This document shows positions 1-64,000 of a DNA stretch of 64,000 nucleotides, one piece after another (the stretch's first letter is position 1; each line of letters opens with the position of its first letter). The stretch is from Gemmatimonadales bacterium (lineage in GTDB: Bacteria; Gemmatimonadota; Gemmatimonadetes; Gemmatimonadales; GWC2-71-9). The notes below the pieces were generated by a model. That model was given only the letters and a program-made list of their open reading frames with translations. It searched no databases and had not been told where the DNA came from. Location of the stretch: the NCBI GenBank assembly GCA_019637315.1, contig JAHBVU010000005.1, positions 62,001 through 126,000 of the forward strand, read 5' to 3'. The position numbers and the translations under genes are program-made.

Positions 1-314
1 CCCTCGACATGCTGGTCCTGAAGGCCCTGTCGTGGGGGCCGAACCATGGCTTCGGTGTGGCCCGGTGGATCGAGGCACGGACCGGGGACGCCCTGACCAT
101 CGAGGAGGGGTCCCTCTATCCGGCGCTTCACCGGATGACGCGAAAGCGCTGGCTCCGAGCCCAGTGGGGCATCACCGCCAACAAGCGCCGAGCCCGGTAC
201 TACGAGCTGACGCCGGCGGGTCGGGAGCAGTTGTCCACCGAAAGTCGGAACTGGAGCCGATTCACCCAAGTGGTCGGCCTGGTCATGGCGAGTGAACCGG
301 GACAATCGACCTAA
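1..314 (+). CDS. PadR-family transcriptional regulator, 5' end outside window
   Basis: The visible part is a PadR winged helix of about 101 residues. It has the family signature EEGSLYPALHRM in the recognition helix region, followed by the wing ending YYELTPAGREQL. The reading frame is open to the left edge (Leu-Asp before the first Met at 9), and PadR proteins of this kind usually start about ten residues earlier, so the real start is probably just outside. It ends 15 nt before an ADOP permease. PadR-ADOP pairs are a standard arrangement in Acidobacteriota and Gemmatimonadota, where the regulator is presumed to control the permease gene. The effector is unknown. Confidence 0.9.
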   Translation, partial: LDMLVLKALSWGPNHGFGVARWIEARTGDALTIEEGSLYPALHRMTRKRWLRAQWGITANKRRARYYELTPAGREQLSTESRNWSRFTQVVGLVMASEPGQST

Positions 315-329
315 ACCAGGAGCGTTGCC

Positions 330-3041
330 ATGGCTTGGCTGCCGGATAAGTACCAGTCGCTGCGGGACCTGCTTCGCCGGGGGGACGTCGAGGCCGACCT
401 GCGGGACGAAATGACCCACCATCTCGAGGCCCAGGTCGAGGCCAATCTCGCCGCCGGGATGACGAAGGCGGAGGCCGAGGCCGAAGCTCGCCGGCGCTTC
501 GGCGATGCCGTGCGCTACCAGCGCGAGGCCAGCCGCGAAGATCGCTCGCTTCGCCGCAGCGACCGACGGCAGGAGTCCTTCACGGTTGCTCGGCAGGAAA
601 TACGTCGGGCCTGGCGATCCTTGCGCCGGACACCGAGCTTCAGCCTGGTGGCGGTGCTGACGCTTGCGGTCGGGATCGCCACCAGCGTGGCGGTTTTCAC
701 GGTGCTCGACGCGGTGGTGCTGCGCCCGCTGCCGTACCCGGATGCCGACCGTCTGGTTCGCATCATGCATCCGGTTCCCAAGATCGGCCCCGGACACGAG
801 TGGAATATCTCGACGGCCGAGTTCGAGCTGTTTCAGCGGGAAGCCGGGAGTCTGGCCGCAGTGGCGCTCCACGGCGCCCAGCGGCTCACGGTCTCGATCG
901 ACGACCAGGCCAGCCGTGTCAACGCCGGCATCGTGACGGCCGGTGCGCTTCCGCTGCTCGGCGCCTCGCCCTTGCTGGGCCGCCTGCTGCTCGAGACCGA
1001 CAACGATGTGGCGTCGCCGGGAGTCGTCGTGCTCAGCGAGGCGTACTGGCGCAGCCGATACGGCGCCTCTCCCGATGTGCTGGGTGCCTCGATTCGGGTC
1101 GAAGGGGCGACAGCGGAGGTCGTCGGCGTCGCGGCCGGGAGCGCGGGTCTTCCGGACTGGCCGGTCGATCTCTGGGTTCCCGAGCGGTATCAGCCAGGCG
1201 GGCCCGCCTACAACAATCACGTCTATCGGGCCTTTGCGCGGCTGGCAGACGGCGCGACGCCGGAAACGGCGTCGCGCGAGCTCGCCGCTCTCGCGGCCAC
1301 CTACATCGAGCGCTTTCCCTCGGCGTACTCGCCGCGTTTCATGGAGAACACCGGCTTTACCACTCGGGCAGTGCCCTGGAAAGACACCGTAATCGGCGAG
1401 GCGCCGCGTACCCTCTGGGTCCTCTTTGCGGCCTCGATCCTCGTTCTCCTGATTGCAGCGGCCAATGTGGCGAATCTGTTTCTGGTGCGAAGCCAGACGC
1501 TGAGGCGTGAGGTGGCCGTTCGGGCGCTGCTCGGCGCCAATCGTCGGCAACTCGCCTGGCATCACTTCGCGGAGGCGGTTCTGATTGCCGGAGCAGGCAT
1601 GCTGCTTGGCCTGGGCCTGGCGTGGGGAGGGCTCGAACTCCTGGTTGCTGCACTGCCGGGTGGGGCAGGTCAGGGCGTCACGCTGCCTCGGCTGACCGAG
1701 GTGTCGCTCGAATGGCGAGGGGTCGGGTTTGCCGCGACCGTTGCACTGCTTGCCGGACTCGCGTTTGTGGCGATTCAGTTCACCATCGACCCCAGGGGCG
1801 GCGAGGCCGTGCGGGCAGCCCAAGGAACTACCCCGTCGCGACGCGAGAACGCGACCCGTCACGTGCTCGTCGTCGCCCAGGTGGCGGTGGCGATGGTGCT
1901 GCTGGCGGCAGCCGGTCTCCTGACCCGGAGTCTGCAGTCGCTTCGCGACGTGAAGCCCGGCTTCGATCCCTCCGGCGTGCTGGTCGCCGACGTGTCGCTG
2001 CCATTCAGCGAGTATGGAAGCTATGACCGGACCACCGGATTCTATCGCCGGCTGACTCAGCGGCTCGAGGAACTGCCTGCCGTACGCGCAGCCAGTGTCG
2101 GGACCGCAGTGCCACTCGATACTGATGACGGATGCTCGGTCTTCGACTACCCGGATCGCGACCTGGGAACCAACGTGGCCTGCATTCTCAACGCCGTCGT
2201 AGGACCGGGATACTTCACCGCACTCGGCATCGAGCTCGAAGGGCGGGATCTGACCTGGGCAGACGTCGACGCACAGACGGGCGGCGTGCTCGTGTCGGAT
2301 GCTCTGGCGCGGCGCATCTTCCCTGATGGCCGAGTGCTCGATCGGGCCGTGAACGGGCCGTCACCGCGAACCGGACCTTCGTATCGTGTCGCCGGGGTAA
2401 CCCGGGATCTTCGCTGGCGGGGACTCGATCTGCCGCCGCCTGAGGTCGGGTTCTTTCCGATTGAAGCCATTCCCGGAACCTGGCTGTGGCGACCGCCATC
2501 GCGGATGCGCCTGGTCGTCAAGCTCGCTGGCGGCAGCCCCTTGGCATTGATGCCGGAGGTGCGCCAGATCGTCCGCGAGCTCGACCCGGCCGCAGCGGTC
2601 GAGCATCCCCGCACCATGGACGACATCGTGACCGCGTCGCTCGGGCGCGTCAGAGTCTTGATGATCCTGCTCGGCATCTCGGCTGCCGCTGCACTCTTTC
2701 TCAGTGTGATCGGGCTCTACGGCGTGATTGCCTATTCGGTGGCACGCCGCACCAGGGAGATCGGCCTCCGCATTGCCATCGGGGCGCCTGCAGGGTCGGT
2801 CCGGCTGACCGTCGTGAAACAGTCGCTGGTCGTGGTCGCCGCGGGGATTGGAGTCGGCATGCTTGGTGCGCTTGCGATGGGCCGGCTGCTGAACAGCTTT
2901 CTCGTCGGTGTCGCGCCGACGGATCCACTCACACTGGTTGTCGTGATCGTCCTGCTGGTTGGGGTCGCGGTGATTGCCAGCGTGCGGCCAGCCGTGCGGG
3001 CGGCGGCCATCGATCCGGTGGTGGCGTTGCGGTCAGACTAG
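330..3041 (+). CDS. ADOP-type ABC transporter permease (MacB/FtsX-like)
   Basis: Inner-membrane permease of 903 residues with the duplicated architecture of the ADOP family. A cytoplasmic prefix domain (about 1-80, with helices rich in AEAEAEAR) is followed by a first transmembrane helix near 105-125 and a MacB-type periplasmic domain. An FtsX transmembrane block lies near 365-480, and the second periplasmic domain plus FtsX block ends near residue 900. The last block contains the usual VARRTREIGLRIAIGA loop. No ATPase gene is adjacent, as is typical for these 'orphan' permeases. Cargo is unknown; export of peptides, lipoproteins or antimicrobials is only an analogy with MacB. The 15-nt gap to the PadR gene suggests co-transcription. 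Confidence 0.92.
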   Translation: MAWLPDKYQSLRDLLRRGDVEADLRDEMTHHLEAQVEANLAAGMTKAEAEAEARRRFGDAVRYQREASREDRSLRRSDRRQESFTVARQEIRRAWRSLRRTPSFSLVAVLTLAVGIATSVAVFTVLDAVVLRPLPYPDADRLVRIMHPVPKIGPGHEWNISTAEFELFQREAGSLAAVALHGAQRLTVSIDDQASRVNAGIVTAGALPLLGASPLLGRLLLETDNDVASPGVVVLSEAYWRSRYGASPDVLGASIRVEGATAEVVGVAAGSAGLPDWPVDLWVPERYQPGGPAYNNHVYRAFARLADGATPETASRELAALAATYIERFPSAYSPRFMENTGFTTRAVPWKDTVIGEAPRTLWVLFAASILVLLIAAANVANLFLVRSQTLRREVAVRALLGANRRQLAWHHFAEAVLIAGAGMLLGLGLAWGGLELLVAALPGGAGQGVTLPRLTEVSLEWRGVGFAATVALLAGLAFVAIQFTIDPRGGEAVRAAQGTTPSRRENATRHVLVVAQVAVAMVLLAAAGLLTRSLQSLRDVKPGFDPSGVLVADVSLPFSEYGSYDRTTGFYRRLTQRLEELPAVRAASVGTAVPLDTDDGCSVFDYPDRDLGTNVACILNAVVGPGYFTALGIELEGRDLTWADVDAQTGGVLVSDALARRIFPDGRVLDRAVNGPSPRTGPSYRVAGVTRDLRWRGLDLPPPEVGFFPIEAIPGTWLWRPPSRMRLVVKLAGGSPLALMPEVRQIVRELDPAAAVEHPRTMDDIVTASLGRVRVLMILLGISAAAALFLSVIGLYGVIAYSVARRTREIGLRIAIGAPAGSVRLTVVKQSLVVVAAGIGVGMLGALAMGRLLNSFLVGVAPTDPLTLVVVIVLLVGVAVIASVRPAVRAAAIDPVVALRSD

Positions 3042-3150
3042 CGTCAGGCGCAGCCATCTCGTCCCCGGGCGACCTGTTCCCCTTGCGGCTCGGGTACGGA
3101 TGGCGATCTTTCGATGCGTCCCCCACCAATGCGTTTCCATCGAGGATCTC

Positions 3151-4686
3151 ATGATGCGCCTGTTCCGATTTCTGGCGGTAGGCCTGCTCGCGCTTGCGGC
3201 CTTCGCTGCACCCACCTCTGCCCAACGTCAAACCGATCCCCTTCGCGGCCTCGACGTCTACATCGAAAAGGCCCGTCAGAACTGGAACGTGGCCGGCCTG
3301 GCCGTGGCAATCGTCAAAGGCGACTCCGTCATCTACGCCAAGGGCTTTGGCTTCAAGGACATCAGCAAGTCCGATCCGGTCGACGAGCGAACCCGCTTTG
3401 CCATCGGTTCGAACTCGAAGTCGTTTACCGTCGTGGCGCTCGGGATGCTGCAGGATGAGGGCAAGCTCAAGCTCGACGATCGGATGATGCAATACTTGCC
3501 CGAGTTCGCGATGTCCGATCCGTACATTACGCGGGAACTCACGGTTCGTGATCTGGTCACTCATCGCAGTGGATTTTTCCGCGGCGACGCCGTCTGGATG
3601 GGCAGCGGATTCTCGAAGGATGAGATTCTGCGACGGACCCTGCATCAGCCGGCGGCAACCAGCTTCCGTTCGGCCTTCGGCTACAACAACATCATGTTCC
3701 TGGCCGCCGGGCAAATCGTCGACAAAGTGTCCGGGATGAGTTGGGACGACTTCATGAAGCGCCGGATCTTTGCGCCGCTGGGCATGACGACGAGCAATAC
3801 CAGCGCCAACGATCAGACCGGGCCCGATGTTGCGCGGCCTCATGCGCTCGTGGACGGCAAGCCGGTGCCGATCAACTACCGTAACATCGACAACGTCGGC
3901 CCGGCCGGTTCGATCAACGCCAACGTGCTCGATATGGCGCAGTACATCCGGTTTCATCTCCGCGATGGCAAGTACCGCGGCACTCAATTGTTGAGCAAGC
4001 GGTTCCAGGACGAAATGGAAACGGCCCAGATGATTTCCGGAAGCGGTCGCGATCCGCTCCTGCCGATGGTTCACTTCGACACCTACGGGCTCGGCTTCTG
4101 GCTGCGCGACTACTACGGCAAGCTGCTGGTCTCACACGGCGGCGGCATCGACGGAATGCTTTCGCAGATGGCCTGGCTTCCAGAGGCCGACGTTGGGGTG
4201 GTCGTGCTGACCAACACCGACGGGCAGAACCTCCAGAATGCGCTGCCGTTTGCCATCCTGGACCGGTTCATCGGGGCACCCGAGCGCGACTGGAGCGCCT
4301 TGTATCTGACGCAGGCCCTCGAGCAGCGCCGCCGTGCTGATTCGGCTCGCGCCGCGCTGACCTCGCAGCGGGTTGCCGGGACTCGGCCATCGCTTGCTGC
4401 GGATCGCTATGTCGGCGTCTATGAGAATGCCTTCTACGGCGACCTCCGGGTCGAGCAGGAGGGCGGCGGACTGAGCCTCAAGCGGAGCGCCGAGCAGTGG
4501 GGCAAGCTCGACCACTGGCATCTCGATACCTATGGGGTGACCTGGAATGTGTCGCGCACGCCCGGAGTCAATACCTTCGCGATTTTCCGGGTTGATCCGA
4601 ATGGAACGATTGGCGCGCTCGAGATGCGCGGACCGCCGTTTGCGACGCCGTACCAGGAGGGTGTCGTTTTCACGCGCAAGCGTTAG
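3151..4686 (+). CDS. Secreted serine hydrolase (beta-lactamase/transpeptidase-like, DUF3471 type)
   Basis: 511 residues. I chose ATG 3151 because it follows GAGG with a 5-nt spacer and begins a clear signal peptide ending at ...PTSAQ. The class C beta-lactamase fold motifs are all present: SxxK in GSNSKSFT (about residue 88), YxN in GYNNIM, and the third-box HGG in SHGGGIDGM. A C-terminal beta domain of about 100 residues, DUF3471-like, follows. Such proteins are usually D-amino-acid peptidases or esterases acting on peptides or cell-wall fragments in the periplasm rather than antibiotic beta-lactamases. A close paralogue with the same layout lies at 58409-59941. Substrate cannot be assigned. 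Confidence 0.88.
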   Translation: MMRLFRFLAVGLLALAAFAAPTSAQRQTDPLRGLDVYIEKARQNWNVAGLAVAIVKGDSVIYAKGFGFKDISKSDPVDERTRFAIGSNSKSFTVVALGMLQDEGKLKLDDRMMQYLPEFAMSDPYITRELTVRDLVTHRSGFFRGDAVWMGSGFSKDEILRRTLHQPAATSFRSAFGYNNIMFLAAGQIVDKVSGMSWDDFMKRRIFAPLGMTTSNTSANDQTGPDVARPHALVDGKPVPINYRNIDNVGPAGSINANVLDMAQYIRFHLRDGKYRGTQLLSKRFQDEMETAQMISGSGRDPLLPMVHFDTYGLGFWLRDYYGKLLVSHGGGIDGMLSQMAWLPEADVGVVVLTNTDGQNLQNALPFAILDRFIGAPERDWSALYLTQALEQRRRADSARAALTSQRVAGTRPSLAADRYVGVYENAFYGDLRVEQEGGGLSLKRSAEQWGKLDHWHLDTYGVTWNVSRTPGVNTFAIFRVDPNGTIGALEMRGPPFATPYQEGVVFTRKR

Positions 4687-4715
4687 GATACGGGGGTCTA
4701 AGGCAGGGCGGCGCG

Positions 4716-5267
4716 ATGAAGAAGATTCAGGTGCAGGGCGTTCACCACATCACGATTGTCGGTTCAAACCGGCAGAGCGCCATTGATTTCTGGGAGGGCG
4801 TGCTCGGGATGCCGTTCATCTTCGAGCAGCCCAACCTGGGAAAGGCTGATGAGAGTCACCTCTACTTCGACCCTGGCGACGGCCGCCTGCTGACCGTGTT
4901 TACCGACGAGTCGCGGGTCGATGCAGGGCGCGATGCGCCGCGCGAGATTGGGTGCGTCGAGCATCTGGCGTTCAACGTGTCGCAGGCCACCTTTGCGCTG
5001 GCGGCTGACCGCCTGCGCGCCAGGGGCATCAGCTTCATCCAGCGCGACCGTGGCTTCATGAACTCGATCTACCTGCGGGACCCCAACGGACTCAAGGTCG
5101 AGCTGGCGTGCTACAAGTTCGAGGTGCCAGACGGGTTTCGCGCCGCCGACGTGCTGATGAATGCGCATCGCCTCAGAGTCGAGCGGGGCGACCACCATAT
5201 CGGCGACGAGCATGTCGCCGATGCGATCGAACTGCTCTATGCGAGTCGGGATCGGTTGTCACACTGA
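4716..5267 (+). CDS. VOC-family (glyoxalase/dioxygenase superfamily) protein
   Basis: 183 residues with two babbab modules. The N-terminal module starts GVHHITIVGSNRQSAIDFW and the second starts CVEHLAFNVS. Likely metal ligands are His in HHITI, His in VEHLAF, and Glu residues in the matching strands (last: LKVELACY). The sequence DPNGLKVELA near the end is characteristic of the family. The reaction cannot be told from sequence; ring-cleavage, lyase and resistance roles all use this fold. It lies 29 nt after the serine hydrolase and is followed by a strong intrinsic terminator, so it may be the last gene of that unit. Confidence 0.85.
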   Translation: MKKIQVQGVHHITIVGSNRQSAIDFWEGVLGMPFIFEQPNLGKADESHLYFDPGDGRLLTVFTDESRVDAGRDAPREIGCVEHLAFNVSQATFALAADRLRARGISFIQRDRGFMNSIYLRDPNGLKVELACYKFEVPDGFRAADVLMNAHRLRVERGDHHIGDEHVADAIELLYASRDRLSH

Positions 5268-5292
5268 GAGTCCCAGACCTGTTCGATCCAGC

Positions 5293-5328
5293 GCCGGGCC
5301 TGACACTGCGTTCAGGCCCGGCTCTTTT
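5293..5328 (+). terminator. Intrinsic terminator after the VOC gene
   Basis: Perfect 11-bp stem GCCGGGCCTGA (5293-5303) / TCAGGCCCGGC (5312-5322) with an 8-nt loop, followed by TCTTTT. It lies 25 nt past the VOC stop codon and reads in the + direction. Confidence 0.85.
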
Positions 5329-5347
5329 GCTATAGCGAGTGCAGCTG

Positions 5348-5461
5348 CTAGGGCAGGTGGGCGGTCGCGTTTGTCGCCGGCGCGCAGGTCGCAATCGCGG
5401 CCAGTGCGATCAGCGCGGCCGAAATGAGAATGGTTGTGGTGCTTGGACGGAGAGAGGCCAT
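5348..5461 (-). CDS. Possible 37-residue hydrophobic peptide
   Basis: An ATG at 5461 opens a 37-codon frame ending in TAG. The product has a charged N-terminus and a long Ala/Ile/Leu segment ending near a single Cys (IATCAP). It could be a very small membrane peptide or lipoprotein, or a chance frame in high-GC DNA. No convincing ribosome binding site is visible. It fills most of the otherwise empty interval between the two VOC genes. Confidence 0.25.
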   Translation of the reverse strand: MASLRPSTTTILISAALIALAAIATCAPATNATAHLP

Positions 5462-5542
5462 GGCTCGCGCGCAATTGAAGGTGCTTCGGTAGTCTCACCA
5501 CCGTCGTTTCCCCTTACACGGCCCTCGAACCGGCTCGTCAGC

Positions 5543-5929
5543 TCAGATGGCTGCCTTCTCCGCCATCAGGGCGGCATGATTTCCTTCGGAATCCCGGAAG
5601 AACGCCATCCAGAGCTCCGAGGTCGGGGTGCGGTGAACGACATGAGGTGTGTCGACGAAGCCGACCCCGCGCGCCGAGAGCTCGGCGTAGCTCGCTTCCA
5701 CGTCGGGCACGCGATAGTACAGGATCGAGGCCGGATGGTCGAACTCCGGCTTCTCTGCTGTGGAGAGCATCAGCCTGACATCGCCGCAGCGGAAAAACGC
5801 CAGGCCGGTAAACTCGAACAGGAGCGGCAGGCCCAGCTGGTCCCGATAGAACGCGGTGGCGCGACCGACATCGTGGACTCGAATGGCCACCTGTCCCAGG
5901 GTGGCTCCCTGCAGATCGGCGCTCGGCAT
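5543..5929 (-). CDS. VOC-family protein (glyoxalase-like)
   Basis: 128 residues, about the size of a single-chain VOC protein with two modules. The first module reads VAIRVHDVGRATAFYRDQL and the second YYRVPDVEASYAELSARGV. Near the end, AFFRDSEGNHAALMAEK carries the usual metal-strand pattern. It is not a duplicate of the VOC gene at 4716 because the modules are much shorter. Function is unknown. It is divergently placed from the sigma-factor gene at 6098, with about 170 nt between the starts. Confidence 0.82.
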   Translation of the reverse strand: MPSADLQGATLGQVAIRVHDVGRATAFYRDQLGLPLLFEFTGLAFFRCGDVRLMLSTAEKPEFDHPASILYYRVPDVEASYAELSARGVGFVDTPHVVHRTPTSELWMAFFRDSEGNHAALMAEKAAI

Positions 5930-6097
5930 CGCAATCGCCTCCGATTTGACTGGGGTGGAGAACCGGGTACCGTTCGGGCCGCAGCGAATCGCTTCTGGGC
6001 CGGCCCGTCATAATTTGGGTGCTTCGTGCGCCGAGGCAACGGGGCGCCGTTCGGTCCAGCCTGACAGCTTTTCTGGCCCGCAGGGACTACCTCTCCA

Positions 6098-6595
6098 ATG
6101 GGCGAGCCGCAATTCGAACGGATCATCCGGCTGCATGGTCCGGCACTGCGCCGCCTGGCGCTTGCCTACAGTCGCACAACGGCCGATGGGGATGACCTGT
6201 TTCAGGAGATCTGTTTTGCCATCTGGCGTTCGCTCCCGACCTTTCGGGGTGATTGCAGCGAGCGCACCTATGCGTTTCGGATTGGCCACAACCGTGGGCT
6301 GACCTACCGGAGCAGGCGTCGCCCCGACCCGGTCGAGCTCGACGAAGGCGCTCGCGACGAGCGGCCGGGTCCCGACGCGATGGCGGTGGCGGCCTCCGAA
6401 CGCGACCGGTTGCTGGATGCCATCCGCCAGCTTGGCGACGGACACCGGCAGGTCGTGCTGCTCAGTCTCGAGGGCTTGAGTCATGCAGAGATCGGCGACG
6501 TGCTGGGTATTTCGGAGAACAATGTGGCGGTTCGGTTGTCCCGCGCTCGCAAGGAACTGCGCCTGCTGCTCGGCGCCCCGGGAGGTGAAGAATGA
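6098..6595 (+). CDS. ECF-family RNA polymerase sigma factor
   Basis: 165 residues with sigma region 2 (about 5-75, including DGDDLFQEICFAIWRSL and a following FRGDCSERTYAFRIGHN) and region 4 (about 100-155, ending EIGDVLGISENNVAVRLSRAR). The linker is short and contains no extra domain. Its stop overlaps the start of the next gene by 4 nt (ATGA). The coupled partner is a four-helix membrane protein, which may act as its anti-sigma factor. The regulon is unknown. Confidence 0.93.
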   Translation: MGEPQFERIIRLHGPALRRLALAYSRTTADGDDLFQEICFAIWRSLPTFRGDCSERTYAFRIGHNRGLTYRSRRRPDPVELDEGARDERPGPDAMAVAASERDRLLDAIRQLGDGHRQVVLLSLEGLSHAEIGDVLGISENNVAVRLSRARKELRLLLGAPGGEE

Positions 6596-7206
6596 CGTCG
6601 CTCGGTGATCTTCAATGGCAGCAGTGGACCCGGACCTGGGAGACCGTGGGTGACGACGCACCTGCACGATGGGTCCGTCGCACCGTCGAGCGGCAGAGTC
6701 GCCAGATGCGTTGGATCGTGGGGTTCGAGGTTGTTGTGACAGCCGTGGTGCTCCTTGCCACCGCGTGGACGGTGCGGAACCTGACCCCCCTGGCCGCCGG
6801 CGCGATTCTCGGGGTTGCCCTGCTCCATTCGGCCGTGATCTGGGGCTTTACGCTCAGGAATCGCGCCGGTGTCTGGTCACCACTTGGTCAGACGATGCGC
6901 GACTATCTCGTCCTGGCCCGCGAGCGGTGCGGGCGGGAGCGTCGCGCGGCCCGCTTTACACTCTGGCTGCTGGCGGTGGAGGGCGTCCTCCTGGCTATCT
7001 GGCTGCTGGTGCGCGATCCGGCCGTTCGGCGGCCACCTCCGTTCGCGCTCTGGTGGGTGCCTTCGGCGGTGGTGGTAGCTGGTGCCGTGATCTGGGCCAT
7101 CTGGGTCGACCGGCGGGCACGCAGGCGAATCGTCCGCCTCGATCATGCAGCTGTCCAGCTTGGCGTTGATGGGGGTGATGCGGCCGCTATGGGCGACAGC
7201 GCCTGA
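6592..7206 (+). CDS. Integral membrane protein, probable partner of the ECF sigma factor
   Basis: 204 residues with four predicted transmembrane helices: about residues 42-62, 67-90, 120-140 and 148-168. An N-terminal soluble part of about 40 residues and a basic C-terminal tail (DRRARRRIVRLDHA) lie outside the membrane. I recognise no named domain, and no zinc-binding anti-sigma motif is seen. Translational coupling to the sigma gene (ATGA) suggests an anti-sigma or sensor role; this is inference only. Its last 20 nt overlap the convergent glycosidase gene. Confidence 0.75.
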   Translation: MTSLGDLQWQQWTRTWETVGDDAPARWVRRTVERQSRQMRWIVGFEVVVTAVVLLATAWTVRNLTPLAAGAILGVALLHSAVIWGFTLRNRAGVWSPLGQTMRDYLVLARERCGRERRAARFTLWLLAVEGVLLAIWLLVRDPAVRRPPPFALWWVPSAVVVAGAVIWAIWVDRRARRRIVRLDHAAVQLGVDGGDAAAMGDSA

Positions 7207-8371
7207 CCAGCGCCAGCGCGTTCGCCACGGCCCGCTCGCCGTTGCGGTCGGAGGGGCGATTGACCACGGCGACCGAACCGTCCGCGCGGCGAACGGCCAT
7301 CGTCGTCGACCCGCCACCGTCGAGGTTGATGGCATCGCTTGCGCCGATTGCCCTCAGGAAGCCTGCCAGTTCAACCAGGGTCATGCCTTCGCTGTAGCCG
7401 GGTTGGCGCCCATCCACCGTCACGAGCAGCAACCGCTGGCGGTCGTGACGGACGGCAACAGCTGTGCGCGGGTGGCGGATCGGGCCGAAGTTGGCGCCTC
7501 CGATGCTGTCGAGCCGCGGTGTGATGACGCTGTCGGTCAGCAGGACGGGTAGGCCACCAACCGCAACGACCGGCGTCAGGGGCGCCAGGGCAATCCGCCA
7601 GGTAACCGTGCTGCCGACTCGGAGCGCTCGGGCACGCTGCGCATGGAGTGAGCTGTCCGCGCCGTCGATGGCAATCACACTTCCGCCGGCCGGTATCGGA
7701 GTGCCGGCATCGGTGGTATCGACGGTGATAATGCGCCCCGACGAGTCGACGGCGAGCTCCAGCGTCCGCGATGCGGAGTCGGTTGCCCTCCCCCAGCGGC
7801 TGTCGAACAGACGAATGCCGTCCGCCCGCCGTTGATTCCATCCGGCAAGCGGAATCGAATCGCCGTCCGCTCGCAGGAATCCTGCGGTACCCAGGACGCC
7901 CATCCAAATCCGGCCGCTCCGATCGAATCCAACCAGCGGCCGGCTCGGCGACGGTCCGGAAATCACCTGGCCATCGTTGATGTGGGCACCGACCGGGATG
8001 CCGGGGGGGTCGAAGCTGAAGAAGTCAGCGTTCACGGCGCCGCCAACCGGTACTGCGAGCGTGTCGGCGAGTGTGCGCAGCAAGACTGAGGTTGGCGCGC
8101 GACCGACCGCCTGGCCACCGGCCTTGATGGCCACCGGATTCCAGCATGAGGCGCGATCGGCTTCGAGCAGGTTGACGACCCAGGGCCCGCGGGCAAGCTG
8201 GACCGTGTGCAGGATCAGCCCGGCCGCGAGGGTGTCGCTGCGTACACTTTCGGCATCTGCCCAGTCTGCCTGGGGTCGTGCCAGGATCGACGGCTGACCG
8301 GGGATGCAGCCGGCCAGTACGGCTGACCCGAACAGCAGGAGGGCCCATCGTGAGAGCCGCTGCGTCATCAA
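7187..8371 (-). CDS. Lipoprotein with phosphodiester glycosidase (NAGPA) domain
   Basis: 394 residues. A signal peptide ends in the lipobox LAGC, so the protein is probably anchored in the periplasm or outer membrane. The NAGPA-type domain fills the rest: NADFFSFDPPGIPVG near 120-135, GFDRSGR with the following strand, and the C-terminal block DAINLDGGGSTTM. Domain members remove phosphodiester-linked GlcNAc in animals; bacterial members are mostly untested and some act on cell-wall or teichoic-acid-like phosphodiesters. Its start overlaps the receiver gene stop by 4 nt, so the two are co-transcribed. Confidence 0.85.
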   Translation of the reverse strand: MMTQRLSRWALLLFGSAVLAGCIPGQPSILARPQADWADAESVRSDTLAAGLILHTVQLARGPWVVNLLEADRASCWNPVAIKAGGQAVGRAPTSVLLRTLADTLAVPVGGAVNADFFSFDPPGIPVGAHINDGQVISGPSPSRPLVGFDRSGRIWMGVLGTAGFLRADGDSIPLAGWNQRRADGIRLFDSRWGRATDSASRTLELAVDSSGRIITVDTTDAGTPIPAGGSVIAIDGADSSLHAQRARALRVGSTVTWRIALAPLTPVVAVGGLPVLLTDSVITPRLDSIGGANFGPIRHPRTAVAVRHDRQRLLLVTVDGRQPGYSEGMTLVELAGFLRAIGASDAINLDGGGSTTMAVRRADGSVAVVNRPSDRNGERAVANALALVRRCRP

Positions 8372-8799
8372 CGGCTGCCAGTCTCGCTCAGGGCGCCACG
8401 TACGGCACCCACCAGCTCGTCCCGCTCGTATGGCTTGGCGACGAACCCCGCCGCGCCGGCCCGCCGCAAGCGTTCGATCTCGACCGGCGGGAGATAGCCG
8501 CTCGATATCACGACAGGAAGGTTCGGTCTGATCCGGTGGATCTCGGCCATCAGCTGATCTCCGGACAGGCCAGGCATGGTGCGGTCGAGGAGAATCAGAC
8601 GTGTCCGGCTCTCGTTGTCCTTGAACAACTGCAGGCCCGTGGGACCGTCCGTTGCGGAGCGAACCTCAAAGCCGATTGTCGAGAGCAGACGGGAGGCATA
8701 GCGAACGATCCCGGGCTCATCGTCGATGACGAGCACGAGACCGGAACTCCGCCACGTTTTCCCGACAGCCTCACCATCGATGCGCCGGCTGGAGTGCAC
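8368..8799 (-). CDS. Stand-alone response-regulator receiver protein
   Basis: 143 residues from a GTG start at 8799. The receiver domain spans about 20-140: acidic pair in VLVIDDEPG, phospho-acceptor Asp in LILLDRTMPG, switch Ser in VVISSGY and Lys in FVAKPY. No output domain follows, so it must act through a protein partner (CheY/Spo0F style). No histidine kinase lies in the window. A 4-nt overlap couples it to the downstream NAGPA-domain lipoprotein, an unusual pairing. Confidence 0.88.
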   Translation of the reverse strand: MHSSRRIDGEAVGKTWRSSGLVLVIDDEPGIVRYASRLLSTIGFEVRSATDGPTGLQLFKDNESRTRLILLDRTMPGLSGDQLMAEIHRIRPNLPVVISSGYLPPVEIERLRRAGAAGFVAKPYERDELVGAVRGALSETGSR

Positions 8800-8990
8800 G
8801 ATCGAGCTCCGATCCCAGGAGGTGGATCTAATCTAGCTGCCCGCAGGCTGCGGATGTTGGAATTGTCGTGTTTCCGGCGGTGGCTGGGATTGCGTCCGAC
8901 CGTGATCAGGCTGAACATTCCATTCTCGTTGCCACGGCCTCCATCGGGGGTGGGGCCGGCACAACAGATCCTATCGCGTGAGGCGTATCG

Positions 8991-10595
8991 ATGTTCCGAT
9001 CAACCGAGTCTCGTTGGTTGCCGTCTGTGCTGCGACTCGTCGTCTGGGTAGGCGTGGTGGGGGGTCTTGCCTTGCCGGTGCGTGCGCAGCAGCCTGAGCG
9101 GTTCGACGTTCTGATTCGCAACGGTCGGTTGCTCGACGGGACCGGGAATCCGTGGTATCTCGCCGACGTGGCTGTTCGCGACGGTCGTATCGTTGCTGTG
9201 GGGTCGCTGCGGGGCGCGACGGCGACCCGCGTGGTCGATGCTGCTGGCCGGTACGTCGCCCCGGGGTTTATCGATGTCCATTCGCACGCGGCGGGCGGCC
9301 TGGCGCGCCCCGAGTTGAGTGGCGCGCGCCAGTTGCTGGCTCAGGGTGTGACAACGGTCGTGGTCAACCCCGACGGCGGCGGGCCGACCGACCTCGTGAT
9401 GCAACGCGCGGAGCTGTCTCGACACGGCCTCGGTGTCAACGTCGCGCTCCTGGTGCCGCACAATACGCTCCGTGGCGAGGTGGTCGGGCAGGATGCCCGC
9501 GATGCGACCCCGGCAGAGATGGATCGGATGAAGGCGGTCGTCCGGGCCGGGATGGACGCGGGTGCGTTCGGGCTGTCGAGTGGGCCCTACTATGCGCCCT
9601 CAAGCTTTGCCAAGACGGAAGAGTTCGTCGAGCTGGCCAAGGTGGTTGCAGAGTACGGCGGTGTCTATACCAGCCACATTCGCGATGAGCGTGACAGGCT
9701 GATCGAGGCTGTCGACGAACTGATCCAGGTCGCTGAGGAGGCTAAGCTGATCGGGATCGTGACCCACATCAAGTCGGCAATCCCGGCGTTCGGTCTGTCC
9801 GAAGCGGCCAGCCGGCGAATCGAAAGCGCGCGAGACCGAGGCGTCCAGATCTTTGCCGATCAGTACCCGTACGAAGCTACCAGCACGAGTCTGGCGGCCA
9901 ACGTGCTGCCGCGCTGGGTGGTCGAGGGCGGCCGAGAGCGGATGTTGGCCCGGCTGCGGAACCCCGATACGCTGGCTCGGATCCGGGAGGCTGCGGCTGC
10001 CGGGGTTGCGCGCCTTGGCGGTGCGGACAAGATGCAGTTCAGTCGTGTCGCCTTCGATCCGAGCATCGAGGGCCTCACCCTCGCTCAGGCTGCGACCAAG
10101 CATGGCAAGCCAGCTGAGGTCGTCGTGACTGACTTGATCGAGCGAGGCAGTCCGCAACTGGTCTACTTCGTGATGGACGAGGACGACATCGCCAATTTCA
10201 TGCGTCGGCCCTGGGTCATGACCTCGTCCGATGGGGGTCTGGTCGCCCCCGGGGAGGGCCGGCCCCACCCGCGCGGCAACGGCACCTTTCCTCGCAAGAT
10301 CCATCGGTACGTCAAGGAGCGTCGCGTCATCGATCTGCCGACGGCTATCCGCAGCATGACGTCGCTGCCGGCCACGGTCATGCACCTCACGGATCGTGGT
10401 GTGATTCGTCCGGGGGCGATTGCCGATGTCGTGGTTTTCGATCTCGATCGGATTCGCGACCGGGCTACCTACCTCGATCCGCACCAACTGGCCGAGGGAA
10501 TGGAGACGATTCTGGTGGCGGGGAAGCTCGCGCTCGACAGTGGCCGCTGGACCGACGGGAAGTTCGGCGAGGTCCTGTCGATGACACGGCGCTGA
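8991..10595 (+). CDS. Secreted N-acyl-D-amino-acid deacylase family amidohydrolase
   Basis: 534 residues with a signal peptide (cleavage near ...PVRAQQ). The D-aminoacylase layout is clear: small beta-sandwich DVLIRNGRLLDGTGNPW, metal site PGFIDVHSHAAGG, TSHIRDERD, GIVTHIKSA, FADQYPYEA, then SSDGGLVAPGEGRPHPR and the closing sandwich strand GAIADVVVFDLDRI. The family hydrolyses N-acyl-D-amino acids or D-aminoacyl dipeptides, giving scavenging of D-amino acids from peptidoglycan or peptides. It fits the other secreted peptidases here. Monocistronic. Confidence 0.9.
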   Translation: MFRSTESRWLPSVLRLVVWVGVVGGLALPVRAQQPERFDVLIRNGRLLDGTGNPWYLADVAVRDGRIVAVGSLRGATATRVVDAAGRYVAPGFIDVHSHAAGGLARPELSGARQLLAQGVTTVVVNPDGGGPTDLVMQRAELSRHGLGVNVALLVPHNTLRGEVVGQDARDATPAEMDRMKAVVRAGMDAGAFGLSSGPYYAPSSFAKTEEFVELAKVVAEYGGVYTSHIRDERDRLIEAVDELIQVAEEAKLIGIVTHIKSAIPAFGLSEAASRRIESARDRGVQIFADQYPYEATSTSLAANVLPRWVVEGGRERMLARLRNPDTLARIREAAAAGVARLGGADKMQFSRVAFDPSIEGLTLAQAATKHGKPAEVVVTDLIERGSPQLVYFVMDEDDIANFMRRPWVMTSSDGGLVAPGEGRPHPRGNGTFPRKIHRYVKERRVIDLPTAIRSMTSLPATVMHLTDRGVIRPGAIADVVVFDLDRIRDRATYLDPHQLAEGMETILVAGKLALDSGRWTDGKFGEVLSMTRR

Positions 10596-10601
10596 TCCGA
10601 C

Positions 10602-10643
10602 AAAAAACAACGGGCGGCGAGGTCACTCACCCCGCCACCCGTT
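10602..10643 (-). terminator. Intrinsic terminator of the sigma/HEAT operon
   Basis: 14-nt arms AACGGGCGGCGAGG (10609-10622) and CCCCGCCACCCGTT (10630-10643) form a stem with two mismatched or wobble positions. On the minus strand it is followed by GTTTTTTGT. It lies 17 nt past the stop codon of the last HEAT-repeat gene. Confidence 0.85.
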
Positions 10644-10659
10644 CCGATGGGGATACCGC

Positions 10660-11940
10660 CTACCGCTCGACGAGATCGGCCAGCGCCGCTCGGGCATCGG
10701 AATCGCCGCTGCGGGCAATCCAGCTGATTGCCGCCCGGCGGAGTTGCGGGTCCGTGTCGTTGGTCGCGATCGTTTTGATCCGCTCGACGGCCCGTTTGTC
10801 TCCAATCCGGCCCAGGGCATCGAGCACCGCGCGGCGGATGGTCCGGTCGGCGCTGCCGTCGTACAGCTTGACCAGCTCATCCGACCCAACCCCGGCCTGC
10901 TCCGCTGCCCGAATCGCGCGACTGCGGACATTGGCGGTCTGACGCTCGTCGCGGACGACGCTCATCAGCCAGCGCGTGTTCTCGGTACCGCCGGCTTCGC
11001 CGACCAGCTGCAGGATCCGTTGCCGCGTATCCGCACCGAGCGACTCCTCTGTCCACAATCCGCGAACAAATGCCAGCTCGGCAGGGGTGCCATCTCGGCC
11101 GCCCAGTCCACGAATGGCTTCGATGCGTACCGCCTCGGGAAGGGAGCGATCGCGCGCTGCCTGCCGCAGAGTTTCGCGCGCTTTCGGGTCGGGACTGCGG
11201 CTGAGCGCGGACAGCGCCGCCCGAGCCACTTCGCGCGACTCGTCTCGCGCCAGAGCGGTGAGCTCGGCGGTGGCGGCTCCTTCGGCGCGACTGAGGGCGG
11301 TAACGGCCCTGGCGCGGACCGAGGAAGCTTCATTCTCGTTTCGGGCCATGGCTACCAGCGCACCGATCAGCGCACGGTTGGCTCCGGCGCCGTCCTGCGC
11401 CACATCTCGGCCCAGCCATGAGAGAGCGCTTTCGCGGAGGCCCCGGGAGAGCGTCGGGGCGCCGGCGATCCGCAGCAAACCCGTCGCGTTGTCGTGATGG
11501 TCGGCGAGCACCGCGGCCAGCAAGGCGTCACGTCCCACCCGGCCGTCGCTTCGCTCTGCCAGGCCAAGGAAGTACTCGGCCGCCTGCGCGGCTGGTACGG
11601 TACCCAGGTCCGTCCCTCGGACCTGGGCCGGTACCGGGCCGATCCCGACTCGGATCGAGAACACGGCGCCGCCCGCGCGATTGATCACCGCAATGGCCGG
11701 TCCGGTGTCACACCGGTTGCCGTCGACGCCGTCAATGTTCGAGTAGACCCATCCGCCGCTGGCGCTGCCGATGCGCAGCACGGACAGTCCATAGCCGCAG
11801 GCATCGGGGCGCGCGGGGTAACTCAGCGTAACGATGCCGTCCGGGCCAGACTCGATCCGGCGGCGCAGGTCCTGTGCGTCGGCGCTGCCAGGAGCGGTCA
11901 GGAGCAGCAGCGCGGTCGCGGCGACGAGAGAGGCGTTCAT
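10660..11940 (-). CDS. Secreted HEAT-repeat protein (second in pair)
   Basis: 426 residues, signal peptide (LLLLTAPGSADAQ), then a beta-rich N-terminal domain of about 110 residues with cysteines. HEAT/PBS-lyase-type repeats run through to the C-terminus. Repeat units recur as ...RARAVTALSRAEG..., ...REVARAALSALSRS..., ...LRRAAISWIARSGD. Such solenoids bind proteins; no catalytic motif is visible. Its start overlaps the preceding HEAT gene by 4 nt. It shares the C-terminal repeat type with its neighbour, so the two probably arose by duplication with different N-terminal parts. Confidence 0.82.
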   Translation of the reverse strand: MNASLVAATALLLLTAPGSADAQDLRRRIESGPDGIVTLSYPARPDACGYGLSVLRIGSASGGWVYSNIDGVDGNRCDTGPAIAVINRAGGAVFSIRVGIGPVPAQVRGTDLGTVPAAQAAEYFLGLAERSDGRVGRDALLAAVLADHHDNATGLLRIAGAPTLSRGLRESALSWLGRDVAQDGAGANRALIGALVAMARNENEASSVRARAVTALSRAEGAATAELTALARDESREVARAALSALSRSPDPKARETLRQAARDRSLPEAVRIEAIRGLGGRDGTPAELAFVRGLWTEESLGADTRQRILQLVGEAGGTENTRWLMSVVRDERQTANVRSRAIRAAEQAGVGSDELVKLYDGSADRTIRRAVLDALGRIGDKRAVERIKTIATNDTDPQLRRAAISWIARSGDSDARAALADLVER

Positions 11941-13676
11941 CGTTCCACCAGTTCGAGCAGGAGTCGGGTGGTGCGGGGATCGTTCTTCTTGGCCAGGACG
12001 TTGATGGCCAGCCGCCGGATCACCGGATCGGTGCCGCTCTTGGCGATCTCGATCAGCTTGTCCGTCGCCGCAGGCTCCTCTCGGGTGCCGAGAATGCTGA
12101 CCATGCTGGATCGGAGCTCACGCTCGTCGAGCGTGTCGTAGAGCTTGCTCAGCTCCTCGATCGCAACATCGGAGCGTCGCAGTCGCAGCAGGGCCGAGCG
12201 GCGGTATCGGATGTCCTCGTTGTTGTTGCGAACGATGCTCATGACCCACTGGTCGGCCGATCCACTGCTCGATCCGGCCACTGCTTCGAGTACTGCCGTC
12301 TTGATCTCGCGTTCGTTGCTCCGATCGTAGACGGCGCGCAGGAAGGCCACGTCGGCGTCCGTCAGCGTCGATCCCGAGGAATTCGAACCGATCGTGAAGG
12401 TTCGGCCAGAGGCGGACACGGCGCCCTGCCGTGCGGCCTGAACCCGAGTCTGGCCGCAGCAGCGACTCAGGCTGCGGATGGCGTCGACCCGAACCGAGGT
12501 GGCGAGGTCCTCGCGCTCGATGATGCGCCGCAGGGCCCGATTGGTCTCGGCCCCTTCGATATTGCGGAGCGACTGGACGATGGCGCGCTGACCCGACTCA
12601 TCCGTGCTCGCGAGCAACTGTTCGAGGAGTGGAACCGGGTTGCCGCCCGGCAGCTGTGCCAGCCTGGCAATGGCATCGCGCCGTACCGAGACATCAGGAT
12701 CGTTCTTGGCGATCTCGGTGAGCTCGGAGACTCCACCGCCGATGCCGTCACGTCCGATCAGATAGACCGCACGGCGGCGGAGCGGCGCCGAACACTCGTC
12801 GCGCCTGGCCAGGACGCGCTGCAGCAGTGTCGTTGCGGAGCTGGGGTCTGACTGCACCAGCGCACCAAGTGCCTCCGTGCGGACCGACAGGTCTTCCTGA
12901 TCGCAGGACGGTCCGCCCTGGGCTGCGCGCTCGCGCACCCGGGTTGCGGCGCGGGAGTCGCCTCGGGTAGCCAGCGTCGCGACGACCCGAGTCATCAGGG
13001 CGTTGACGTCATCGTCGTCTCGCCGGTTGGTGAATCGTTTCTGCTGTTCATCGAGGACCTCGACGGCCTGGCGCAGTTCGGCGTCCGAGCCCGCTCGATA
13101 GAGCGCAAACGCCTGCCAGTAGAGCGCCGACGAGACATGGCGCGAGTTGGGGTACCGCTGAGTCAGAGTGCGCAGCTGTTCGGCAGCCTGGCGGTACTCG
13201 CCACGATTGAGGGTCTCGCGGGCGCGCCGATAGAGCGAGTCGTCAGGGCCGCTCTGCCGGCTGAGCCCGGGCAGTGCGGCGAAGCCGTTGGGGGCCCAGG
13301 CCGGCCAGGAGTCGGTCGAGTAGCTCGTCATCGGAGGCAGCGGAGCCATCGGGGCCAGCGGCGTGAACGGCGTCAAGGGCGTCGATGGCGCGAGTGGTGC
13401 CAGTCCGTCGAGGTCCATGTCGAACGTCATGGCTCTGAGATCGAAGTCGAGATCGACGATCACATCGTGATACGCGTCCCATGCTGCATGCGGAGCGATG
13501 CTCCAGACATGGGGTTCCGGAGCGATCGGCGTTGGATTCGCTCGAGGCGTCTGGGCGACAACGGGCGCCCGCGGAGCAGCCGGGCGTGGCGCGGGACGTT
13601 GCGCAGCAAGGCCAACCGGCAGCAGGGCGGCCACGAGCGCGGTAGTACAAATCAAGTACATGACAGGTTCCTTCAT
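11937..13676 (-). CDS. Secreted TPR/HEAT-repeat protein (first in pair)
   Basis: 579 residues with a signal peptide (LLPVGLAAQ) and a Pro/Ala-rich linker. A run of TP/AP repeats follows near 95-125 (PSTPLTPFTPLAPMAPLPP), then a TPR-like pair of helices near 150-215 (RGEYRQAAEQLRTLTQRYP). HEAT repeats fill about 250-579. The combination suggests a periplasmic or outer-membrane scaffold or sensor; no enzyme motif is seen. It sits in a four-gene operon (sigma, anti-sigma-like, HEAT, HEAT) in which every junction is a 4-nt overlap. Confidence 0.82.
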   Translation of the reverse strand: MKEPVMYLICTTALVAALLPVGLAAQRPAPRPAAPRAPVVAQTPRANPTPIAPEPHVWSIAPHAAWDAYHDVIVDLDFDLRAMTFDMDLDGLAPLAPSTPLTPFTPLAPMAPLPPMTSYSTDSWPAWAPNGFAALPGLSRQSGPDDSLYRRARETLNRGEYRQAAEQLRTLTQRYPNSRHVSSALYWQAFALYRAGSDAELRQAVEVLDEQQKRFTNRRDDDDVNALMTRVVATLATRGDSRAATRVRERAAQGGPSCDQEDLSVRTEALGALVQSDPSSATTLLQRVLARRDECSAPLRRRAVYLIGRDGIGGGVSELTEIAKNDPDVSVRRDAIARLAQLPGGNPVPLLEQLLASTDESGQRAIVQSLRNIEGAETNRALRRIIEREDLATSVRVDAIRSLSRCCGQTRVQAARQGAVSASGRTFTIGSNSSGSTLTDADVAFLRAVYDRSNEREIKTAVLEAVAGSSSGSADQWVMSIVRNNNEDIRYRRSALLRLRRSDVAIEELSKLYDTLDERELRSSMVSILGTREEPAATDKLIEIAKSGTDPVIRRLAINVLAKKNDPRTTRLLLELVER

Positions 13677-14287
13677 GGCGCAAGGCTGGCATTGGTCAGG
13701 AACAGCGAGAGCCGTGGCATCACGTCGCGCTGGTCCAGGGTTTCGTTGATCAGCTGTGCATCGGCGGCCGGGCGATTCTGCGGCAGCCGAACGATCTGGA
13801 CCAGCACCAGCTCCAGGTCTTCGAGCAGATCGCGCAGCGCCGGATCGGTTACTCCGGCATCGAGGACGAGTCGAGTCGTCGAGAGCAGTTCGCGCGCTCG
13901 ACCGATGGCGCCAGGAATGAAGGCATCGCCGCTGGGGTCATGGGTCACGGCGGCCAGCAAGGCGCTGGTCTGCTGCAGGTAATCTCCCGCGACACCGACG
14001 AACGGGTTGGGGGCCGGGGCACCGACCGCGACGGTTTCGACCGGATCAGCGTCGCGCGAGTCGAGACCCAACTTGGCCGCACCAAAGCCGAGACCGACTC
14101 CGATGACCAGGGTCGCGGCCAGAGCCAGCGGCCCGAGCCAGGTCCGCCGGGGAGTCACCGTCGGCGCCGGCGCATCGAAAGTGGCGTGTTCGACCCGTCG
14201 CCAGATGGCATCGAGTCGTGGCTCGGGCGGGATCCGGTAATGATCGCCGCTTTCGCGCAGCAAGCGTTCGAGTTCCTGTTCGTTCAT
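13673..14287 (-). CDS. Probable anti-sigma factor, single-pass membrane protein
   Basis: 204 residues. The N-terminal cytoplasmic part (about 1-48, MNEQELERLLRESGDHYRIP) is followed by one transmembrane helix (WLGPLALAATLVIGVGLGFG) and a periplasmic helical part with no recognised domain. Position immediately after an ECF sigma gene, with ATGA overlap, is the main reason for the call. No HxxxCxxC zinc motif is visible, so it is not a ZAS-type anti-sigma. The downstream HEAT genes may feed signals to its periplasmic part; this is inference. Confidence 0.7.
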   Translation of the reverse strand: MNEQELERLLRESGDHYRIPPEPRLDAIWRRVEHATFDAPAPTVTPRRTWLGPLALAATLVIGVGLGFGAAKLGLDSRDADPVETVAVGAPAPNPFVGVAGDYLQQTSALLAAVTHDPSGDAFIPGAIGRARELLSTTRLVLDAGVTDPALRDLLEDLELVLVQIVRLPQNRPAADAQLINETLDQRDVMPRLSLFLTNASLAP

Positions 14288-14847
14288 ACGGCTGCCTCCG
14301 TCCCGCCAACGCCTTTGAATGGTGCCAGAACCTGCCTGAGCTTGGCTCGGCCGTGCATCAGCCGTGTCTTGCAGGTCCCTTCCGGTACGCCGAGCATGCG
14401 GGCAATCTCAGCGTGGGTAAAACCTTCGATGTCGTGCAGCACGACCGGCACCCGGAACTTTTCCGGCAGCGCATCGATGGCCGCGTTCAGCCGGTCCTTC
14501 AAATCGGGCTCGACCGTCCGGTTCGGGGCCGGCAGGTCGGCCGCGGTGTCCAGCGCGAACTCCCGGGTGGAGCGGCGGCGCAGGGTCCGGAGCCCGTTCA
14601 TGGTGGTCGTTACGGCGACGCTGTGGATCCAGGTGCCCAGTTGGGAGTTTCCGCGGAATCCCGCCAGCCCGCGAAAGACCTTCACGAAGGTGTCCTGGGT
14701 GAACTCTTCGGCCAGCACGTCGTCTCCCACCAGTCGGTAAATCACTCGGTACACTCGCCGGGCATGGGTGTCATAGAGCTCCCTCGCGGCCAGACGATCG
14801 CCGCCGAGGACCCGGGTTATCAGGCCCGCCTCCGGATTGTGGTCCAT
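14284..14847 (-). CDS. ECF-family RNA polymerase sigma factor
   Basis: 187 residues from ATG 14847, chosen because GGAG stands 6 nt upstream; an upstream TTG would add 18 unlikely residues. Region 2 reads YDTHARRVYRVIYRLVGDDVLAEE then TQDTFVKVFRGLAGFRG. Region 4 reads LPEKFRVPVVLHDIEGFTHAE, followed by MLGVPEGTCKTRLMHGR, giving a standard sigma-70-like ECF of the RpoE type. First gene of the sigma / anti-sigma / HEAT / HEAT operon. Confidence 0.93.
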   Translation of the reverse strand: MDHNPEAGLITRVLGGDRLAARELYDTHARRVYRVIYRLVGDDVLAEEFTQDTFVKVFRGLAGFRGNSQLGTWIHSVAVTTTMNGLRTLRRRSTREFALDTAADLPAPNRTVEPDLKDRLNAAIDALPEKFRVPVVLHDIEGFTHAEIARMLGVPEGTCKTRLMHGRAKLRQVLAPFKGVGGTEAAV

Positions 14848-15016
14848 GAACGCTCCGAGCTCGGTAACAGATAGGACACCTGACCCCCGACAATAGTTCA
14901 ATCGGGCGGCCGGTTCTGGGGTTGCGGCGGGTAGCGCTGCGGTCCGGGCCCGGCCTTCGGCCTGGAAGGTCGGCCCTACGATGGAGCCAGGGCCGCAGTT
15001 GCGGACTCGGCCGGGG

Positions 15017-15397
15017 TCAGACTTCGAAGCCGAGGCGTCGGGCGACGCCGCGCTGCTGCTCGTCCAGAGTGAGGAAGGTCAGACCGGGAGGATCCTCGAC
15101 CAGGTAGAGGGCCGTCGCGAGGTGCCAGCAGTCGGCGCCGCGGACGTAGCCGGTATCCAGCACGCGCTTGATTTCCGGGCTCAGTGGGCGGTCGGGAACG
15201 ACCCAGGAGACCGCCTCGAGCGCGGCCGGTTCTGTTGCGACACCTTCGCGCCGGTATGCGGCGCGCAGCTCGGCTTCGAGGAGGGGGGACGCAAACAGAC
15301 CGTCGAACTGGGCCAGCCTGCGCCGTAGCGCCGTGCTGCCGCGCTCGCCGAACGCGACGGCAATCAGGCACGACGTGTCGACGTACGCGAATGCCAT
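15017..15397 (-). CDS. PIN-domain toxin, VapC-like
   Basis: 126 residues, the normal size for VapC. The four acidic residues expected for PIN ribonucleases are visible: Asp in AYVDTSCLI, Glu in LLEAELRAA, Asp in RGADCWHLATAL and Asp in LTLDEQQRG. VapC toxins cut tRNA or rRNA and are held inactive by their antitoxin. The start codon follows the antitoxin stop codon directly (TAG-ATG), consistent with translational coupling. Target RNA is unknown. Confidence 0.87.
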   Translation of the reverse strand: MAFAYVDTSCLIAVAFGERGSTALRRRLAQFDGLFASPLLEAELRAAYRREGVATEPAALEAVSWVVPDRPLSPEIKRVLDTGYVRGADCWHLATALYLVEDPPGLTFLTLDEQQRGVARRLGFEV

Positions 15398-15670
15398 CTA
15401 GTCGCGGTCGTCGAGGAAGCGAGCCAGGGCCCCGGGCCGCCGAACCACAGGCTCGAGTGAACCGCTGGTGACGGGCTGGCGTGTGATCAGGCCGCGCTCC
15501 TCGAGCTGCGCGAGTCGGCCAGCCAGGTCCGGGGCCGGCGGTTCGACGGGCCGGAGTTCGACGGCCGGCTCTCCGTGGACGGTAATGATGACGTGCTGCC
15601 CCTCACGTGCCATCCGGACCAGCGAGGAGAGTCGGGCCTTGGCCTCATAGAGGGAGTAGCTTCGTTTCAT
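15398..15670 (-). CDS. Antitoxin, Phd/YefM-like
   Basis: 90 residues. The N-terminal half (SLYEAKARLSSLVRMAREGQ then VIITVHGEPAVELRPV) matches the Phd/YefM DNA-binding fold. The C-terminal half (about 50-90) is the part expected to wrap the toxin. It precedes the PIN toxin gene in the usual antitoxin-first order. A 26-nt interrupted palindrome lies 8 nt upstream of its start, where an autorepressor would bind. Confidence 0.85.
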   Translation of the reverse strand: MKRSYSLYEAKARLSSLVRMAREGQHVIITVHGEPAVELRPVEPPAPDLAGRLAQLEERGLITRQPVTSGSLEPVVRRPGALARFLDDRD

Positions 15671-15678
15671 GACTGAAA

Positions 15679-15704
15679 TTGACTAGTCTGGTCAGACCTG
15701 TCAA
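15679..15704. promoter_or_regulatory. Palindrome upstream of the VapBC-type pair, probable operator
   Basis: TTGAC-3-TCTG-2-CAGA-3-GTCAA is symmetric about 15691/15692. It begins 8 nt from the antitoxin start, so binding would block transcription or translation initiation. It also lies between the divergent DUF4112 gene and the toxin-antitoxin pair. Autoregulation by the antitoxin is the usual rule for this family. Confidence 0.5.
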
Positions 15705-15777
15705 TCGTCGACATGGGTGTGGGGTGACGCTGCGTCCGGAGCCCTCGCTACCATTCAGCCTGGCCCGGGAGACAGCC

Positions 15778-16296
15778 ATGGCGATCGATGAGCCCAAGGG
15801 GGTATCGGCGGGACCGGCCGAGGATCGCGCTGTGGAGCGCCTCCGGGTCCTGGTTCGCCTCATGGACGAGGCCGTCGCCATCCCGGGCACGGGCATTCGG
15901 ATTGGTCTCGATGGGCTGATCGGCCTGGTGCCGGGTATCGGGGATGCCGCCGGGGCCGTTGTCAGCGCTTACCTGGTGCTGGCCTCGATCCGACTGGGGG
16001 TCGGGGCGCCGGTTGCCGCGCGGATGCTTCTCAATATTGGGGTCGACGCCGTGGTCGGGCTGATTCCCCTGCTCGGCGACCTGTTCGACATCGGCTGGAA
16101 GGCCAACCGGCGCAATCTCAAGTTGCTCGAGCAATGGCGGCTGGCGCCGCACAGAACCCGGCGGCGGAGTGCGCTCCTGCTTGGTGCGGTGACCGCTGGC
16201 CTGCTCGGAACCGTGATCGGCGTGATCTGGGCTGCCGTTGCCGTTTTCCAGGGCGTTGTTCGCTGGCTAGGCGGCTCCGCGGCGCCCCTTCCGTGA
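15778..16296 (+). CDS. DUF4112 membrane protein
   Basis: 172 residues from ATG 15778; an in-frame upstream extension to 15679 would run through the toxin-antitoxin operator region and is less likely. The DUF4112 core is clear: RLMDEAVAIPGTGIRIGLDG, LIGLVPGIGDAAGAVVSAYL and VGLIPLLGDLFDIGWKANRR. Two hydrophobic hairpins and a C-terminal helix (about 140-160) suggest membrane insertion. The family has no known function. It appears monocistronic. Confidence 0.85.
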   Translation: MAIDEPKGVSAGPAEDRAVERLRVLVRLMDEAVAIPGTGIRIGLDGLIGLVPGIGDAAGAVVSAYLVLASIRLGVGAPVAARMLLNIGVDAVVGLIPLLGDLFDIGWKANRRNLKLLEQWRLAPHRTRRRSALLLGAVTAGLLGTVIGVIWAAVAVFQGVVRWLGGSAAPLP

Positions 16297-16683
16297 CACT
16301 CGGGCTCCGGGGCGGTAGGCATAGGTCTCGAGGTCGATCCGACCGAAACTGTTGAACCGAATGCCCTCGCGTTCGAGCAGGACCTGCTGAGTCAGCTCGC
16401 TTCCCGGGTGTGCCCGTCGGCTGATGGCTCCCTGCGCATTGACGACCCTATGCCAGGGCACCGTCGTCCCGGCTGGCAGGGCGTGCATGGCATAGCCAAC
16501 CTGGCGGGCCCGGCCGGGCAAGCCGGCCAGTTCGGCCACCGCGCCATAGTTCATCACTGCCCCTCGAGGGATTCGCCGGACGGCTGCATAGATCCTGGCG
16601 TAGCTGGATCGGTTGTTCGTCGCCGGCTCGGATTGGGCCGTACTCGAAATCCGTCGGTTGGTGGGCTTGCGGCGAGTGACCAT
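16267..16683 (-). CDS. Alkyltransferase-like (ATL) DNA repair protein, MGMT family
   Basis: 138 residues covering only the DNA-binding domain of O6-alkylguanine methyltransferase. Family blocks: IPRGAVMNYGAVAELAGLPGR, ARQVGYAMHALP and VPWHRVVNAQGAIS, with the Arg finger present in the second. The acceptor Cys of the PCHR motif is replaced by Trp (PWHR), the hallmark of ATL proteins. These bind O6-alkylguanine without repairing it and hand the lesion to nucleotide excision repair. The N-terminal 27 residues are low in conservation. Its 3' end overlaps the convergent DUF4112 gene by 30 nt. Confidence 0.88.
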   Translation of the reverse strand: MVTRRKPTNRRISSTAQSEPATNNRSSYARIYAAVRRIPRGAVMNYGAVAELAGLPGRARQVGYAMHALPAGTTVPWHRVVNAQGAISRRAHPGSELTQQVLLEREGIRFNSFGRIDLETYAYRPGARVSRKGRRGAA

Positions 16684-16877
16684 CCCTCAAAGCTACTGCG
16701 AGGCAGCGGTCCTCGCTGCGTCGGAACAGGTCCCGACGACCCGCCGTGTCTTGGGCCAGTTCCCTTTGCGAAGTACTATTGAAGGTCTGGCGGGCGATCG
16801 TCGGCTCCACCCTTTCAACGTTGTTCCAAGGCCACTGGCGTTACAGCCGGTTGCAGGCAAATCATGAGGAATCGGGC

Positions 16878-18566
16878 ATGCGAATTCTGAGTGCGGCAAT
16901 CATTCTGGTGCTCGCGGGCTGCGGCCCCAAGGCGGACGGCCCGGGGGCCGCGCGTCCGACGGTTCCCGAGGCAGCACTGAATGCGATTTCGGGGGATCAG
17001 CTCCTTGCCGATATCAAGATTCTGGCGTCCGACTCCTTCCTCGGCCGTGGTCCGGGCACGCTGGGTGAGGATCGAACGGTCGAGTTCCTGGAGCGGGAGT
17101 TCCGCGCGATCGGCTTCGAGCCGGGCAATCCGGACGGGAGCTTCATTCAAAAGGTTCCCCTGGTCGGAATCACCCCGGATCCGGCCTCGACCCTGGTGGT
17201 GTATCGCGGTGGAGAGGCGCGAACGCTTCGCTTCCGGGACGATGTGGTTGCCTGGACTCGCCACGTTTCGGATGTTGCCGTCCGCAACTCTGAGATGGTG
17301 TTCGTCGGCTACGGAGTCCAGGCGCCCGAGTACAACTGGGATGATTTCAAGGATCTCGACGCGAAGGGCAAGACGCTCGTCATGCTGGTCAACGATCCAC
17401 CGGTTCCCGATCCCAACAATCCGAGCGGACTCGACTCCACGGTCTTCGGCGGCAAGGCCATGACCTACTATGGCCGCTGGACCTACAAGTATGAGCAGGG
17501 CATGCGGCACGGCGCCGATGCCGTCATCCTGATCCATGAAACGGAGCCGGCCGGCTATCCGTTTACCGTGGTGCAGGGTATGGGCGGCGAGCGGTTCAAT
17601 ATCATCGGGCCGGACAACAATGCCAGCCGGTCCAAGATCGAGGCGTGGATCACGCTCGAGCAGGCGAAGTCGCTGCTCTCGCTGGCCGGGCAGGACTTCG
17701 ATCAGCTCAAGGCACGCGCAGCGACTCGGGAGTTTGCCCCGGTGCCGCTCGGTCTGACGGCATCGATGAATCTCAAGTCGACTCGACGCACCGTCGAATC
17801 ACGCAACGTGATTGCCAAGCTGACCGGCAGCGATCCGGTGGGTCGGGACGAGTATGTCATCTACACGGCGCACTGGGATCATTTCGGTGTCGGAGCGGCC
17901 ATCAACGGAGATTCGATCTACAACGGCGCCTTCGACAACGCGACCGGAACTGCGGCGCTGCTGGCGTTTGCCCGGGCCTTCAAGGCGCTGCCCACCCCGC
18001 CTCGGCGCACGGTGGTGATGCTGGCGGTGACGGCCGAGGAGCAGGGGCTGCTCGGTTCGCAGTACTATGCGGAGCGACCCCTCTATCCGCTGGCCCAGAC
18101 GGTGGCCAACATCAACGTCGATGGCGTCAATGTCGACGGCCGCACCAGCGACGTGACGGTGATCGGGCTCGGCGCCTCCGAGCTCGACGACGAGGTGCAG
18201 GCCGCGGCGGCCATCCAGAAGCGAACCGTGCGTCCGGACGCCGAGCCGGAAAAGGGCTACTACTACCGCTCGGATCACTTCAACTTTGCCAAGGTGGGTG
18301 TACCTGCGCTCTACACCGACGGCGGCGTCGATTTCGTGGGTGAGTCACCGGATTATGGGACCAAAGCGCGCGAGCGCTACATTGCCGAGGATTATCACAA
18401 GCCGTCGGACGAGGTGAAACCGTTCTGGCGGATGGATGGTGCGGTGGACGACCTGCGCCTGCTGCTGAAGATCGGTTACTGGCTGGCAGAGAGCGATCGC
18501 TTCCCCGAGTGGCGACCTGGCAACGAGTTCAAGCCGGCGCGGGATGCGCAGCGGCCGCCGCGCTGA
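16878..18566 (+). CDS. M28-family zinc aminopeptidase lipoprotein with PA domain
   Basis: 562 residues from ATG 16878, which gives a lipoprotein signal ending in LAGC; longer in-frame starts would bury it. A protease-associated insert (about 130-290) precedes the catalytic core. Zinc ligands appear in order: HWDHFG, FDNATGTAAL, TAEEQGLLG, INVDGVNVDG, and a late His in YHKPSDEV. Members remove N-terminal residues from peptides outside the cytoplasmic membrane. Standing alone, it matches the proteolytic scavenging theme of this window. Confidence 0.92.
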   Translation: MRILSAAIILVLAGCGPKADGPGAARPTVPEAALNAISGDQLLADIKILASDSFLGRGPGTLGEDRTVEFLEREFRAIGFEPGNPDGSFIQKVPLVGITPDPASTLVVYRGGEARTLRFRDDVVAWTRHVSDVAVRNSEMVFVGYGVQAPEYNWDDFKDLDAKGKTLVMLVNDPPVPDPNNPSGLDSTVFGGKAMTYYGRWTYKYEQGMRHGADAVILIHETEPAGYPFTVVQGMGGERFNIIGPDNNASRSKIEAWITLEQAKSLLSLAGQDFDQLKARAATREFAPVPLGLTASMNLKSTRRTVESRNVIAKLTGSDPVGRDEYVIYTAHWDHFGVGAAINGDSIYNGAFDNATGTAALLAFARAFKALPTPPRRTVVMLAVTAEEQGLLGSQYYAERPLYPLAQTVANINVDGVNVDGRTSDVTVIGLGASELDDEVQAAAAIQKRTVRPDAEPEKGYYYRSDHFNFAKVGVPALYTDGGVDFVGESPDYGTKARERYIAEDYHKPSDEVKPFWRMDGAVDDLRLLLKIGYWLAESDRFPEWRPGNEFKPARDAQRPPR

Positions 18567-18570
18567 AACA

Positions 18571-19017
18571 TCAGCCCTTCCCAACGACAGGAGCCGCGGC
18601 TGGCGCTGCGGCTCCCGGGTCGACTCGCTCGACCTGAGCGAGCGCGGCTCGGTTGACCAGAATGCGAAGGTTGTTGCTCTTCGGGTCGATCGGCACCATG
18701 AAGAAGGAGTCGCCGGTCAGGGGCCACCTGTGGGTCATACCGACGACGGTCTCGCCATCCTCGAATCGGGCGGAGATTCGTTTGGCGCCGACCAGGCGGG
18801 CATCGCCAGGGGTGGCCTCAAATGATTCCTGGAAGTCTGAGTTTCCACTGGGATCTTTGACGAAGAAGAGTGCCTTGAGGTCCTGGAGGCGGACGACAAC
18901 GACTTCGCCGTTCTCGGTTCTGAGGTGGAAAGTCGGCCGGTTCGGGTCGACGTTGAGGCTCGATCCCTTCAGAACCCGACCGTCCCGGAACCGCGCGACT
19001 ACGATGTTGGGCTTCAT
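18571..19017 (-). CDS. DUF6982-like small protein
   Basis: 148 residues from ATG 19017, preceded by AGGAGG at 9 nt. Two related beta-rich halves: MKPNIVVARFRDGRVLKGSS with NRPTFHLRTENG, and then ISARFEDGETVVGMTHRWP. Each 'F-DG' strand pair resembles the other, so the protein may be a duplicated small barrel. I associate it with DUF6982, which has no established function. It ends in a short Ala/Pro tail. Confidence 0.6.
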   Translation of the reverse strand: MKPNIVVARFRDGRVLKGSSLNVDPNRPTFHLRTENGEVVVVRLQDLKALFFVKDPSGNSDFQESFEATPGDARLVGAKRISARFEDGETVVGMTHRWPLTGDSFFMVPIDPKSNNLRILVNRAALAQVERVDPGAAAPAAAPVVGKG

Positions 19018-19349
19018 GAACGGCTGCCTCCTGGAGAGAGATTGCACCGGCCATTCGAGCAGATCCCGTGCCGGTATCGGCTCCGGCCGGAGGCCGTCAG
19101 ACGACTATGGGCGGTGTTGGCAAGTCATTGCTTTTGCTTGAGATAGCGCGTCGCGGCCCGGGGTGGATCGATCGCGGCCGACCGGGCAGGGGCCAAATGG
19201 CCCTCAGCGACTTACTGCAGTTTTCGGCGAATCGCATTCAGCGGGGGCGTTCCGACTGACACAATCCTGACCCTGGGTGCGTATGAGAGGCTCCGGGGCA
19301 AGTGACCAGGCCCCGATCCTCGAGAAACGTTCATTCTGCTGGAGGCACC
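19018..19349. other. Intergenic region without recognisable gene
   Basis: 332 nt between the divergent DUF6982-like and GlsB-type genes. It must carry both promoters. I see only the two ribosome binding sites (AGGAGG for the left gene, GGAGG for the right) and no convincing small gene, RNA or repeat. Confidence 0.5.
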
Positions 19350-19589
19350 ATGGGACTGCTCTGGACCATCCTGATCGGCTTCATCGTCGGTACTGTGGCC
19401 AAGCTGCTGGTATCCGGGAAGGAGCCGGGTGGCTTCATCATTACCACCCTGCTCGGCATCGGCGGGTCCGTCGTTGGCGGATGGCTCTTTGGCGTACTCG
19501 GCATGAACCCGAACGTCGGCTTCATCGGGTCCGTGATCGGCGCCGTGGTAATCCTGGTGGTCTACCGCTGGCTCAAGAAGCCGCAGTAG
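19350..19589 (+). CDS. GlsB/YeaQ/YmgE-family stress-response membrane protein
   Basis: 79 residues, starting at ATG 19350 behind GGAGG. Three Gly-rich membrane segments are typical of the transglycosylase-associated (YeaQ/YmgE) family: LLWTILIGFIVGTVAKLLV, FIITTLLGIGGSVVGGWLFG and FIGSVIGAVVILVVYRWL. The family is induced in stress and stationary phase in enterobacteria and Gram-positives; its molecular action is unknown. Monocistronic, convergent with the ADOP permease gene. Confidence 0.88.
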   Translation: MGLLWTILIGFIVGTVAKLLVSGKEPGGFIITTLLGIGGSVVGGWLFGVLGMNPNVGFIGSVIGAVVILVVYRWLKKPQ

Positions 19590-19598
19590 GCGTCGTCG

Positions 19599-22085
19599 TC
19601 ACTCTCTGCGCAGCGCCTCGATCGGATCGACGGTCGAGGCTCGGCGCGACGGGATCCAGATCGCCAGCAGCGCCACCGCCCCCAGGATCAGGGGAACTGC
19701 AGTGAAAGTTGCGGCGTCGATGCCGCTACCTCCGTACAGCATGCCGCGAATCAACCGGGACGCCGCCAGAGCTCCGACCAGGCCGATGCCGGTGCCGATG
19801 CCCACCAGGACAAGGCCTTCCCGCACCAGCAGCCGAACGATAGCGGTACCTGCAGCGCCGATGGCAATTCGGATTCCGATTTCCCGGGTGCGCTGCACCA
19901 CCGCGCCCGACATCACGCCATAGATCCCGATCGACGCGAGGAACAGGCCCAGGACGCCGAACAGTCCCAGCACGCTCCCGGCGATCCGCGCTGGCATGAG
20001 TGCAATACCGAGATGCTGCTCCATCGATCGGATGTTGCTGACCGGCAGGTTGGGGTCCAGCGATGCGACTTCGCTGCGAATCAGGGACGACAGCGCCAAC
20101 GGATCGCCGTTGGTCCGGATATGCACCGACATACCCGATTGCCACGACTGCGATTGAGGCACCCACATGAAGGCGGTCGGCGGCTCGCCCAGGCGACGAT
20201 ACTTGCCGGTCGGGACGACGCCGACGACGGTGTAGTCGCGACCGCCGGTGCGAACGATCCGGCCGACCGCATCCTGTCCGGGCCAGAAGCGATCGACGAA
20301 ACGTTGATTGACGATCATGACCCGTGCTGCGGAGCTGTCGTCCGTCGCCCGGAACTCGCGGCCATTGACGAGCCGGGTGCCCAGCACACTGAAGTAGTCG
20401 GGAGACACCACCGCCGCGTCGATCGACATGCGCTCGGTGGTTTGCGGTGTGTACCCGGGGATCTGCACGCCCCAGTCGCTGTTGCCGATGCCGAGTTGCA
20501 CGTCGTTGATCAGCGCCACGCCGGCAACGGCCGGGTTGGCCCGGATCCGCTCAATCAGTTGCTGATAGAACTGTTCGGTCCGAGCGCGCGAGTAGCCTTG
20601 CAGGCCGGGGTCCAGGTCCGCAATCAGGAGGTTGCTGCTGTCAAAACCTTTGTCCACCTGCGTAGCGTGTTCCAGGTTGCGCAGAAAGAGACCGGCCGAC
20701 ACCAGCAGGATGATCGACAGCGCAACTTGAGTGATGACGAGACCGCGGGTCAACCGCGAACGGCTGCCTCCGGAGGGCGATTCGCCCTTGAGCGCAGGCA
20801 CGAGATCGGGGCGGGTAGCCTGCAGCGCGGGCGCCAACCCGAAGATCACGCCGGTCAGCACCGAAACGCCGAGGGTAAAGAGCAGGACCGTGATGTTGAC
20901 CTCGAGCCCCGGCGTCATATCCACGGCCACCGGCAGTCGAATCTGATTGGCCAGTCCGATGGCCCACCATGCGAGTACGACGCCGATCACGCCGGACACG
21001 AGCGAGAGCAGCACGCTTTCGGTCAGCAACTGGCGAATGATGACCGATCGCTTGGCGCCGAGCCCGAGGCGGATCGCCATCTCGCGGCTTCGCTCTCGCG
21101 CTTGCGCCAGCAGCAGGTTGGCCACGTTGACGCAGGCAATCAGCAGCAGCAGTACGACGACGGCCATGACGATCGAGGTCAGGCCGTATTGGGCATCCCG
21201 TACTTCAGGATGAAACCCGGCTTCCGACTGCGGCACGATGTTGATGCCGCTCTCGCGGTAGGCGTCCGGATGCTCCTCGCGAAGCTGCTGGACGACGGCA
21301 TCGATTCGGCCTTGGATGGCACCCGCAGTGACCCCAGGCGCAGGACGCGCAATTATGCTGAGGAAGTTGTTGCCCCGCGTCTGAAACGGGTTGTTGGTTC
21401 CCGGCCGCGACTCGGCGATTTGTGTGAGCGGCAGCCACAGAGTCGGCGTGATGATCGGCATGGTGCCGCGGAACTCTTCCGGGGCAACGCCCACGACGGT
21501 GTAGCCGATTCCATTGAGCAGGACGGAGCGCCCCACCACGTTCGGATCACCGCCGAAGGTCTCGATCCAGCCTTTGTGACTCAGGACGACGACGCGATGT
21601 GCGCCTTCGCCGATGTCCTCTTCAGGCACGAAGAACCGGCCTTGACGAGGTACCACCCCGAGCGTCGCGAAGTAGTTGGCGGATGCGATCATCCCGTAGA
21701 TCCGTCTCGGCTGACCGTCGGCCGAGAGGTTGAGCACTTCGATGGACCAGGCGGCAACGTTCGAGAAAACGTCCTTGGTCCGGTCGCGCACGTCGATATA
21801 GTGGGCGGGGGCGTTCGATCCGTGCTCGGATCCGGGCCACTTCCGGTAGAGCTGGAGCAGCTCGTTGGGCCGGTCGACCCCCGGGAGCGGTCGCAGGATC
21901 AGGGCATCGACGGCCGAGAAGACTGCGGTGTTGAGTCCGATACCGAGGGCAAGCGTGCCGATGATCACCAGGGTGAAGACCGGCCGGCGGGCCAGCATTC
22001 GGACGGCGTGCCTGAGGTCGCGAAGCAGAGTCGACATGGGCGCTCGAGCTCGATTGACGGACGTAGGGGACGGAGGCTCGTCCAT
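19599..22085 (-). CDS. ADOP-type ABC transporter permease (MacB/FtsX-like)
   Basis: 828 residues. It has the same duplicated permease layout as the gene at 330 but lacks the N-terminal cytoplasmic prefix and has no PadR neighbour. Domains: TM1 near 37-60, MacB-type periplasmic domain to about 270, FtsX block about 285-400, second half starting near 430, and a final FtsX block with VVQRTREIGIRIAIGA. ATG 22085 has a plausible GGAAG site; ATG 22037 (MSTLLRDLRHAVRML) is an alternative start. Substrate is unknown. Confidence 0.92.
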   Translation of the reverse strand: MDEPPSPTSVNRARAPMSTLLRDLRHAVRMLARRPVFTLVIIGTLALGIGLNTAVFSAVDALILRPLPGVDRPNELLQLYRKWPGSEHGSNAPAHYIDVRDRTKDVFSNVAAWSIEVLNLSADGQPRRIYGMIASANYFATLGVVPRQGRFFVPEEDIGEGAHRVVVLSHKGWIETFGGDPNVVGRSVLLNGIGYTVVGVAPEEFRGTMPIITPTLWLPLTQIAESRPGTNNPFQTRGNNFLSIIARPAPGVTAGAIQGRIDAVVQQLREEHPDAYRESGINIVPQSEAGFHPEVRDAQYGLTSIVMAVVVLLLLIACVNVANLLLAQARERSREMAIRLGLGAKRSVIIRQLLTESVLLSLVSGVIGVVLAWWAIGLANQIRLPVAVDMTPGLEVNITVLLFTLGVSVLTGVIFGLAPALQATRPDLVPALKGESPSGGSRSRLTRGLVITQVALSIILLVSAGLFLRNLEHATQVDKGFDSSNLLIADLDPGLQGYSRARTEQFYQQLIERIRANPAVAGVALINDVQLGIGNSDWGVQIPGYTPQTTERMSIDAAVVSPDYFSVLGTRLVNGREFRATDDSSAARVMIVNQRFVDRFWPGQDAVGRIVRTGGRDYTVVGVVPTGKYRRLGEPPTAFMWVPQSQSWQSGMSVHIRTNGDPLALSSLIRSEVASLDPNLPVSNIRSMEQHLGIALMPARIAGSVLGLFGVLGLFLASIGIYGVMSGAVVQRTREIGIRIAIGAAGTAIVRLLVREGLVLVGIGTGIGLVGALAASRLIRGMLYGGSGIDAATFTAVPLILGAVALLAIWIPSRRASTVDPIEALRRE

Positions 22086-22134
22086 CTACGTCTTCCGGCT
22101 CCCGAAGGTTTCCAACTGGAACGGCGGAGCGGGA

Positions 22135-23019
22135 TCAGTCCGACTCGTCGATCGACCGGGGCCAGTCCTGCTTGAGCAGGCGCGACATGGCCCGATCGGC
22201 CAGGAGGCGACCCTCCGTTTGGCAGCGAGCGCAGTAGTTGGTCTCGTTGTCGGCATACCGGATCCGCTGGACCGGGGTGCCACAATCGGGGCACGGTTGT
22301 CCGAACTTGCCATGCACCGCCATCTCGGGTCGGAAGGCGGTGACCTTCTCGGGAAATCCGCCGGCCCGGTCGCGTCTGAAGCGGGCAACCCAGTCGCCCA
22401 GCACCGTTCGACCGGCGTCGAAGAGCCGGCCGATTTCATCGTCGGTGAGCCGGCGGGTCAGCTTGAGGGGGGACAACCGCGCGGCGTGCAGGATCTCGTC
22501 CGAAAACGCGTTGCCGATGCCGTCGAACGCTCTCGGGTCGGTCAGGGCCCGCTTCAGCGTGTGGTTCCCGGCCATGATGCGATCCCGAAAGCTCTCGACG
22601 GTCGCCGCAAAGAGGTCGAGCCCGCCCCGGTCGAACTCACGAAGATTGTCGGCCCCGCGGACGGCGTGGAGCGAGGCGCGCCGCTTGCTGCCCGCTTCGG
22701 TGAGCGTTAGGGTGCCGTTATCGAAATCGAAGGCGGCCAGCGAAATCTTGCTGCCAATGGCGGCACCGACCGGTTTCCAGTGGAGCCGCCCGGCAATCAT
22801 CAGATGAATGACGAGGAAGATCTCGTCCTCCATGGCCAGGACGATGCGCTTGCCGAGCCGACGGATGCCGTCGACCCGCTTGCCGTGCACAGCGCTGAGC
22901 GGCGGGTCGACGGAGCGGAGCAGGAACGGGGTCCGCAGTCTGACGTCACGAAGCACGTGACCGCGGATCCGTTCCTCGAGCGCCTCGACATAGGTCGCGA
23001 TATCTGGCAGTTCCGGCAC
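22135..23019 (-). CDS. Fpg/Nei-family DNA glycosylase
   Basis: 294 residues. The N-terminus PELPDI supplies the catalytic Pro and Glu; the H2TH region lies near 150-200 (RALTDPRAFDGIGNAFSDEI); RLGKRIVL carries the conserved Lys. A zinc finger near the C-terminus has CPDC and CARC pairs. The finger loop reads ADNETNYCARCQ, so the Arg of the usual GR(S/T)T-type motif is not seen. It therefore belongs to a divergent subfamily. Such enzymes remove oxidised bases and nick the strand; the exact base preference cannot be predicted. No adjacent repair partner. Confidence 0.87.
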   Translation of the reverse strand: MPELPDIATYVEALEERIRGHVLRDVRLRTPFLLRSVDPPLSAVHGKRVDGIRRLGKRIVLAMEDEIFLVIHLMIAGRLHWKPVGAAIGSKISLAAFDFDNGTLTLTEAGSKRRASLHAVRGADNLREFDRGGLDLFAATVESFRDRIMAGNHTLKRALTDPRAFDGIGNAFSDEILHAARLSPLKLTRRLTDDEIGRLFDAGRTVLGDWVARFRRDRAGGFPEKVTAFRPEMAVHGKFGQPCPDCGTPVQRIRYADNETNYCARCQTEGRLLADRAMSRLLKQDWPRSIDESD

Positions 23020-23046
23020 GCACGCTCCCCCCGGAGAGCCGTTCGG

Positions 23047-24384
23047 TCAGGCGGCGGAGAAGAACTCCTGATGGAGTGCCTTGACCGCGGCCGGCCCGTC
23101 CTCTTCGCGGACCACGAAGGTGACGTTGATCTCCGAGGCTCCCTGCGAGATCACCTCAATGTTGACGTCGCGCACCGCATGAAACAAGCGCGCCGATAGT
23201 CCTCGGCTGCCTCGCAAATCGACGCCGATGACCGCCACGATGGCTCGACCATCGAGGACCGTCACGGTGCCCAGGGCCTGGAGGTCTCGCAGTAGGCCGG
23301 TCCGCTCGGTGCTGCCGTCGATGGTGACGGAGACATTGACTTCACTCGACGCGAGCACATCGACCGCCACGCCATGGTTGGCAAAGACACCGAACAGCTG
23401 CTGGAGGAACTCGACCGCGCCAAGCCGCCGGGGCGCCCGGACGTTGATGATGGTGATGCCGCGCTTCCAGGCAATCGAGCGCACCGGCGAGTTGCCAACG
23501 AAGGTCGGCCGCGCGCCCGCTACGATGCGTGTGCCCGGCCGATCAGGCGCAAACGAGTTGAGGACCCAGCAGGGAATCCCCGCATCCACCAGCGGCGACT
23601 GGGTTGCGGGGTGCAGCACCTTGGCGCCGAACGCCGCGAGCTCGGCCGCCTCATGGTAGCTCGCTTCTGCCAGCAGGTGCGCATCCGGCACGATCCGCGG
23701 ATCGGCGGAGAGAATGCCGTCGACATCGGTCCAGATCTCGACGCGCTGCGCATCGAGCGCAGCGCCCAGCAGTGATGCGGTGTAATCGGACCCGCCTCGG
23801 CCCAGGGTGGTGGTCTGACCATCCGCCGTGGCGCCGATGAATCCTTGCGTTACCGGCACCGTGCCCGCTTCGGTCAACGGCGGGATGATTTGCCGGGCGC
23901 GACGCCGGATCTCGTCGAGCTGTGGTGCGGCCTTCGTGAACCGGGCATCGGTTACGACCACATGGCGCGCGTCGACCCAGCGACTGGGCACCCCTGCGGC
24001 CTCGAGCGCAGCGGTCACGAGGCGCGAGCTCCAGAGTTCGCCGTGGCTCACCACGTGGTCCGACTCGAACGGGCGCCAGTGGCTGCCGGCACGAACGAGG
24101 AGCCATTGCCGCAGGGCGCTGACATCCTCCTCGATGCGGCCGATCACCGCAGGGGGGAGAGCCAGCTCGGCAGCGACCGTCTGATGGCGTTCCAGAATGG
24201 TGGTGAGCCGATTGTCGATCGTGGCGCCGGCGTGTTCGAGATCGAGCAGCGCGTCGGTCATCCGCGCCAGCGCCGATACCACGACGACCGGCCGGTCCTC
24301 GCGACGGGAGGCAATGATGCTCACCAATCTCTTGATGGCAGCGGCATCGGCGACCGAGGTGCCGCCGAACTTGGCGATGATCAT
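23047..24384 (-). CDS. lysC: Aspartate kinase
   Basis: 445 residues, monofunctional. N-terminal kinase motif AKFGGTSVADA; substrate and nucleotide region with TTLGRGGSDYTA near 205; two ACT domains at the C-terminus (about 310-445, beginning INVRAPRRLGAVEFLQQLFG and VAVIGVDLRGSRGLSARLF), which in the family give feedback control by Lys or Thr. It phosphorylates aspartate, the first step to lysine, threonine, methionine and isoleucine. It overlaps the asd gene by 4 nt, so the asd leader described below should control both. Confidence 0.96.
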   Translation of the reverse strand: MIIAKFGGTSVADAAAIKRLVSIIASRREDRPVVVVSALARMTDALLDLEHAGATIDNRLTTILERHQTVAAELALPPAVIGRIEEDVSALRQWLLVRAGSHWRPFESDHVVSHGELWSSRLVTAALEAAGVPSRWVDARHVVVTDARFTKAAPQLDEIRRRARQIIPPLTEAGTVPVTQGFIGATADGQTTTLGRGGSDYTASLLGAALDAQRVEIWTDVDGILSADPRIVPDAHLLAEASYHEAAELAAFGAKVLHPATQSPLVDAGIPCWVLNSFAPDRPGTRIVAGARPTFVGNSPVRSIAWKRGITIINVRAPRRLGAVEFLQQLFGVFANHGVAVDVLASSEVNVSVTIDGSTERTGLLRDLQALGTVTVLDGRAIVAVIGVDLRGSRGLSARLFHAVRDVNIEVISQGASEINVTFVVREEDGPAAVKALHQEFFSAA

Positions 24385-25436
24385 CGCGCCACGATCCCTT
24401 CGCTGACCAGGAGCTCGGCGTTCTGAATCGTGGCGCCTGCCGCGCCGCGGACGGTGTTGTGGCTCAGCACGACAAAGCGGATGTCGAACACGGGGCAGGG
24501 GCGAATCCGGCCGACCGTTGCCGTCATGCCGCGACCCCGCTCGATGTCGAGCCGCGGCTGCGGGCGATCAGGGCGGTCGTCGACTACGACCGGGAACTCC
24601 GGCGTCGAAGGAAGGGCCAGAATGCGGGGGTCGGGGCGCCAGGACGCCAGCGCCTCGCGAACCGCCTCCGGCGTCACCCGCTGCTTGAAGCCGATCGACA
24701 CCGTTTCGGTGTGCCCATCGATGACCGGAACGCGGTTGGTGTGCGCGCTGACGAGCACCGCCGCCTCGCTGATTGCGGTGCCGTCGAGCCGTCCCAGGAT
24801 CTTTCGGGTTTCCCGCTCGACTTTTTCCTCCTCGCCGCCGATGTAGGGAACCACGTTACCGCTGATGTCGAGCGAAGCAACACCCGGCCACCCGGCGCCG
24901 GAGATGGCCTGCATGGTCGACACGACGAGGCGGTCGATTCCGAACTGTGCGTGCAGGGGCGCCAGCGCGAGAACGAGTCCGGTGGTGGTGCAGTTCGGAT
25001 TCGCAACGATCGCACCCGGCCAGCCGCGCGCCGTGCGCTGATGTGGCAGCAGGCCGAGATGGTCCGGGTTGATCTCCGCAACCACGAGCGGCACATCGGG
25101 ATCCATCCGAGTCGGGCTGGCATTGGTGACGATCACGACGCCGGCCTTGGCCCAGATCGGCTCGATCGTGACTGCGGCCTGGGTATCGAGCGCCGAGAAG
25201 GCGAGTGGGACGTCGACGGCGACCGTGCTCGACTGGATGACCAGCTTGCCGATCCGCTCCGGCAGCTCGGTCGATTCACGCCAGCGAACCACCTCGGCGT
25301 AGGGACGACCGGCGCTCGCATCGGAGGCCGTGAGCACCGCGACTTCGAACCAGGGATGGTTGTCCAACAGGCGAATCAGCTTCTGGCCAACGGTGCCGGT
25401 CGCACCAAGAATCGCAACGGGTATGCGGGACGCCAC
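24381..25436 (-). CDS. asd: Aspartate-semialdehyde dehydrogenase
   Basis: 351 residues from GTG 25436, chosen because GAGGAG stands 7 nt upstream and the protein then begins with the Rossmann strand VASRIPVAILGATGTVGQ. A longer frame to 25496 would translate through the terminator hairpin. Active-site Cys is in VANPNCTTTG and the catalytic His region in SAHTNRVPVI. The residues SGAGWPGVASLDISGNVVPY place it with the archaeal/fungal-type subfamily. It reduces aspartyl phosphate, the second step of the aspartate pathway. First gene of asd-lysC. Confidence 0.96.
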   Translation of the reverse strand: MASRIPVAILGATGTVGQKLIRLLDNHPWFEVAVLTASDASAGRPYAEVVRWRESTELPERIGKLVIQSSTVAVDVPLAFSALDTQAAVTIEPIWAKAGVVIVTNASPTRMDPDVPLVVAEINPDHLGLLPHQRTARGWPGAIVANPNCTTTGLVLALAPLHAQFGIDRLVVSTMQAISGAGWPGVASLDISGNVVPYIGGEEEKVERETRKILGRLDGTAISEAAVLVSAHTNRVPVIDGHTETVSIGFKQRVTPEAVREALASWRPDPRILALPSTPEFPVVVDDRPDRPQPRLDIERGRGMTATVGRIRPCPVFDIRFVVLSHNTVRGAAGATIQNAELLVSEGIVAR

Positions 25437-25450
25437 AAGAACGCTCCTCG

Positions 25451-25487
25451 AAAATGAAAAGCCCCGCGCTCGTTCGAGGCGCGGGGC
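25451..25487 (-). terminator. Intrinsic terminator in the asd leader (attenuator)
   Basis: Reading on the minus strand, GCCCCGCGC (25487-25479) and GCGCGGGGC (25469-25461) make a perfect 9-bp GC stem with a 9-nt loop, followed by TTTTCATTTT. It ends 15 nt before the asd start codon, inside the transcribed leader and not after a gene, so it is positioned as an attenuator. Confidence 0.85.
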
Positions 25488-25515
25488 GTTGGACAATCCA
25501 GTCTGGTTACTTGCG

Positions 25516-25614
25516 TCAGTCTGTGATGTTCGCGCCGCGCCGGCTGCACATGGTCGTGCCGCCCTTCGTCATGAAGGTCGTGGACTTCGTGCCGGTGCGC
25601 TTGGTTGCGAACAT
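25516..25614 (-). CDS. Thr/Lys/Met-rich leader peptide of asd-lysC
   Basis: A 32-codon frame from ATG 25614 to TGA 25518-25516. Of 32 residues nine are Thr (4, 7, 9, 12, 13, 16, 20, 21, 31), three Lys (5, 10, 17), three Met including the start (1, 15, 22) and one is Ile (30). Thus about half are aspartate-family amino acids, the products of the pathway it precedes. It begins MFATKRTGTKSTTFM. No strong ribosome binding site is visible upstream, a weak point. Composition, position 29 nt before a terminator, and possible alternative pairings argue for a thrL-like control peptide. Confidence 0.75.
   Translation of the reverse strand: MFATKRTGTKSTTFMTKGGTTMCSRRGANITD
25532..25600 (-). promoter_or_regulatory. 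Possible anti-terminator and pause pairings within the leader
   Basis: GCGCGGCGC (25540-25532, leader codons 25-28) differs at one position from GCGCGGGGC, the 3' arm of the terminator. It could therefore pair with the terminator's 5' arm (25487-25479) as an anti-terminator. Upstream, GCGCACCGGC (25600-25591, codons 6-8) can pair with GCCGGCGCG (25544-25536) with one mismatch, occluding the anti-terminator. These are the mutually exclusive structures expected of ribosome-mediated attenuation. Confidence 0.6.
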
Positions 25615-25646
25615 GGCCGTCAAGCTAGTGAACGGACTCTCAGGCC

Positions 25647-25665
25647 GCAAGAGCCCCCCTCTTGC
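25647..25665. other. 7-bp hairpin upstream of the leader peptide
   Basis: GCAAGAG (25647-25653), five C, CTCTTGC (25659-25665). It lies about 33 nt upstream of the leader peptide start on the minus strand, so it is in the 5' untranslated part or at the promoter edge. Role unknown. Confidence 0.5.
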
Positions 25666-25753
25666 GCGATTGGCGGCCGCGCGTTAGCGTTGAGGGACAA
25701 TTGTTGGCTCGTGGCAATTTGCGGCATATTGCGGCCACGCTAAACAAACGCTA

Positions 25754-25811
25754 AAAAGCCACGCGCTCGCGTGTCTTTTGGCACCCGGGCGATTTTTGTT
25801 TGCCGGGTGCC
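25754..25811 (+). other. Two tandem hairpins upstream of thrC
   Basis: First: AAAAG-C-CACGCG (25754-25765), 2-nt loop, CGCGTG-T-CTTTT (25768-25779). Second: GGCACCCGG (25780-25788), a 14-nt T-rich loop, CCGGGTGCC (25803-25811). They abut each other and end 37 nt before the thrC start. They could be a terminator/anti-terminator pair or 5' stabilising structures; no leader peptide is seen on this strand. Confidence 0.5.
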
Positions 25812-25848
25812 TCGAGACGACGAGACGTGTGGGGATGGAGAGAGTCCC

Positions 25849-27102
25849 TTGACCGTCGTTTCGCTGGAAGCTGCCACTCAGCCGGTTCCCCTCGTTTGCG
25901 GCCATTGCGGTGTCTCGCATGAGCCGATTGCCCAGGCAGTCTGTCCGGAATGTCTCGGACCCCTCGAGCCCTACTACGATCCGAGTCGGCGTTTGCCGAG
26001 CCGCGGGGAGATCGCGGATCGGGCGCCTTCGCTCTGGCGTTACCGCGAATGGCTCCCGTTTCTGGGCGAGCCGACCTACTCCCTCGATACCGGCTTCACG
26101 CCGCTGGTCGAAGCGCCCCGGCTCGCCGCGCTGCTCGGCGTGGCCCGGGCCTGGGTCAAGAACGACACGGTGGCGCATCCGACCCTGTCGTTCAAAGATC
26201 GGGTCGTTGCCAGCGCCATCAATGCCGCCGCCGGACTCGGCCTCACCACCATCGGTTGCGCTTCGACCGGCAACCTGGCCATCGCGGTGGCTGCGCATGC
26301 GGCCCGCGCCGGGATCCCGGCCTGGGTGCTGGTGCCCGAGACGCTCGAGCCCGCCAAGATCCTCGCCTCGGCAGTGGCCGGCGCTCGGGTCCTCAAGATC
26401 AAGGGCAACTACGATGACGTGAACCGGCTCTGTGCTCAGCTGGCTGATCGCTATGCCTGGGGCATCGTCAACGTCAATCTGCGCCCCTACTACGGTGAGG
26501 GTTCCAAGACGGTTGCCTTCGAGATTGCGGAGCAGCTCGGCTGGCGGCTGCCGACGGCGGTCGTGGCGCCGCTGGCAGGCGGCTCGCTGCTGTCGAAGCT
26601 TTACAAAGGCTTCGGCGAGTTCCGCGCGGCTGGCCTGGTCGACGATCCGGCGCCGCGACTGTATGGCGCCCAGGCGTCAGGCTGCTCGCCCATCGTCAAT
26701 GCGGTCGAGAGCGGCGCCACGACGATCACCCCGGTGATTCCGAATACGATCGCCAAGTCACTCGCGATTGGCGCGCCGGCGGACGGCGCCCGGGCGGCCC
26801 AGTGCATCCGCGACAGCGGCGGCTGGGCTGCGGCCGTGTCCGATGAGGACCTGATCAAGGCGATCCGGATCCTGGCCGAGACCACCGGTGTCTTTACGGA
26901 AACGGCAGGCGGCGTCACCGCCGCCGCGGCGCAGGCGCTTGCTGCAAAAGGGCACTTCAAGGCGGATGACGAGGTCGTCATCTGCGTCACGGCGCACGGG
27001 CTCAAGACGCCCGATGCCGTGTCACCCGACGTCTTCGACATTCCCGTGGTCTCGAGCAAGCTGGGCGAGGTCGCGAAGGTCGTGGACGCGTACCAACACT
27101 AG
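25849..27102 (+). CDS. thrC: Threonine synthase (PLP enzyme, zinc-ribbon type)
   Basis: 417 residues from TTG 25849, preceded by GGAGAGAG; a longer frame from 25771 would read through the upstream hairpins. An N-terminal zinc ribbon carries CGHC and CPEC. The PLP lysine is in HPTLSFKDRVV (about 107-117), with the phosphate-binding CASTGNLAIAVAAHA and GSLLSKLYKGF following. It converts O-phosphohomoserine to threonine. It lies divergent from asd-lysC. Immediately downstream are a sulfur-carrier protein and its activator, so an alternative reaction using a protein thiocarboxylate (compare CysM/CysO) cannot be excluded. No hom or thrB in the window. Confidence 0.88.
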   Translation: MTVVSLEAATQPVPLVCGHCGVSHEPIAQAVCPECLGPLEPYYDPSRRLPSRGEIADRAPSLWRYREWLPFLGEPTYSLDTGFTPLVEAPRLAALLGVARAWVKNDTVAHPTLSFKDRVVASAINAAAGLGLTTIGCASTGNLAIAVAAHAARAGIPAWVLVPETLEPAKILASAVAGARVLKIKGNYDDVNRLCAQLADRYAWGIVNVNLRPYYGEGSKTVAFEIAEQLGWRLPTAVVAPLAGGSLLSKLYKGFGEFRAAGLVDDPAPRLYGAQASGCSPIVNAVESGATTITPVIPNTIAKSLAIGAPADGARAAQCIRDSGGWAAAVSDEDLIKAIRILAETTGVFTETAGGVTAAAAQALAAKGHFKADDEVVICVTAHGLKTPDAVSPDVFDIPVVSSKLGEVAKVVDAYQH

Positions 27103-27118
27103 AGAACGGAGTACTACC

Positions 27119-27394
27119 ATGGCTGTTACCATCACGCTTCCCACCGTTCTCGCGCGTCACGCCGGCGGTCTCAAAGCTCACACGGTTGCCGGCGCCACCC
27201 TGGGCGAGGCGCTCGGTCACGTGACCCGTGATTATCCTGAACTCGGTCGTCGGCTCGAGCAGGCGACCGATCCGGCCAACGCGTTCGTGACGATCTATGT
27301 CAACGACGAAGATGCTCGCTTCCTGAGCGGACTCGACACCCCGGTCAAAGATGGCGACGACATCAGTGTCGTGTCGGCCATCGCGGGGGGCTAA
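27119..27394 (+). CDS. MoaD/ThiS/CysO-like sulfur-carrier protein
   Basis: 91 residues from ATG 27119 (GGAG 8 nt upstream). A beta-grasp fold with the essential C-terminal Gly-Gly (VVSAIAGG), the site that is adenylated and turned into a thiocarboxylate by a MoeB/ThiF-type enzyme. The matching activator is encoded 3 nt downstream. Starting MAVTITLPTVLARHAGG, it resembles the CysO/MoaD group, in which ThiS-like, molybdopterin and cysteine-synthesis roles all occur. Position after thrC rather than after molybdopterin genes favours an amino-acid sulfur role, by inference. Confidence 0.85.
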   Translation: MAVTITLPTVLARHAGGLKAHTVAGATLGEALGHVTRDYPELGRRLEQATDPANAFVTIYVNDEDARFLSGLDTPVKDGDDISVVSAIAGG

Positions 27395-27397
27395 GCC

Positions 27398-28552
27398 ATG
27401 GCATCGGTCGCTCCGCGAGCGGCTGGCACGCTGAGCCAGGACGAACTGGTTCGCTACAGCCGCCATATCATCCTGCCGGAAGTCGGGCTTGCCGGGCAGG
27501 AACAGCTCAAGAAGGCGCGCATCCTCGTCGTTGGCGCCGGTGGGCTCGGGTCGCCGGTGGCGCTCTACCTCGCCGCGGCCGGGGTCGGTCATCTCGGTAT
27601 CGTGGATTTCGATACGGTCGATGCCTCGAACCTGCAGCGCCAGATTCTGCACAGCACGAGCACGGTCGGTCAGTCGAAGCTCGACTCCGCCGAGGCGCGC
27701 CTGCTCAACCTGAATCCGTACACCAAGCTCGAACGCTACGACACCCGACTCTCGGCCGACAACGCCCTCGAGATCATCGAAGGGTATGACGTGGTGGTCG
27801 ACGGAACCGACAATTTCGGTACCCGGTACCTGGTCAACGATGCCTGCGTGCTGACGGGTGTGCCAAACGCCTACGGCAGCATCTTCCGGTTCGAGGGTCA
27901 GGCCTCGGTCTTTGCGACGAAGGATGGCCCGTGCTATCGATGTCTCTTCCGGGTGCCGCCGCCGGCGGGTGCGGTCCCGAACTGCGCCGAAGGTGGCGTG
28001 CTCGGTGTGCTGCCAGGTCTGGTCGGCACGATTCAGGCGACCGAAGCGATCAAGCTCGTGCTCGGCATCGGCCGGCCGCTGATCGGTGAGCTGCTGCTGG
28101 TCGACGCCCTCGACATGCAGTTCCGCCGGCTCAAGGTGCGGAAGGACCCGAACTGCCCGGCCTGCGGTACGCGTGAGATCAAGGAGCTGGTCGATCTCGA
28201 CGTGGCCTGCGAAGCCCCGCCTGCCAAGTCCGGCGTGCGCGACATCTCGGCGGCTGACCTCGACGCCAGGCGGAAGCGGGGCGATAGCTTCTTCCTGCTC
28301 GATGTGCGTGAGCCGCATGAGTGGGCCATCGCTCGGATCGAGGGGGCCGAGCTGATTCCCCTTGGTGAGGTGGGTCGGTCGCTGGAGCAGATTCCGCGCG
28401 ATCGTGAGGTCGTCGTCTATTGTAAGGGCGGAGTGCGGAGCTTGCAGGCTGCCGAGCAGTTGGTGGACGCGGGATACACGCAAGTGACCAACCTGTCGGG
28501 CGGGATCCTCGCTTGGCGGAGCGACGTGGATCCCTCCCTGAGCCGGTACTGA
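27398..28552 (+). CDS. MoeB/MoeZ-type adenylyltransferase-sulfurtransferase
   Basis: 384 residues. The ThiF-type E1 domain (about 1-250) shows GxGxxG in VVGAGGLGSPVALYLAAAG, the DxxxxNxxRQ-like DASNLQRQIL, Asp in DNFGTRYLVND, and zinc ligands in CYRCLF and CPACG. The C-terminal rhodanese domain (about 275-384) has the active-site Cys loop CKGGVR. MoeZ-like fusions both adenylate the C-terminus of a MoaD/CysO-type carrier and transfer sulfur to it. Last gene of the thrC unit. It ends head-to-head with the convergent M20 peptidase gene. Confidence 0.92.
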   Translation: MASVAPRAAGTLSQDELVRYSRHIILPEVGLAGQEQLKKARILVVGAGGLGSPVALYLAAAGVGHLGIVDFDTVDASNLQRQILHSTSTVGQSKLDSAEARLLNLNPYTKLERYDTRLSADNALEIIEGYDVVVDGTDNFGTRYLVNDACVLTGVPNAYGSIFRFEGQASVFATKDGPCYRCLFRVPPPAGAVPNCAEGGVLGVLPGLVGTIQATEAIKLVLGIGRPLIGELLLVDALDMQFRRLKVRKDPNCPACGTREIKELVDLDVACEAPPAKSGVRDISAADLDARRKRGDSFFLLDVREPHEWAIARIEGAELIPLGEVGRSLEQIPRDREVVVYCKGGVRSLQAAEQLVDAGYTQVTNLSGGILAWRSDVDPSLSRY

Positions 28553-28555
28553 TCC

Positions 28556-29929
28556 TCAGTCGGTGGCGGGCTGCGCGGGGCGCGACAGGCGGTTGATCAG
28601 GACCGCCGCGCGCAGCGCCGCCATCCGAAGAGAGGGCAGGTAGATCCCTTCCGATGGCGCATGGGCGCCGAATCCATCGACACCCAGTCCGTCCAGCCCG
28701 GGAATGATGTCGGCGACGAAGCCGATATCGCCCGCGCCGCGGCGTTCTGGCGGAAGAGCCGCGACCGCCGGATACCCCAGGTCCTGACTTGCCTGATCAA
28801 AGATCCGCAAGGCCTCGCGCCCTCCGGGAGTCGGAGGCATGCCCGGATAGCCGTCGACGAATTCGATCGTTGCCGTGGTGCCTGGCAGGTTGTTCGCGAC
28901 GATTGCACGCATGACCGCACGAACGGAATCCTCCTGGCCGCGGGTCAGGGTGCGCAGGTCGCCGTGCGCCACCACCCGTCTCGGCACGATGTTCACCTTG
29001 CCTGAGCTGGTGCCGCTCACGGCGGCCGTATCGTACTCGACCTCGGTTCCGCCGAGGATCACGCCGGGGCTGAAGGTGAGATACGGCTGGTTCCAGAGCT
29101 GTTCCCGGAACGCGTTCAGGATTCGGGCGCTTTCGTAGATGGCGCCGAAGCCCAGCGTTTCGCGGAAGATGGCCGACGAGTGGCCCTGATTGCCGGTGGT
29201 CGTCAGCACCCACATCGAAGCGCCTCGACGGGCGATGGTTGCATTGTGCGCATCGCCGCCCTCGAAGGCCAGGGCAAGGTCGCTTCGGCGGGCGGCGTCC
29301 ATCAGAGACTTGCGGGATACCTCGAGCGGCCGTCCGGCCGATTCCTCGTCGCCCGTGAAGATGAGAATGATCGAGGTGGCATCGAGGGCCCCTGATTGCT
29401 TGAGGGCCTTGAGCGCCAAGATTGCGGCGACGTTGCCGCCTTTCATGTCCACCGCCCCTGCGCCGCTGGCAACGCTGTCGGTGCGCACAAAGCGTTCGGA
29501 TTCATTCTCGAACACGGTGTCGAGGTGCCCGATCAGGAGCAGTCGCTTGCCGCCGGGTCGAAAGCGCGGCCCCTGCCACTCGGCGATGAGATGCCCGGCA
29601 CGGTTGACCTCTGGAGGCAGTTCTTCCCAACGGGTCGTAAAGCCAATCGCATCGAGTTCGCGACGGAAGACGCGTCCGACCTCGCGGACGCCGGCCAAGT
29701 TGAGTGTGCCGCTCGGGATGTTGATCGTTTCCTCGAGCAGGGTCACCGCGCCGTCGAAGTGCGCGTCGACGGCCTGGCGAATCCGCCGCTCTTCCGGTGA
29801 GAGTCCCCTCTGGGCTGCGAGGGGTGCGGCGACCAGCGTCCAGAGGGAAACCAGCCACAGGGCTGCCAGGATGGCGACCGCAGTCGCGACCGAACGAGAT
29901 TGCGGTTGACGGACATTCCTCATAGTCAT
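28556..29929 (-). CDS. Secreted M20-family peptidase (carboxypeptidase G2-like)
   Basis: 457 residues from ATG 29929 (or 29923); the start is uncertain because no clear Shine-Dalgarno is seen. A signal peptide (AILAALWLVSLWTLVAAPLA) leads the M20 core: HLDTVFE, VDMKGGN, FTGDEESAGRP, with the dimerisation domain about 220-340 and a late His in GAHAPSEGIYLPS. Zn-dependent exopeptidases of this type cleave C-terminal Glu or other residues. It is another periplasmic peptidase in this set. Divergent from the hydrolase at 30036. Confidence 0.9.
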   Translation of the reverse strand: MTMRNVRQPQSRSVATAVAILAALWLVSLWTLVAAPLAAQRGLSPEERRIRQAVDAHFDGAVTLLEETINIPSGTLNLAGVREVGRVFRRELDAIGFTTRWEELPPEVNRAGHLIAEWQGPRFRPGGKRLLLIGHLDTVFENESERFVRTDSVASGAGAVDMKGGNVAAILALKALKQSGALDATSIILIFTGDEESAGRPLEVSRKSLMDAARRSDLALAFEGGDAHNATIARRGASMWVLTTTGNQGHSSAIFRETLGFGAIYESARILNAFREQLWNQPYLTFSPGVILGGTEVEYDTAAVSGTSSGKVNIVPRRVVAHGDLRTLTRGQEDSVRAVMRAIVANNLPGTTATIEFVDGYPGMPPTPGGREALRIFDQASQDLGYPAVAALPPERRGAGDIGFVADIIPGLDGLGVDGFGAHAPSEGIYLPSLRMAALRAAVLINRLSRPAQPATD

Positions 29930-29977
29930 CAGGTCGACAGATTGGGGTGAGCTGGGCCGAGAGCAGGCTGCGATCTC

Positions 29978-30001
29978 GCAAGATACCCCTTCAGATCTTG
30001 C
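29978..30001. other. Inverted repeat between divergent genes
   Basis: GCAAGAT (29978-29984), 10 nt, ATCTTGC (29995-30001). It is located in the 106-nt gap between the M20 peptidase and the alpha/beta hydrolase starts. Operator or short hairpin; no regulator gene is adjacent. Confidence 0.4.
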
Positions 30002-30035
30002 TACGCACCGGCGATGGCGCAATCCTTCCTGGCAG

Positions 30036-30884
30036 ATGAATTACCCAATGATCGACCATGGCGGCGCCGGGCAGGTGTTGCATTGGGCTCCGGCCAACGG
30101 ATTTCCGCTGGAGACCTATCGACCGATTCTCGAAGGGCTGACGGCGCAGTACCATTGCGTGACGCTCCCGCCACGCGCGCTCTGGCCATCCGCCGGCGAT
30201 CCGCCCGCAGACAACGGGGACTGGAGCGAGCTGGCGGTGGATCTCGTGGCCGGGATCGAGGAGCGCGGCTGGAGCGATGTCGTTGCCGTGGGTCATTCCT
30301 TTGGCGCGGTGGCCTCGCTGGTTGCTGCAACGATGCAGCGGTCGCTGTTCCGAGCCCTCGTACTGCTCGATCCGGTGATTCTCCCGAGCAGCGGAATGCA
30401 GCAGTATGCGCGTGCCAAGGGGGCCGACTGGCAGCCGGACGGCCATCCGCTCGCTCGGCAGGCAATCAAGCGCCGCAGCCGTTTTTCGTCCCGCGAGGAG
30501 GCGTTCGAGGCGTGGCGTGGCCGACGGCTTTTTGCCGACTGGTCCGACTCGGCGCTGGCGTGGTACACCGACGGCGGGCTGCGCCCCGATGGGTCGGGGG
30601 GCTTTGATCTCGCTTGGTCGCCGGCCTGGGAAGCCTACTACTACCGCTCGTACAAGGTGGACACCTGGCAGAATGTTGCGCGGCTCGATCCGGCCTTGCC
30701 GATCCTGCTGGTCTCCGGAGCGGAGTCAGACGCATTCGGGCCGGAGGCTCGTGCCGAGTTCGAGGCGGCGGTGCCGTGGGCGGAGTCGATCGTTCTGGAG
30801 GGATCAGGCCACCTGTTTCCGCAGGCGCGACCGGAGGCTACGCTTGCTGTGCTGAGGGATTGGTTGTCGCGAACCGTGAGGTGA
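30036..30884 (+). CDS. Alpha/beta hydrolase
   Basis: 282 residues, no signal peptide. The nucleophile elbow is GHSFGA (Ser about residue 89), an Asp in a strand LLVSGAESDAF near 235 and His in EGSGHLFPQ near 264. The N-terminus reads VLHWAPANGFPLETYRPIL, typical for small esterase or lactonase-like hydrolases. The cap region (about 125-215) is rich in Arg and aromatic residues. Substrate unknown. Its stop is 2 nt before the next gene, so the two are probably co-transcribed. Confidence 0.87.
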   Translation: MNYPMIDHGGAGQVLHWAPANGFPLETYRPILEGLTAQYHCVTLPPRALWPSAGDPPADNGDWSELAVDLVAGIEERGWSDVVAVGHSFGAVASLVAATMQRSLFRALVLLDPVILPSSGMQQYARAKGADWQPDGHPLARQAIKRRSRFSSREEAFEAWRGRRLFADWSDSALAWYTDGGLRPDGSGGFDLAWSPAWEAYYYRSYKVDTWQNVARLDPALPILLVSGAESDAFGPEARAEFEAAVPWAESIVLEGSGHLFPQARPEATLAVLRDWLSRTVR

Positions 30885-30886
30885 GA

Positions 30887-31912
30887 ATGCGGAACCTGAC
30901 TGTGCTGGTGCTCGGGCTCGGTGTGCCGGCTTTCCTGGCCGGGCAGGGTGGCCCGCGGCTCGAGGTGCAATCGTCGGGCACCACGGCCCGCTTGCAGGCG
31001 GTGTCGGTGGTCAACGATCGTGTTGTCTGGGCCAGCGGGGTTCGCGGTACCGTGGTTCGGACGACGGACGGCGGTGCTACCTGGGCGGTGCGGGCCGTGC
31101 CAGGCGCGGATTCGCTCGAGTTTCGGGACATCCATGCCTTCGATGCGGACCATGCCGTGGTGCTTGCCGCCGGCCCTGGCGACCGCTCCCGGGTGTACCG
31201 GACGGACAACGGCGGGGCCAGTTGGCTGCTGACCTACACTAACCGGATCCCGGAAGCATTCTTCGACTGCTTCGATTTTCACGGGCAGATCGGGATCGCG
31301 TTCAGCGATGCGGTCGGCGACACCTTCCCCTTGATTCGAACAGCGGACGGTGGGCGGACCTGGGCGGCCTATACTCCGCCGGGCGGCATGATCCGTCCCC
31401 TCGCCGGAGAAGGTGCGTTCGCAGCGAGCGGGACCTGCCTGGTGATGCGTTCGGACTTGAGCGCCTGGGTCGGCACTGCGGTTGGCGGGCGGGTGCTGCG
31501 ATTCGGAGTCGACCAATCCCGTGCGGTCGGGACTCCGATCTTCAATGCGGCGCCAGCCTCTGGCATTGCCACTCTGGCATTCGCTGGCGACCTGCTCGGT
31601 ATGGCCGCGGGTGGGGACCTCGGTGCGCCGGATGCCTATCTCGACAACGTGGTGGTGACGATCGACGGCGGTCGTAGCTGGGCGCTGGCGGGTCGGCCGG
31701 CGTTTCCTGGTGCGGTGTACGGGTTAGCTTACGTGCCACTCCATCCGAAAACCGTCGTTGCGGTGGGTCCGAAGGGGGCGGCCTGGACCGAGGATCACGG
31801 CGAGACCTGGCTCCTCCTCGACGGAGGTAACTATTGGGGAATCGGGTTCTCCCCGACGGGTATTGGTTGGCTGACCGGACCGTCGGGGCGCATCGTCAAG
31901 ATCGTCTTCTGA
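30887..31912 (+). CDS. BNR/YCF48-like beta-propeller protein
   Basis: 341 residues from ATG 30887; an in-frame GTG at 30881 overlapping the previous stop is an alternative. A signal-like N-terminus precedes repeated Asp-box motifs: RTTDGGATW, RTDNGGASW, RTADGGRTW, TIDGGRSW and TEDHGETW, giving about five blades or more of a sialidase/YCF48-type propeller. No sialidase catalytic residues are recognised. Probably a periplasmic binding or assembly protein; the photosystem assembly role of YCF48 does not apply here. Confidence 0.83.
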   Translation: MRNLTVLVLGLGVPAFLAGQGGPRLEVQSSGTTARLQAVSVVNDRVVWASGVRGTVVRTTDGGATWAVRAVPGADSLEFRDIHAFDADHAVVLAAGPGDRSRVYRTDNGGASWLLTYTNRIPEAFFDCFDFHGQIGIAFSDAVGDTFPLIRTADGGRTWAAYTPPGGMIRPLAGEGAFAASGTCLVMRSDLSAWVGTAVGGRVLRFGVDQSRAVGTPIFNAAPASGIATLAFAGDLLGMAAGGDLGAPDAYLDNVVVTIDGGRSWALAGRPAFPGAVYGLAYVPLHPKTVVAVGPKGAAWTEDHGETWLLLDGGNYWGIGFSPTGIGWLTGPSGRIVKIVF

Positions 31913-31913
31913 G

Positions 31914-32687
31914 CTAGCGCTTGAACGCCGCGGCAATCGCGGCGCGAGCCGGCTCCGTCAGCACGAGGCCGCCGCTCATCGCTGCGCGCTTGGCGAGCAG
32001 CTCATCCCAACCTTCAGTGCCTTCCCAGAACACGGCCTTGATCCCCGCCATGGCCAGCGGGTTGCACGATGCCAGCCACGCGGCTCGTTTGGCGAGGGCG
32101 GCGTCCATCTCCGCCACGGAGGGGTGGACTTCGGCGTAGAGCGAGTGCTGCGCACCCCATTCGGCGGAGCGCCAGTCGGCGTCGACGCTCATCGCGGCGT
32201 AGGCGCCCAGCCCGATTTTCTTCTCGATGACCGGCCCCACCACGAACGGTCCGATCCCGACGGCGAGCTCGCTCAGCTTGAGTGCGGCGCCCGATGTGGC
32301 AATCGACCAGTCGGCTGCCGCGATCACGCCGATGCCGCCACCGGTCGCCTTGCCGTGGACGCGCGCCAGCACGAACTTGGGCGCGCGGATCATGGCCAGG
32401 ATCACTCCCGCAAAACCCGAGAAGAATCGCTGACCGGCTGCGGCATCATTGACGGCGCGGAGCTCGTCGAACGATGCGCCGGCGCAGAATGGCCCGGTGC
32501 CCTCGCTTCGCAGGACGATGACGCGGGCGGCGGGGTCGTTGCCGGCCTCCCGGATGGTGTCGGCAAGCTTGCCGAGCAGGGCGCCAGGAAGGGAGTTGCT
32601 CTTGGGGTGACCAAAGGTGATCGTGGCGATGCCGTCAGCCAGGGTGCTGGAGACGTTGCCGTCGTGAATCGGATCGGATGACACCAA
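31914..32687 (-). CDS. Enoyl-CoA hydratase/isomerase family protein
   Basis: 257 residues, crotonase fold. Oxyanion-hole region GPFCAGASFDELR (about 65-77), second site GKATGGGIGVIAAADW (about 112-127), and a C-terminal trimerisation helix from about 200. It hydrates or isomerises acyl-CoA thioesters; the exact reaction is not determined. It follows the GntR regulator by 19 nt and lies beside the catabolic operon on the opposite strand, so it may act on CoA products of that pathway. Confidence 0.85.
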   Translation of the reverse strand: MVSSDPIHDGNVSSTLADGIATITFGHPKSNSLPGALLGKLADTIREAGNDPAARVIVLRSEGTGPFCAGASFDELRAVNDAAAGQRFFSGFAGVILAMIRAPKFVLARVHGKATGGGIGVIAAADWSIATSGAALKLSELAVGIGPFVVGPVIEKKIGLGAYAAMSVDADWRSAEWGAQHSLYAEVHPSVAEMDAALAKRAAWLASCNPLAMAGIKAVFWEGTEGWDELLAKRAAMSGGLVLTEPARAAIAAAFKR

Positions 32688-32706
32688 ACCTCCCCATCAA
32701 AGTTGT

Positions 32707-33414
32707 TCAGTGCGCGTGGTTCGAGCCTCCGTTTCCGGCTCGCTCGAGCGCCGTCAGGACCTGTTCTTCCGACGCGACAAGGTGCGCGCCAAGCAAATCT
32801 CGACAGCCGTCCTGTTCGCCGCGCAGCAGCAGACCATACATGGCTCGATGGTCGTCCACCAGGCCGCCCAGGGTCGGCTCGGTCCGTGCGTCGAGCAGCG
32901 CCAGGCCGAGCCGCAGCTCGTCGAGGCTCGCCGTGAACGCCTGCTGGATCCGCTCGCTGCCGTGGAGACGGACCACAGCCTGGTGAAAGGCCAGGTCCGC
33001 CTCGATGATCGCCGCCGGGTCGTCGAAAGTCGCTGCCTGGGTCAGCTGCTCGATCGCGGCCCCGATTTCGTGGAACCCCTCCGCCGGCCGTCCTGTGCTG
33101 GCCTCGATGGCCGAGAGCTCGAACAGGCGGCGCATCCGGTAGAGATCTCTGACGCTGTCGGCCGAGAGCGTTGACACGGTGGCGCTGCGATGCCGCTGCA
33201 ACTGGACCAGCCCGCGCGCCGCCAGGATCTTGATCGCTTCGCGCAGCGTGTTTCGGGACACCTCGAGCGCCGCCGCGAGTTCGATTTCCGGGAGGCGGGT
33301 GCCGGGAGCAAGCTCGCCCCGGAGAATCCGGGATGCAAGCGTATGGGCTGCGATATCGGCCCGGTTGGCCTCGCCCAGTGAGCCGTTGGGTTGCCAGTCA
33401 GCTGGAGATGTCAT
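32707..33414 (-). CDS. GntR-family (FCD/FadR subfamily) transcriptional regulator
   Basis: 235 residues if started at ATG 33414; ATG 33468 would add 18 residues. N-terminal winged helix (about 20-75) with LPEIELAAALEVSRNTLREA, and an FCD ligand domain (about 100-225) whose metal-binding His residues appear in DLAFHQAVVRLHGS and DDHRAMYGLLLRG. FCD regulators bind small organic acids, often intermediates of the pathway they control. It is divergent from the ten-gene catabolic operon, and two palindromes lie between them. Confidence 0.9.
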   Translation of the reverse strand: MTSPADWQPNGSLGEANRADIAAHTLASRILRGELAPGTRLPEIELAAALEVSRNTLREAIKILAARGLVQLQRHRSATVSTLSADSVRDLYRMRRLFELSAIEASTGRPAEGFHEIGAAIEQLTQAATFDDPAAIIEADLAFHQAVVRLHGSERIQQAFTASLDELRLGLALLDARTEPTLGGLVDDHRAMYGLLLRGEQDGCRDLLGAHLVASEEQVLTALERAGNGGSNHAH

Positions 33415-33470
33415 CGCGCCTCGCGAGGTTGCTTGCCTCCGAGGCGCCCCGGGCAAGTGAGTTGCCATTT

Positions 33471-33482
33471 GATTGAACAATC
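33471..33482. promoter_or_regulatory. Operator-like palindrome B (GntR side)
   Basis: GATTGAACAATC is a perfect 12-nt palindrome, just upstream of the GntR coding region. It shares TTGAACAAT with site A on the other strand, as expected for two sites bound by one dimeric regulator. Confidence 0.6.
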
Positions 33483-33513
33483 TCCCTTCAATAAACAACC
33501 CGCGGTCAATGGC

Positions 33514-33541
33514 TTGCATGAAGTCCCTGTGAATATATCTT
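33514..33541 (+). promoter_or_regulatory. Possible promoter of the catabolic operon
   Basis: TTGCAT (33514-33519), 16 nt, TATCTT (33536-33541) in an unusually AT-rich stretch. Match to the sigma-70 consensus is only moderate. Site A begins 2 nt downstream, where it would overlap the transcription start. Confidence 0.4.
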
Positions 33542-33542
33542 A

Positions 33543-33555
33543 ATTGTTCAACAAT
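33543..33555. promoter_or_regulatory. Operator-like palindrome A (HpaB side)
   Basis: ATTGTTCAACAAT is a 13-nt perfect inverted repeat around a central C, 13 nt before the monooxygenase start codon. GntR/FCD operators are commonly short TTGT-n-ACAA palindromes, which this fits. A bound repressor would overlap the +1 region. Confidence 0.65.
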
Positions 33556-33567
33556 CAAGGTGCTAGA

Positions 33568-35046
33568 ATGAGCTCCCAGTCTCCGTCAGGAGCGCGAAGA
33601 GGGTCTCAAGTCATTGAAAGACTTCGAGATAGGCCGCCATCTCTGTGGCATCGCGGCGAGCCAGTAAAGGATCCTACAACTTCCCCTGGCTTTGCAGGCG
33701 GGGTCCGCACGCTGGCCCGCCTCTATGATCTGCAATGGCAGGATCCGGAGCGGACTCTCTTCGATTCCCCTGGCGGACCGTTTCGGGTTGGGCGCTCTTT
33801 TCAGAATCCGACCACCAGCGAGGACCTGAAGGCAGTCGGTCGGTCGATGGAGCACTGGACCGGCGCCACCTTGGGCATGATGGGACGGCTACCCGACTAC
33901 ATCAATCGGTCGATCTCGGGTTACGCAGCGGGTGCTGCGTTCCTGGGTGAAGCCGACCCGCGTTTCGGCGACAACATTCGGGCCTATCACGCCTATATCC
34001 GTGACCACGATCTCTGCCTGACCCATACGCTGAGCAGCCCGCAGGCCAATCGCTCGGTGCACGCGGCCATGCAGGCCGATCCGTTCCTGGCCGCCAAGGT
34101 CAAGGACGAGAACGACGCCGGGATCGTGGTACGCGGCTGCCGTATGCTTGCCACGCTGCCTGTTGCCGACGAGATCATGGTGTTTCCGTCGACGTTTCTC
34201 CGGAATACGGAGGAAGATCAGCGTTACGCGTACGCGCTTTCGATTCCGACGGATACGCCTGGCCTGCGCTTTCTCTGCCGGGAAACCGTGGACCATGGGC
34301 GTTCGCACTACGATCATCCCCTGGCCTCGCGGTTCGAGGAGAACGATGCGGTCGTGATCTTCGACGACGTCTTCGTGCCATGGGAGCGCGTCTTTCTCTA
34401 CCGCGATGTGGCCCGTTGCAATGCCGCCTACCAGAAGACCGGGGCGCTGGCGAACATGGCCCATCAGGTGCTGATCAAGAACATCGCCAAGACGGAGTAT
34501 CTCCTCGGCCTCGCGTCGATGATGGTCGACGCAATTGCCATCGAGCAATTCCAGCATGTCCAGGAGAAGCTGGCTGAGATCTGGGTCAATCTGGAAACGA
34601 TGCGCGCGTTCCGAGTTGCTGCGGAGGCCGGCGCCGCGCTCGACGAATATGGTGTGATGCGTCCGGTGTGGGATCCGCTCGACGCCGCTCGGAACCTGTA
34701 TCCGCGGCTCTACCCGCGGATGATCGAGATCATCCAGCAGCTCGGGGCAGCGGGTCTCGTTGCGATGCCGACCGAGGCGGACGTCAACGGACCGCTGATC
34801 GAGGATGTAAAGCGTTACTTTCAGGCGGCGCGCCTCGAAGCGCTCGACCGGATTCCCCTGTTCCGTCTGGCCTGGGACACCGCCATCTCGGCGTTCGGAA
34901 CACGGCAGGTACTGTACGAGCGGTACTTTTTCGGCGACCCGGTCCGGATGGCGGGTGCCTTGGTCAACAGCCACGATCGGACCGTATATATGGACAAGGT
35001 TCGCAGCTTCCTGGCCCGGGCCGCAACGGACGGCGACCTCGAGTGA
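33568..35046 (+). CDS. HpaB-family flavin-dependent aromatic monooxygenase
   Basis: 492 residues from ATG 33568 (AAGGTG upstream; the TTG at 33544 lies within the operator). The 4-hydroxyphenylacetate 3-hydroxylase N-terminal part is followed by the acyl-CoA dehydrogenase-like FAD domain; recognisable blocks include ALSIPTDTPGLRFLCRE, FDDVFVPWERVFLYRDV and TMRAFRVAAEAG. HpaB/TftD enzymes hydroxylate phenols ortho to an OH using FADH2 made by a separate reductase. The reductase gene is last in the same operon (41079). The phenolic substrate is unknown. First of ten tightly packed genes. Confidence 0.9.
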   Translation: MSSQSPSGARRGSQVIERLRDRPPSLWHRGEPVKDPTTSPGFAGGVRTLARLYDLQWQDPERTLFDSPGGPFRVGRSFQNPTTSEDLKAVGRSMEHWTGATLGMMGRLPDYINRSISGYAAGAAFLGEADPRFGDNIRAYHAYIRDHDLCLTHTLSSPQANRSVHAAMQADPFLAAKVKDENDAGIVVRGCRMLATLPVADEIMVFPSTFLRNTEEDQRYAYALSIPTDTPGLRFLCRETVDHGRSHYDHPLASRFEENDAVVIFDDVFVPWERVFLYRDVARCNAAYQKTGALANMAHQVLIKNIAKTEYLLGLASMMVDAIAIEQFQHVQEKLAEIWVNLETMRAFRVAAEAGAALDEYGVMRPVWDPLDAARNLYPRLYPRMIEIIQQLGAAGLVAMPTEADVNGPLIEDVKRYFQAARLEALDRIPLFRLAWDTAISAFGTRQVLYERYFFGDPVRMAGALVNSHDRTVYMDKVRSFLARAATDGDLE

Positions 35047-36020
35047 AGGTTGCCCTGCTCGGATCGCTCGCCACCGCTCAGCGTGAACGGCTCGAGGCCC
35101 TGGTCACCGAGCCGATCGAGTTCATTCCGCTGCCGGACGAGCTGCCGTACCAGGCAGTGGAGGCGGGCCTGCTCGAGGCGCGGGCTGCGATCTCGATGCG
35201 ATACGATCGCTCGATGCCTCAGGCGCCCCGGCTCGAACTGCTCCAGGTCGGCGGCGCCGGCTACGATGGAGTGGATCTGGAACACCTGCCGCGCGGATGT
35301 CAGGTGTGCAACGCCTACGGTCATGAAGTGCCGATCGCCGAGTATGTTGTGCTGGCGATGTTACAGTGGTGCTCACGGTTCATGGAGGCAGAGCGCTCCT
35401 TCCGGGTCGATGGTTCGTGGCACCTGGGCGGGCGGACCGCAGGACCATATCAGGACGAGCTGGCAGGAAAGACCGTTGGCATCCTGGGGTTTGGGCACAT
35501 TGCCCAGGCGCTGGTTCCGCGCGTCAAGGCAATGGATACGACGGTGATGGTGTGCAGTCGCACCGAGCGGTCGCTGCCGCCAGGAGTCGACTGGTTCGGA
35601 GGCGCTGCCCGACTCGACGACTTTCTTCCGCAGGTCGACTTCCTTGTCGTGACCGCTGCGCTGACGCCGGAGACGACGGGAATGATCGGTGCGCGCGAAC
35701 TGGCCTTGCTGCGCCCGACCGCGGTTGTGATCAACGTGGCGCGTGGTCAGATCATCGATGAGGATGCGTTGTACCATGCCCTGTCCTCGGCCCGAATTGG
35801 CGGTGCGATACTGGACGCCTGGTATCGGTATCCGACGCCGGAGTCTCCGGAGGTTCGGCCGTCGCGCCATCCCTTCCATGAGCTGGCCAATGTCTACATG
35901 ACGCCACATTCGTCGGCCTGGACGATCGGGATGGTGAATCGGCGCTGGGCCACCATCGCGTCCAATCTCGATCGGCTTGCTCGCGGTGAGCCGCTCCTCA
36001 ATGTGGTGCACCGAACATGA
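35043..36020 (+). CDS. D-2-hydroxyacid dehydrogenase (NAD-binding)
   Basis: 325 residues from GTG 35043, overlapping the previous stop by 4 nt. NAD-binding Rossmann motif GILGFGHIAQAL (about 145-156), catalytic Arg in NVARGQIIDEDAL, Asp/Glu region, and catalytic His in TPHSSAW near 292. It resembles glyoxylate/hydroxypyruvate reductase-type enzymes. In this operon it could reduce a 2-oxo acid released by the aldolase or oxidise a hydroxyacid intermediate; the direction is not known. Confidence 0.88.
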   Translation: MKVALLGSLATAQRERLEALVTEPIEFIPLPDELPYQAVEAGLLEARAAISMRYDRSMPQAPRLELLQVGGAGYDGVDLEHLPRGCQVCNAYGHEVPIAEYVVLAMLQWCSRFMEAERSFRVDGSWHLGGRTAGPYQDELAGKTVGILGFGHIAQALVPRVKAMDTTVMVCSRTERSLPPGVDWFGGAARLDDFLPQVDFLVVTAALTPETTGMIGARELALLRPTAVVINVARGQIIDEDALYHALSSARIGGAILDAWYRYPTPESPEVRPSRHPFHELANVYMTPHSSAWTIGMVNRRWATIASNLDRLARGEPLLNVVHRT

Positions 36021-36919
36021 CCGATCTCGTTGCGACCTGTGTGCTGCCCGTCGAGAACCACCTGGGCGAGAGTCCAATCTGGTGTGAGCTGCGGCAGCGG
36101 CTGTACTGGGTCGACACGCGTGCCCCGCTGATCTGGTGGTTCGAGCCGGACACGGGGGAGCACGGATCGGTCCCGTTGCCGGAGATGGTGGGGTCGATCG
36201 CCTTCGTAGTAGATCACGATCTGCTGCTTGCTGCGCTGGAGACTGCTTTCTGGCTGGTGAATCCTGAGACCGGAACGCTGGAGCCGTTTGCCTCGCCCGG
36301 CGATGTTCCGAACGGGCACCGGTTCAACGACGGCCGCGTCGATCGGGCCGGTCGCTTCTGGTGCGGCACGATGAACACCGGCGATCGGTCGCCGACCGGG
36401 TCGCTCTACCGTCTCGATCCCGACGGCCACGTCGAGCGATTCTTCAATGGGATCGTGGTGCCGAACAGCACGGCCTGGAGTCCCGACGGACGTCAGATGT
36501 ACTTCGCCGATACCTACCGCTTTCAGATCCAGGTGTTCGACTTCGACCTCGAGGCGGGACGGCTCGGCCCGGACCGGGTCCTGGTGGATCTGACCGGTCG
36601 ACCGGGGCGCCCCGATGGCTCGACGGTCGATGCGGAGGGCTGCCTCTGGAACGCCGAGTATAACGGCGGCCGCGTCGTGCGATACCGTCCGGACGGCACC
36701 GTCGATCGAATCGTCACACTGCCGGTACGCAACGCGACCTGCTGTGCCTTCGGCGGGCCGGCACTCGATACGCTCTACATCACCACGGCCTGGCAGCGGT
36801 TGACGCCGGAGGAGCGTGCGGAGCAACCCATGGCCGGCGGCTTGTTTGCGGTCAAGCCCGGTGTGACGGGGCTTCCTGAGCAGCGGTTCGGCCCGCTCGC
36901 GCGCGGGTCGCGGCGTTGA
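36017..36919 (+). CDS. SMP-30/gluconolactonase-family lactone hydrolase
   Basis: 300 residues, six-bladed propeller. Metal and catalytic residues lie in ENHLGESPIWC (Glu), FNDGRVDRAGRFWCGTM (Asn/Asp), PNSTAWSPDGRQMYFADT and GRPDGSTVDAEGCLWNA. The family opens sugar or other lactones with a divalent metal. Muconolactone-type substrates are possible in view of the ring-cleavage genes downstream; sugar lactones are possible in view of the GlucD-like gene. Overlaps the previous gene by 4 nt. Confidence 0.9.
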   Translation: MTDLVATCVLPVENHLGESPIWCELRQRLYWVDTRAPLIWWFEPDTGEHGSVPLPEMVGSIAFVVDHDLLLAALETAFWLVNPETGTLEPFASPGDVPNGHRFNDGRVDRAGRFWCGTMNTGDRSPTGSLYRLDPDGHVERFFNGIVVPNSTAWSPDGRQMYFADTYRFQIQVFDFDLEAGRLGPDRVLVDLTGRPGRPDGSTVDAEGCLWNAEYNGGRVVRYRPDGTVDRIVTLPVRNATCCAFGGPALDTLYITTAWQRLTPEERAEQPMAGGLFAVKPGVTGLPEQRFGPLARGSRR

Positions 36920-36920
36920 G

Positions 36921-37670
36921 ATGACGCGCCCGCTCACCGGACGCCTGGCGGCCCATCGCGTTGGAGTGCGTCCGGTGCCGCCGGTGCCGGATCGGGTGCT
37001 CGAGGTCTTTCGGGACATCAGCGATGCCTCGAGCGTCGTCTCCGATATTCTCGATGGGCTCGGTATGGCCGGCGCCGTGCCAGCCACCGTGCTGTGCCCG
37101 ACGGTACCGGGCTCCACCCTGGTCGGGCGGGCGCTCACGGTCCGACACATCGCTCGGGATGCGTCGCCACCGTCACCGGATGAAATCCAGCGACGCGTGC
37201 GTGAAGTTGATGTGCGCCTCGCTGATATCGAAGCACACAATCAGGCTGAGCCGGGCGATGTCCTGGTCGTTGCCGGTGTCTCAGGGATCTCGAGCATGGG
37301 GCGAATCTCGGCGGCCATCGGCTTGCGGCAGGGCGAAGCTGGCGCCATCGTCGACGGTGCCGTCCGCGATACTGTCTCGGTTGCTCGACTCGGCTATCCA
37401 GTCTGGTCGCGCGGGCGGAGCCCGATTACGGGGAAGTACCGTCTCGAGACCGTAGCCGTCAATCAGCCGGTCGATATCGCCGGAATCACCGTGCATCCTG
37501 GCGATCTCGTCATTGCCGATGACGCTGGAGTCGTGATTGTGCCGTACGCACTCGCAGCGCAGGTGGCGGATCGTGCCCTCGAACTCGAGCGGGCGGAAGC
37601 CGCGCGGCTGGTACGTATCGAAAAGGGCGAACCGGTACCCGATCTGGCCAAGGTGCCTCGTGCTCGATGA
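36921..37670 (+). CDS. RraA-family protein, probable class II-type pyruvate aldolase/decarboxylase
   Basis: 249 residues. The RraA fold motif GEAGAIVDGAVRDT (about 137-150, with the Arg-Asp metal and substrate pair) is followed by GYPVWSRGRSP and GDLVIADDAGVVIVP. Members with this motif include 4-carboxy-4-hydroxy-2-oxoadipate aldolase and oxaloacetate decarboxylase. Others (RraA itself) inhibit RNase E and lack the motif, so an enzymatic role is more likely. It could make pyruvate from the final intermediate of the pathway. A 1-nt gap separates it from the lactonase gene. Confidence 0.85.
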   Translation: MTRPLTGRLAAHRVGVRPVPPVPDRVLEVFRDISDASSVVSDILDGLGMAGAVPATVLCPTVPGSTLVGRALTVRHIARDASPPSPDEIQRRVREVDVRLADIEAHNQAEPGDVLVVAGVSGISSMGRISAAIGLRQGEAGAIVDGAVRDTVSVARLGYPVWSRGRSPITGKYRLETVAVNQPVDIAGITVHPGDLVIADDAGVVIVPYALAAQVADRALELERAEAARLVRIEKGEPVPDLAKVPRAR

Positions 37671-38325
37671 CCGGGTTCTCGTCCACGCCTCCGCAGTCGA
37701 GGTCGGCGGCGAGCTTGTCCTGGTCCTCGTGGATGACCGCAGCAACCAATGCGAGACCGTTACCACGAATGCTCCCGGCGTAGCCGATCGTCTCGGCGAG
37801 CGCCTCGTCCGGCAGCTCGACCGTCCCCTCCTCTCGGAGAACCAGCGCTGGGCGGACCGTCCGGCCCATGGCGGTCTCGACTGGATCGCCTTCTCGGCTG
37901 TCGAGACTGGCCTTGCGGCATTGAGCGCAGAGGCCGCCGGCATTCCACTCTCCTCGTGGCTGGGTGGTTCGCTTCGGAGTATGGACTCGATCGTTGATCC
38001 GGACACCCTGGGCGTGGACGGCCATGCGGTGGGCGATGCCAGCTTTGACGAGGTCGCAGCGTGGTTGCCCGAGGCGTCGGTGGCCTGGCTTCGAGTGGAT
38101 CCGCGCATATGGTCGGTTCCTGCGCTGCGACGGCTCGACGCCATGTGTCGCATCTTCCAGATCGGTATGGCCATCGAGCTACCGCCCGGCAGCGCGGCCA
38201 TGCCGATCGGGGTCGCAGTGCAGGAAGCTCTGCCGATGGCGACGCTCGGGCGGGGGGTGGAAATCCAACGGACGCCTGCGGAATCGCAGCGCCCTGTCTT
38301 CTCGATAGGCAGGGCGCCAGCATGA
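37660..38325 (+). CDS. Degenerate enolase-superfamily (MR/MLE-like) protein
   Basis: 221 residues from GTG 37660 (AAGGTG upstream), overlapping the aldolase gene by 11 nt. Residues about 55-125 resemble the alpha-barrel entry of mandelate racemase/muconate lactonising enzymes (VETGLAALSAEAAGIPLSSW then LGGSLRSM). There is no KxK base motif and no Asp/Glu/Asn metal triad, and the chain is about half of normal length. It might be a regulatory or structural relict, a partner of the next protein, or a decaying gene that is still open. The frame is intact with normal codon use. Confidence 0.6.
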   Translation: MLDDRVLVHASAVEVGGELVLVLVDDRSNQCETVTTNAPGVADRLGERLVRQLDRPLLSENQRWADRPAHGGLDWIAFSAVETGLAALSAEAAGIPLSSWLGGSLRSMDSIVDPDTLGVDGHAVGDASFDEVAAWLPEASVAWLRVDPRIWSVPALRRLDAMCRIFQIGMAIELPPGSAAMPIGVAVQEALPMATLGRGVEIQRTPAESQRPVFSIGRAPA

Positions 38326-39491
38326 GCTCCCGGCAGATCGGCCGCGTCCGCCTGTGGCGGGTGCGGATTCCGCTTCGGATGGTATATCTGAGTTCGATGT
38401 ACGTGATGCAGGACACCTTCCGTACGGTCATCGAGCTCGAGACGTCCGACGGCGCCTTCCGTGGCTACGGCGAAGCCCACGGCACGACCGAAGCTTTCCA
38501 ACTGGCCGAACAGCTGGCGACGGGGCTGGTTGGTGCGGACCCGTTCGATCGCCGAGTCGTCGAACGCCGCTTTGCGCGATCCGTTTTCGATAACCGCTTG
38601 GGTCGGACAGGCTGGTCTGTGGCGGGCGGGTTGGATCTTGCCCTCTGGGATCTCAGTGCTCGCCTTGCGGGCAGCTCGCTCGGTGGGATGCTTGGCGGTC
38701 GTTGCAGGGATGCCGTGCCCCTGGTGTGTCCCCTCCCTGCGCTGATGCTCGATCGCCCGATGCCGCGTGCCGAGGTGACCCGGCTGTTCAGCGATCTCGG
38801 CCGGGTCGATGCCGTCGTCGAGTATGCGGTACGGCAGGCCGAGCAGTACGGGTTTCGCTGCTTCAAGTACAAGAGTGCCGCGGTCAGCCCGGCCTTCGAC
38901 AGGGCTGTCATGGCCTCGCTCCGCCAGCGCTTTCCTGATGCCGCGCTCCGCTTCGACCCCAACGCGGGATATCCTCCAGCCGAAGCCATCGGGCTCTGCC
39001 AGTCGATGGATGACCTCGGACTCGAGTTCTTCGAGGACCCGACCGACGACCAGGCGGGGCTTGCCAGGCTGCGGAGCAAGGTGCGGACTCCGATCGCGAC
39101 CAACATGTGCATCATTCAGCCGGACCACCTGGCTGCCGCGGTGCGCAGCCGTCCGGTCGATGTCATTCTGGCCGATCTGTATCTCTGGGGCGGCGTCGGC
39201 AGGTTTCGTTCGCTGGTGCATGCAGCGGAGCCGCTCGGGTTCGAGGTTGCGATTCACAGCCTCTTCGAGACTGGAATCGGAACCGCGGCCAATCTCCAAC
39301 TTGCCGCGGCGTTTCCCGGGATCCGCCGAGCCAATGATTGCGGTTACCACGCGCTGAGCGAGGATGTCGTAACCGCCGAGCTGGCCATTCAGGACGGTGC
39401 CGTGAGGGTGCCAGCGGGTCCCGGCCTTGGCGTCGATCTCGACCAGGTCCGTATCGCCGGGATGGCTGTTCAGATGACGGAGGTTCGATGA
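38322..39491 (+). CDS. Enolase-superfamily acid dehydratase, GlucD-like
   Basis: 389 residues. Unlike its neighbour it has the full active site: KxK in FKYKSAA (about 180-185), metal ligands Asp in RFDPNAG, Glu in EFFEDPTDD, Asn in IATNMCI, a Asp in VILADLYLW and His in VAIHSLFETG. Asn as third ligand in ATNM is the mark of glucarate dehydratase-like enzymes, not of muconate cycloisomerase. These dehydrate sugar acids. The presence of such an enzyme in an aromatic operon is unusual. Overlaps both neighbours by 4 nt. Confidence 0.85.
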   Translation: MSSRQIGRVRLWRVRIPLRMVYLSSMYVMQDTFRTVIELETSDGAFRGYGEAHGTTEAFQLAEQLATGLVGADPFDRRVVERRFARSVFDNRLGRTGWSVAGGLDLALWDLSARLAGSSLGGMLGGRCRDAVPLVCPLPALMLDRPMPRAEVTRLFSDLGRVDAVVEYAVRQAEQYGFRCFKYKSAAVSPAFDRAVMASLRQRFPDAALRFDPNAGYPPAEAIGLCQSMDDLGLEFFEDPTDDQAGLARLRSKVRTPIATNMCIIQPDHLAAAVRSRPVDVILADLYLWGGVGRFRSLVHAAEPLGFEVAIHSLFETGIGTAANLQLAAAFPGIRRANDCGYHALSEDVVTAELAIQDGAVRVPAGPGLGVDLDQVRIAGMAVQMTEVR

Positions 39492-40204
39492 CGGGGCGTT
39501 CTGACGACCCGACCCAGCCGCCGCGCTCGGTGCCTGGCTATCGCAAGAGCCTGCTCAGGGCTCCGCAGGCGCTGCCGTGGCCGCGGCATGCGCCGGTTGA
39601 GGCGCCCGCGTCTTTTGGACCAGAGCTGGCCGCGTTTCCGCCGACTTGTGATCTGTCCGTGGTCTCCCCTGGTCGGCCGCGGGCGCTTGGTCAGCTGATT
39701 CTGGTAACCGGGCGGGTTCTGGACGAGTCGGGTCGACCGATTCGCCGCGCCCTGCTCGAATGCTGGCAGGCCAACTCGGCGGGCAAGTACATTCACGCGG
39801 CCGACCCGTCGCCGGTGCCTGTGGATCCCAACTTCGAGGGCGTCGGCCGGATCGTGACCGATGCGGAGGGCCGCTACCAGCTGCGCACGATCAAGCCTGG
39901 TGGGTACGCGGTCCCGTACGATGGCGAGGGACAGCTGGCGGGCTGGTGGCGCCCGCCGCACATCCACTTCTCCATCTTCGGCGACGGTTTTGGCAAACGG
40001 CTCGTGACCCAGATGTATTTTCCGGGCGAGCCGCTCAACCGATACGACCTGCTGCTCAACAGCATTCGGGACGATCGTGCCCGGGCCAGGCTGGTGTCCG
40101 TTTTCGATGCGGAGCTGTCGACGCCCGATGGTGCGCTGGGTTTCCGCCATGATTTCGTGCTGGGGGGCGGGCGAGAGACGCCTCTGGAGGACGATCACCC
40201 ATGA
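39488..40204 (+). CDS. pcaH: Protocatechuate 3,4-dioxygenase-like beta subunit
   Basis: 238 residues. The ferric-iron ligand set of intradiol dioxygenases is complete: Tyr in ANSAGKYIHAADP (about 99), Tyr in KPGGYAVPYD (about 140), and two His in RPPHIHFSIFG (about 158 and 160). It also has the beta-subunit N-terminal extension with GYRKSLLRAPQ. PCA 3,4-dioxygenase cleaves between the two OH groups to 3-carboxymuconate; catechols with other substituents are possible. The alpha subunit follows with a 4-nt overlap. Confidence 0.9.
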   Translation: MTGRSDDPTQPPRSVPGYRKSLLRAPQALPWPRHAPVEAPASFGPELAAFPPTCDLSVVSPGRPRALGQLILVTGRVLDESGRPIRRALLECWQANSAGKYIHAADPSPVPVDPNFEGVGRIVTDAEGRYQLRTIKPGGYAVPYDGEGQLAGWWRPPHIHFSIFGDGFGKRLVTQMYFPGEPLNRYDLLLNSIRDDRARARLVSVFDAELSTPDGALGFRHDFVLGGGRETPLEDDHP

Positions 40205-40737
40205 CGGGCACGGCATGGCACACCACGGGACCGTTCTTTCCGACAGCCTTCATCGGGCCGGCCGACGGCGATCTCACCGTTGGACGGGACGGGTCGCCGA
40301 TCGACGGCGACGCCATCGAGATTCACGGGCAGATCGTCGATGGTGAAGGCCAGCCGGTCGTCAATGTCATTGTCGAGCTGTGGCAGGCGGATCCGGCAGG
40401 CCGGCGTTCCGGAGCGACAGACCGCTTTCGGGGCTGGGGCCGAGTCTGGACGGACGGCAAAGGATGCTACCATTTTCGTACTTTCCGGCCCGGGCGACCG
40501 GAAGGATCGGTGCGGGCTCCGCATCTGTGTTTCCGGCTGCTCGGATCCGGGCTGATGCGCCCGCTCGAAACGGAGGCGTTCTTTCCCGACGAGACCGCGG
40601 CCGGCGATCCTCAGCTTGCGGCGATCGATGCTGCCCTGCGGAGCCGGTTGATGCTCGTGCCCGAGCCGACGCCGGGGCACTTTCGGTTCGACATCCGCCT
40701 TCGGGGCGAAGGCGAGACTCCTTTTCTGGAAGAGTGA
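40201..40737 (+). CDS. pcaG: Protocatechuate 3,4-dioxygenase-like alpha subunit
   Basis: 178 residues, a little shorter than typical PcaG. Fold motifs GDAIEIHGQIVDGEGQPV and VIVELWQADPAGRR are followed by APHLCFRLLGSGL, in which the His pair of the active subunit is not complete, as expected for the non-catalytic alpha chain. It contributes to the shared active-site pocket and so to substrate choice. Directly downstream of pcaH. No pcaB, pcaC or pcaD is in the window, so the usual beta-ketoadipate route is not encoded here. Confidence 0.87.
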   Translation: MTGTAWHTTGPFFPTAFIGPADGDLTVGRDGSPIDGDAIEIHGQIVDGEGQPVVNVIVELWQADPAGRRSGATDRFRGWGRVWTDGKGCYHFRTFRPGRPEGSVRAPHLCFRLLGSGLMRPLETEAFFPDETAAGDPQLAAIDAALRSRLMLVPEPTPGHFRFDIRLRGEGETPFLEE

Positions 40738-40740
40738 GGC

Positions 40741-41082
40741 ATGATCGTCGAGCAGCGGACCTACACGTTTCGGATGGGCAAGCTGGCTGAGTACCTCGCG
40801 GTGTACGAGGCGGAGGGGTTGCCAGTACAGCGAGAGTACCTGCCGCATTGCGTCGGCTATTATGTCACGGAGATCGGCCCGCTCAACCAGGTCGTGCATC
40901 TCTGGGCCTATCGAAGCTACGAGCATCGGACGGAGTGCCGCGAGCGGATGCGTGCCGACCCGCGGTGGCCCGGCTATCTCGCCAAGATCCACCCGTTGCT
41001 CGACAGTCAGGAGACGCGCTTGCTCAATCCGGCCCCGTTCTTTCGGCTCGAGGCGCTGCTGGAAGGTGGGCAGCCGCTGTGA
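40741..41082 (+). CDS. NIPSNAP-family protein
   Basis: 113 residues. The fold is a dimeric alpha-beta barrel: EQRTYTFRMGKLAEYLAVYE, VGYYVTEIGPLNQVVHLWAY and DPRWPGYLAKIHPLLDSQET are family signatures. Bacterial NIPSNAP proteins are frequent in catabolic operons, but their reaction is not established; some relatives in the ABM/EthD group are small monooxygenases or isomerases. Position between the dioxygenase and the flavin reductase suggests a supporting step in the ring-oxidation part. Confidence 0.85.
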   Translation: MIVEQRTYTFRMGKLAEYLAVYEAEGLPVQREYLPHCVGYYVTEIGPLNQVVHLWAYRSYEHRTECRERMRADPRWPGYLAKIHPLLDSQETRLLNPAPFFRLEALLEGGQPL

Positions 41083-41636
41083 CGATCGAGCCCGCTGCCT
41101 TTCGAGAGGCGATGAGCCAGTACCCGACGGGTGTCGTGGTGCTGGCTATTGCTGATGGCGGCGGGATACAGGGCATGACCATCGGTTCGTTCACCTCGCT
41201 GTCGCTCACCCCTCCACTGGTGCTGCTGTGCGTCGGTAAGCAGGCGCGGATGGGGTCTCTCCTCGCGTTCGGCCGACTCTGCAGCATCAACGTCCTGAGG
41301 GCGGATCAGCAGGCATTGTCAACCTATTATGCCGGCTCGTGGAAGGGCGAGTCGCCACCTCCGCACCGCTTCGTTCCGTGGGGCCACGTTCATCGGATGG
41401 AGGGAGCGGCCCTTGCGTTGTCATGTACCATCGCGGCAGTGCTCGATGGCGGCGATCACTACATCGTGACGCTCGAGGTCGGCGATCGCTGCCTCGGCCT
41501 GCCGCCACGTGAACCCCTCATCTTTCACGATCGGCGGTATCGGCGGATCGACCCGTCCGGTGGTGAGGACGCGCCGGACCTCGATCGCGCGGCCGGGGGC
41601 TCGCCTGCTCAGCTCTTTCACGACGCCTGGGAGTAG
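41079..41636 (+). CDS. Flavin reductase (HpaC-like) domain protein
   Basis: 185 residues from GTG 41079, overlapping the NIPSNAP stop. Flavin reductase signature FREAMSQYPTGVVVLAIADG, GMTIGSFTSLSLTPPLVLLC and SINVLRADQQALS. It reduces FMN or FAD with NAD(P)H and supplies it to a two-component monooxygenase. The obvious partner is the HpaB-type gene nine genes upstream. It closes the operon; about 160 nt follow before the next cluster. A C-terminal extension after residue 155 is not conserved. Confidence 0.87.
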   Translation: MTIEPAAFREAMSQYPTGVVVLAIADGGGIQGMTIGSFTSLSLTPPLVLLCVGKQARMGSLLAFGRLCSINVLRADQQALSTYYAGSWKGESPPPHRFVPWGHVHRMEGAALALSCTIAAVLDGGDHYIVTLEVGDRCLGLPPREPLIFHDRRYRRIDPSGGEDAPDLDRAAGGSPAQLFHDAWE

Positions 41637-41799
41637 GCCGAGAGGTTCGGTTCCACACTATCGTCGAGGCTTTGCAACAGGTTTCCGGCCCGGGACGGTT
41701 CTCAGGGGCGTTCGACGTCCCTTCAGGCTCGGCCCGGATATTGCCTTTGGCCAAAGGCTCGAATGATTCAGATATCCTTCCCCTCCGAGGGCCGATTGA

Positions 41800-43098
41800 A
41801 TGGTTGATCGGCCCGACCGTCCGATCCTGGTAACAGGAGCCAATGGCTTTCTGGGCCGGAGGGTTGTTCGTGCGCTGGTCGAGGCCGATCGGCCCGTTCG
41901 AGTACTGGTGCGCAGCGCCCCGGTCGACTCGGCGGTTGCCTCCGCGGAAGTCGTGCTCGGGGACGTTCGTGATCCGGCCGCAGTGCTGAAGGCGGTTCGA
42001 GGCTGCCGGTCGGTGGTCCACCTCGCGGCGGCCCTGCGTGACGAACCCGACAGTGAGGACGTCAATGTCGGGGGGGCGCGGCACCTGATCGCTGCCTGCC
42101 GGCAGGAGGAGGTGCCGCGCGTCGTTGTCGTGAGTACTCAGTCTGCTCGGATACCCCGCAAGGGAGCCTACGGCAGAACCAAGGCAGAAGCTGACGCGTT
42201 GTTCCGAGCGTCCGGGCTCGATGTCACGGTGCTCCATCTCAGCGTCGTGTACGGCGAAACCGGCGACGGCATCTTCGGAACCCTGCACCGATTCGTTCGC
42301 CGGCTTCCTGTGGTCCCTGTGCTGGGCAACGGACGGTGGCGTTCGGCGCCGGTCTATGTCGGCGATGTTGCGAGCCTGTTGGCGCAGTGTGCCGTCCGCC
42401 AGGGAACGCCAGCGACCGATTACGACATTGGCGGGCCGGATCAGGTCTCTCTCGACGAGCTGCTGGACCGGATCGGGGTTGCCTGCGGGGTGGGGATCCG
42501 ACCCAAGCTCCATGTGCCCTTCGGGCTCGCGCTTGCCGGTGCCCGCGCCCTGGCGATGGTCCTGCCGCGCCCGCCCGTTACCGTCAGCAATGTGCTCGGT
42601 TCCAACCAGGATACGGCGATGGATCTGGCCCGGGCTGGATACGATCTCGGCTTCGCGCCCATGTCGCTCGCCGATGGCTTGGATCGCATCTTTGGAACGG
42701 CTCTGCACCGCGAAGCCCGGATCCTGGGCGCATACCTCCTGGGTACGACGGTTCCTGAGGAGATCGTCGATCGGTACGTCGAGGCGCATCGCCGCTTGCT
42801 GCGTGACTCGGCTCCCGATCAGGTGACGGCGTTTGCCCTCCGTCATCCGCGCCTGATTGGTGCGCTCGATGCGGCCGGGGCGCTGGTCCGAACGCGAGAC
42901 GGTTTGCGGGATCGCCTGCTGATGCTGGCTGCGATACTCGAGGCGAGCGTGGAAACCACCGACCGATTCCTGCCGCAGTCGCGATCCCGTGCTGCCAGCA
43001 TTGCCACGCTGTTGGGCGTCGGCGTCATCGCCGTTGCTCGCGCATTGATTGGGTTCCCATTGCGCCGGTTTCTGCTTGCGCGGGGCGGGGCTGCATGA
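41800..43098 (+). CDS. NAD(P)-dependent epimerase/dehydratase (extended SDR) with C-terminal extension
   Basis: 432 residues. The Rossmann motif ILVTGANGFLGRRVVRAL is at the N-terminus; the active-site Tyr/Lys pair lies in GAYGRTKAEADALF (about 123-136). The SDR part ends near 290. A helical extension of about 140 residues follows, ending in a hydrophobic segment (SIATLLGVGVIAVARALIG), so the protein may be membrane-associated. Substrate: nucleotide sugar or hydroxyl/keto lipid, not determined. Overlaps the FAD-enzyme gene by 4 nt. Confidence 0.85.
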   Translation: MVDRPDRPILVTGANGFLGRRVVRALVEADRPVRVLVRSAPVDSAVASAEVVLGDVRDPAAVLKAVRGCRSVVHLAAALRDEPDSEDVNVGGARHLIAACRQEEVPRVVVVSTQSARIPRKGAYGRTKAEADALFRASGLDVTVLHLSVVYGETGDGIFGTLHRFVRRLPVVPVLGNGRWRSAPVYVGDVASLLAQCAVRQGTPATDYDIGGPDQVSLDELLDRIGVACGVGIRPKLHVPFGLALAGARALAMVLPRPPVTVSNVLGSNQDTAMDLARAGYDLGFAPMSLADGLDRIFGTALHREARILGAYLLGTTVPEEIVDRYVEAHRRLLRDSAPDQVTAFALRHPRLIGALDAAGALVRTRDGLRDRLLMLAAILEASVETTDRFLPQSRSRAASIATLLGVGVIAVARALIGFPLRRFLLARGGAA

Positions 43099-44723
43099 TT
43101 GCCGACGTTCTCGTGGTTGGATCCGGGCCCAGTGGCATCACGGCGGCGGGACGCCTGCTGGAGCTGGGGCGTGAAGTCACACTGATGGACGCGTCGTTGC
43201 CTGAGGATCGCTACCCGCACGACGTTCCGGCGCGACCATTTCTGTCGCTCCGCCATGAAGATCGAGAGCAGCATCGTTACATCCTCGGTGACGACTACGA
43301 GGGTGTTGCGCTCGGCGCGACCGGTCCGCTCGCTCAGGCCACTCCGCCCCGTCAGCACGTCTTTCGGCGTGCGAAGGAGCTGTTTCCGGCGGCCGCGGAC
43401 GGATTCGCGGCTATCGAAAGCCTCGCAGCCGGCGGCCTCGGTGAGGCCTGGGGTGCGGTGTCGTTTCCGTACACCCGGCACGAGTGCGAGATGAGTGGCT
43501 TGGACGCCGACCGGCTGGCGCCGCACTACGACGCGGTTGCGAGACAGATCGGTCTCTCCGGCGAAATGAACGACGATCTGACGCCTTGGCGCGGTTCGGT
43601 CCGGCCGCTTCAGGGCCCACCCGCCCCTGATCGCAACGCCTGCGCCGTGCTTGCTGCGTATCAGCGCCGCCGGGACAGCTTCCATGCGCGCGGCCTGCGA
43701 CTCGGTCGTCCGCTGTTGGCGATGCTGACGGAATCGATCGGATCTCGTCAGCCCAACCCCGGGTACGGCTTGGATTTCTGGGCCAATCATGGGGGCAGCG
43801 TTTTTCGTCCCACGGTCGTTCTCGACGAACTCCGGCAACGCCCTGGCTTGACCTACCAACCTGGCATGCTGGTGCTCCGCTGGGTCGACCAGGGCGAGCA
43901 GGGTGTCGAGGTCGAAGCGGTCGACCTCACCACTGGTGAAATGGTGACGTGCCGAGCTCGAACGGTGCTGCTCGCTGCGGGCGCCCTGGGCACCACGCGC
44001 ATCGTGCTGCGGTCGCTGAGTCACTATGACCGCCCCGTTCCGCTGGTATGCAACGAGCATGCGCTGATACCGACCGTCAGACTCGGTGGCCTGGGCGATG
44101 GTCCTGAGCAGGGTGTTCATGCTCTTGCGCAGTTGACGGCAATGATCGATCCGACCGGCGACCAGCGGCATCTGGCCCAGGCGCAATTCTACTCGTTTAC
44201 CGGTCTCCCGCTGGCCCGGCTGCTGCGCGAGTCGCCTTGTGCCTATCGGGATGCGATTGCTGTGTTCCGGACCATCGCGACGAGCCTGGTGATCCTCGTG
44301 CTGCAGCACGAGGATCACCCCGAACCCACCAAGACCTGCCTGCTGCGGCAAGCTGCGTCGCTTCGTGACGATCCGCTCGAGTTCGACTACCGGACAACGA
44401 CAGCGGAAGCCGATCGTCAGCGGGCGGCCGAAGGGATGCTCAAGCGGGAGGTCCGTCGTTTGGGGTGCTGGCCGGTGCGGTCCGTTTATCCCGGCGCGGG
44501 GAGCAGCATCCACTACGGCGGGATGTTGCCCTATTCGTCGGAACCGCGGCCGCTGACGACAGGTCTCGACGGGCGCCTCCACGGCACCGCAAACGTGTAC
44601 GTTGGCGACGGCGCGAGCCTGCGGTATCTGCCTGCCAAGGGCCTGACCCTGACGCTGATGGCCAACGCCCATCGGGTCGCCGACGGGCTTGCCCCGGGGT
44701 CCGGGCGGGTGCGGGTTGCCTGA
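43095..44723 (+). CDS. GMC-family FAD-dependent oxidoreductase
   Basis: 542 residues. An FAD dinucleotide-binding motif at the N-terminus (VLVVGSGPSGITAAGRLLE) and the GMC C-terminal block NVYVGDGASLRYLPAKGLTL then MANAHRVADGL, where the active-site base would lie. The middle is divergent from alcohol/glucose oxidases. It oxidises a hydroxyl on an unknown sugar, sterol or lipid, and may act in turn with the SDR encoded just upstream (ATGA overlap). Confidence 0.83.
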   Translation: MIADVLVVGSGPSGITAAGRLLELGREVTLMDASLPEDRYPHDVPARPFLSLRHEDREQHRYILGDDYEGVALGATGPLAQATPPRQHVFRRAKELFPAAADGFAAIESLAAGGLGEAWGAVSFPYTRHECEMSGLDADRLAPHYDAVARQIGLSGEMNDDLTPWRGSVRPLQGPPAPDRNACAVLAAYQRRRDSFHARGLRLGRPLLAMLTESIGSRQPNPGYGLDFWANHGGSVFRPTVVLDELRQRPGLTYQPGMLVLRWVDQGEQGVEVEAVDLTTGEMVTCRARTVLLAAGALGTTRIVLRSLSHYDRPVPLVCNEHALIPTVRLGGLGDGPEQGVHALAQLTAMIDPTGDQRHLAQAQFYSFTGLPLARLLRESPCAYRDAIAVFRTIATSLVILVLQHEDHPEPTKTCLLRQAASLRDDPLEFDYRTTTAEADRQRAAEGMLKREVRRLGCWPVRSVYPGAGSSIHYGGMLPYSSEPRPLTTGLDGRLHGTANVYVGDGASLRYLPAKGLTLTLMANAHRVADGLAPGSGRVRVA

Positions 44724-44810
44724 GGCCGTTGCCGAGGTCTGCTGTGAGTCGTAACGTGGTAGCGCGGTAAGCTGTGTTGAGGAGCTTGGAGTCCACTTGA
44801 GGAGCAACCT

Positions 44811-45995
44811 GTGTCAGTGACTGCCGGGTCTCGTGCCGAGACCATCGAGGAGATCGAAGTAACCGTCCTCATGCCCTGCCTCAACGAGGCTGAAACGCTG
44901 GAGCAGTGCATCATCAAGGCGCAGCGCGGCCTGGCCGACATTGGGGTACGTGGCGAAGTCGTCATTGGTGACAACGGCAGCACCGACGGTTCTCAGGATC
45001 TGGCCCGATCACTCGGCGCGCGGGTGGTCGATGTGCCCATTCGCGGCTATGGAGCTGCCCTCTTGGGTGGCATTCGGGAGGCGCGGGGCCGGTACATCAT
45101 CATGGGCGATTCCGATGACAGCTACGACTTTTCCCGTTTGGGGCTGTTCGTCGAGAAGCTGCGTGAGGGATACGATCTCGTGATGGGCAATCGATTCCGG
45201 GGCGGGATCGCGCCGGGGGCGATGCCGCCGCTTCATCGCTATCTGGGTAATCCGGTTCTGTCCGGTATCGGCCGACTGTTCTTTGCCAGTCCGGTCCGGG
45301 ACTTTCATTGCGGGCTGCGCGGCTTTAATCGGGCCTCCATCATGGCTCTCGGTCTCCGGACAACCGGGATGGAGTTTGCCAGCGAGATGGTCGTCAAGGC
45401 AACGATTCAGCGACTTCGGATCACCGAAGTGCCGACAACCCTGTCGCCAGATGGTCGCAGTCGTCCGCCGCATTTGCGAAGCTGGCGCGACGGCTGGCGT
45501 CACCTGCGGTTCCTGCTGCTGTTCAGCCCCCGTTTTCTGTTCCTTTTTCCCGGGTTCCTCCTGGCAGGCGTCGGCTTGGCCACGATTGCCTGGCTCCTGC
45601 CTGGTCCGCAGATGGTCGGATCGGTCTCCTTCGACGTCAACACTCTTCTGTTCGCATCGGCTGCCGTCATCATCGGTGCCAAGCTGATTCTGTTCTGGCT
45701 GTACGCCAAGGTGTTCGCAGTATCAGAGGGGCTGCTGCCCCCGGACCCTCGGCTGGAGCGCCTCTTCAAGTATGTGACCCTCGAGGTTGGCGTCATCCTT
45801 GGTGCCCTCACCTTCATTGCCGGGATTGTACTGGCCTTGCTCGGCGTGGCGGAGTGGCGAGCAGCCGAGTTCGGCACCCTCGATGTTCGGCGGAGTCTGC
45901 GCTGGGCGGTTTCGTCGGTGACCCTGATGGTGCTGGGCTGCCAGGGCGTGTTTGCCAGCTTCTTCCTCTCGGTGCTTGGCCTCCGGCGGCTCTGA
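44811..45995 (+). CDS. Family 2 glycosyltransferase with C-terminal membrane helices
   Basis: 394 residues from GTG 44811 (GAGGAG 6 nt upstream). GT-A domain with EVTVLMPCLNEAETLEQC, nucleotide site DNGSTDGSQDL and the DxD in IIMGDSDDSYDF (about 96-107). A C-terminal four-helix membrane region from about 235. The layout matches polyprenyl-phosphate sugar transferases (dolichol-P-mannose/glucose synthase type), which make lipid-linked sugar donors. The next gene is a likely user of such a donor. Confidence 0.9.
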   Translation: MSVTAGSRAETIEEIEVTVLMPCLNEAETLEQCIIKAQRGLADIGVRGEVVIGDNGSTDGSQDLARSLGARVVDVPIRGYGAALLGGIREARGRYIIMGDSDDSYDFSRLGLFVEKLREGYDLVMGNRFRGGIAPGAMPPLHRYLGNPVLSGIGRLFFASPVRDFHCGLRGFNRASIMALGLRTTGMEFASEMVVKATIQRLRITEVPTTLSPDGRSRPPHLRSWRDGWRHLRFLLLFSPRFLFLFPGFLLAGVGLATIAWLLPGPQMVGSVSFDVNTLLFASAAVIIGAKLILFWLYAKVFAVSEGLLPPDPRLERLFKYVTLEVGVILGALTFIAGIVLALLGVAEWRAAEFGTLDVRRSLRWAVSSVTLMVLGCQGVFASFFLSVLGLRRL

Positions 45996-46002
45996 GGCCT
46001 GG

Positions 46003-47679
46003 ATGATGTCGACCGATCGTGGTCAGGGCGAGCGGAGTCCGACGGCAGTCGCTGTACTCGTCGCGACTGCCTGCATCTTCTATGGCGGGGTCAGTGCCAT
46101 CGGGATTGCACAGGCTTGGCGCCACCACGAGCTGATCGGGTTCCTGCTCCAGGCAGTCGTTCTTCTCCCAGTGCTCTGGTGGGCTTGGACGAGGACCGGG
46201 CTGGCCGCGCCGACGGATGCGCTCGTGAGTGACCGAGTTGCCCGCGGTGCGATCGTGCTGTTTGTCCTCGTCGCGGCGGGTCTCAGCTGGCATGTGACGC
46301 AGGGCATGCTGATCAACGACGAGAACGCCTATCGTTTCCAGGCAGAGACGCTGGTGCGGGGCTCGCTGTTCGCGCCCAATCCCCATGGAGCTCCACTTGC
46401 TCCGGAGCGGCCGCCTCGCGCACTCCTCTTCACTCACGCGATCTACACCGAACACGGATGGGCGTTTCACTTTCCGATCGGGTGGCCGCTGGTCCTGGCC
46501 CTCCCGGAAACGCTCGGCATCTCGTGGCTGCTCAACCCGGTCCTGGGCGGCGTCCTGCTCCTGCTGACTTGGACGGTGACCCGTGAGCTCTTCGGCGGTG
46601 CCGTGGCTCCCGCGGCAGTCGTAATCGCCGCACTGTCGCCGTACCTGCTGGGCAATCTCGTCGGCATCATGTCACATGGGGCCAGCGGCGTTCTGGTGGC
46701 TGGCGCCACCCTGCTATTCATTCGCGGCGTGCGCAGCGGTCGGCTTGGGCCATTCGTGCTGATGCTGGCCTTGCTCGCGATCTGCATCCAGATCCGTCTC
46801 CTTACAGGGGCGATTGCCGCCGCGATCCTGGGCTGTGCTGCGCTCGTCATGACGAGAGATCGGCCCCGGCTGTGTCTCGGCATTGCTGGCGCATCGGCCG
46901 TACTCGGGGGGCTGGCGGTCGCGGGCGTCCTTGCCTCCAACGCAGCAATCACCGGATCGCCGCTGCTCTCGCCATATGCGTTGTCACGCGGCCTGACCGA
47001 GAATGCCGGCATTGTGGCCGGGCTCAGCCAGATCGGCCACAATCTGATCGGTTCGTATCGCGGCGCGGCGCAGGCAACGATCCTGTATGCCTTTCCACTG
47101 GTGATCCTCCTCGCCGGATACGGCTACTGGAAGACTCGCCGCCAGGTTCCAGAGGGGAATGTGCTCGTCCTCCTGCTGGTCGGCCTCGTCCTCGGGCACC
47201 TGATCCAGTCCGAGCCATTCAGTTCGGTCAGCGGTGAGCGCTACTGGTTCGAGGCCTACTTCGGGGTTGCTGCGCTCGCGGCGGTCGGGCTCCACCGCTG
47301 GGTTGCTGAGCACCGCCCGGCTCGCCAGGTCGTGCAGGTATCGGCGGCCGGTATTGTGTTGGCTCAGCTCGCGCTCGGTGGCGCGACGGCCGTCAAACTC
47401 GATCGTCTGAGCCAGCCTCAGCGGGCGTTCCTCGACGCGGCCCGCCAGTTCGAAGGGTGCCAGTGCGCATTGTTTCTCTCGATTCCAGAGCCGTTCTTCG
47501 CCCAGCACTTCATTCTGAACCGGCCGGACTGGCCGGATCGGTCGGTCTTCTTCTTTACCGACCCGGGTCCTGGTGAGCGGGTCGAGTGGGCGCAGCGCTT
47601 CGGCAAGGAACGCTGGGCCGCCCTCAGGTACGACCCCTCGATCAGAAAAGCGGTCGTCGATGATGAGGGTTCGCTCTGA
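46003..47679 (+). CDS. Multi-pass membrane glycosyltransferase (PMT/ArnT-like, GT39/GT83 type)
   Basis: 558 residues from ATG 46003 (7 nt after the GT2 stop). About ten transmembrane helices. The first periplasmic loop carries DENAYRFQAE, the acidic motif typical of ArnT/PMT-like GT-C enzymes, and HFPIGWPLVLALPETLGIS. A C-terminal soluble part of about 80 residues has no known domain. It would transfer a sugar from the polyprenyl-phosphate donor made by the GT2 neighbour to a periplasmic acceptor. The acceptor is unknown. Confidence 0.78.
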   Translation: MMSTDRGQGERSPTAVAVLVATACIFYGGVSAIGIAQAWRHHELIGFLLQAVVLLPVLWWAWTRTGLAAPTDALVSDRVARGAIVLFVLVAAGLSWHVTQGMLINDENAYRFQAETLVRGSLFAPNPHGAPLAPERPPRALLFTHAIYTEHGWAFHFPIGWPLVLALPETLGISWLLNPVLGGVLLLLTWTVTRELFGGAVAPAAVVIAALSPYLLGNLVGIMSHGASGVLVAGATLLFIRGVRSGRLGPFVLMLALLAICIQIRLLTGAIAAAILGCAALVMTRDRPRLCLGIAGASAVLGGLAVAGVLASNAAITGSPLLSPYALSRGLTENAGIVAGLSQIGHNLIGSYRGAAQATILYAFPLVILLAGYGYWKTRRQVPEGNVLVLLLVGLVLGHLIQSEPFSSVSGERYWFEAYFGVAALAAVGLHRWVAEHRPARQVVQVSAAGIVLAQLALGGATAVKLDRLSQPQRAFLDAARQFEGCQCALFLSIPEPFFAQHFILNRPDWPDRSVFFFTDPGPGERVEWAQRFGKERWAALRYDPSIRKAVVDDEGSL

Positions 47680-47682
47680 AGC

Positions 47683-47700
47683 CACCTGCCGTGGCAGGTG
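47683..47700. other. Short hairpin after the glycosyltransferase cluster
   Basis: CACCTGCC (47683-47690), GT, GGCAGGTG (47693-47700): perfect 8-bp stem 4 nt past the stop codon of the preceding gene. No T-run follows, so it may be a factor-dependent terminator or an mRNA 3' end structure. Confidence 0.5.
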
Positions 47701-47789
47701 CACCAGTCCAGCTGCACGCGATTTCGTGTCGTGACTGTACCGTCGGCGGATGAGCCGCACTCTCGCCCCCTTTTCGGAACGGTGGCTGC

Positions 47790-49595
47790 ATGACCGGACG
47801 TCTCCTCTCCGTCATCACTGTGCTCGCAACTCTCTCGACCGGTCCGTGGCCTGCCGTTCCCATTGTCGTCTCGGCCGACTCGTTGCCGCGATTCGCGCCG
47901 AATCATGGTACGGTTTCGAGTATCGCGGACTCCGTCGTTCGTCAGTTTGGGGTTCCCGTCCGGATGCGCGATGGGGTGACGCTCTATGCCGACGTCTATC
48001 GGCCAGCCGTCGCGCATCCGGTGCCGGTCGTGCTCGAGCGGACGCCCTACATGCGTACGGGCGCGGGGTATGCTGCCGCCGGCCGGCGCTGGGCCTCGCT
48101 CGGGTATGCCTATGTCGTGCAGGACGTTCGCGGTCGCGGCGACTCCGAGGGGCGTTTCGATCCGCTGGCGCAGGAAGTCGCCGACGGATTCGATACCCAG
48201 ACTTGGGCAGGTCAGCAGCGGTGGTCGACCGGGCGGGTTGGTACTGTGGGTGGTTCCTATGGCGGTTGGACCCAGACCCTTCCTGCGCATCTCAACAATC
48301 CGGCAGTCGGCGCGATGATCCCGACGGTTACCCCATCGGATCCGGGTGGCTTCTGGCCCCAGCGACGCGGCGGGCTGTCGTTCGGGATGCTCGAGTGGGC
48401 CATGGTCGTCGAGGGTCGGACGACGCGGGCGCTTCCCTATGAGCTCTTTGATCTCGTGGCGGCGTACAAGACCCGCCCGATTCGAGATGCCGACCTGGCG
48501 ATCGGTTCGCGGTCCGAGATCTGGCGTGAGTATCTCGGTCGACTCGAAGATGCCGATTATTGGAGGACGCGGAGCTATCAGCACCTTCTGCCTCGTTCGA
48601 CCATTCCGATGCTGCACGTCACGGGATGGTACGACGGTACGTTAGGCGGCAGTCTCGAGAATTTCGCGGCGGTACGGACGCAAGGAACCCCTTCGGCGCG
48701 ACAGCACCAGTATCTCGTGGTGGGGCCGTGGCGGCACTGGGTTGCCTCCGACTCTCGCAACACGAGCTTGCGCGGGGTGGAGTTTGGCGAAGAGTCTCGG
48801 GTTGACCTTGGTGCCATGTCGGCGGCGTGGTTCGAACACTACCTCCGGCGCGGTTCGACGGATCCGATTGCCTGGCCGCGAGTCCGAGTATTCCAGATGG
48901 GTGCCAATCGCTGGCTCGGCGGCGATGACTGGCCGCTCGGCGGGACGCGGATGGAGACCTACTATCTCGATCGCACTGGTGATGCGGGCGTCTTGACGTC
49001 CACGTCTCCAAGAGATGACCACGCTCTCGATCGGTACACCTACGATCCTGCCGATCCGACGCCCTTTCTCTGGGAAGTCAACGTCGACTCGGGCAACCCG
49101 GACGACTATCGCCCAGTCGAGGCGCGCCCTGACGTGCTGGTGTACACCATGCCGTCGCCGCGGACGGCGTTGTCCGTCTGTGGTCCCGTGCGCGCGACGC
49201 TCTTTGCCGCATCCTCGGCGCACGACACCGATTGGGTTGCGCGGCTGTCGCTGGTTCGCGCCGATGGTTATTCGCAGCGGCTGACCGAAGGCTGGGTGCG
49301 TGCACGAGAGCGTCGCGGCAATTTCCGCAACGATCCGCTCGTCCCGGGGCAGGTCGAGCGGTACGATCTCGACCTCTGGGGTACCTGTGTCCTGGTCAAG
49401 CCGGGCGAGCGGCTCCGGCTGGCGGTGATGTCGGCGGCGTTTCCGCTCCTGGTGCCCAACTTCAACAGCGGCGGCGATCTCGCGCTCGAGACAGAACCGG
49501 TAGTTGCGCAGCAGACGATTCACCGGGGCGGAGCGTACGCTTCGTTCGTGCTGCTCCCCGTGGTGCCCGAACCGCGCGTCGTTCGCAAGCCGTAA
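47790..49595 (+). CDS. CocE/NonD-type secreted hydrolase (X-Pro dipeptidyl-peptidase S15 family)
   Basis: 601 residues with a signal peptide (ITVLATLSTGPWPA). The nucleophile elbow is GGSYGGW (Ser about residue 154), the Asp is expected near VTGWYDGTLGG, and His is in GPWRHWVAS. A C-terminal jelly-roll domain (about 400-590) ends VLLPVVPEP. These hydrolyse peptides with N-terminal X-Pro or esters such as cocaine; substrate cannot be told from sequence. Separate promoter likely, since a hairpin and about 110 nt precede it. Confidence 0.88.
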   Translation: MTGRLLSVITVLATLSTGPWPAVPIVVSADSLPRFAPNHGTVSSIADSVVRQFGVPVRMRDGVTLYADVYRPAVAHPVPVVLERTPYMRTGAGYAAAGRRWASLGYAYVVQDVRGRGDSEGRFDPLAQEVADGFDTQTWAGQQRWSTGRVGTVGGSYGGWTQTLPAHLNNPAVGAMIPTVTPSDPGGFWPQRRGGLSFGMLEWAMVVEGRTTRALPYELFDLVAAYKTRPIRDADLAIGSRSEIWREYLGRLEDADYWRTRSYQHLLPRSTIPMLHVTGWYDGTLGGSLENFAAVRTQGTPSARQHQYLVVGPWRHWVASDSRNTSLRGVEFGEESRVDLGAMSAAWFEHYLRRGSTDPIAWPRVRVFQMGANRWLGGDDWPLGGTRMETYYLDRTGDAGVLTSTSPRDDHALDRYTYDPADPTPFLWEVNVDSGNPDDYRPVEARPDVLVYTMPSPRTALSVCGPVRATLFAASSAHDTDWVARLSLVRADGYSQRLTEGWVRARERRGNFRNDPLVPGQVERYDLDLWGTCVLVKPGERLRLAVMSAAFPLLVPNFNSGGDLALETEPVVAQQTIHRGGAYASFVLLPVVPEPRVVRKP

Positions 49596-49644
49596 AGCGG
49601 ATCAATGCTACTCGCGATGCAGCGACTATCGAACGAATGGAGCG

Positions 49645-50835
49645 TTATGGCGTCTCAATCTTGAACTGGACGAGGCGCACACCGTCGTCGGTATCCTGAG
49701 TTCCCAGGACCATGGTTGCGGTCGCCGCCTCAAGGCGAATGCCTGATGGTTCCGAGACCAGGGCGACGGTCTGGCCGGAGGTGTCGAGTACCCTCCATTG
49801 CACAGCAGTTCGCTTCGCTTCAGTACGGAGCCAGATCCTCCTGTCGGTGGAGACGAAGGCCTGGGACACGGGTGGATAGTAAGGCGGGGCCTTGACCGCG
49901 GGACGAATAACCGATCGCGCCGCTTCCAGGGATGGGAACGATCGCCGTGCCACCTCACTGAGTTCATCCACGACACTGTTCACGTGAGAGGCGGGAATGG
50001 CCTGCGGCTGGTACTGATAGGTATGACTTCTTACCGTATCGCCTGCCGCGTCGATGACCGTGACGGAATACTGCGCGGTTCGCGGGCTCGTTGCGGCGGG
50101 ACGATCGATGATGACAAACGCGGCGCCCCCTGGCGTCAGGCGCCATAGGGGCGTGTCGTCGAACGCATCGAGGCCCTCCACTCGTAGAACGTTGATCGAA
50201 CGCTGCGGTCCGGTGAACGTGATCGCGCTCCGCGGATGCCGCCGGATCGTGATCGTGTCGCGGACTTCCCCGTCCCAACCGCACAGCATCAGCGGCCATG
50301 GTGCGTTGATCAGGTCTGGCTGAGCAAGCGGCAAGGGCTGACACAGAGCGTTTCCGCCTTGAAGCAGCGCGGCGAGCGTTCTCCGCATGGGAACTGCGCG
50401 GACGAATCGGACTGAACTCGTATCGAGCGCGAAAACGCTGAACCTGTTGAGGTTCGGATCTGCAGCGACGATCGAATCGCCCAGCGTGGCGATACCCGAG
50501 ATACGTGCAAACTCGCCCGGGCCTGCGCCCCTCCGACCGGCGTAGCTTCGAGCTTTCCCGTCTGGTCTCATGAGAAGGATGGTAGGAACGTCAGCCAGGG
50601 CAACGACCATGTCACCTCTCGCTGTCAGAATCACCCCGTTCAATGAAGTTGCAGGAGTACCGTCCGGCGCGGCTATCGGGACGATCCGGGTTGTGGTCAG
50701 CTTCCAGCTTGGGGCTGAGGTTTGCCCGAGGGATTCAGATGCGATCGCAATACTGGCACCTAGCCAACCCATGGTCGAAGCACGGCCAAGCACTACGCAT
50801 CGAAGCCTCGTCACGAGCGTGCTGAAACTGAGCAT
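49645..50835 (-). CDS. Secreted six-bladed propeller-like protein of unknown function
   Basis: 396 residues from ATG 50835 or GTG 50838, with GAGGAG in front. A signal-like N-terminus (ASIAIASESLGQ), then beta-rich repeats with GKARSYAGRRGAGPGEFARI, a pattern seen in NHL/6-bladed 'BF2992/BF3541-like' propellers of Bacteroidota and Gemmatimonadota. No catalytic residues are recognised. It is divergent from the paa cluster with a 299-nt gap that also holds the paa control region. Confidence 0.7.
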   Translation of the reverse strand: MLSFSTLVTRLRCVVLGRASTMGWLGASIAIASESLGQTSAPSWKLTTTRIVPIAAPDGTPATSLNGVILTARGDMVVALADVPTILLMRPDGKARSYAGRRGAGPGEFARISGIATLGDSIVAADPNLNRFSVFALDTSSVRFVRAVPMRRTLAALLQGGNALCQPLPLAQPDLINAPWPLMLCGWDGEVRDTITIRRHPRSAITFTGPQRSINVLRVEGLDAFDDTPLWRLTPGGAAFVIIDRPAATSPRTAQYSVTVIDAAGDTVRSHTYQYQPQAIPASHVNSVVDELSEVARRSFPSLEAARSVIRPAVKAPPYYPPVSQAFVSTDRRIWLRTEAKRTAVQWRVLDTSGQTVALVSEPSGIRLEAATATMVLGTQDTDDGVRLVQFKIETP

Positions 50836-51044
50836 CACGGGAACTCCTCAAGCCCCTGTTGGGATTGTTTCAGGGCCCAGGGCGTCAGGGGTAGGGAACG
50901 GTGCTGTCGCGCCCGCGTCCTGGAAGAGCTGACTGGTCATCTCGATTACGGGCTGACGGCTCTGAGTGGCGGTGCCCGAGAGGCCGCATCGCTCATCTCC
51001 CGAGTCCCAGGCCCTGGGACACATTAATGACGAACCTACCACCT

Positions 51045-51070
51045 AAAACCGGGGCCCACCAATCGGTTTT
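51045..51070. other. Hairpin between the propeller and paa genes
   Basis: AAAACCG (51045-51051), 12 nt, CGGTTTT (51064-51070). 7-bp stem with A/T-rich ends, located about 20 nt upstream of the PaaR-like operator; it may be a bidirectional weak terminator or just part of the promoter region. Confidence 0.4.
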
Positions 51071-51088
51071 GGACAGGTCGGGCGATTG

Positions 51089-51115
51089 GCGTTAGATTAC
51101 ACTAACGCTTGTTAG
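51089..51115. promoter_or_regulatory. PaaR-like operator with three half-sites
   Basis: GCGTTAG (51089-51095), 6 nt, CTAACGC (51102-51108) is a perfect inverted repeat. Its right half also begins CTAACGCTTGTTAG (51102-51115). The second palindrome fits, with one difference, the CNAACG-n-n-CGTTNG consensus I recall for the TetR-type PaaR of Thermus. It lies 25 nt before the paaA start codon. No regulator gene is nearby, so the protein would be encoded elsewhere. Confidence 0.65.
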
Positions 51116-51140
51116 GTTCCGCCGAACCGGAGGGATGGAG

Positions 51141-52103
51141 ATGGCCGCCGATAAGACGATGACCGAGGATCCGGTCAAAATGGCCGAGTTCGACGCCCGG
51201 ATCGATGCCGGTGAGACGATCGAGCCCAAGGACTGGATGCCGGAGAAGTACCGCCGGCAGCTGACCCGGATGATGTCCCAGCACGCCCATTCCGAAGTCG
51301 TCGGGATGCTCCCTGAGGGCAACTGGATTACCCGGGCGCCGAGCTTGCGCCGGAAGATGTCGCTCCTGGCCAAGGTCCAGGACGAAGCCGGCCACGGCCT
51401 CTATATCTATTGCGGTACCGAGACCCTCGGCACGTCCCGCGACGAGCTGATCGACCAGTACCTCTACGGCACCGCCAAGTATTCCAGCATCTTCAACTAT
51501 CCGACCCTGAGCTGGGCCGACATGGGTGTGATCGGCTGGTTCGTCGACGGCGCCGCCATCGTCAATCAGACCATGCTGGCCCATGCGTCCTACGGGCCGT
51601 ACGCCCGGGCCATGGTCCGGATCTGCAAGGAAGAGAACTTCCACAAGCGGCAGGGCTACGAGATCTGCGCCACCCTGGCCCGGGGCACCCCGGCCCAGAA
51701 GGCGATGGTTCAGGAGTCGGTCAACCGCTGGTGGTGGCCGTCGCTGATGATGTTCGGGCCCCACGACAAGGACTCGCCCAACAGCGGCGACCTGCTGCGC
51801 TGGAAGGTGAAGCAGAAGGGCAACGACGAGCTGCGCCAGCGGTTCATCAATCTGACGATTCCGCAGGTCAAGGCCATCGATCTGACGGTTCCCGATCCGG
51901 ACCTCCGCTTCGACGAGGCGTCGGGTAACTGGGAAATCGGGCCGATCGACTGGGACGAGTTCAAGCAGGTGCTGGCCGGCAACGGCCCGTGCAACAAGGA
52001 ACGGATCGCCGCGCGCCGGAAGGCGCACGAGGACGGGCAGTGGGTCCGCGATGCCGCCACGGCCTATGCGGCCAAGCGGCAGGGCGCAACCCAGGCCGCC
52101 TAA
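51141..52103 (+). CDS. paaA: Phenylacetyl-CoA epoxidase catalytic subunit PaaA
   Basis: 320 residues from ATG 51141, which has GGAGGG 6 nt upstream; the ATG at 51135 directly abuts the same site. Ferritin-like di-iron protein with [20 protein letters not shown] and [20 protein letters not shown], carrying Glu/His ligands (ExxH in EAGHG). PaaA with PaaC, B and E converts phenylacetyl-CoA to its 1,2-epoxide, the ring-activating step of aerobic phenylacetate breakdown. First gene of paaABCD. Very high identity to family motifs makes this certain. Confidence 0.97.
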
Positions 52104-52117
52104 CGCTACGAGGAGAT

Positions 52118-52420
52118 ATGGCGACGGAATCGACCGAACGCAACGAATGGCCGCTCTGGGAAGTCTTTACCCAGCCGCCGAACGGTAAGCCTCACGAGCA
52201 TGCAGGCAGCGTCCACGCTCCCGATGCGGAAATCGCCCTGCAGAACGCGCGCGACGTCTACACCCGTCGCGGCGAAGCCGTGAGCCTGTGGGTGGTGCCG
52301 AGCGTAGCTATCGTCGCGTCCGCGCCGAGCGACGCCGGGCCGTTCTTCGATCCGGGCAACGACAAGGCCTATCGCCATCCGCAGTTCTACAAGATTCCAC
52401 GCGGCGTGCGGGGCGTTTGA
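52118..52420 (+). CDS. paaB: Phenylacetyl-CoA epoxidase subunit PaaB
   Basis: 100 residues from ATG 52118 (AGGAGAT upstream). Small alpha/beta subunit with NEWPLWEVFTQPPNGKPHEH, GSVHAPDAEIALQNARDVYT and SLWVVPSVAI. It stabilises the PaaA-PaaC core and is the docking part for the reductase. Lies 14 nt after paaA and 1 nt before paaC. Confidence 0.95.
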   Translation: MATESTERNEWPLWEVFTQPPNGKPHEHAGSVHAPDAEIALQNARDVYTRRGEAVSLWVVPSVAIVASAPSDAGPFFDPGNDKAYRHPQFYKIPRGVRGV

Positions 52421-52421
52421 C

Positions 52422-53174
52422 GTGTCGGCCTCTCTCTTCGAGTTCCTCCTCCGTCTGGGCGACGACCGCCTGATCCTGGGCCACCGCAACGCCGAGTGGT
52501 GCGGGCACGGTCCGATCCTGGAAGAGGACATCGCGATCACCAACATCGCGCTCGACCTGACCGGCGCTGCCCAGCTGCTGCTGGACCTGGCCGGCCGAGT
52601 CGAGGGTCAGGGCCGAGACGCCGACGCGCTGGCCTACTGGCGCGACGAGACGCAGTTCCGCAACCTGCAGATGGTGGAGCTGCCCCGCGGCGATTTTGCC
52701 TTCACCATGGTGCGGCAGCTCTTCTTCTCAGCGTGGACTCATTTCCACTTCGAGTGGCTCAAGGGATCGGCGCACGAGGAACTCGCCGGCATTGCCGCCA
52801 AGGCGCAGAAGGAAAATCGCTACCATCTACGTCATGCTGGTGAGTGGGTAGTGCGCCTGGGCGACGGCACCGAGGAGAGTCACCGCCGTGCTCAGGAAGC
52901 GGTTGACGCGCTCTGGCCCTGGACCGACGAGATGTTTGCGACGGACGCCGTCGATCAGGCTGCCGAGGCCGAACTCGGTCTGCCGGCTCGGCCCGATCTC
53001 AAGGCGGAATGGCGTGCGGTCGTGCTCGAGGTGCTCGGTCGGGCGCGGCTGACCGTTCCCGAGGCGCCGATGCGGATGACCGGCGGTCGCAAAGGACGGC
53101 ACACCGAATCGCTTGGACCCCTCCTGGCCGAGATGCAGATCGTGCCCCGGTCGCATCCGGGCGCAACATGGTAG
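52422..53174 (+). CDS. paaC: Phenylacetyl-CoA epoxidase structural subunit PaaC
   Basis: 250 residues from GTG 52422. Ferritin-like fold: LLRLGDDRLILGHRNAEWCG, ITNIALDLTGAAQLLLDL and NRYHLRHAGEWVVRLGDG. PaaC pairs with PaaA in a heterodimer but does not carry out the chemistry itself. It overlaps paaD by 7 nt. Confidence 0.95.
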   Translation: MSASLFEFLLRLGDDRLILGHRNAEWCGHGPILEEDIAITNIALDLTGAAQLLLDLAGRVEGQGRDADALAYWRDETQFRNLQMVELPRGDFAFTMVRQLFFSAWTHFHFEWLKGSAHEELAGIAAKAQKENRYHLRHAGEWVVRLGDGTEESHRRAQEAVDALWPWTDEMFATDAVDQAAEAELGLPARPDLKAEWRAVVLEVLGRARLTVPEAPMRMTGGRKGRHTESLGPLLAEMQIVPRSHPGATW

Positions 53175-53677
53175 CGATCCGGTCACCCGAGGTCGAGCGG
53201 GTCTTCGAGATCCTGCATGAGGTCAAGGATCCCGAAGTACCCGTCATCGACGTGGTCGAACTCGGCATCGTCCGCTCCGCCCAGGTCGAGGGCAATCGCG
53301 TGACGGTGTTGGTGACACCGACCTATTCCGGGTGCCCCGCCACCAAGGTGATCGAACGGGACATAGCCGAGGCGCTCAAACGGCACGGTTTCGAGGACGT
53401 GACGGTCAGGACGGTGTTCACGCCGCCTTGGACCACCGACTGGATCACGGCCGACGCGAGGGAAAAGCTGCGGGCCTACGGCATCGCCCCGCCCGGTCCG
53501 GTTGGGCCCGGCGGCCTCGAGCTGGTGCCGCTCGGCGGGCCGACCCGGAGCATCGCCTGTCCCTACTGCGGTTCGAAGGATACCCGCCGCGAAAGCGAGT
53601 TCGGGTCGACCGCCTGTAAAGCGATCCACGTTTGCCACGCCTGCCACCAGCCGTTCGAGTACTTCAAGCCGATCTGA
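53168..53677 (+). CDS. paaD: PaaD, Fe-S/di-iron assembly factor for the epoxidase
   Basis: 169 residues from ATG 53168. A MIP18/DUF59-like N-terminal domain (EILHEVKDPEVPVIDVVELG, TPTYSGCPA) precedes the zinc-ribbon C-terminus with CPYCGSK and CHACHQPFEYF. PaaD is required for a functional epoxidase, presumably for cofactor maturation. The next expected gene, paaE for the reductase, does not follow; an unrelated lipoprotein gene does. Confidence 0.94.
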   Translation: MVAIRSPEVERVFEILHEVKDPEVPVIDVVELGIVRSAQVEGNRVTVLVTPTYSGCPATKVIERDIAEALKRHGFEDVTVRTVFTPPWTTDWITADAREKLRAYGIAPPGPVGPGGLELVPLGGPTRSIACPYCGSKDTRRESEFGSTACKAIHVCHACHQPFEYFKPI

Positions 53678-53798
53678 CAACGCAGTTGCGGGCGACAGGT
53701 TCCGTCGCGTCGCCGCATGAGCCAATCCAGAGTACTTCTGCGCATGGACGAGTAGGTCCGGTATCGAGCCGAGACCTGGCTCTCTATGTGAGGACTAC

Positions 53799-55934
53799 AT
53801 GCGTCGCCCTGATGCCCTGGTAACCTCTCTGGCCGTTGCGGCCACCGTCTTCCTGTCGGCGTGCGGCGGGGGGACCACTCCTAACCCACCCTCGCCCCCG
53901 CCGGTTCCGCCGCCGCCACCACCGGCCGCGGTCGCCAGTGTCGCGGTGGCGCCGGGAACGGCAACGCTGGTGCCGCAAGCGACCCAGGCCTTCACGGCCA
54001 CGGTCAGGGACGGAGCAGGGAACACGCTCTCGGGTCGCACGGTCACCTGGTCGAGCAGCCAGGCCACGGTGGCGACAGTCGACGGCAGCGGTCTCGTCAC
54101 CGCCCTGGCGGTCGGGAGCACGACGATCACCGCGACGAGCGAGGGGCAGTCTGGGACGGCGCAGGTCACCGTCGCCGTCGGCGCCGTGGTCGGGTCGACC
54201 GGGGGGACGGTGACGACTCCCGACGGCACGGTAGAGATCGTCATACCGTCTGGAGCGCTGACGGGCCAGACCAACATCACGGTGACCCCGCTGGCGGCCC
54301 CGAGACAGGCGCTGCCCGCAGACTACCAGACCATGGGGCCGATGTACGCCTTCGGACCGAGCGGTACCACGTTCAGTCAGCCGGTCACGGTCAAGATCAA
54401 GTACGATCCAGCCAAACTGCCCAAATGGGTCATGGCGGGCGACCTCGCACTGCTGCACCTGAGTGGCAGCCAGTGGGACACCCTGACGGCGTTTGCGATC
54501 GATACCGCTGCCAAGGTGATGTCCGGCAAGACGACGAGTTTCAGCGATATCGGGCCGGGGGTCGAGGACCCGAAGGTCGAAATGACACCCACGAGTGCCA
54601 GCGTGAATCACACCCACCGATCGGTGGTCTTCCATGTCTCGCTGGCTCCTCGAGGCGCCGACATGAACGTGCCTGCAACGCAGTCTTTTCCCGTTCGCTA
54701 TCGATGGAGCACATCGGGCCAGAACGGGGCACTGAGCGTTGCGTCCGGGCAGTGGAGTACGACTGCCGAGGCCCAGTACACGGCAACGGCAGGCGCGCTC
54801 GCCCAGATGACCGGCAAGATCGATGACGTGACCGTCGATGTGCTGCTCAATCCGCAGTCGCTTACGCCGGGCTCGGCCGAGGCCCAGCGAATCGTCACCG
54901 TCAAGGCCGATATCGATGCGGATCTCGAGCTGACCTACGACCTGTCACCAGGTGTTGCCGAGATCGGTCCGGGCGAAGTCGCCACATTCCGCCTGCGCGC
55001 GAACGACAAGCAGGGTCAGGAACTTCCGATCCCGGTCAACTTCACGGGCGAATGGCGATCCTCGGCCAATGTGGGAACGCTGATTGCCAACAGCACGACT
55101 CAGGCAACCTACACGGCAATGAGTGTTTTCAATCATCCGCCGCCGCGGGTGGACGACGTCGAGGTCATGCTGATCGAGAAGATTCAGCGTTGGGTGCGGA
55201 CTCACCGGGCCGGGGCGTTTGGTTTCGAGGGGTCGAGCGAAGAGATCCGTGACTTCGAGATCGAGCGAGCCAAGCCGAAGTCGTTTGTCGAGGTCAAGGT
55301 CAACTACCAGGCCAAGCTGACGCCGGCAACCGACACCCTGCCGATCGGCGGAGCGGTCAATCTCGCGGTGACCGTCGAACCCGCCTACAACGGGCCCGGC
55401 TTCAGGTACCGTTACACACATACCGGAACCCGCGGCAGCATCGACCTTGCGCAGGGCGTTCCGCTCGAGGACAAGACGGTCCGGTACACCGCCAAAGCCG
55501 ATGGGTCGGGAACCGGAAGCGATCAGGTCAGAGTCGACGTTCTCTCCGTCGTGGCAGGCGTGATCGTCCAGGTGGTCGCAACCGGCACGGCGAATATCAG
55601 CATCGACGATTGGCTGAGCGGGAGCTTCATCGTGGCAGAAGAGCCGACGCCTGGCGGTGCGTTCATCGCCGCGCAGATCGTGATACCGAAGCGATCCGGC
55701 AATCCCACCTACCGGCTGGAGGTGATCAACAACGGCGAGACCATCGTCTCGAAGACCTTCAGCGGCGCCGAGACCACCAACACCCGCTCCGTCGGCCAGA
55801 TTTTCGACGGCGGCAGCTCGTGGCGCCTCAATCTGGCTGGAGGTTTCTCAACGACGCCAGCTGGCATGGAAGGACGAAGGAACGTCTACCGGACCGAGTA
55901 TGCCAGTGTGAAGGTGCGATACAAGGTGGATTAG
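53799..55934 (+). CDS. Lipoprotein with bacterial Ig-like (Big2) and ZU5-like domains
   Basis: 711 residues. Signal with lipobox (LSAC), then a Pro-rich linker. A Big2 domain lies near 45-125 (VASVAVAPGTATLVPQATQA, SSQATVATVDGSGLVTAL), and a ZU5-like strand block near 130-165 (GGTVTTPDGTVEIVIPSGAL). Several further beta-sandwich regions without names fill the rest. It is a surface-exposed stalk or adhesin-like protein. The 120-nt gap to paaD and a strong terminator after it make it an independent unit. Confidence 0.82.
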   Translation: MRRPDALVTSLAVAATVFLSACGGGTTPNPPSPPPVPPPPPPAAVASVAVAPGTATLVPQATQAFTATVRDGAGNTLSGRTVTWSSSQATVATVDGSGLVTALAVGSTTITATSEGQSGTAQVTVAVGAVVGSTGGTVTTPDGTVEIVIPSGALTGQTNITVTPLAAPRQALPADYQTMGPMYAFGPSGTTFSQPVTVKIKYDPAKLPKWVMAGDLALLHLSGSQWDTLTAFAIDTAAKVMSGKTTSFSDIGPGVEDPKVEMTPTSASVNHTHRSVVFHVSLAPRGADMNVPATQSFPVRYRWSTSGQNGALSVASGQWSTTAEAQYTATAGALAQMTGKIDDVTVDVLLNPQSLTPGSAEAQRIVTVKADIDADLELTYDLSPGVAEIGPGEVATFRLRANDKQGQELPIPVNFTGEWRSSANVGTLIANSTTQATYTAMSVFNHPPPRVDDVEVMLIEKIQRWVRTHRAGAFGFEGSSEEIRDFEIERAKPKSFVEVKVNYQAKLTPATDTLPIGGAVNLAVTVEPAYNGPGFRYRYTHTGTRGSIDLAQGVPLEDKTVRYTAKADGSGTGSDQVRVDVLSVVAGVIVQVVATGTANISIDDWLSGSFIVAEEPTPGGAFIAAQIVIPKRSGNPTYRLEVINNGETIVSKTFSGAETTNTRSVGQIFDGGSSWRLNLAGGFSTTPAGMEGRRNVYRTEYASVKVRYKVD

Positions 55935-55953
55935 CGACCAGACGGGATGCGAA

Positions 55954-55990
55954 GAGGCCCGGTTCCACTCATGGAGTGGAACCGGGCCTC
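55954..55990. terminator. 17-bp perfect hairpin between convergent genes
   Basis: GAGGCCCGGTTCCACTC (55954-55970), ATG loop, exact reverse complement (55974-55990). It separates the converging Ig-like lipoprotein and E2 genes, 20 nt from each stop. T-runs are short on both sides, so termination may be bidirectional and depend on stem strength or Rho. Confidence 0.7.
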
Positions 55991-56008
55991 CTCGTTTCCC
56001 GCAATGGC

Positions 56009-57175
56009 CTATGCCCAGCTTTCGATCGTCTCGACCCACCTGGTGAGGAACGCGTTGGCCTGGAAACCGTCGAGCACCCGATGGTCGATCGTCAGGGTGA
56101 CATACATTCGCGGGCGCACCACCGGGACGCCGTTCGGGTCGGCCACCACCCGGTTCTCGAGTTTGCCGATGCCGAGAATGGCGGATTGCGGCTGATTGAT
56201 GACGATCGGGGTCGCCACCAGGCTGCCGCTCACGCCGTGATTCGAAATCGTAAAGGTGCCGCCCTGGACATCCTTCGGGGTGAGTGTGCCCGCCCGCGCC
56301 CGCGACGTCAGATCCTGCAGCCGCGCGGCGGTGCCCTCCAGGTCGAGGGTCTGCGCCTGCAGGATGACCGGAACGATCAATCCGCCGGTTTCGAGCGCCG
56401 TGCCGACGCCGACGTTGCAGTCATCGAAGAGCTCGAGCGCATCGTCGTGCCAGCGGCTGTTGACTTCAGGTACGGCCTCGAGCGCAGCAACCGTGGCACG
56501 AACGAAGTACGCCGTGAACGTCAGCTTGGTGCCGCGCGATTCGAAGTCGGCCTTGTGGGCGTTCCGGTGCGCAATCACGGCGGAGAGATCGACCTCGAAG
56601 ACCGAGGTGACGTGCGGTGCCGTGGCCATGCTCTGAGCCATGTGATGCGCAATGCTCTTGCGCATCGGCGTGTGCGGAATCCGCCGCCCGCCGGTCTGGC
56701 TGGCGCCGGCATTCCGGGCCCGCTCGACGTCCTCGACCGTAATCCGCCCGCCTCGGCCCGTGCCAGTGATCGTCGCGGCATCGAGGCCGTGTTCCTTGAT
56801 GAGCCGGCGGACCGCCGGGCTCAGTTCGGGTGTTCCCTCTGCATCCGCGGCTGGGGCCCGGGTCCGCGGGGCAGTCTCCGAGGCGCCTGCCGCTGCTACC
56901 GGAGCCGCCGAGGCGGCAGGCGCAACCGATCCGGCGGGTCCGATCCGGCCGAGCGGTTCACCCGGCTCGACCGTATCACCCTCGGCCTTGAGAATCTCGA
57001 CCAGCACCCCGTCGCCGGGAGCCGCGATTTCGACCGTCACTTTGTCGGTGGTGATTTCGAGCAGCGGTTCGTCCGCTGTGACGGTATCGCCTGCGGATTT
57101 GAACCACTTGCCGACGGTGTTGGTGGTGCCCTCGGCCTGGTCGGCGGGGAGCAGAATATCGATGGGTGAAGCCAT
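56009..57175 (-). CDS. 2-oxoacid dehydrogenase E2 acyltransferase
   Basis: 388 residues. One lipoyl domain (about 1-80, lipoyl-Lys in ITTDKVTVE), a Pro/Ala linker, and a peripheral subunit-binding domain (about 120-155, LSPAVRRLIKEHGLDAATI). The catalytic domain has the active-site DHRVLDGFQ near 370. It transfers acyl groups from an E1 to CoA; succinyl or branched-chain acyl types share these motifs, so the complex cannot be named. No E1 or E3 gene is adjacent. Terminated on the left by the 17-bp hairpin. Confidence 0.9.
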   Translation of the reverse strand: MASPIDILLPADQAEGTTNTVGKWFKSAGDTVTADEPLLEITTDKVTVEIAAPGDGVLVEILKAEGDTVEPGEPLGRIGPAGSVAPAASAAPVAAAGASETAPRTRAPAADAEGTPELSPAVRRLIKEHGLDAATITGTGRGGRITVEDVERARNAGASQTGGRRIPHTPMRKSIAHHMAQSMATAPHVTSVFEVDLSAVIAHRNAHKADFESRGTKLTFTAYFVRATVAALEAVPEVNSRWHDDALELFDDCNVGVGTALETGGLIVPVILQAQTLDLEGTAARLQDLTSRARAGTLTPKDVQGGTFTISNHGVSGSLVATPIVINQPQSAILGIGKLENRVVADPNGVPVVRPRMYVTLTIDHRVLDGFQANAFLTRWVETIESWA

Positions 57176-57237
57176 AGGGGTGTCAGGGCCGTGGATGAAT
57201 GCGGATCGGGTACCAACCGACGCATTCTAGCCGGATG

Positions 57238-57270
57238 GACCGCCTCGGCGAAGGGGTTGCCGAGGCGGTC
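57238..57270. terminator. Hairpin downstream of the Vgb-like gene
   Basis: GACCGCCTCGGC (57238-57249), 9-nt loop, GCCGAGGCGGTC (57259-57270): perfect 12-bp stem 22 nt past the stop of the minus-strand gene. No T-run, so factor-dependent or simply a 3' end structure. Confidence 0.5.
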
Positions 57271-57292
57271 GATGCCGGGGTTGGCAGGCCGG

Positions 57293-58300
57293 TCAGGTCG
57301 TAGGCTTGGCGGCGCGACCCACGGCAGCACGGCCGATCGTGTTGTTGTCGCTGCCAAACCAGATCACGCCCGTTCTCGGGTCGAACACCATGTGGCGAAT
57401 CGACCCCCCGCCGTTCGGGATGGCTGAGTTCTCGACGAAGGCGCCCTTCTTCGGGTCGAATCCGACCAGCCGGTTGGGCTGCACCCCGGTTTCGACCATC
57501 CAGACCCGCTCTTGATCGTCGGTGGCCATGGCGTACGGCATGGAGACGTTGCCGCTGGGTGCGGTCCACTCGCGGACCGCTCCGCTCTTTGGGTCGAGGC
57601 GGCCCAGCATGCCGACCGTGTAATCGCTGTACCAGACGTAGCCGTCGGAGGTCAGGGCCAGCCGTCGTGGCCGACTCTTCGGGTTCGGCAGGTCGTACTC
57701 CCGCGGGGTCATGGTGGCGGGATCGATCGTGCCGATCTTGTTGCTGCCGAACAGGGTGTACCACGGGCGGCCTTCGGCATCGAGCAGGATACCGTAGGGG
57801 CGCGACTTCGCGGTCGCGATCCTGACGAGCTGAACCTGGCCCGTCTTGGTCGCCAGCTTGCCGACGAAGTTGCCGTTCTGCACTGTGAACCAGATGTCGC
57901 CGGCGCGATCGAAAACCATGGTGTGCGGATCGCCTGCCTCGCTGTCGGGCATCGGGTAGCGTGTGATGGCGCCGGACGCACCGTCGACCTTGCCGATCAT
58001 GCCGTTGCGATTTCCTGCGTACCAACCGTTGCCGGCCAGGTCGACGATGACCGTATGAGGGTAGGTCCCGGCGTCGATGGTGAACTGCTCGAACTTGGCC
58101 GACCGGGGGTCGAAGCGCGCGACGTAGTTGCCGGCCTGACCGACAAACCAGATCCGTCCGTCAGGTGCGACCGAGGGGTCTCTGGGTCGGGACTTTTCCC
58201 AAGGTACGGTCCATTCGTCGATGCTCACCGCCGGTGCCTGGGCCTGGGCATCGAGCACGAGCTGAGTCGCGAACACGAGAATGAGACTGGCGAGACGCAT
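57293..58300 (-). CDS. Vgb-like (streptogramin lyase family) secreted propeller protein
   Basis: 335 residues with a signal peptide (VFATQLVLDAQAQ) and AAGGAGGG in front of the ATG. Repeated blades of the virginiamycin B lyase type: GRIWFVGQAGNYVARFDP, NGWYAGNRNGMIGKVDGASG, GDIWFTVQNGNFVGKL and GYVWYSDYTVGMLGRLDP. True Vgb opens streptogramin B, but most members of this family are uncharacterised sugar or lactone binding proteins, so an antibiotic role should not be assumed. Monocistronic. Confidence 0.85.
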   Translation of the reverse strand: MRLASLILVFATQLVLDAQAQAPAVSIDEWTVPWEKSRPRDPSVAPDGRIWFVGQAGNYVARFDPRSAKFEQFTIDAGTYPHTVIVDLAGNGWYAGNRNGMIGKVDGASGAITRYPMPDSEAGDPHTMVFDRAGDIWFTVQNGNFVGKLATKTGQVQLVRIATAKSRPYGILLDAEGRPWYTLFGSNKIGTIDPATMTPREYDLPNPKSRPRRLALTSDGYVWYSDYTVGMLGRLDPKSGAVREWTAPSGNVSMPYAMATDDQERVWMVETGVQPNRLVGFDPKKGAFVENSAIPNGGGSIRHMVFDPRTGVIWFGSDNNTIGRAAVGRAAKPTT

Positions 58301-58373
58301 GGCTTCCCTCCTTCGGGGTTACCATACGTTAGCACAGTTCCTGGCGGGTCGGTACCGGAGGCGAGCCAATGGC

Positions 58374-58400
58374 GGGAAGGGCGGCATCGCCGCCCTTCCC
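58374..58400 (-). terminator. Terminator-like hairpin after the serine hydrolase
   Basis: GGGAAGGGCGGC (58374-58385), ATC loop, GCCGCCCTTCCC (58389-58400): perfect 12-bp stem, 9 nt past the minus-strand stop. No T-run. Confidence 0.6.
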
Positions 58401-58408
58401 CAAGGAGC

Positions 58409-59941
58409 TTACTTGTCCTTCGTGTAACTCACCGGCTTGATGGCGGGTTCGATCGGCATCGTCAGGTTGGCAATCTTACCGTTCGGGTCCATGTGGAACT
58501 GAACTCGCATCCGTCGCGGGATTGCCGGGCTGGCGGGCTCGGTTTCAAACACGTCGTAGTGCCAGTGGTTGAGGCCGACGCCTTCGAAGATCCCGTAGGT
58601 AAACCGCAGTTTGTCGCCGTCGACGGCGACGCGGATGCTGCCGTAGCCCGGATGGCTGTAGGTGCCCGCGTAGTCCGCCAGCGAGTGGGAGGGCCGGGTT
58701 CCGGCCACCTTGGAAGCGACCTCGCGGCCTCGGGCCGAATCGGCGCGGGCGCGGGCGCGCGCCGCCTGCTCGAGATAGCGTCCGCTCCAGTCGATCTGCG
58801 AGAGGCCGAGCATCCGGTCATACACCATGAACGGAATGAAGTCGCGGGTCTGGGTCCCGTTCATGTTGGTCAGCACGATCACGCCGACCGAATCGTCCGG
58901 CAGGAAGGACATCTGCGCCGAGAAGCCGTCGATGTTGCCACCGTGCTGAACCAGCTTGCGGCCCCGGTAGGTGCCCACCATGAAGCCCATGCCGTACTGC
59001 TGAAAACCGACTTCCGCTCCGCCTGCCCCCGGATTCGGCGAACTCGGCATCACCATGTGGGGAATGTGCATGTCGCGGATCTGCGCGGCGGGAATGACCT
59101 GCTTGCCGTCGAGCAGGCCGCGGTTCATGTGCAGAATCAGGTAGCGGGCCATGTCGGCTGCGCTGGCGTTGATGTTGCCGGCGGGTCCGATGGCATCGAT
59201 GTTCTTGAACGGGATTCGCACCACCGAGTCGTTCGGCAGCCGCGCATGGCCGTAGGAGAAGTCGGGCGACCGGGCCATGTCGGTGACCGAGAAGTCCGCC
59301 GTATTCATGGCCAGCGGCTGGAACACCCTGGCGCGAACGACGTCTTCCCAGGAGCGGTTTTCGATCTTGCCCGACAGCAGTCCCGCGGTCATGTACATCA
59401 GGTTCTGATACTGCCAGACGCTGCGGAAATCGTGTGACGGCTCGAGATAGCGCAGGCGGTCGAGCATTTCCTGGCGACCGAAGCCGACCACGCCCCAGAG
59501 CGCGTCATGTCGGGGCAGGCCCGATCGGTGGGTTACCAGATCGCGCGGCGTCATGCGTTCGGTGGCCACCGCGTCGTACATGGTGAATTCCGGCAGGTAG
59601 CGGCGCACCGGGGCGTCCCAGTCGAGCTTGCCGTCGCCGGCCTGGGCGGCCATTGCGGTCACGGTAAACGACTTGGTGACGGAGCCGATGGCGAACTTGG
59701 TATTCCCGGTAACCGGCAACCGCTGTTCCAGATCCTTGAATCCGTAGCCTTTGAGCAACACGACCTCGTTGCCTTTGACGACGGCGATGCCAACGCCCGG
59801 GACGTTCCAGGCCTTGAGCACCGATTCGATGGCCGCATCGAAGTTTCGGTCGAGGCGCGGGGTTGCGGTTCGTTGAGCCTCGGCGGTCGAAACGAGCAGC
59901 AGGGTGGCGCACGCGGCGCCGATGCGGGCTTGCCAACGCAT
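58409..59941 (-). CDS. Secreted serine hydrolase (beta-lactamase-like, DUF3471 type)
   Basis: 510 residues from ATG 59941 (AAGGAG 6 nt upstream; the GTG at 59956 lies before that site). Signal peptide ...LLLVSTAEAQ. Active-site motifs SxxK in GSVTKSFT (about 79), YxN in WQYQNLM and HGG in VQHGGNIDGF. DUF3471-type C-terminal domain. It is paralogous to the gene at 3151 with the same layout. Probably a D-amino-acid peptidase or esterase in the periplasm. Confidence 0.9.
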   Translation of the reverse strand: MRWQARIGAACATLLLVSTAEAQRTATPRLDRNFDAAIESVLKAWNVPGVGIAVVKGNEVVLLKGYGFKDLEQRLPVTGNTKFAIGSVTKSFTVTAMAAQAGDGKLDWDAPVRRYLPEFTMYDAVATERMTPRDLVTHRSGLPRHDALWGVVGFGRQEMLDRLRYLEPSHDFRSVWQYQNLMYMTAGLLSGKIENRSWEDVVRARVFQPLAMNTADFSVTDMARSPDFSYGHARLPNDSVVRIPFKNIDAIGPAGNINASAADMARYLILHMNRGLLDGKQVIPAAQIRDMHIPHMVMPSSPNPGAGGAEVGFQQYGMGFMVGTYRGRKLVQHGGNIDGFSAQMSFLPDDSVGVIVLTNMNGTQTRDFIPFMVYDRMLGLSQIDWSGRYLEQAARARARADSARGREVASKVAGTRPSHSLADYAGTYSHPGYGSIRVAVDGDKLRFTYGIFEGVGLNHWHYDVFETEPASPAIPRRMRVQFHMDPNGKIANLTMPIEPAIKPVSYTKDK

Positions 59942-60171
59942 CACGGTCTCCTTCACGATGGGACGGGCCCCCCAAACCGGGGGCGGGGAATTGTACCCAG
60001 AATTGTGTCCAACTGCACCGTACGCGACCGGGGGGCCGCTGGTGTCAACCGGGTACTGGATTGCTCACGGTTGACCGCCCCTCCGATTGGGCCTTAGTTG
60101 TCAGAACAGAGAAGGTCCGGACGCGCTGGCGTGCCGGTTCCCGATTCAGGTCCTCACGATCGGTTCAGTCG

Positions 60172-61245
60172 ATGCTTATGTCTCTCGATACGATCTTCTA
60201 TGGGAATTCGTTGACTCAGTGGCTGTTCGCAGGCGTCCTCACCTTGTCGACCTGGGGCGCCATGCTGGTGGTGCGTCGCCTGATCTCCGGTCGGTTGACG
60301 GCGCTGGCGGCGGCGACCGCGGGCCAGTGGGACGATCTCATCGTCGCGGCGCTGAGTCGGACCAAGCCGTTCTTCTTCGCGACCGTATCGATCGTGGTCG
60401 GTGCTCAGGTGCTGACCCTGCCGCCGCGGCTCGAATCGTTCCTCGCGCACCTGATGGCCGTCGTGCTGCTGGTGCAGGTCGGGATCTGGGCGAGTCTGAT
60501 CGCGCGAACGCTGCTGGATCGCTATGGCGCCAGTCGTGCCGAGAATGATCGTGGTGCTGCCACGATGATGAGCGCGGTCGGGTTCGTGGTACAGGTCCTG
60601 ATCTGGTCGGGGGTGTTCCTGCTGACGCTCTCGAATCTGGGCGTCGACATCACCGCACTGATCGCCGGACTCGGCGTCGGCGGCATCGCGATTGCGCTTG
60701 CCACCCAGAATATTCTGGGCGACCTGCTCGCGTCGCTTGCCATCGTGCTCGACAAACCGTTCGCGATCAAGGACTTCATCATCGTGGGTGACCTGATGGG
60801 GTCGGTCGAGCACATCGGGCTCAAGACCACCCGGGTGCGGTCGCTGTCAGGTGAGCAACTCGTCTTTTCCAACGCCGATCTGCTGTCGAGCAGGATTCGC
60901 AACTACGGCAGGATGTTCGAGCGTCGAGTGGTGCTCTCGATCGGGGTCGAGTATGAAACGCCGAGAGCCAAGCTGGAACGGATCCCGGCAATCCTGAAAG
61001 AGGCAATCGGATCGCAATCGGGTACCCGATTCGATCGGAGTCACTTCGCCAGCTTCGGTGACTTTTCTCTCGACTTCGAGTCGGTCTACTACGTCCTGTC
61101 CGCCGACTTCAACCGGCACATGGATATTCAGCAGGCAATCAACTTCCGAATCCACGAGCAGTTCGAAGCGGAGGGTATCGGGTTTGCCTATCCGACCCAG
61201 CGGCTGGTCGTCGAACGGCGACGGGTTCAGGGCAGCGAATCATGA
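60172..61245 (+). CDS. MscS-family small-conductance mechanosensitive channel
   Basis: 357 residues from ATG 60172 (or 60178). Four to five transmembrane helices; the pore helix TM3 is the Gly/Ala-rich LIAGLGVGGIAIALATQNIL (about 162-182). The beta domain (DFIIVGDLMGSVEHIGLKTT) and a C-terminal alpha/beta vestibule follow. It releases solutes on osmotic downshock. The extra N-terminal helices place it with the larger MscS-like group, not with the three-TM E. coli type. Monocistronic. Confidence 0.92.
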   Translation: MLMSLDTIFYGNSLTQWLFAGVLTLSTWGAMLVVRRLISGRLTALAAATAGQWDDLIVAALSRTKPFFFATVSIVVGAQVLTLPPRLESFLAHLMAVVLLVQVGIWASLIARTLLDRYGASRAENDRGAATMMSAVGFVVQVLIWSGVFLLTLSNLGVDITALIAGLGVGGIAIALATQNILGDLLASLAIVLDKPFAIKDFIIVGDLMGSVEHIGLKTTRVRSLSGEQLVFSNADLLSSRIRNYGRMFERRVVLSIGVEYETPRAKLERIPAILKEAIGSQSGTRFDRSHFASFGDFSLDFESVYYVLSADFNRHMDIQQAINFRIHEQFEAEGIGFAYPTQRLVVERRRVQGSES

Positions 61246-61384
61246 ACCTTTCGGTCGTCAATGCCGGGGGGAATCGACTGGAGCCGGACAGCCCAAGATA
61301 CCGGCAACGCACTTGCCTGCGTATTTTCCGGCACGCTCCCTGTCGCCGCGGCTGCGGCATCGGTCCACATTTCCGGTATAGGTC

Positions 61385-63160
61385 ATGACCATTCGTCCGT
61401 CGATAAGCCGCCGTGTAGCGTGCGGCGCGCTGCTTCTCGTGTTGGCGGCTATTCCCGTCCTCCTCGAAGCGCAGGCCATTCGCACCACGCGTCAGGAAGA
61501 CCCTCGCGTCGGGCTGCGGGCAGGCTGGCATAACGCGGAGAGCGCCATCCGCAATCTGCGTCTCGTCGCCAATCGTTCGCGCCCGGCCGGGTTCTTCGAT
61601 CCGGCTTCGCTCGGGAACTTTGCTTTTGCCAACTCTGATCTGGCCTTCCGCGGTAATTTCGTGTTTCAAGGCGGATACAACGGTTTCCAGGTCTGGGATA
61701 TCTCGAACCCCGCCGCACCGGCCATCCGGAAGGCGTTCCCCTGTCCGGGAGGCCAGGGTGATCCGTCGGTCTACGGCAACCTGCTGTTCATCTCGGTCGA
61801 GGAAACCAGCGGGCGGCTCGACTGTGGCGCTCAGGGCGTGGTCGATACGGTGAGCGCCGAGCGGTTTCGGGGCGTGCGGATCTTCGACATCAGCAGTCTC
61901 GATGCGCCGAAACAGGTGGCTGCGGTGCAGACCTGCCGAGGGTCGCACACCCATACGCTAGTGACCAGTCCGAAGGATCCGAGCAGTATTTATGTATATG
62001 TGTCCGGGACCAGTGTGGTTCGTTCGAGCAGCGAACTCCAGGGCTGCTCCGGGCGTGCTCCGGAGGAGGACCCGAATACCTCGCTGTTTCGTATCGAGAT
62101 CATTCAGGTTCCATTGGCCGCTCCGCACACTGCCCGGGTCATCAGCGCGCCGCGCCTCTTTACCGATGCGTCCGGCAACATTGCGGGTCTCTGGCGTGGC
62201 GGGACCCACGGCGAAGGCACCCAGGAGACCGCGACGACGGATCAATGCCATGACATCACGGTCTATCCGGAGTACGGTCTTGCGGCGGGAGCTTGCTCAG
62301 GAAACGGCTTGCTGCTCGACGTGAGCGACCCCACCAATCCGCGCCGGATTGCGGAGGTGAGCGATCCGAACTTTGCCTACTGGCATTCGGCGACGTTCAA
62401 TAACGATGCGACCTCTATTCTGTTCACGGACGAGTGGGGCGGTGGCATGGGGCCTCGCTGCCGCGCGACGGATCGGCCCGAGTGGGGCGCCAACGCGATC
62501 TATCGTCTCGAGAATCGTCAGCTCACACCGGCCAGCTTCTTCAAGTTGCCGGCGGCCCAGTCCGAGGTGGAAAATTGCGTGGCTCACAACGGCTCGCTGA
62601 TTCCGGTGCCTGGCCGCGACATCTTCGTGCAGGCCTGGTATCAGGGTGGCATTTCGGTGATTGATTTCACGGATCCTGCCAAGCCGTTCGAGATCGCGTT
62701 CTTCGACCGTGGCCCGGTCAGTGCCGAGCGCCTCGAGCTGGCGGGCCACTGGTCGGCGTACTGGTACAACGGCTACATCTACGGGTCGGAGATTGCGCGC
62801 GGTCTCGATGTGCTCGAACTGCGACCGAGCGAGTTCCTGACGGCCAACGAGATTGCGGCGGCCAGGCTGGTGCGGCTCGATCAGTTCAATCCGCAGCTGC
62901 AGCCGAAGTTGACCTGGCCGGCCGATTTCTCGGTGTCGCGCGCGTATCTGGATCAGTTGGTGCGTAACCGCGGTCTCGTACGTGATCGCCTCAATCGGAT
63001 CACCCGCGATCTGCGCAGCGCGGAGCAAGCGCGCGGCACGGACCGGCAGCAACGGCTGGCCCGACTGGCGGAGGCGATCGACCGGGACGTCGACGGGGCT
63101 GTCGATCCGGCGCGGGTCAGGGCGTTGGCGGCGTCGGTGCGGGCCTTGGCGGGCCAGTAG
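61385..63160 (+). CDS. Secreted LVIVD-repeat propeller protein
   Basis: 591 residues with a signal peptide (LLLVLAAIPVLLEAQ). LVIVD-type blades recur as FQGGYNGFQVWDISNPAAPA, GVRIFDISSLDAPKQV, NGLLLDVSDPTNPRRIAEV and ISVIDFTDPAKPFEIAFF. The C-terminal 60 residues are helical and Arg-rich. LVIVD proteins are common outer-surface proteins of unknown function; many bind or display metals or sugars. The paired Cys residues (CPGG, CGAQ, CRGS, CSGR) may form disulfides. Monocistronic. Confidence 0.86.
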   Translation: MTIRPSISRRVACGALLLVLAAIPVLLEAQAIRTTRQEDPRVGLRAGWHNAESAIRNLRLVANRSRPAGFFDPASLGNFAFANSDLAFRGNFVFQGGYNGFQVWDISNPAAPAIRKAFPCPGGQGDPSVYGNLLFISVEETSGRLDCGAQGVVDTVSAERFRGVRIFDISSLDAPKQVAAVQTCRGSHTHTLVTSPKDPSSIYVYVSGTSVVRSSSELQGCSGRAPEEDPNTSLFRIEIIQVPLAAPHTARVISAPRLFTDASGNIAGLWRGGTHGEGTQETATTDQCHDITVYPEYGLAAGACSGNGLLLDVSDPTNPRRIAEVSDPNFAYWHSATFNNDATSILFTDEWGGGMGPRCRATDRPEWGANAIYRLENRQLTPASFFKLPAAQSEVENCVAHNGSLIPVPGRDIFVQAWYQGGISVIDFTDPAKPFEIAFFDRGPVSAERLELAGHWSAYWYNGYIYGSEIARGLDVLELRPSEFLTANEIAAARLVRLDQFNPQLQPKLTWPADFSVSRAYLDQLVRNRGLVRDRLNRITRDLRSAEQARGTDRQQRLARLAEAIDRDVDGAVDPARVRALAASVRALAGQ

Positions 63161-63194
63161 GCACCGACGCGCCTGCGGACAGATTGGAGACGTG

Positions 63195-63216
63195 CACGGC
63201 CCCGCTTGGGGCCGTG
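63195..63216. terminator. Hairpin between convergent LVIVD and amidohydrolase genes
   Basis: CACGGCCCC (63195-63203), GCTT, GGGGCCGTG (63208-63216): perfect 9-bp stem between two converging genes, without a T-run. Likely a bidirectional or factor-assisted terminator. Confidence 0.5.
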
Positions 63217-63232
63217 TGTCGTTCCGAGCCGG

Positions 63233-64000
63233 TCAGAAGGCCTGGGTCTGACGATCCCGGGTCCGGTTGTCGTCGCCGTGGCGCGAGCGAAAGCCGAAGG
63301 ACTGCCAGACCATGCTGCCGGACCGCAGGGTGGCGACCACGCGAGTTGTTTCGAAGCGTTCGCGGGGGACCGCAAACGGATCGCGTTGCAACACCACCAG
63401 GTCCGCAACGGCCCCTGGCCGCAGGGCGGGCTCGACCGCCGGCCCGGCTGCCGGATGCCAGGTGGCGTTCATCTTCCAGGCAACCACCCGCGCGATCGAG
63501 TCGGGATAGGACGATCCGACGGCATTGGTGCGGGTCATGGTTGCCGCGACCTGGTGGAGTGCATCCGTCGTCGGGCGGGTAAAGTAGTCCGAGCCTTCGG
63601 CCAGCCGCGCTCCCATGCGGGCCAGACGATCCCATGCGTACACGCGACCGGCATTGGCCGTGCCCACCCGGGCCAGCTCGAAGCCACTGTGGTCACCCGG
63701 ATGGGCATTGAAGTTGGAATGAACCGAGAGGACGACGCCGAGGCGGACCGCTCGCTGCATGTCGTGCTCGGAGGCGTAGGAGAAGTGCTCGATCCGCAGG
63801 CGACGGCTGTCGAGGCCGGCGCGGGTGCGCAGCAGCTCCTCGTAGGCGTCGAGGACGCGAGTCACCGCGCCGTCGCCGATGGCGTGGGCGGCGACACCCA
63901 GGTTCCGGTCGAGGGCCCGGCCGGCCAGGGTCGCGATTTCCGGCGTCGTCATTCGGAGGAGTCCGGTGGTCGACGGGTCGTCCGCGTAGGGGTGGGTCAG
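63233..64000 (-). CDS. YtcJ-like amidohydrolase, N-terminal part outside window
   Basis: Only the C-terminal half is present; the frame stays open past the first internal Met (63952) to the right edge, with YADDPSTTGLL just before it, typical of the YtcJ family. Metal and catalytic signatures seen: AAHAIGDGAVTRVLDAYEE, RRLRIEHFSY, and SDYFTRPTTDALHQ, followed by the closing strand GAVADLVVLQRDPFAVP. These are imide or amide hydrolases of unknown substrate in bacteria. Stop codon TGA at 63233-63235 on the minus strand. Confidence 0.85.
   Translation of the reverse strand: MTHPYADDPSTTGLLRMTTPEIATLAGRALDRNLGVAAHAIGDGAVTRVLDAYEELLRTRAGLDSRRLRIEHFSYASEHDMQRAVRLGVVLSVHSNFNAHPGDHSGFELARVGTANAGRVYAWDRLARMGARLAEGSDYFTRPTTDALHQVAATMTRTNAVGSSYPDSIARVVAWKMNATWHPAAGPAVEPALRPGAVADLVVLQRDPFAVPRERFETTRVVATLRSGSMVWQSFGFRSRHGDDNRTRDRQTQAF

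Follow-up and report, generated by a model that had tools for sequence, protein, structure and literature searches.

The asd-lysC operon of this Gemmatimonadales genome (G000) begins behind a short threonine-rich reading frame and an intrinsic terminator, which raises the question of whether these parts work together as an attenuator and, if so, which amino acids they report on. Features of the locus and the leaders of its relatives make it very probable that the asd-lysC leader is a ribosome-mediated transcription attenuator sensing charged threonyl-tRNA. Coordinates are positions in the window, that is, the whole 64,000-nucleotide stretch of DNA analysed; asd-lysC lies on its minus strand.

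Organisation of the asd-lysC leader

The leader ORF (translation MFATKRTGTKSTTFMTKGGTTMCSRRGANITD*) holds nine Thr, three Lys, three Met (start included) and one Ile codons, with tandem Thr at codons 12-13 and 20-21, a composition found exactly as the original prediction had described it. Behind it, the anticipated terminator (25487-25461, GCCCCGCGC-CTCGAACGA-GCGCGGGGC) and its T-tract are both present, with the correction that 14 nt, not 15, separate the end of the T-tract from the asd GTG. The proposed antiterminator core, GCGCGGCGC (25540-25532), is identical to the terminator 3' arm GCGCGGGGC at eight of nine positions, as claimed. The product of asd matches TIGR00978 (asd_EA, 434.7 bits) above cut-off. 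The parts of the locus are collected in Table 1.

Table 1. Features of the asd-lysC leader region of G000, listed in the direction of transcription
Feature	Window position	Strand	Remarks
-35 element TTGCGG, leader promoter	25645..25650	-	TTGCGG-N17-TAGCTT, identical spacing in G093
-10 element TAGCTT	25622..25627	-	ends 7 nt before leader ATG
Leader ORF, 32 codons, MFATKRTGTKSTTFMTKGGTTMCSRRGANITD	25516..25614	-	counterparts in G093, G092, G089
Segment 1, putative anti-antiterminator, can sequester segment 2	25591..25600	-	segment 1:2 pairing in full-length minimum-energy fold
Thr codons 20-21, last tandem (predicted) stall site ahead of segment 2	25552..25557	-	
Segment 2, putative antiterminator, within ORF 3' end	25530..25542	-	duplex with terminator 5' arm
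Intrinsic terminator stem-loop	25461..25487	-	5' arm 25487-25479, 3' arm 25469-25461; in 4/4 genus members
T-tract TTTTCATTTT	25451..25460	-	read from sequence
Shine-Dalgarno GAGGAG of asd	25444..25449	-	read from sequence
asd, aspartate-semialdehyde dehydrogenase, GTG start at 25436, 351 aa	24381..25436	-	
lysC, aspartokinase, overlaps asd stop	23047..24384	-	NF006570 and TIGR00657 above cut-off

The leader mRNA is probably leaderless, because no Shine-Dalgarno lies between the -10 box and the leader ATG in any of the four genus members that carry the leader, and because the -10 box stands 7-8 nt ahead of that ATG in all four (as TACCTT in G089). We infer that the first transcribed base coincides with the ATG or lies no more than about two bases from it.

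In the proposed mechanism, the peptide would be translated from an RNA that starts in this way. When threonine is plentiful, the ribosome would reach the stop codon and cover segment 2, and the terminator would form before asd. When threonine is scarce, it would stall on the Thr runs, keeping segment 1 covered and segment 2 free, whereupon segment 2 would seize the terminator 5' arm, a pairing predicted by folding, and RNA polymerase would continue into asd-lysC. Without translation, segment 1 is predicted to pair with segment 2, and the terminator to form.

Statistics and folding of the leader

Comparison with shuffled sequences addresses both the ORF and the pairing. An ATG ORF equally rich in Thr occurs in 0.2% of leader-region shuffles of G000, and in 0.05-0.5% of shuffles per genome across the genus. 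On the two strands of 864 kb of G000, 283 terminator-like sites were counted, and two of them show Thr enrichment at p<1e-4, one being the asd leader and the other a weak site with a TGATGTTT tail. Paired at its best with the terminator 5' arm, the ORF of G000 forms a duplex of -21.9 kcal/mol, a value attained by 0.95% of dinucleotide shuffles, and the complementarity between the ORF 3' end and that arm is attained by 1.6% of codon-order shuffles. By genome, the complementarity stands at 0.0095 against shuffles in G000, 0.0065 in G093 and a borderline 0.055 in G092, and is not significant in G089. Folding of the whole leader is mildly better than that of shuffles (z -1.7).

The full-length minimum-energy fold of G000 consists of the terminator together with the segment 1:2 helix, in which the arm 25599-25591 pairs with segment 2, in keeping with the earlier suggestion that an upstream arm could sequester the antiterminator. 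Upstream pairings in the full-length folds of G092 and G093 differ from the segment 1:2 helix of G000.

To gauge the influence of the ribosome, its footprint was masked at one codon after another and the RNA folded with the terminator 3' arm left off. When the A site lay on a Thr codon, as far as about codon 16-21, the antiterminator was retained at a pairing probability of about 0.7-1.0 in the four leaders (0.88-0.89 at Thr codons 20-21 of G000), as foreseen for a ribosome held on threonine; the exception is G089, where the last Thr, codon 18, gave 0.31. With the ribosome further on, the antiterminator falls in G093 and G089, and with the ribosome near the ORF end in G000 and G092 the terminator arm still pairs long-range upstream at about 0.5-0.8. 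In RNA lacking the terminator 3' arm, the antiterminator forms also when the ribosome is still a long way upstream; since the truncated RNA prefers this state, basal termination would have to rest on the kinetics of the 1:2 helix.

Conservation within the genus

Six genomes of the genus were compared, four of which keep asd, one of them (G089) as a broken remnant. All four have the Thr-rich leader together with its terminator and an antiterminator-like segment, G089 in the weakest form. The leaders of G093 (MYPTATKKTTTKTAPTKGGKTMCGLRGAVETS), G092 (MTTATMRKTTTTTAMHGGDSRHGAAR) and G089 (MFSYSPSMTTTTMRATMTGGRGNGRY) are each followed by a terminator of the form GCCCCGCGC...GCGCGGGG and preceded by a promoter of the type TTGNNN-N17/18-TAGCTT (TTGTCA-N18-TAGCTT in G092, degenerate in G089). 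Thr accounts for 9/32, 9/32, 8/26 and 6/26 residues in the four leaders, which vary in length and in their non-Thr residues while keeping the Thr runs, the start-to-promoter spacing and the terminator. The expected comparison of related leaders thus bears out a conserved Thr-rich ORF but not covarying stems, the terminator stem being identical in the four genus members except for its outermost base in G089.

In G093, asd-lysC carries the leader even though the thrC-like gene is found on a separate contig, beside a different neighbour; the leader therefore belongs to asd-lysC.

The remnant in G089 (C4:240000-244500, L115) consists of an asd that breaks off near codon 150 and continues in frame into the downstream fpg; lysC has been lost, and the Thr leader still stands upstream. 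Its T-tract and antiterminator are the weakest of the four, as expected of decay. In G090 and G091, whose assemblies are possibly incomplete, homoserine dehydrogenase is kept and no asd or aspartokinase match exceeds cut-off.

Leaders in Chloroflexota and Thermomicrobia

Among 80 named relatives of the asd product, the closest comes from a Vicinamibacteraceae MAG, and a Gemmatimonadota-named genome is among the nearest. Two of the 80 proved to carry comparable leaders: a Sphaerobacteraceae genome (L008) has the Thr leader VRHFVITITGMTMTTTAGTRSEVVD and a terminator before asd, and a Chloroflexi genome (L013) has the Thr leader MSNVSIRFIQITTTTTTFEKPLR and a terminator before lysC-asd-hom. When the classes of these two were sampled and the regions upstream of lysC or asd scanned, Thr/Met-rich leaders appeared at 15 of 94 loci, preceding lysC in many Anaerolineae and asd in relatives of the Sphaerobacteraceae (a family now filed by NCBI under Thermomicrobiota); MKSVCFTMSMTTTTSRFSVRNLCLD, VMMTTTGMMTTGWRNGRGDVRRMV and VRMTGRVTTTTTATRRAGVRSGSP are examples, and more were found outside the 94. 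The background of the scan, taken from 800 kb of G000 and not from Chloroflexota/Thermomicrobia genomes, was 4 of 665 terminator-like sites. The trait is patchy, many of the sampled loci having no such leader.

Complementarity between the ORF 3' end and the terminator arm exceeds that of shuffles in these leaders, with a Fisher combined p of 5e-8 when related leaders are treated as independent. Segment 2 changes along with the terminator arm (CGCGAGGC / CGTGAGG / GGCCGGGGG) and mostly starts 27-36 nt before the ORF end outside the genus, compared with 27-28 in G000. Masked folding of six of these leaders kept the antiterminator at a plateau on most Thr/Met codons and brought it near zero just beyond, except that the value in L296 is close to zero already on the last two Thr codons. 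Three asd-linked leaders outside the genus have no clear antiterminator (p>0.3). Recurrence of leader, terminator and antiterminator throughout the asd-bearing members of the genus and in Chloroflexota/Thermomicrobia supports the thrL-like reading that was originally put forward.

The rest of the order and the second lysC

Elsewhere in the order, 40 asd loci drawn from further genera and families were without a Thr leader, and so were 20 longer operon-upstream stretches. Upstream translations place asd elsewhere in the order usually behind an M20-peptidase-type gene, and behind other genes too; in G049, asd, lysC and dapB are adjacent. The leader probably arose in this genus, because asd elsewhere in the order sits in operons without one. 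As far as gene order can be read, asd-lysC is split from the lysine operon in this lineage and carries the Thr leader. The leader is confined to loci at which asd-lysC no longer belongs to the ancestral lysine operon, and so provides an example of the origin of an attenuator.

G000 has a second lysC (C4:178579-179919 (-), L165), which heads a dapB-dapA-dapD operon (the dap genes lie in L215, their names taken from translations). It is preceded by a leader of its own, MTPLSAVAHRIAALTSALKAGAKKRGPKCGPCGGHSA, with the Lys cluster KAGAKKRGPK, a promoter TTGTGT-N17-TAAGCT 7 nt before the ATG, and probably a leaderless start. The terminator CCCGCCGCACGAAATCGTGTGGCGGGTTTTTTT comes directly ahead of the lysC ATG, and there is also an antiterminator-like segment. 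In masked folding, the antiterminator stood at 0.55-0.84 with the A site on Lys codons and at 0.04-0.23 just beyond; compared with shuffles, the duplex falls short of significance (p=0.10), and the Lys enrichment is modest (P=0.012). This leader is a good lead as a candidate Lys attenuator. Upstream DNA of the hom genes of the genus, whose copies seem non-orthologous, held no obvious Thr leader on inspection.

Which amino acids are sensed

The four genus leaders have 112 internal residues in all, of which 32 are Thr where 6.7 would be expected; judged by sequence, Thr is the clear main and invariant signal. Met, with 8 of 112 against 2.5 (P=0.003) and counts per leader of 2, 1, 2 and 3, is a likely second input. 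Lys reaches 9 of 112 against 2.8 (P=0.002), and Ile 1 against 5. The earlier idea that the operon reads several end products at once is therefore supported in part: Met, which is found in all four leaders and is common in Chloroflexota, probably contributes, Ile is nearly absent, and Lys was rejected as a conserved signal, since its counts by genome are 3, 5, 1 and 0 and it is rare in Chloroflexota leaders.

The fullest version of that idea, in which Thr, Met and Lys are sensed jointly and shortage of any end product induces asd-lysC, is possible, if on balance somewhat doubtful. The enrichment of both Met and Lys in the pooled genus leaders speaks for it, as do the Met-rich runs that recur in Anaerolineae leaders (e.g., MTTTMMTTTP, FTMSMTTTTS and TGMMTTG), except that Met content was among the criteria by which the Chloroflexota leaders were picked, so that Met is no independent test among them. 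The uneven distribution of Lys tells against joint sensing, stalls at single codons are weaker than at runs, and the separate Lys-containing leader of the dap operon in the same genome argues that Lys is read elsewhere.

Alternative readings of the leader

A reading without any attenuation would take the stem-loop for a plain intrinsic terminator of upstream transcription and the Thr-rich ORF for chance, asd-lysC being expressed from a downstream promoter or by read-through. GC-rich terminators of such sequence are indeed common in high-GC genomes, and further terminator-like sites lie in the region; nevertheless, this reading is very unlikely in view of the rarity of ORFs of such Thr content in shuffles of each genome, the fact that four diverged genomes keep the leader, the terminator and the promoter spacing together, and the recurrence of the plan in another phylum. 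A consensus scan also found no promoter-like site from terminator to asd, although the same scan missed the TTGCGG/TAGCTT promoter.

Leader translation might instead act on asd-lysC translation or on Rho access and not through the intrinsic terminator. Control by uORFs and by Rho is known in mycobacteria, and the T-tract abuts the asd Shine-Dalgarno, where structure could also affect initiation. The presence of a complete intrinsic terminator with a matching antiterminator, and the recurrence of the terminator in relatives, make this reading just as improbable as the plain terminator.

Control of asd-lysC by a metabolite riboswitch or T-box (lysine, SAM or tRNA-Thr), as is known for such genes in Firmicutes, is extremely unlikely: 25434-25665 matches no Rfam family even at E<=1, including on the minus strand the T-box, lysine and SAM riboswitch models, and the SAM-II-like aptamer close by lies on the opposite strand and belongs to the divergent operon. 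Attenuation by a ribosome on Thr codons thus remains the preferred reading.

Relation to known systems

One close known counterpart is the enterobacterial thrL-thrABC attenuator (RF00506), which likewise combines a short Thr-rich leader, an intrinsic terminator and a competing antiterminator, and which controls aspartokinase at the head of the Thr pathway. Enterobacterial thrL uses Thr and Ile. The system described here belongs to a different phylum, would drive asd-lysC and not thrABC, pairs Thr with Met/Lys in place of Ile, and has no Shine-Dalgarno, its leader being probably leaderless; the predicted signal pair, Thr with Met, is thus unlike that of enterobacteria. The Rfam Thr_leader model RF00506 has no match at gathering in the window, and none at E<=1 in the four leader loci. 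The Thr leader has been listed among Rfam attenuator motifs possibly of gamma-proteobacteria origin (PMC3766115).

The probable start at the leader ATG has a parallel in trpL of Sinorhizobium meliloti, an alphaproteobacterium, where the attenuator RNA begins at the leader-ORF ATG (PMC7298713); the codons there are Trp, the regulated gene is trpE(G), and the start was shown experimentally, while here it is deduced. The Anaerolineae and Sphaerobacteraceae-relative leaders resemble those of the genus in the order of parts, in the aspartate-pathway entry genes they precede and in the placement of segment 2, and differ in having other terminator and peptide sequences, more Met and almost no Lys.

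Most of the amino-acid leader attenuators on record are from Proteobacteria, and some are from Actinobacteria and Firmicutes (PMC2965389; PMC3766115). The authors of PMC2965389 remark that beyond Proteobacteria and Actinobacteria leader-peptide attenuators are rare; one instance is that of the His leader peptides before hisS in Firmicutes, which concern another amino acid and synthetase genes (PMC2965389). In the open literature, most subscription papers being outside reach, nothing was found on Thr, aspartokinase or asd leader attenuators, and nothing on point for leader peptides of Chloroflexi or Gemmatimonadetes, in agreement with the original statement that no such leader was known for this gene pair or phylum. 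As far as searched, the kind of system is known, while the gene pair, the phylum, the signal mix and the probable leaderless start are new.

A broader proposal is tentative and comes close to evenly balanced: that attenuators responding to Thr and Met, not Ile, are widespread on lysC and asd in Chloroflexota/Thermomicrobia and in at least one genus of Gemmatimonadota, where they would be leaderless, and that the asd-lysC Thr leader and the Lys-containing leader of lysC-dapB-dapA-dapD split the pathway between two end products. A Gemmatimonadota Thr attenuator, together with the Thr/Met plan of Chloroflexota, would extend this kind of control to phyla with little-known aspartate-pathway regulation.

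The divergent operon and neighbouring elements

On the plus strand, a SAM-II-like riboswitch aptamer (RF00521, window 25701-25774) lies upstream of an operon at 25849-28552 (+) that encodes a ThrC-like PLP enzyme, a ThiS-family sulfur carrier and a ThiF/rhodanese protein. The aptamer is conserved throughout the six genus members; its score passes the gathering threshold in two of them (42.2 bits) and falls slightly short of it in G000 (34.8). SAM control suggests that the 'thrC' product is homocysteine- or cysteine-forming rather than Thr-forming. The argument that Thr control would be natural for asd-lysC because its neighbour is thrC is weakened by the SAM-II-like aptamer and the ThiS/ThiF genes beside that gene, and also by the ThrC-like paralogues in G000.

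A further hairpin, GGCACCCGG...CCGGGTGCC (window about 25778-25809 (+)), separates the aptamer from the ThrC-like start; it varies in sequence among genus members and may be an expression platform. In the Sphaerobacteraceae genome, L008 1-390 (+), ahead of 472-1593, holds a SAM riboswitch and, behind it, a T-box-like element (below gathering score); the two precede a metX-like gene that adjoins the asd with the Thr leader.

Follow-up and report, generated by a model that had tools for sequence, protein, structure and literature searches.

The operon described here lies in a 64,000-nucleotide stretch of Gemmatimonadales DNA (the window). Judged from its gene families and their distribution, it has about an even chance of catabolising 4-hydroxyphenylacetate by an ortho route that would displace the meta pathway (HpaD, HpaH) of sister species. 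A broader claim is held a little less firmly, somewhat short of even: that this would be a bacterial route of homoprotocatechuate ortho cleavage new to science and common to Gemmatimonadota and Acetobacteraceae, in which a distinct intradiol dioxygenase clade and a GlucD-like enolase with a half-barrel partner would take the place of PcaBCD, and a 3-hydroxy-3-substituted glutarate would be cleaved by an enzyme of the RraA or HMG-CoA lyase type.

Gene layout and the two modules

Ten plus-strand genes occupy positions 33568-41636, with gaps of -4, -4, 1, -11, -4, -4, -4, 3 and -4 nt, the -11 value being contingent on taking GTG as the orf5 start. Beside them are a divergent FCD-type GntR regulator and a crotonase (Pfam ECH_1). 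The coordinates and Pfam matches thus confirm the first-pass annotation of ten tightly packed genes (gaps of 3 nt or less, mostly 4-nt overlaps) next to a divergent GntR gene and an enoyl-CoA hydratase. Along the operon the Pfam order is HpaB_N/HpaB, 2-Hacid_dh, SGL (SMP-30), RraA-like, no match (orf5), MR_MLE_N/C, Dioxygenase_C twice, NIPSNAP and Flavin_Reduct; a D-2-hydroxyacid dehydrogenase, a NIPSNAP protein and orf5 are therefore encoded in addition to the functions named in the title of that annotation. The features are as follows:

31914..32687, minus strand: EchA, enoyl-CoA hydratase/isomerase family, core module (PF00378, 4e-24; 72-81% to the other five genus genomes; no NCBIfam equivalog above cut-off)
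32707..33468, minus strand: divergent GntR/FCD regulator, core module (PF00392, PF07729; locus match in 5/6 genomes)
33568..35046, plus strand: HpaB, 4-hydroxyphenylacetate 3-monooxygenase oxygenase, core module (TIGR02309, 625.5 bits; 6/6 genomes)
35043..36020, plus strand: DhD, D-2-hydroxyacid dehydrogenase family, core module (PF02826/PF00389; 6/6 genomes)
36017..36919, plus strand: SMP-30/regucalcin-type lactonase, ring-cleavage module (PF08450, 2e-84; regucalcin 3G4E aligns over most of the length)
36921..37670, plus strand: RraA-family protein, aldolase/decarboxylase type, ring-cleavage module (PF03737, 2e-28; every NCBIfam match below cut-off)
37660..38325, plus strand: orf5, short protein upstream of the enolase, start uncertain (no Pfam or NCBIfam match)
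38322..39491, plus strand: MRMLE, GlucD-like enolase-superfamily enzyme, ring-cleavage module (PF13378/PF02746)
39488..40204, plus strand: PcaH-like intradiol dioxygenase beta subunit of the V449/L491 clade, ring-cleavage module (PF00775, 2e-41)
40201..40737, plus strand: PcaG-like intradiol dioxygenase alpha subunit, ring-cleavage module (PF00775, 3e-15)
40741..41082, plus strand: NIPSNAP-family small protein, proposed isomerase, ring-cleavage module (PF07978, 1e-27)
41079..41636, plus strand: FlavR, flavin reductase, proposed HpaB partner, core module (PF01613, 7e-26; 6/6 genomes)
51135..53677, plus strand: paaABCD, phenylacetyl-CoA epoxidase genes (paaA 51135-52103, paaB 52118-52420, paaC 52422-53174, paaD 53171-53677; all four above NCBIfam equivalog cut-offs)

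The genus comparison covered six Gemmatimonadota genomes (G000-G005), including the window's own, which is 95% complete. Core genes (HpaB, DhD, flavin reductase, crotonase and the GntR regulator) were found in all six, with the regulator matched in five and giving no match at this locus in G005 (L056), and in every genome FlavR is followed downstream by paaABCD in the same orientation. Three of the six carry a seven-gene insert (SMP-30, RraA, orf5, enolase, PcaH, PcaG and NIPSNAP) between DhD and FlavR. The earlier picture of a single ten-gene pathway operon thus holds for the contiguity of the genes but not for their unity, as a core present in 6/6 genomes is combined with a ring-cleavage insert present in 3/6. 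The genus comparison recovered identical gene content and order in two further species, in each case on two contigs with the break inside RraA, and this repetition indicates that the arrangement is not due to chance. NIPSNAP matches at 76-79% in these two species and has no match in the three species without the module.

HpaD scored above its cut-off in exactly the three genomes that lack the insert, and HpaH followed the same pattern; neither of these homoprotocatechuate meta-cleavage genes was found in the three insert-bearing genomes, the window's own included. Given this mutual exclusion, the insert probably replaces meta cleavage of homoprotocatechuate with ortho cleavage. The core tree did not resolve the grouping of the three module-bearing species (63-66% support), so the exclusion may reflect one event or more. 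Three possible markers were dropped: NIPSNAP and DhD, which have relatives in unrelated clusters, and HMG-CoA lyase, a general form of which occurs in 6/6 genus genomes and does not discriminate among them.

Hydroxylase, substrate and intradiol dioxygenase

The window HpaB scores well above the TIGR02309 equivalog cut-off (625.5 versus 480.2 bits) and matches Thermus HpaB (2YYG) at 51.5%. Residues R100, Y104, H142, S197 and T198 (Thermus HpaB numbering), which we take to be those that contact 4-hydroxyphenylacetate (4-HPA), are identical in all six genus sequences. Between module-bearing and meta-bearing species HpaB has only six fixed differences, none of them at these five positions, and both groups therefore probably make the same hydroxylation product; the idea that HpaB was altered together with the insert was dropped after this comparison. 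FlavR is below the HpaC cut-off (TIGR02296; 52.6 versus 205.95 bits) and within Pfam Flavin_Reduct. Overall, the expectation of a two-component hydroxylase followed by intradiol cleavage is supported, while the likely substrate, originally given as a phenolic acid, can be narrowed to homoprotocatechuate on the basis of the HpaD/HpaH exclusion, HpaB family membership and the paaABCD linkage. Homoprotocatechuate is a central intermediate for tyrosine and for lignin-related aromatic acids.

The window PcaH retains Y408, Y447, H460 and H462 (Pseudomonas putida numbering), presumably the iron ligands of the protocatechuate 3,4-dioxygenase beta subunit, and alignment thus bears out the first-pass statement that all four ligands are present. 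Nevertheless, its score of 217.4 bits is under the TIGR02422 beta-subunit cut-off (296.4), and PcaG is also under its own (TIGR02423; 121.3 versus 126.25 bits). Enolase-linked PcaH proteins have valine at the classical Trp449 position and usually leucine at the classical Ile491. Val449 was found in 12/12 enolase-linked sequences and one unlinked sequence, while Trp449 was found in 9/9 others. All five Val449 sequences tested scored 195-236 bits against TIGR02422, compared to 326-365 bits for the eight Trp449 sequences, all of which pass, and Val449-type PcaH forms a separate clade in the tree (support 100/99). Literature searches returned nothing on the contacts made by residues 449 and 491.

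Enolase, orf5 and occurrence outside the genus

The enolase residues K182-x-K184, D212, E238, N261, D285 and H312 are invariant in four sequences from two phyla and match what we take to be the pattern of the mandelate racemase (MR)/GlucD-like group (KxK, a His-Asp pair and three metal ligands). A mandelate-racemase reading was dropped, since the third metal-ligand position is Asn, presumably as in GlucD. Although the enzyme shares its superfamily, and its proposed muconate substrate, with muconate cycloisomerase (CatB/TfdD type), its TIGR02534 score is far under the cut-off (102.2 versus 334.95 bits), in agreement with its initial description as GlucD-like and not muconate-cycloisomerase-type. 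The D/E/N, KxK and His-Asp pattern and a fold match are common to the glucarate dehydratase/MR subgroup; however, the enolase is also below the glucarate dehydratase cut-off (TIGR03247; 94.3 versus 828.7 bits) and differs from that subgroup in being linked to PcaHG and in having an orf5 domain either alongside it or fused to it.

Homologues of orf5 (~220 aa) occur in L020, L021 and L074, and a form with orf5 fused to the enolase occurs in Acetobacteraceae. AlphaFold gave a poor model for orf5 alone (pLDDT 44.9) and a better one for the fused L121 form (pLDDT 73.7), in which residues ~107-195 form an N-terminal beta/alpha half-barrel. We propose that orf5 is a truncated enolase-like partner of the enolase. 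The GlucD-GlucDRP heteromer of E. coli (4GYP, from the structure title) is a precedent for an enolase with a related partner protein; by comparison, orf5 is short and without a family match, and the enolase-orf5 complex is putative. The enolase part of the L121 model is closest in fold to 2OQH and 4DYE (~33% identity to the L121 homologue), whose titles give only isomerase or putative sugar isomerase.

Outside the genus, the Val449-type PcaHG clade lies beside the same enolase in 9/15 Acetobacteraceae loci. Taken together, this or a related enolase is paired with PcaHG in 12/18 loci, representing two phyla, and has no PcaHG alongside in 6/18. SucC/SucD-like genes are found in 4/9 and HMGL-like genes in 3/9 of the Acetobacteraceae PcaHG-enolase loci. 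Roseomonas KE2513 has the pair and no HpaB match, indicating that the link between the PcaHG clade and this hydroxylase is not a fixed one. No examined plasmid record carried the cluster in searches with window PcaH, DhD, enolase, RraA, HpaB, NIPSNAP and orf5 or with the Roseomonas enolase and a piece of PcaH, one of these records being without annotation, and nothing was found in a scan of viral contigs.

Proposed route and alternative readings

In the proposed route, HpaB and FlavR would form homoprotocatechuate, a step supported by family membership, and the Val449-type PcaHG would cut it between the hydroxyls to give 3-(carboxymethyl)-cis,cis-muconate. The GlucD-like enolase, with orf5, may then catalyse addition of a carboxylate group or of water to the substituted double bond, and SMP-30 would open any lactone. 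The expected product is 3-hydroxy-3-(2-carboxyvinyl)glutarate, a tertiary alcohol akin to 3-hydroxy-3-methylglutarate, which a carbon-carbon lyase would cleave. Acetyl-CoA and maleylacetate could result in Acetobacteraceae from the adjacent SucC/SucD-type CoA ligase and HMG-CoA-lyase-type enzyme; in the window's genus the lyase's place would be taken by RraA, through a putative step. RraA-type aldolases require a 2-oxo acid, and a simple catechol acid would yield none directly. The first-pass proposal that lactonase, dehydratase and aldolase act in sequence to give pyruvate or oxaloacetate is thus conjectural. The roles of RraA, NIPSNAP and DhD in this chemistry are tentative; DhD carries LDAWYRYP at the motif that reads ...E-P in glyoxylate reductase.

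RraA would receive a normal 2-oxo substrate, and every insert gene would be employed, if the ring substrate were a trihydroxy acid, either gallate or, after a further hydroxylation by HpaB, 3,4,5-trihydroxyphenylacetate. Cleavage would then give a 4-oxalomesaconate-type 2-oxo acid, with SMP-30 opening a pyrone, NIPSNAP acting as a tautomerase, the enolase hydrating and RraA cleaving a 4-carboxy-4-hydroxy-2-oxoadipate-type acid to pyruvate and an oxo acid. Oxalomesaconate hydration is alpha-H/beta-OH chemistry and would suit an enolase-superfamily dehydratase, and an RraA-like gene is near the pair in 5/9 Acetobacteraceae loci (Rieske oxygenases in 3/9). However, although RraA shares a fold family with the CHA aldolases LigK/ProA/GalC, the window protein scores 74.7 bits and the Acetobacteraceae protein 119 against a cut-off of 304.5 (TIGR02798), the presumed HpaB binding residues are unchanged and do not point to a new substrate, and the CoA-ligase and HMGL neighbours would be left unexplained, so this reading appears rather unlikely.

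An ordinary protocatechuate 3,4-dioxygenase feeding the beta-ketoadipate route (PcaHG, PcaB, PcaC, PcaD), with the later genes elsewhere in the genome, would account for the shared PcaHG family, the classical PcaH-PcaG order and the iron ligands. It is quite improbable given the curated-model scores, the separate clade with V449/L491 and the presence of a GlucD-like enolase and SMP-30 in place of PcaB/C/D. A Pfam scan of the operon genes found no pcaC or pcaD, and the earlier statement that pcaB is absent holds throughout the window's own genome (best TIGR02426 score 124.8 bits; cut-off 355.75); among the six genus genomes, pcaB is above cut-off only in G005 (360.1), which has a separate Trp449 PcaH on the same contig. 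It is also possible to read the operon as two unrelated routes under one promoter, with an aryl glycoside or ester as a possible substrate and with HpaB, PcaHG and FlavR for aromatic oxidation and SMP-30, the GlucD-like dehydratase, RraA and DhD for a sugar acid. Lactonase, enolase dehydratase and aldolase are a classic sugar-acid trio, and DhD has relatives within sugar-acid-like clusters on both plasmids inspected; the enolase-PcaHG linkage, together with the all-or-nothing occurrence of the insert, opposite to that of HpaD/HpaH, makes this reading very doubtful.

Compared to the homoprotocatechuate meta pathway (HpaBC, HpaD-HpaE-HpaF-HpaG-HpaH-HpaI), the proposed ortho route would start from the same HpaB family and presumably the same catechol acid, with an intradiol enzyme instead of HpaD and HpaH. 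As the first-pass annotation had supposed in calling the route unfamiliar, no description of homoprotocatechuate ortho cleavage by a PcaHG-type enzyme was found in the accessible portions of the open-licence literature, including PMC12918735, PMC10512348, PMC7118221 and PMC3534580. PMC12918735 uses the wording 'homoprotocatechuate ortho cleavage route' for genes named hpaAGEDFHI, which we read as meta-pathway genes.

If the proposed ortho route is correct, it would be a second aerobic route for homoprotocatechuate alongside meta cleavage, and some so-called protocatechuate 3,4-dioxygenases would form part of a separate clade that acts on some other substrate. The pairing of this enolase with PcaHG offers a testable substrate for the unassigned enolase group near 2OQH/4DYE. 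In addition, the exchange of meta and ortho modules behind one hydroxylase within a genus would clearly exemplify the replacement of one pathway by another, and the operon would degrade an aromatic acid derived from plants and amino acids by pairing an unusual dioxygenase with a sugar-acid-type enzyme.

Operon content and module distribution in the genus

The ten-gene run occupies positions 33568-41636 of the window, with intergenic gaps of -11 to +3 nt. Domain searches identified HpaB, a D-2-hydroxyacid dehydrogenase (DhD), two intradiol dioxygenase subunits (PcaH and PcaG), a flavin reductase, a NIPSNAP protein, an SMP-30 lactonase, an enolase of the mandelate racemase/muconate lactonizing type and an RraA-family protein; the remaining product, the 221-aa orf5, had no family match. 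A GntR/FCD regulator and a crotonase are the divergent upstream neighbours. HpaB scored above its curated equivalog cut-off (625.5 vs 480.2 bits), and PcaH, PcaG, the enolase, RraA and the flavin reductase each fell under the cut-off of the first-choice curated model. At the site of the glyoxylate reductase E-P motif, whose Glu we take to be the catalytic residue, DhD (35043-36020) carries LDAWYRYP. This Tyr variant is present in five of the six genus sequences (the sixth was not matched by the pattern), and by sequence the DhD reaction may be unusual. Elsewhere in the window (23047-27102), an ACT-domain amino-acid kinase is grouped with a semialdehyde dehydrogenase and a PALP-type PLP enzyme, presumably resembling a threonine pathway.

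HpaB (E <= 1e-20) was found in 7 of 395 Gemmatimonadota genomes: all six compared from the window's genus (self plus matches at 81-84%) and a seventh at 29%. HpaB, DhD, the flavin reductase and the crotonase share one locus in all six, with a GntR match in five and none found at the core locus of G005. DhD is followed directly by the flavin reductase in G002, G003 and G005; in the window genome, G001 and G004, seven genes (SMP-30, RraA, orf5, enolase, PcaH, PcaG and NIPSNAP) lie between them. The G001 and G004 inserts are each divided over two contigs, both breaks falling within RraA, and we therefore infer their continuity.

G002, G003 and G005 each exceeded the cut-off of the model for homoprotocatechuate 2,3-dioxygenase (HpaD), and no module-bearing genome did; a search for HpaH with a query from the G005 meta cluster (E <= 1e-10) gave matches in G002, G003 and G005 but none in the module-bearing genomes. 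Since the latter are 95, 94 and 84% complete, it is unlikely that an HpaD/HpaH locus was overlooked in all three. The chance of this 3-vs-3 split among six genomes is 1 in 20 from counts alone, ignoring relatedness. A tree of four core proteins paired G001 with G004 at 100, its remaining splits (63-66%) leaving the grouping of the module-bearing genomes undecided, and the module switch may represent one event or more.

The enolase and its dioxygenase partner

Val occupies the position of Pseudomonas putida PcaH W449 in all 12 enolase-linked PcaH sequences (window, G001, G004 and nine Acetobacteraceae) and in an unlinked PcaH from a Paracoccus marcusii plasmid, and I491 is replaced by Leu in 11 of these 13. 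Both W449 and I491 are retained in 9/9 comparison sequences, among which are the PcaH of G005 and two copies adjoining pcaD on Roseomonas plasmids. The 13 V449 sequences fall on one side of a single branch (support 100/99). Against the TIGR02422 cut-off of 296.4 bits, all five V449 sequences scored (of 13) were below, at 195-236, and all eight W449 sequences scored (of nine) above, at 326-365. Positions 449 and 491 presumably both line the substrate pocket, and we infer that the V449 pocket is larger and fits a longer side chain. On the Paracoccus plasmid (11710-13040 of the compared locus) the V449-type PcaHG adjoins an IS1182 transposase; no matching enolase was found within 24 kb.

An enolase-alignment scan of contigs from 84,980 species, insensitive because only two peptide patterns were used, returned three loci: two in the window's genus and one in Roseomonas sp. 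KE2513 (50%). Enolase matches occurred in 15 of 299 genomes of KE2513's family (KE2513 included) and in 1 of 398 sampled from its phylum, KE2513 itself. PcaH and PcaG directly adjoin the enolase in 8 of the 14 new family loci, and a ThDP gene split across frames separates them in KE2513. In 6 of 18 loci from the genus and Acetobacteraceae, the enolase has no adjoining PcaHG. A MarR gene adjoins PcaG in eight of the nine Acetobacteraceae enolase-PcaHG loci, several of which stop at contig ends; other neighbours are RraA-like and ThDP enzymes (5/9), SucC/SucD-like proteins (4/9), HMGL-like proteins (3/9) and Rieske oxygenases (3/9). Two Amidohydro_2-type proteins lie near the cluster in three loci (L114, at 12408-14569, L115 and L119). 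No HpaB match was found in KE2513, so its ring substrate would arise in another way.

Four aligned enolases keep K182, K184, D212, E238, N261, D285 and H312, a GlucD-like set whose catalytic and metal roles we assume. Homologues of orf5 (21-35% identity) lie upstream of the enolase in two sister species and KE2513. With a four-sequence orf5 profile, an in-frame N-terminal extension in 9 of 11 Acetobacteraceae enolases scored higher than any value returned from 550 shuffled sequences; L117 and L120 did not. The predicted structure of one fused protein has a beta/alpha half-barrel in the extension. We read orf5 as a shortened enolase relative, probably non-catalytic, that would assist the enolase, for which GlucD-GlucDRP (4GYP) is a precedent.

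Proposed substrate and route

All four paaABCD products in the window exceed curated cut-offs, and in all six genomes the flavin reductase is followed on its own strand by these genes (the G003 stretch covers only paaA and part of paaB), at ~120-230 bp in G001, G004, G002 and G005, ~6 kb in G003 and 9.5 kb in the window. Together with HpaB, this linkage points to (hydroxy)phenylacetate as the type of substrate. Family membership supports hydroxylation of 4-hydroxyphenylacetate-type acids. HpaB of module-bearing and meta-bearing genomes shows only six fixed differences, none at the five residues that we take, from the Thermus structure, to bind 4-HPA. In the window, epimerase, oxidoreductase, GT2 and X-Pro peptidase family genes fill the ~9 kb before paaA (41800-51000), and a lipoyl-type 2-oxoacid dehydrogenase acyltransferase (E2; 56009-57175) lies 2.3 kb from paaD; the same type adjoins paaD in G001, G004 and G005.

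Intradiol cleavage would convert homoprotocatechuate to 3-(carboxymethyl)muconate, to which the enolase-type step would add a carboxylate or water, and SMP-30 would open the lactone to 3-hydroxy-3-(2-carboxyvinyl)glutarate. We found no such route in open-licence papers. RraA is the only candidate lyase in the window. Because RraA normally requires a 2-oxo acid, another step may supply one, RraA may decarboxylate a beta-oxo acid or, as the main rival explanation, the ring substrate may bear a third hydroxyl. Counting against the proposal are the small set of six genomes with its unsettled tree, the enolase loci that lack PcaHG, the absence of an HpaB match from KE2513 and the general HMGL present in all six genus genomes. 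As an analogue of 3-hydroxy-3-methylglutarate, the proposed glutarate product would account for the CoA-ligase and HMG-CoA-lyase-like neighbours in Acetobacteraceae, where the predicted end products would be acetyl-CoA and maleylacetate.
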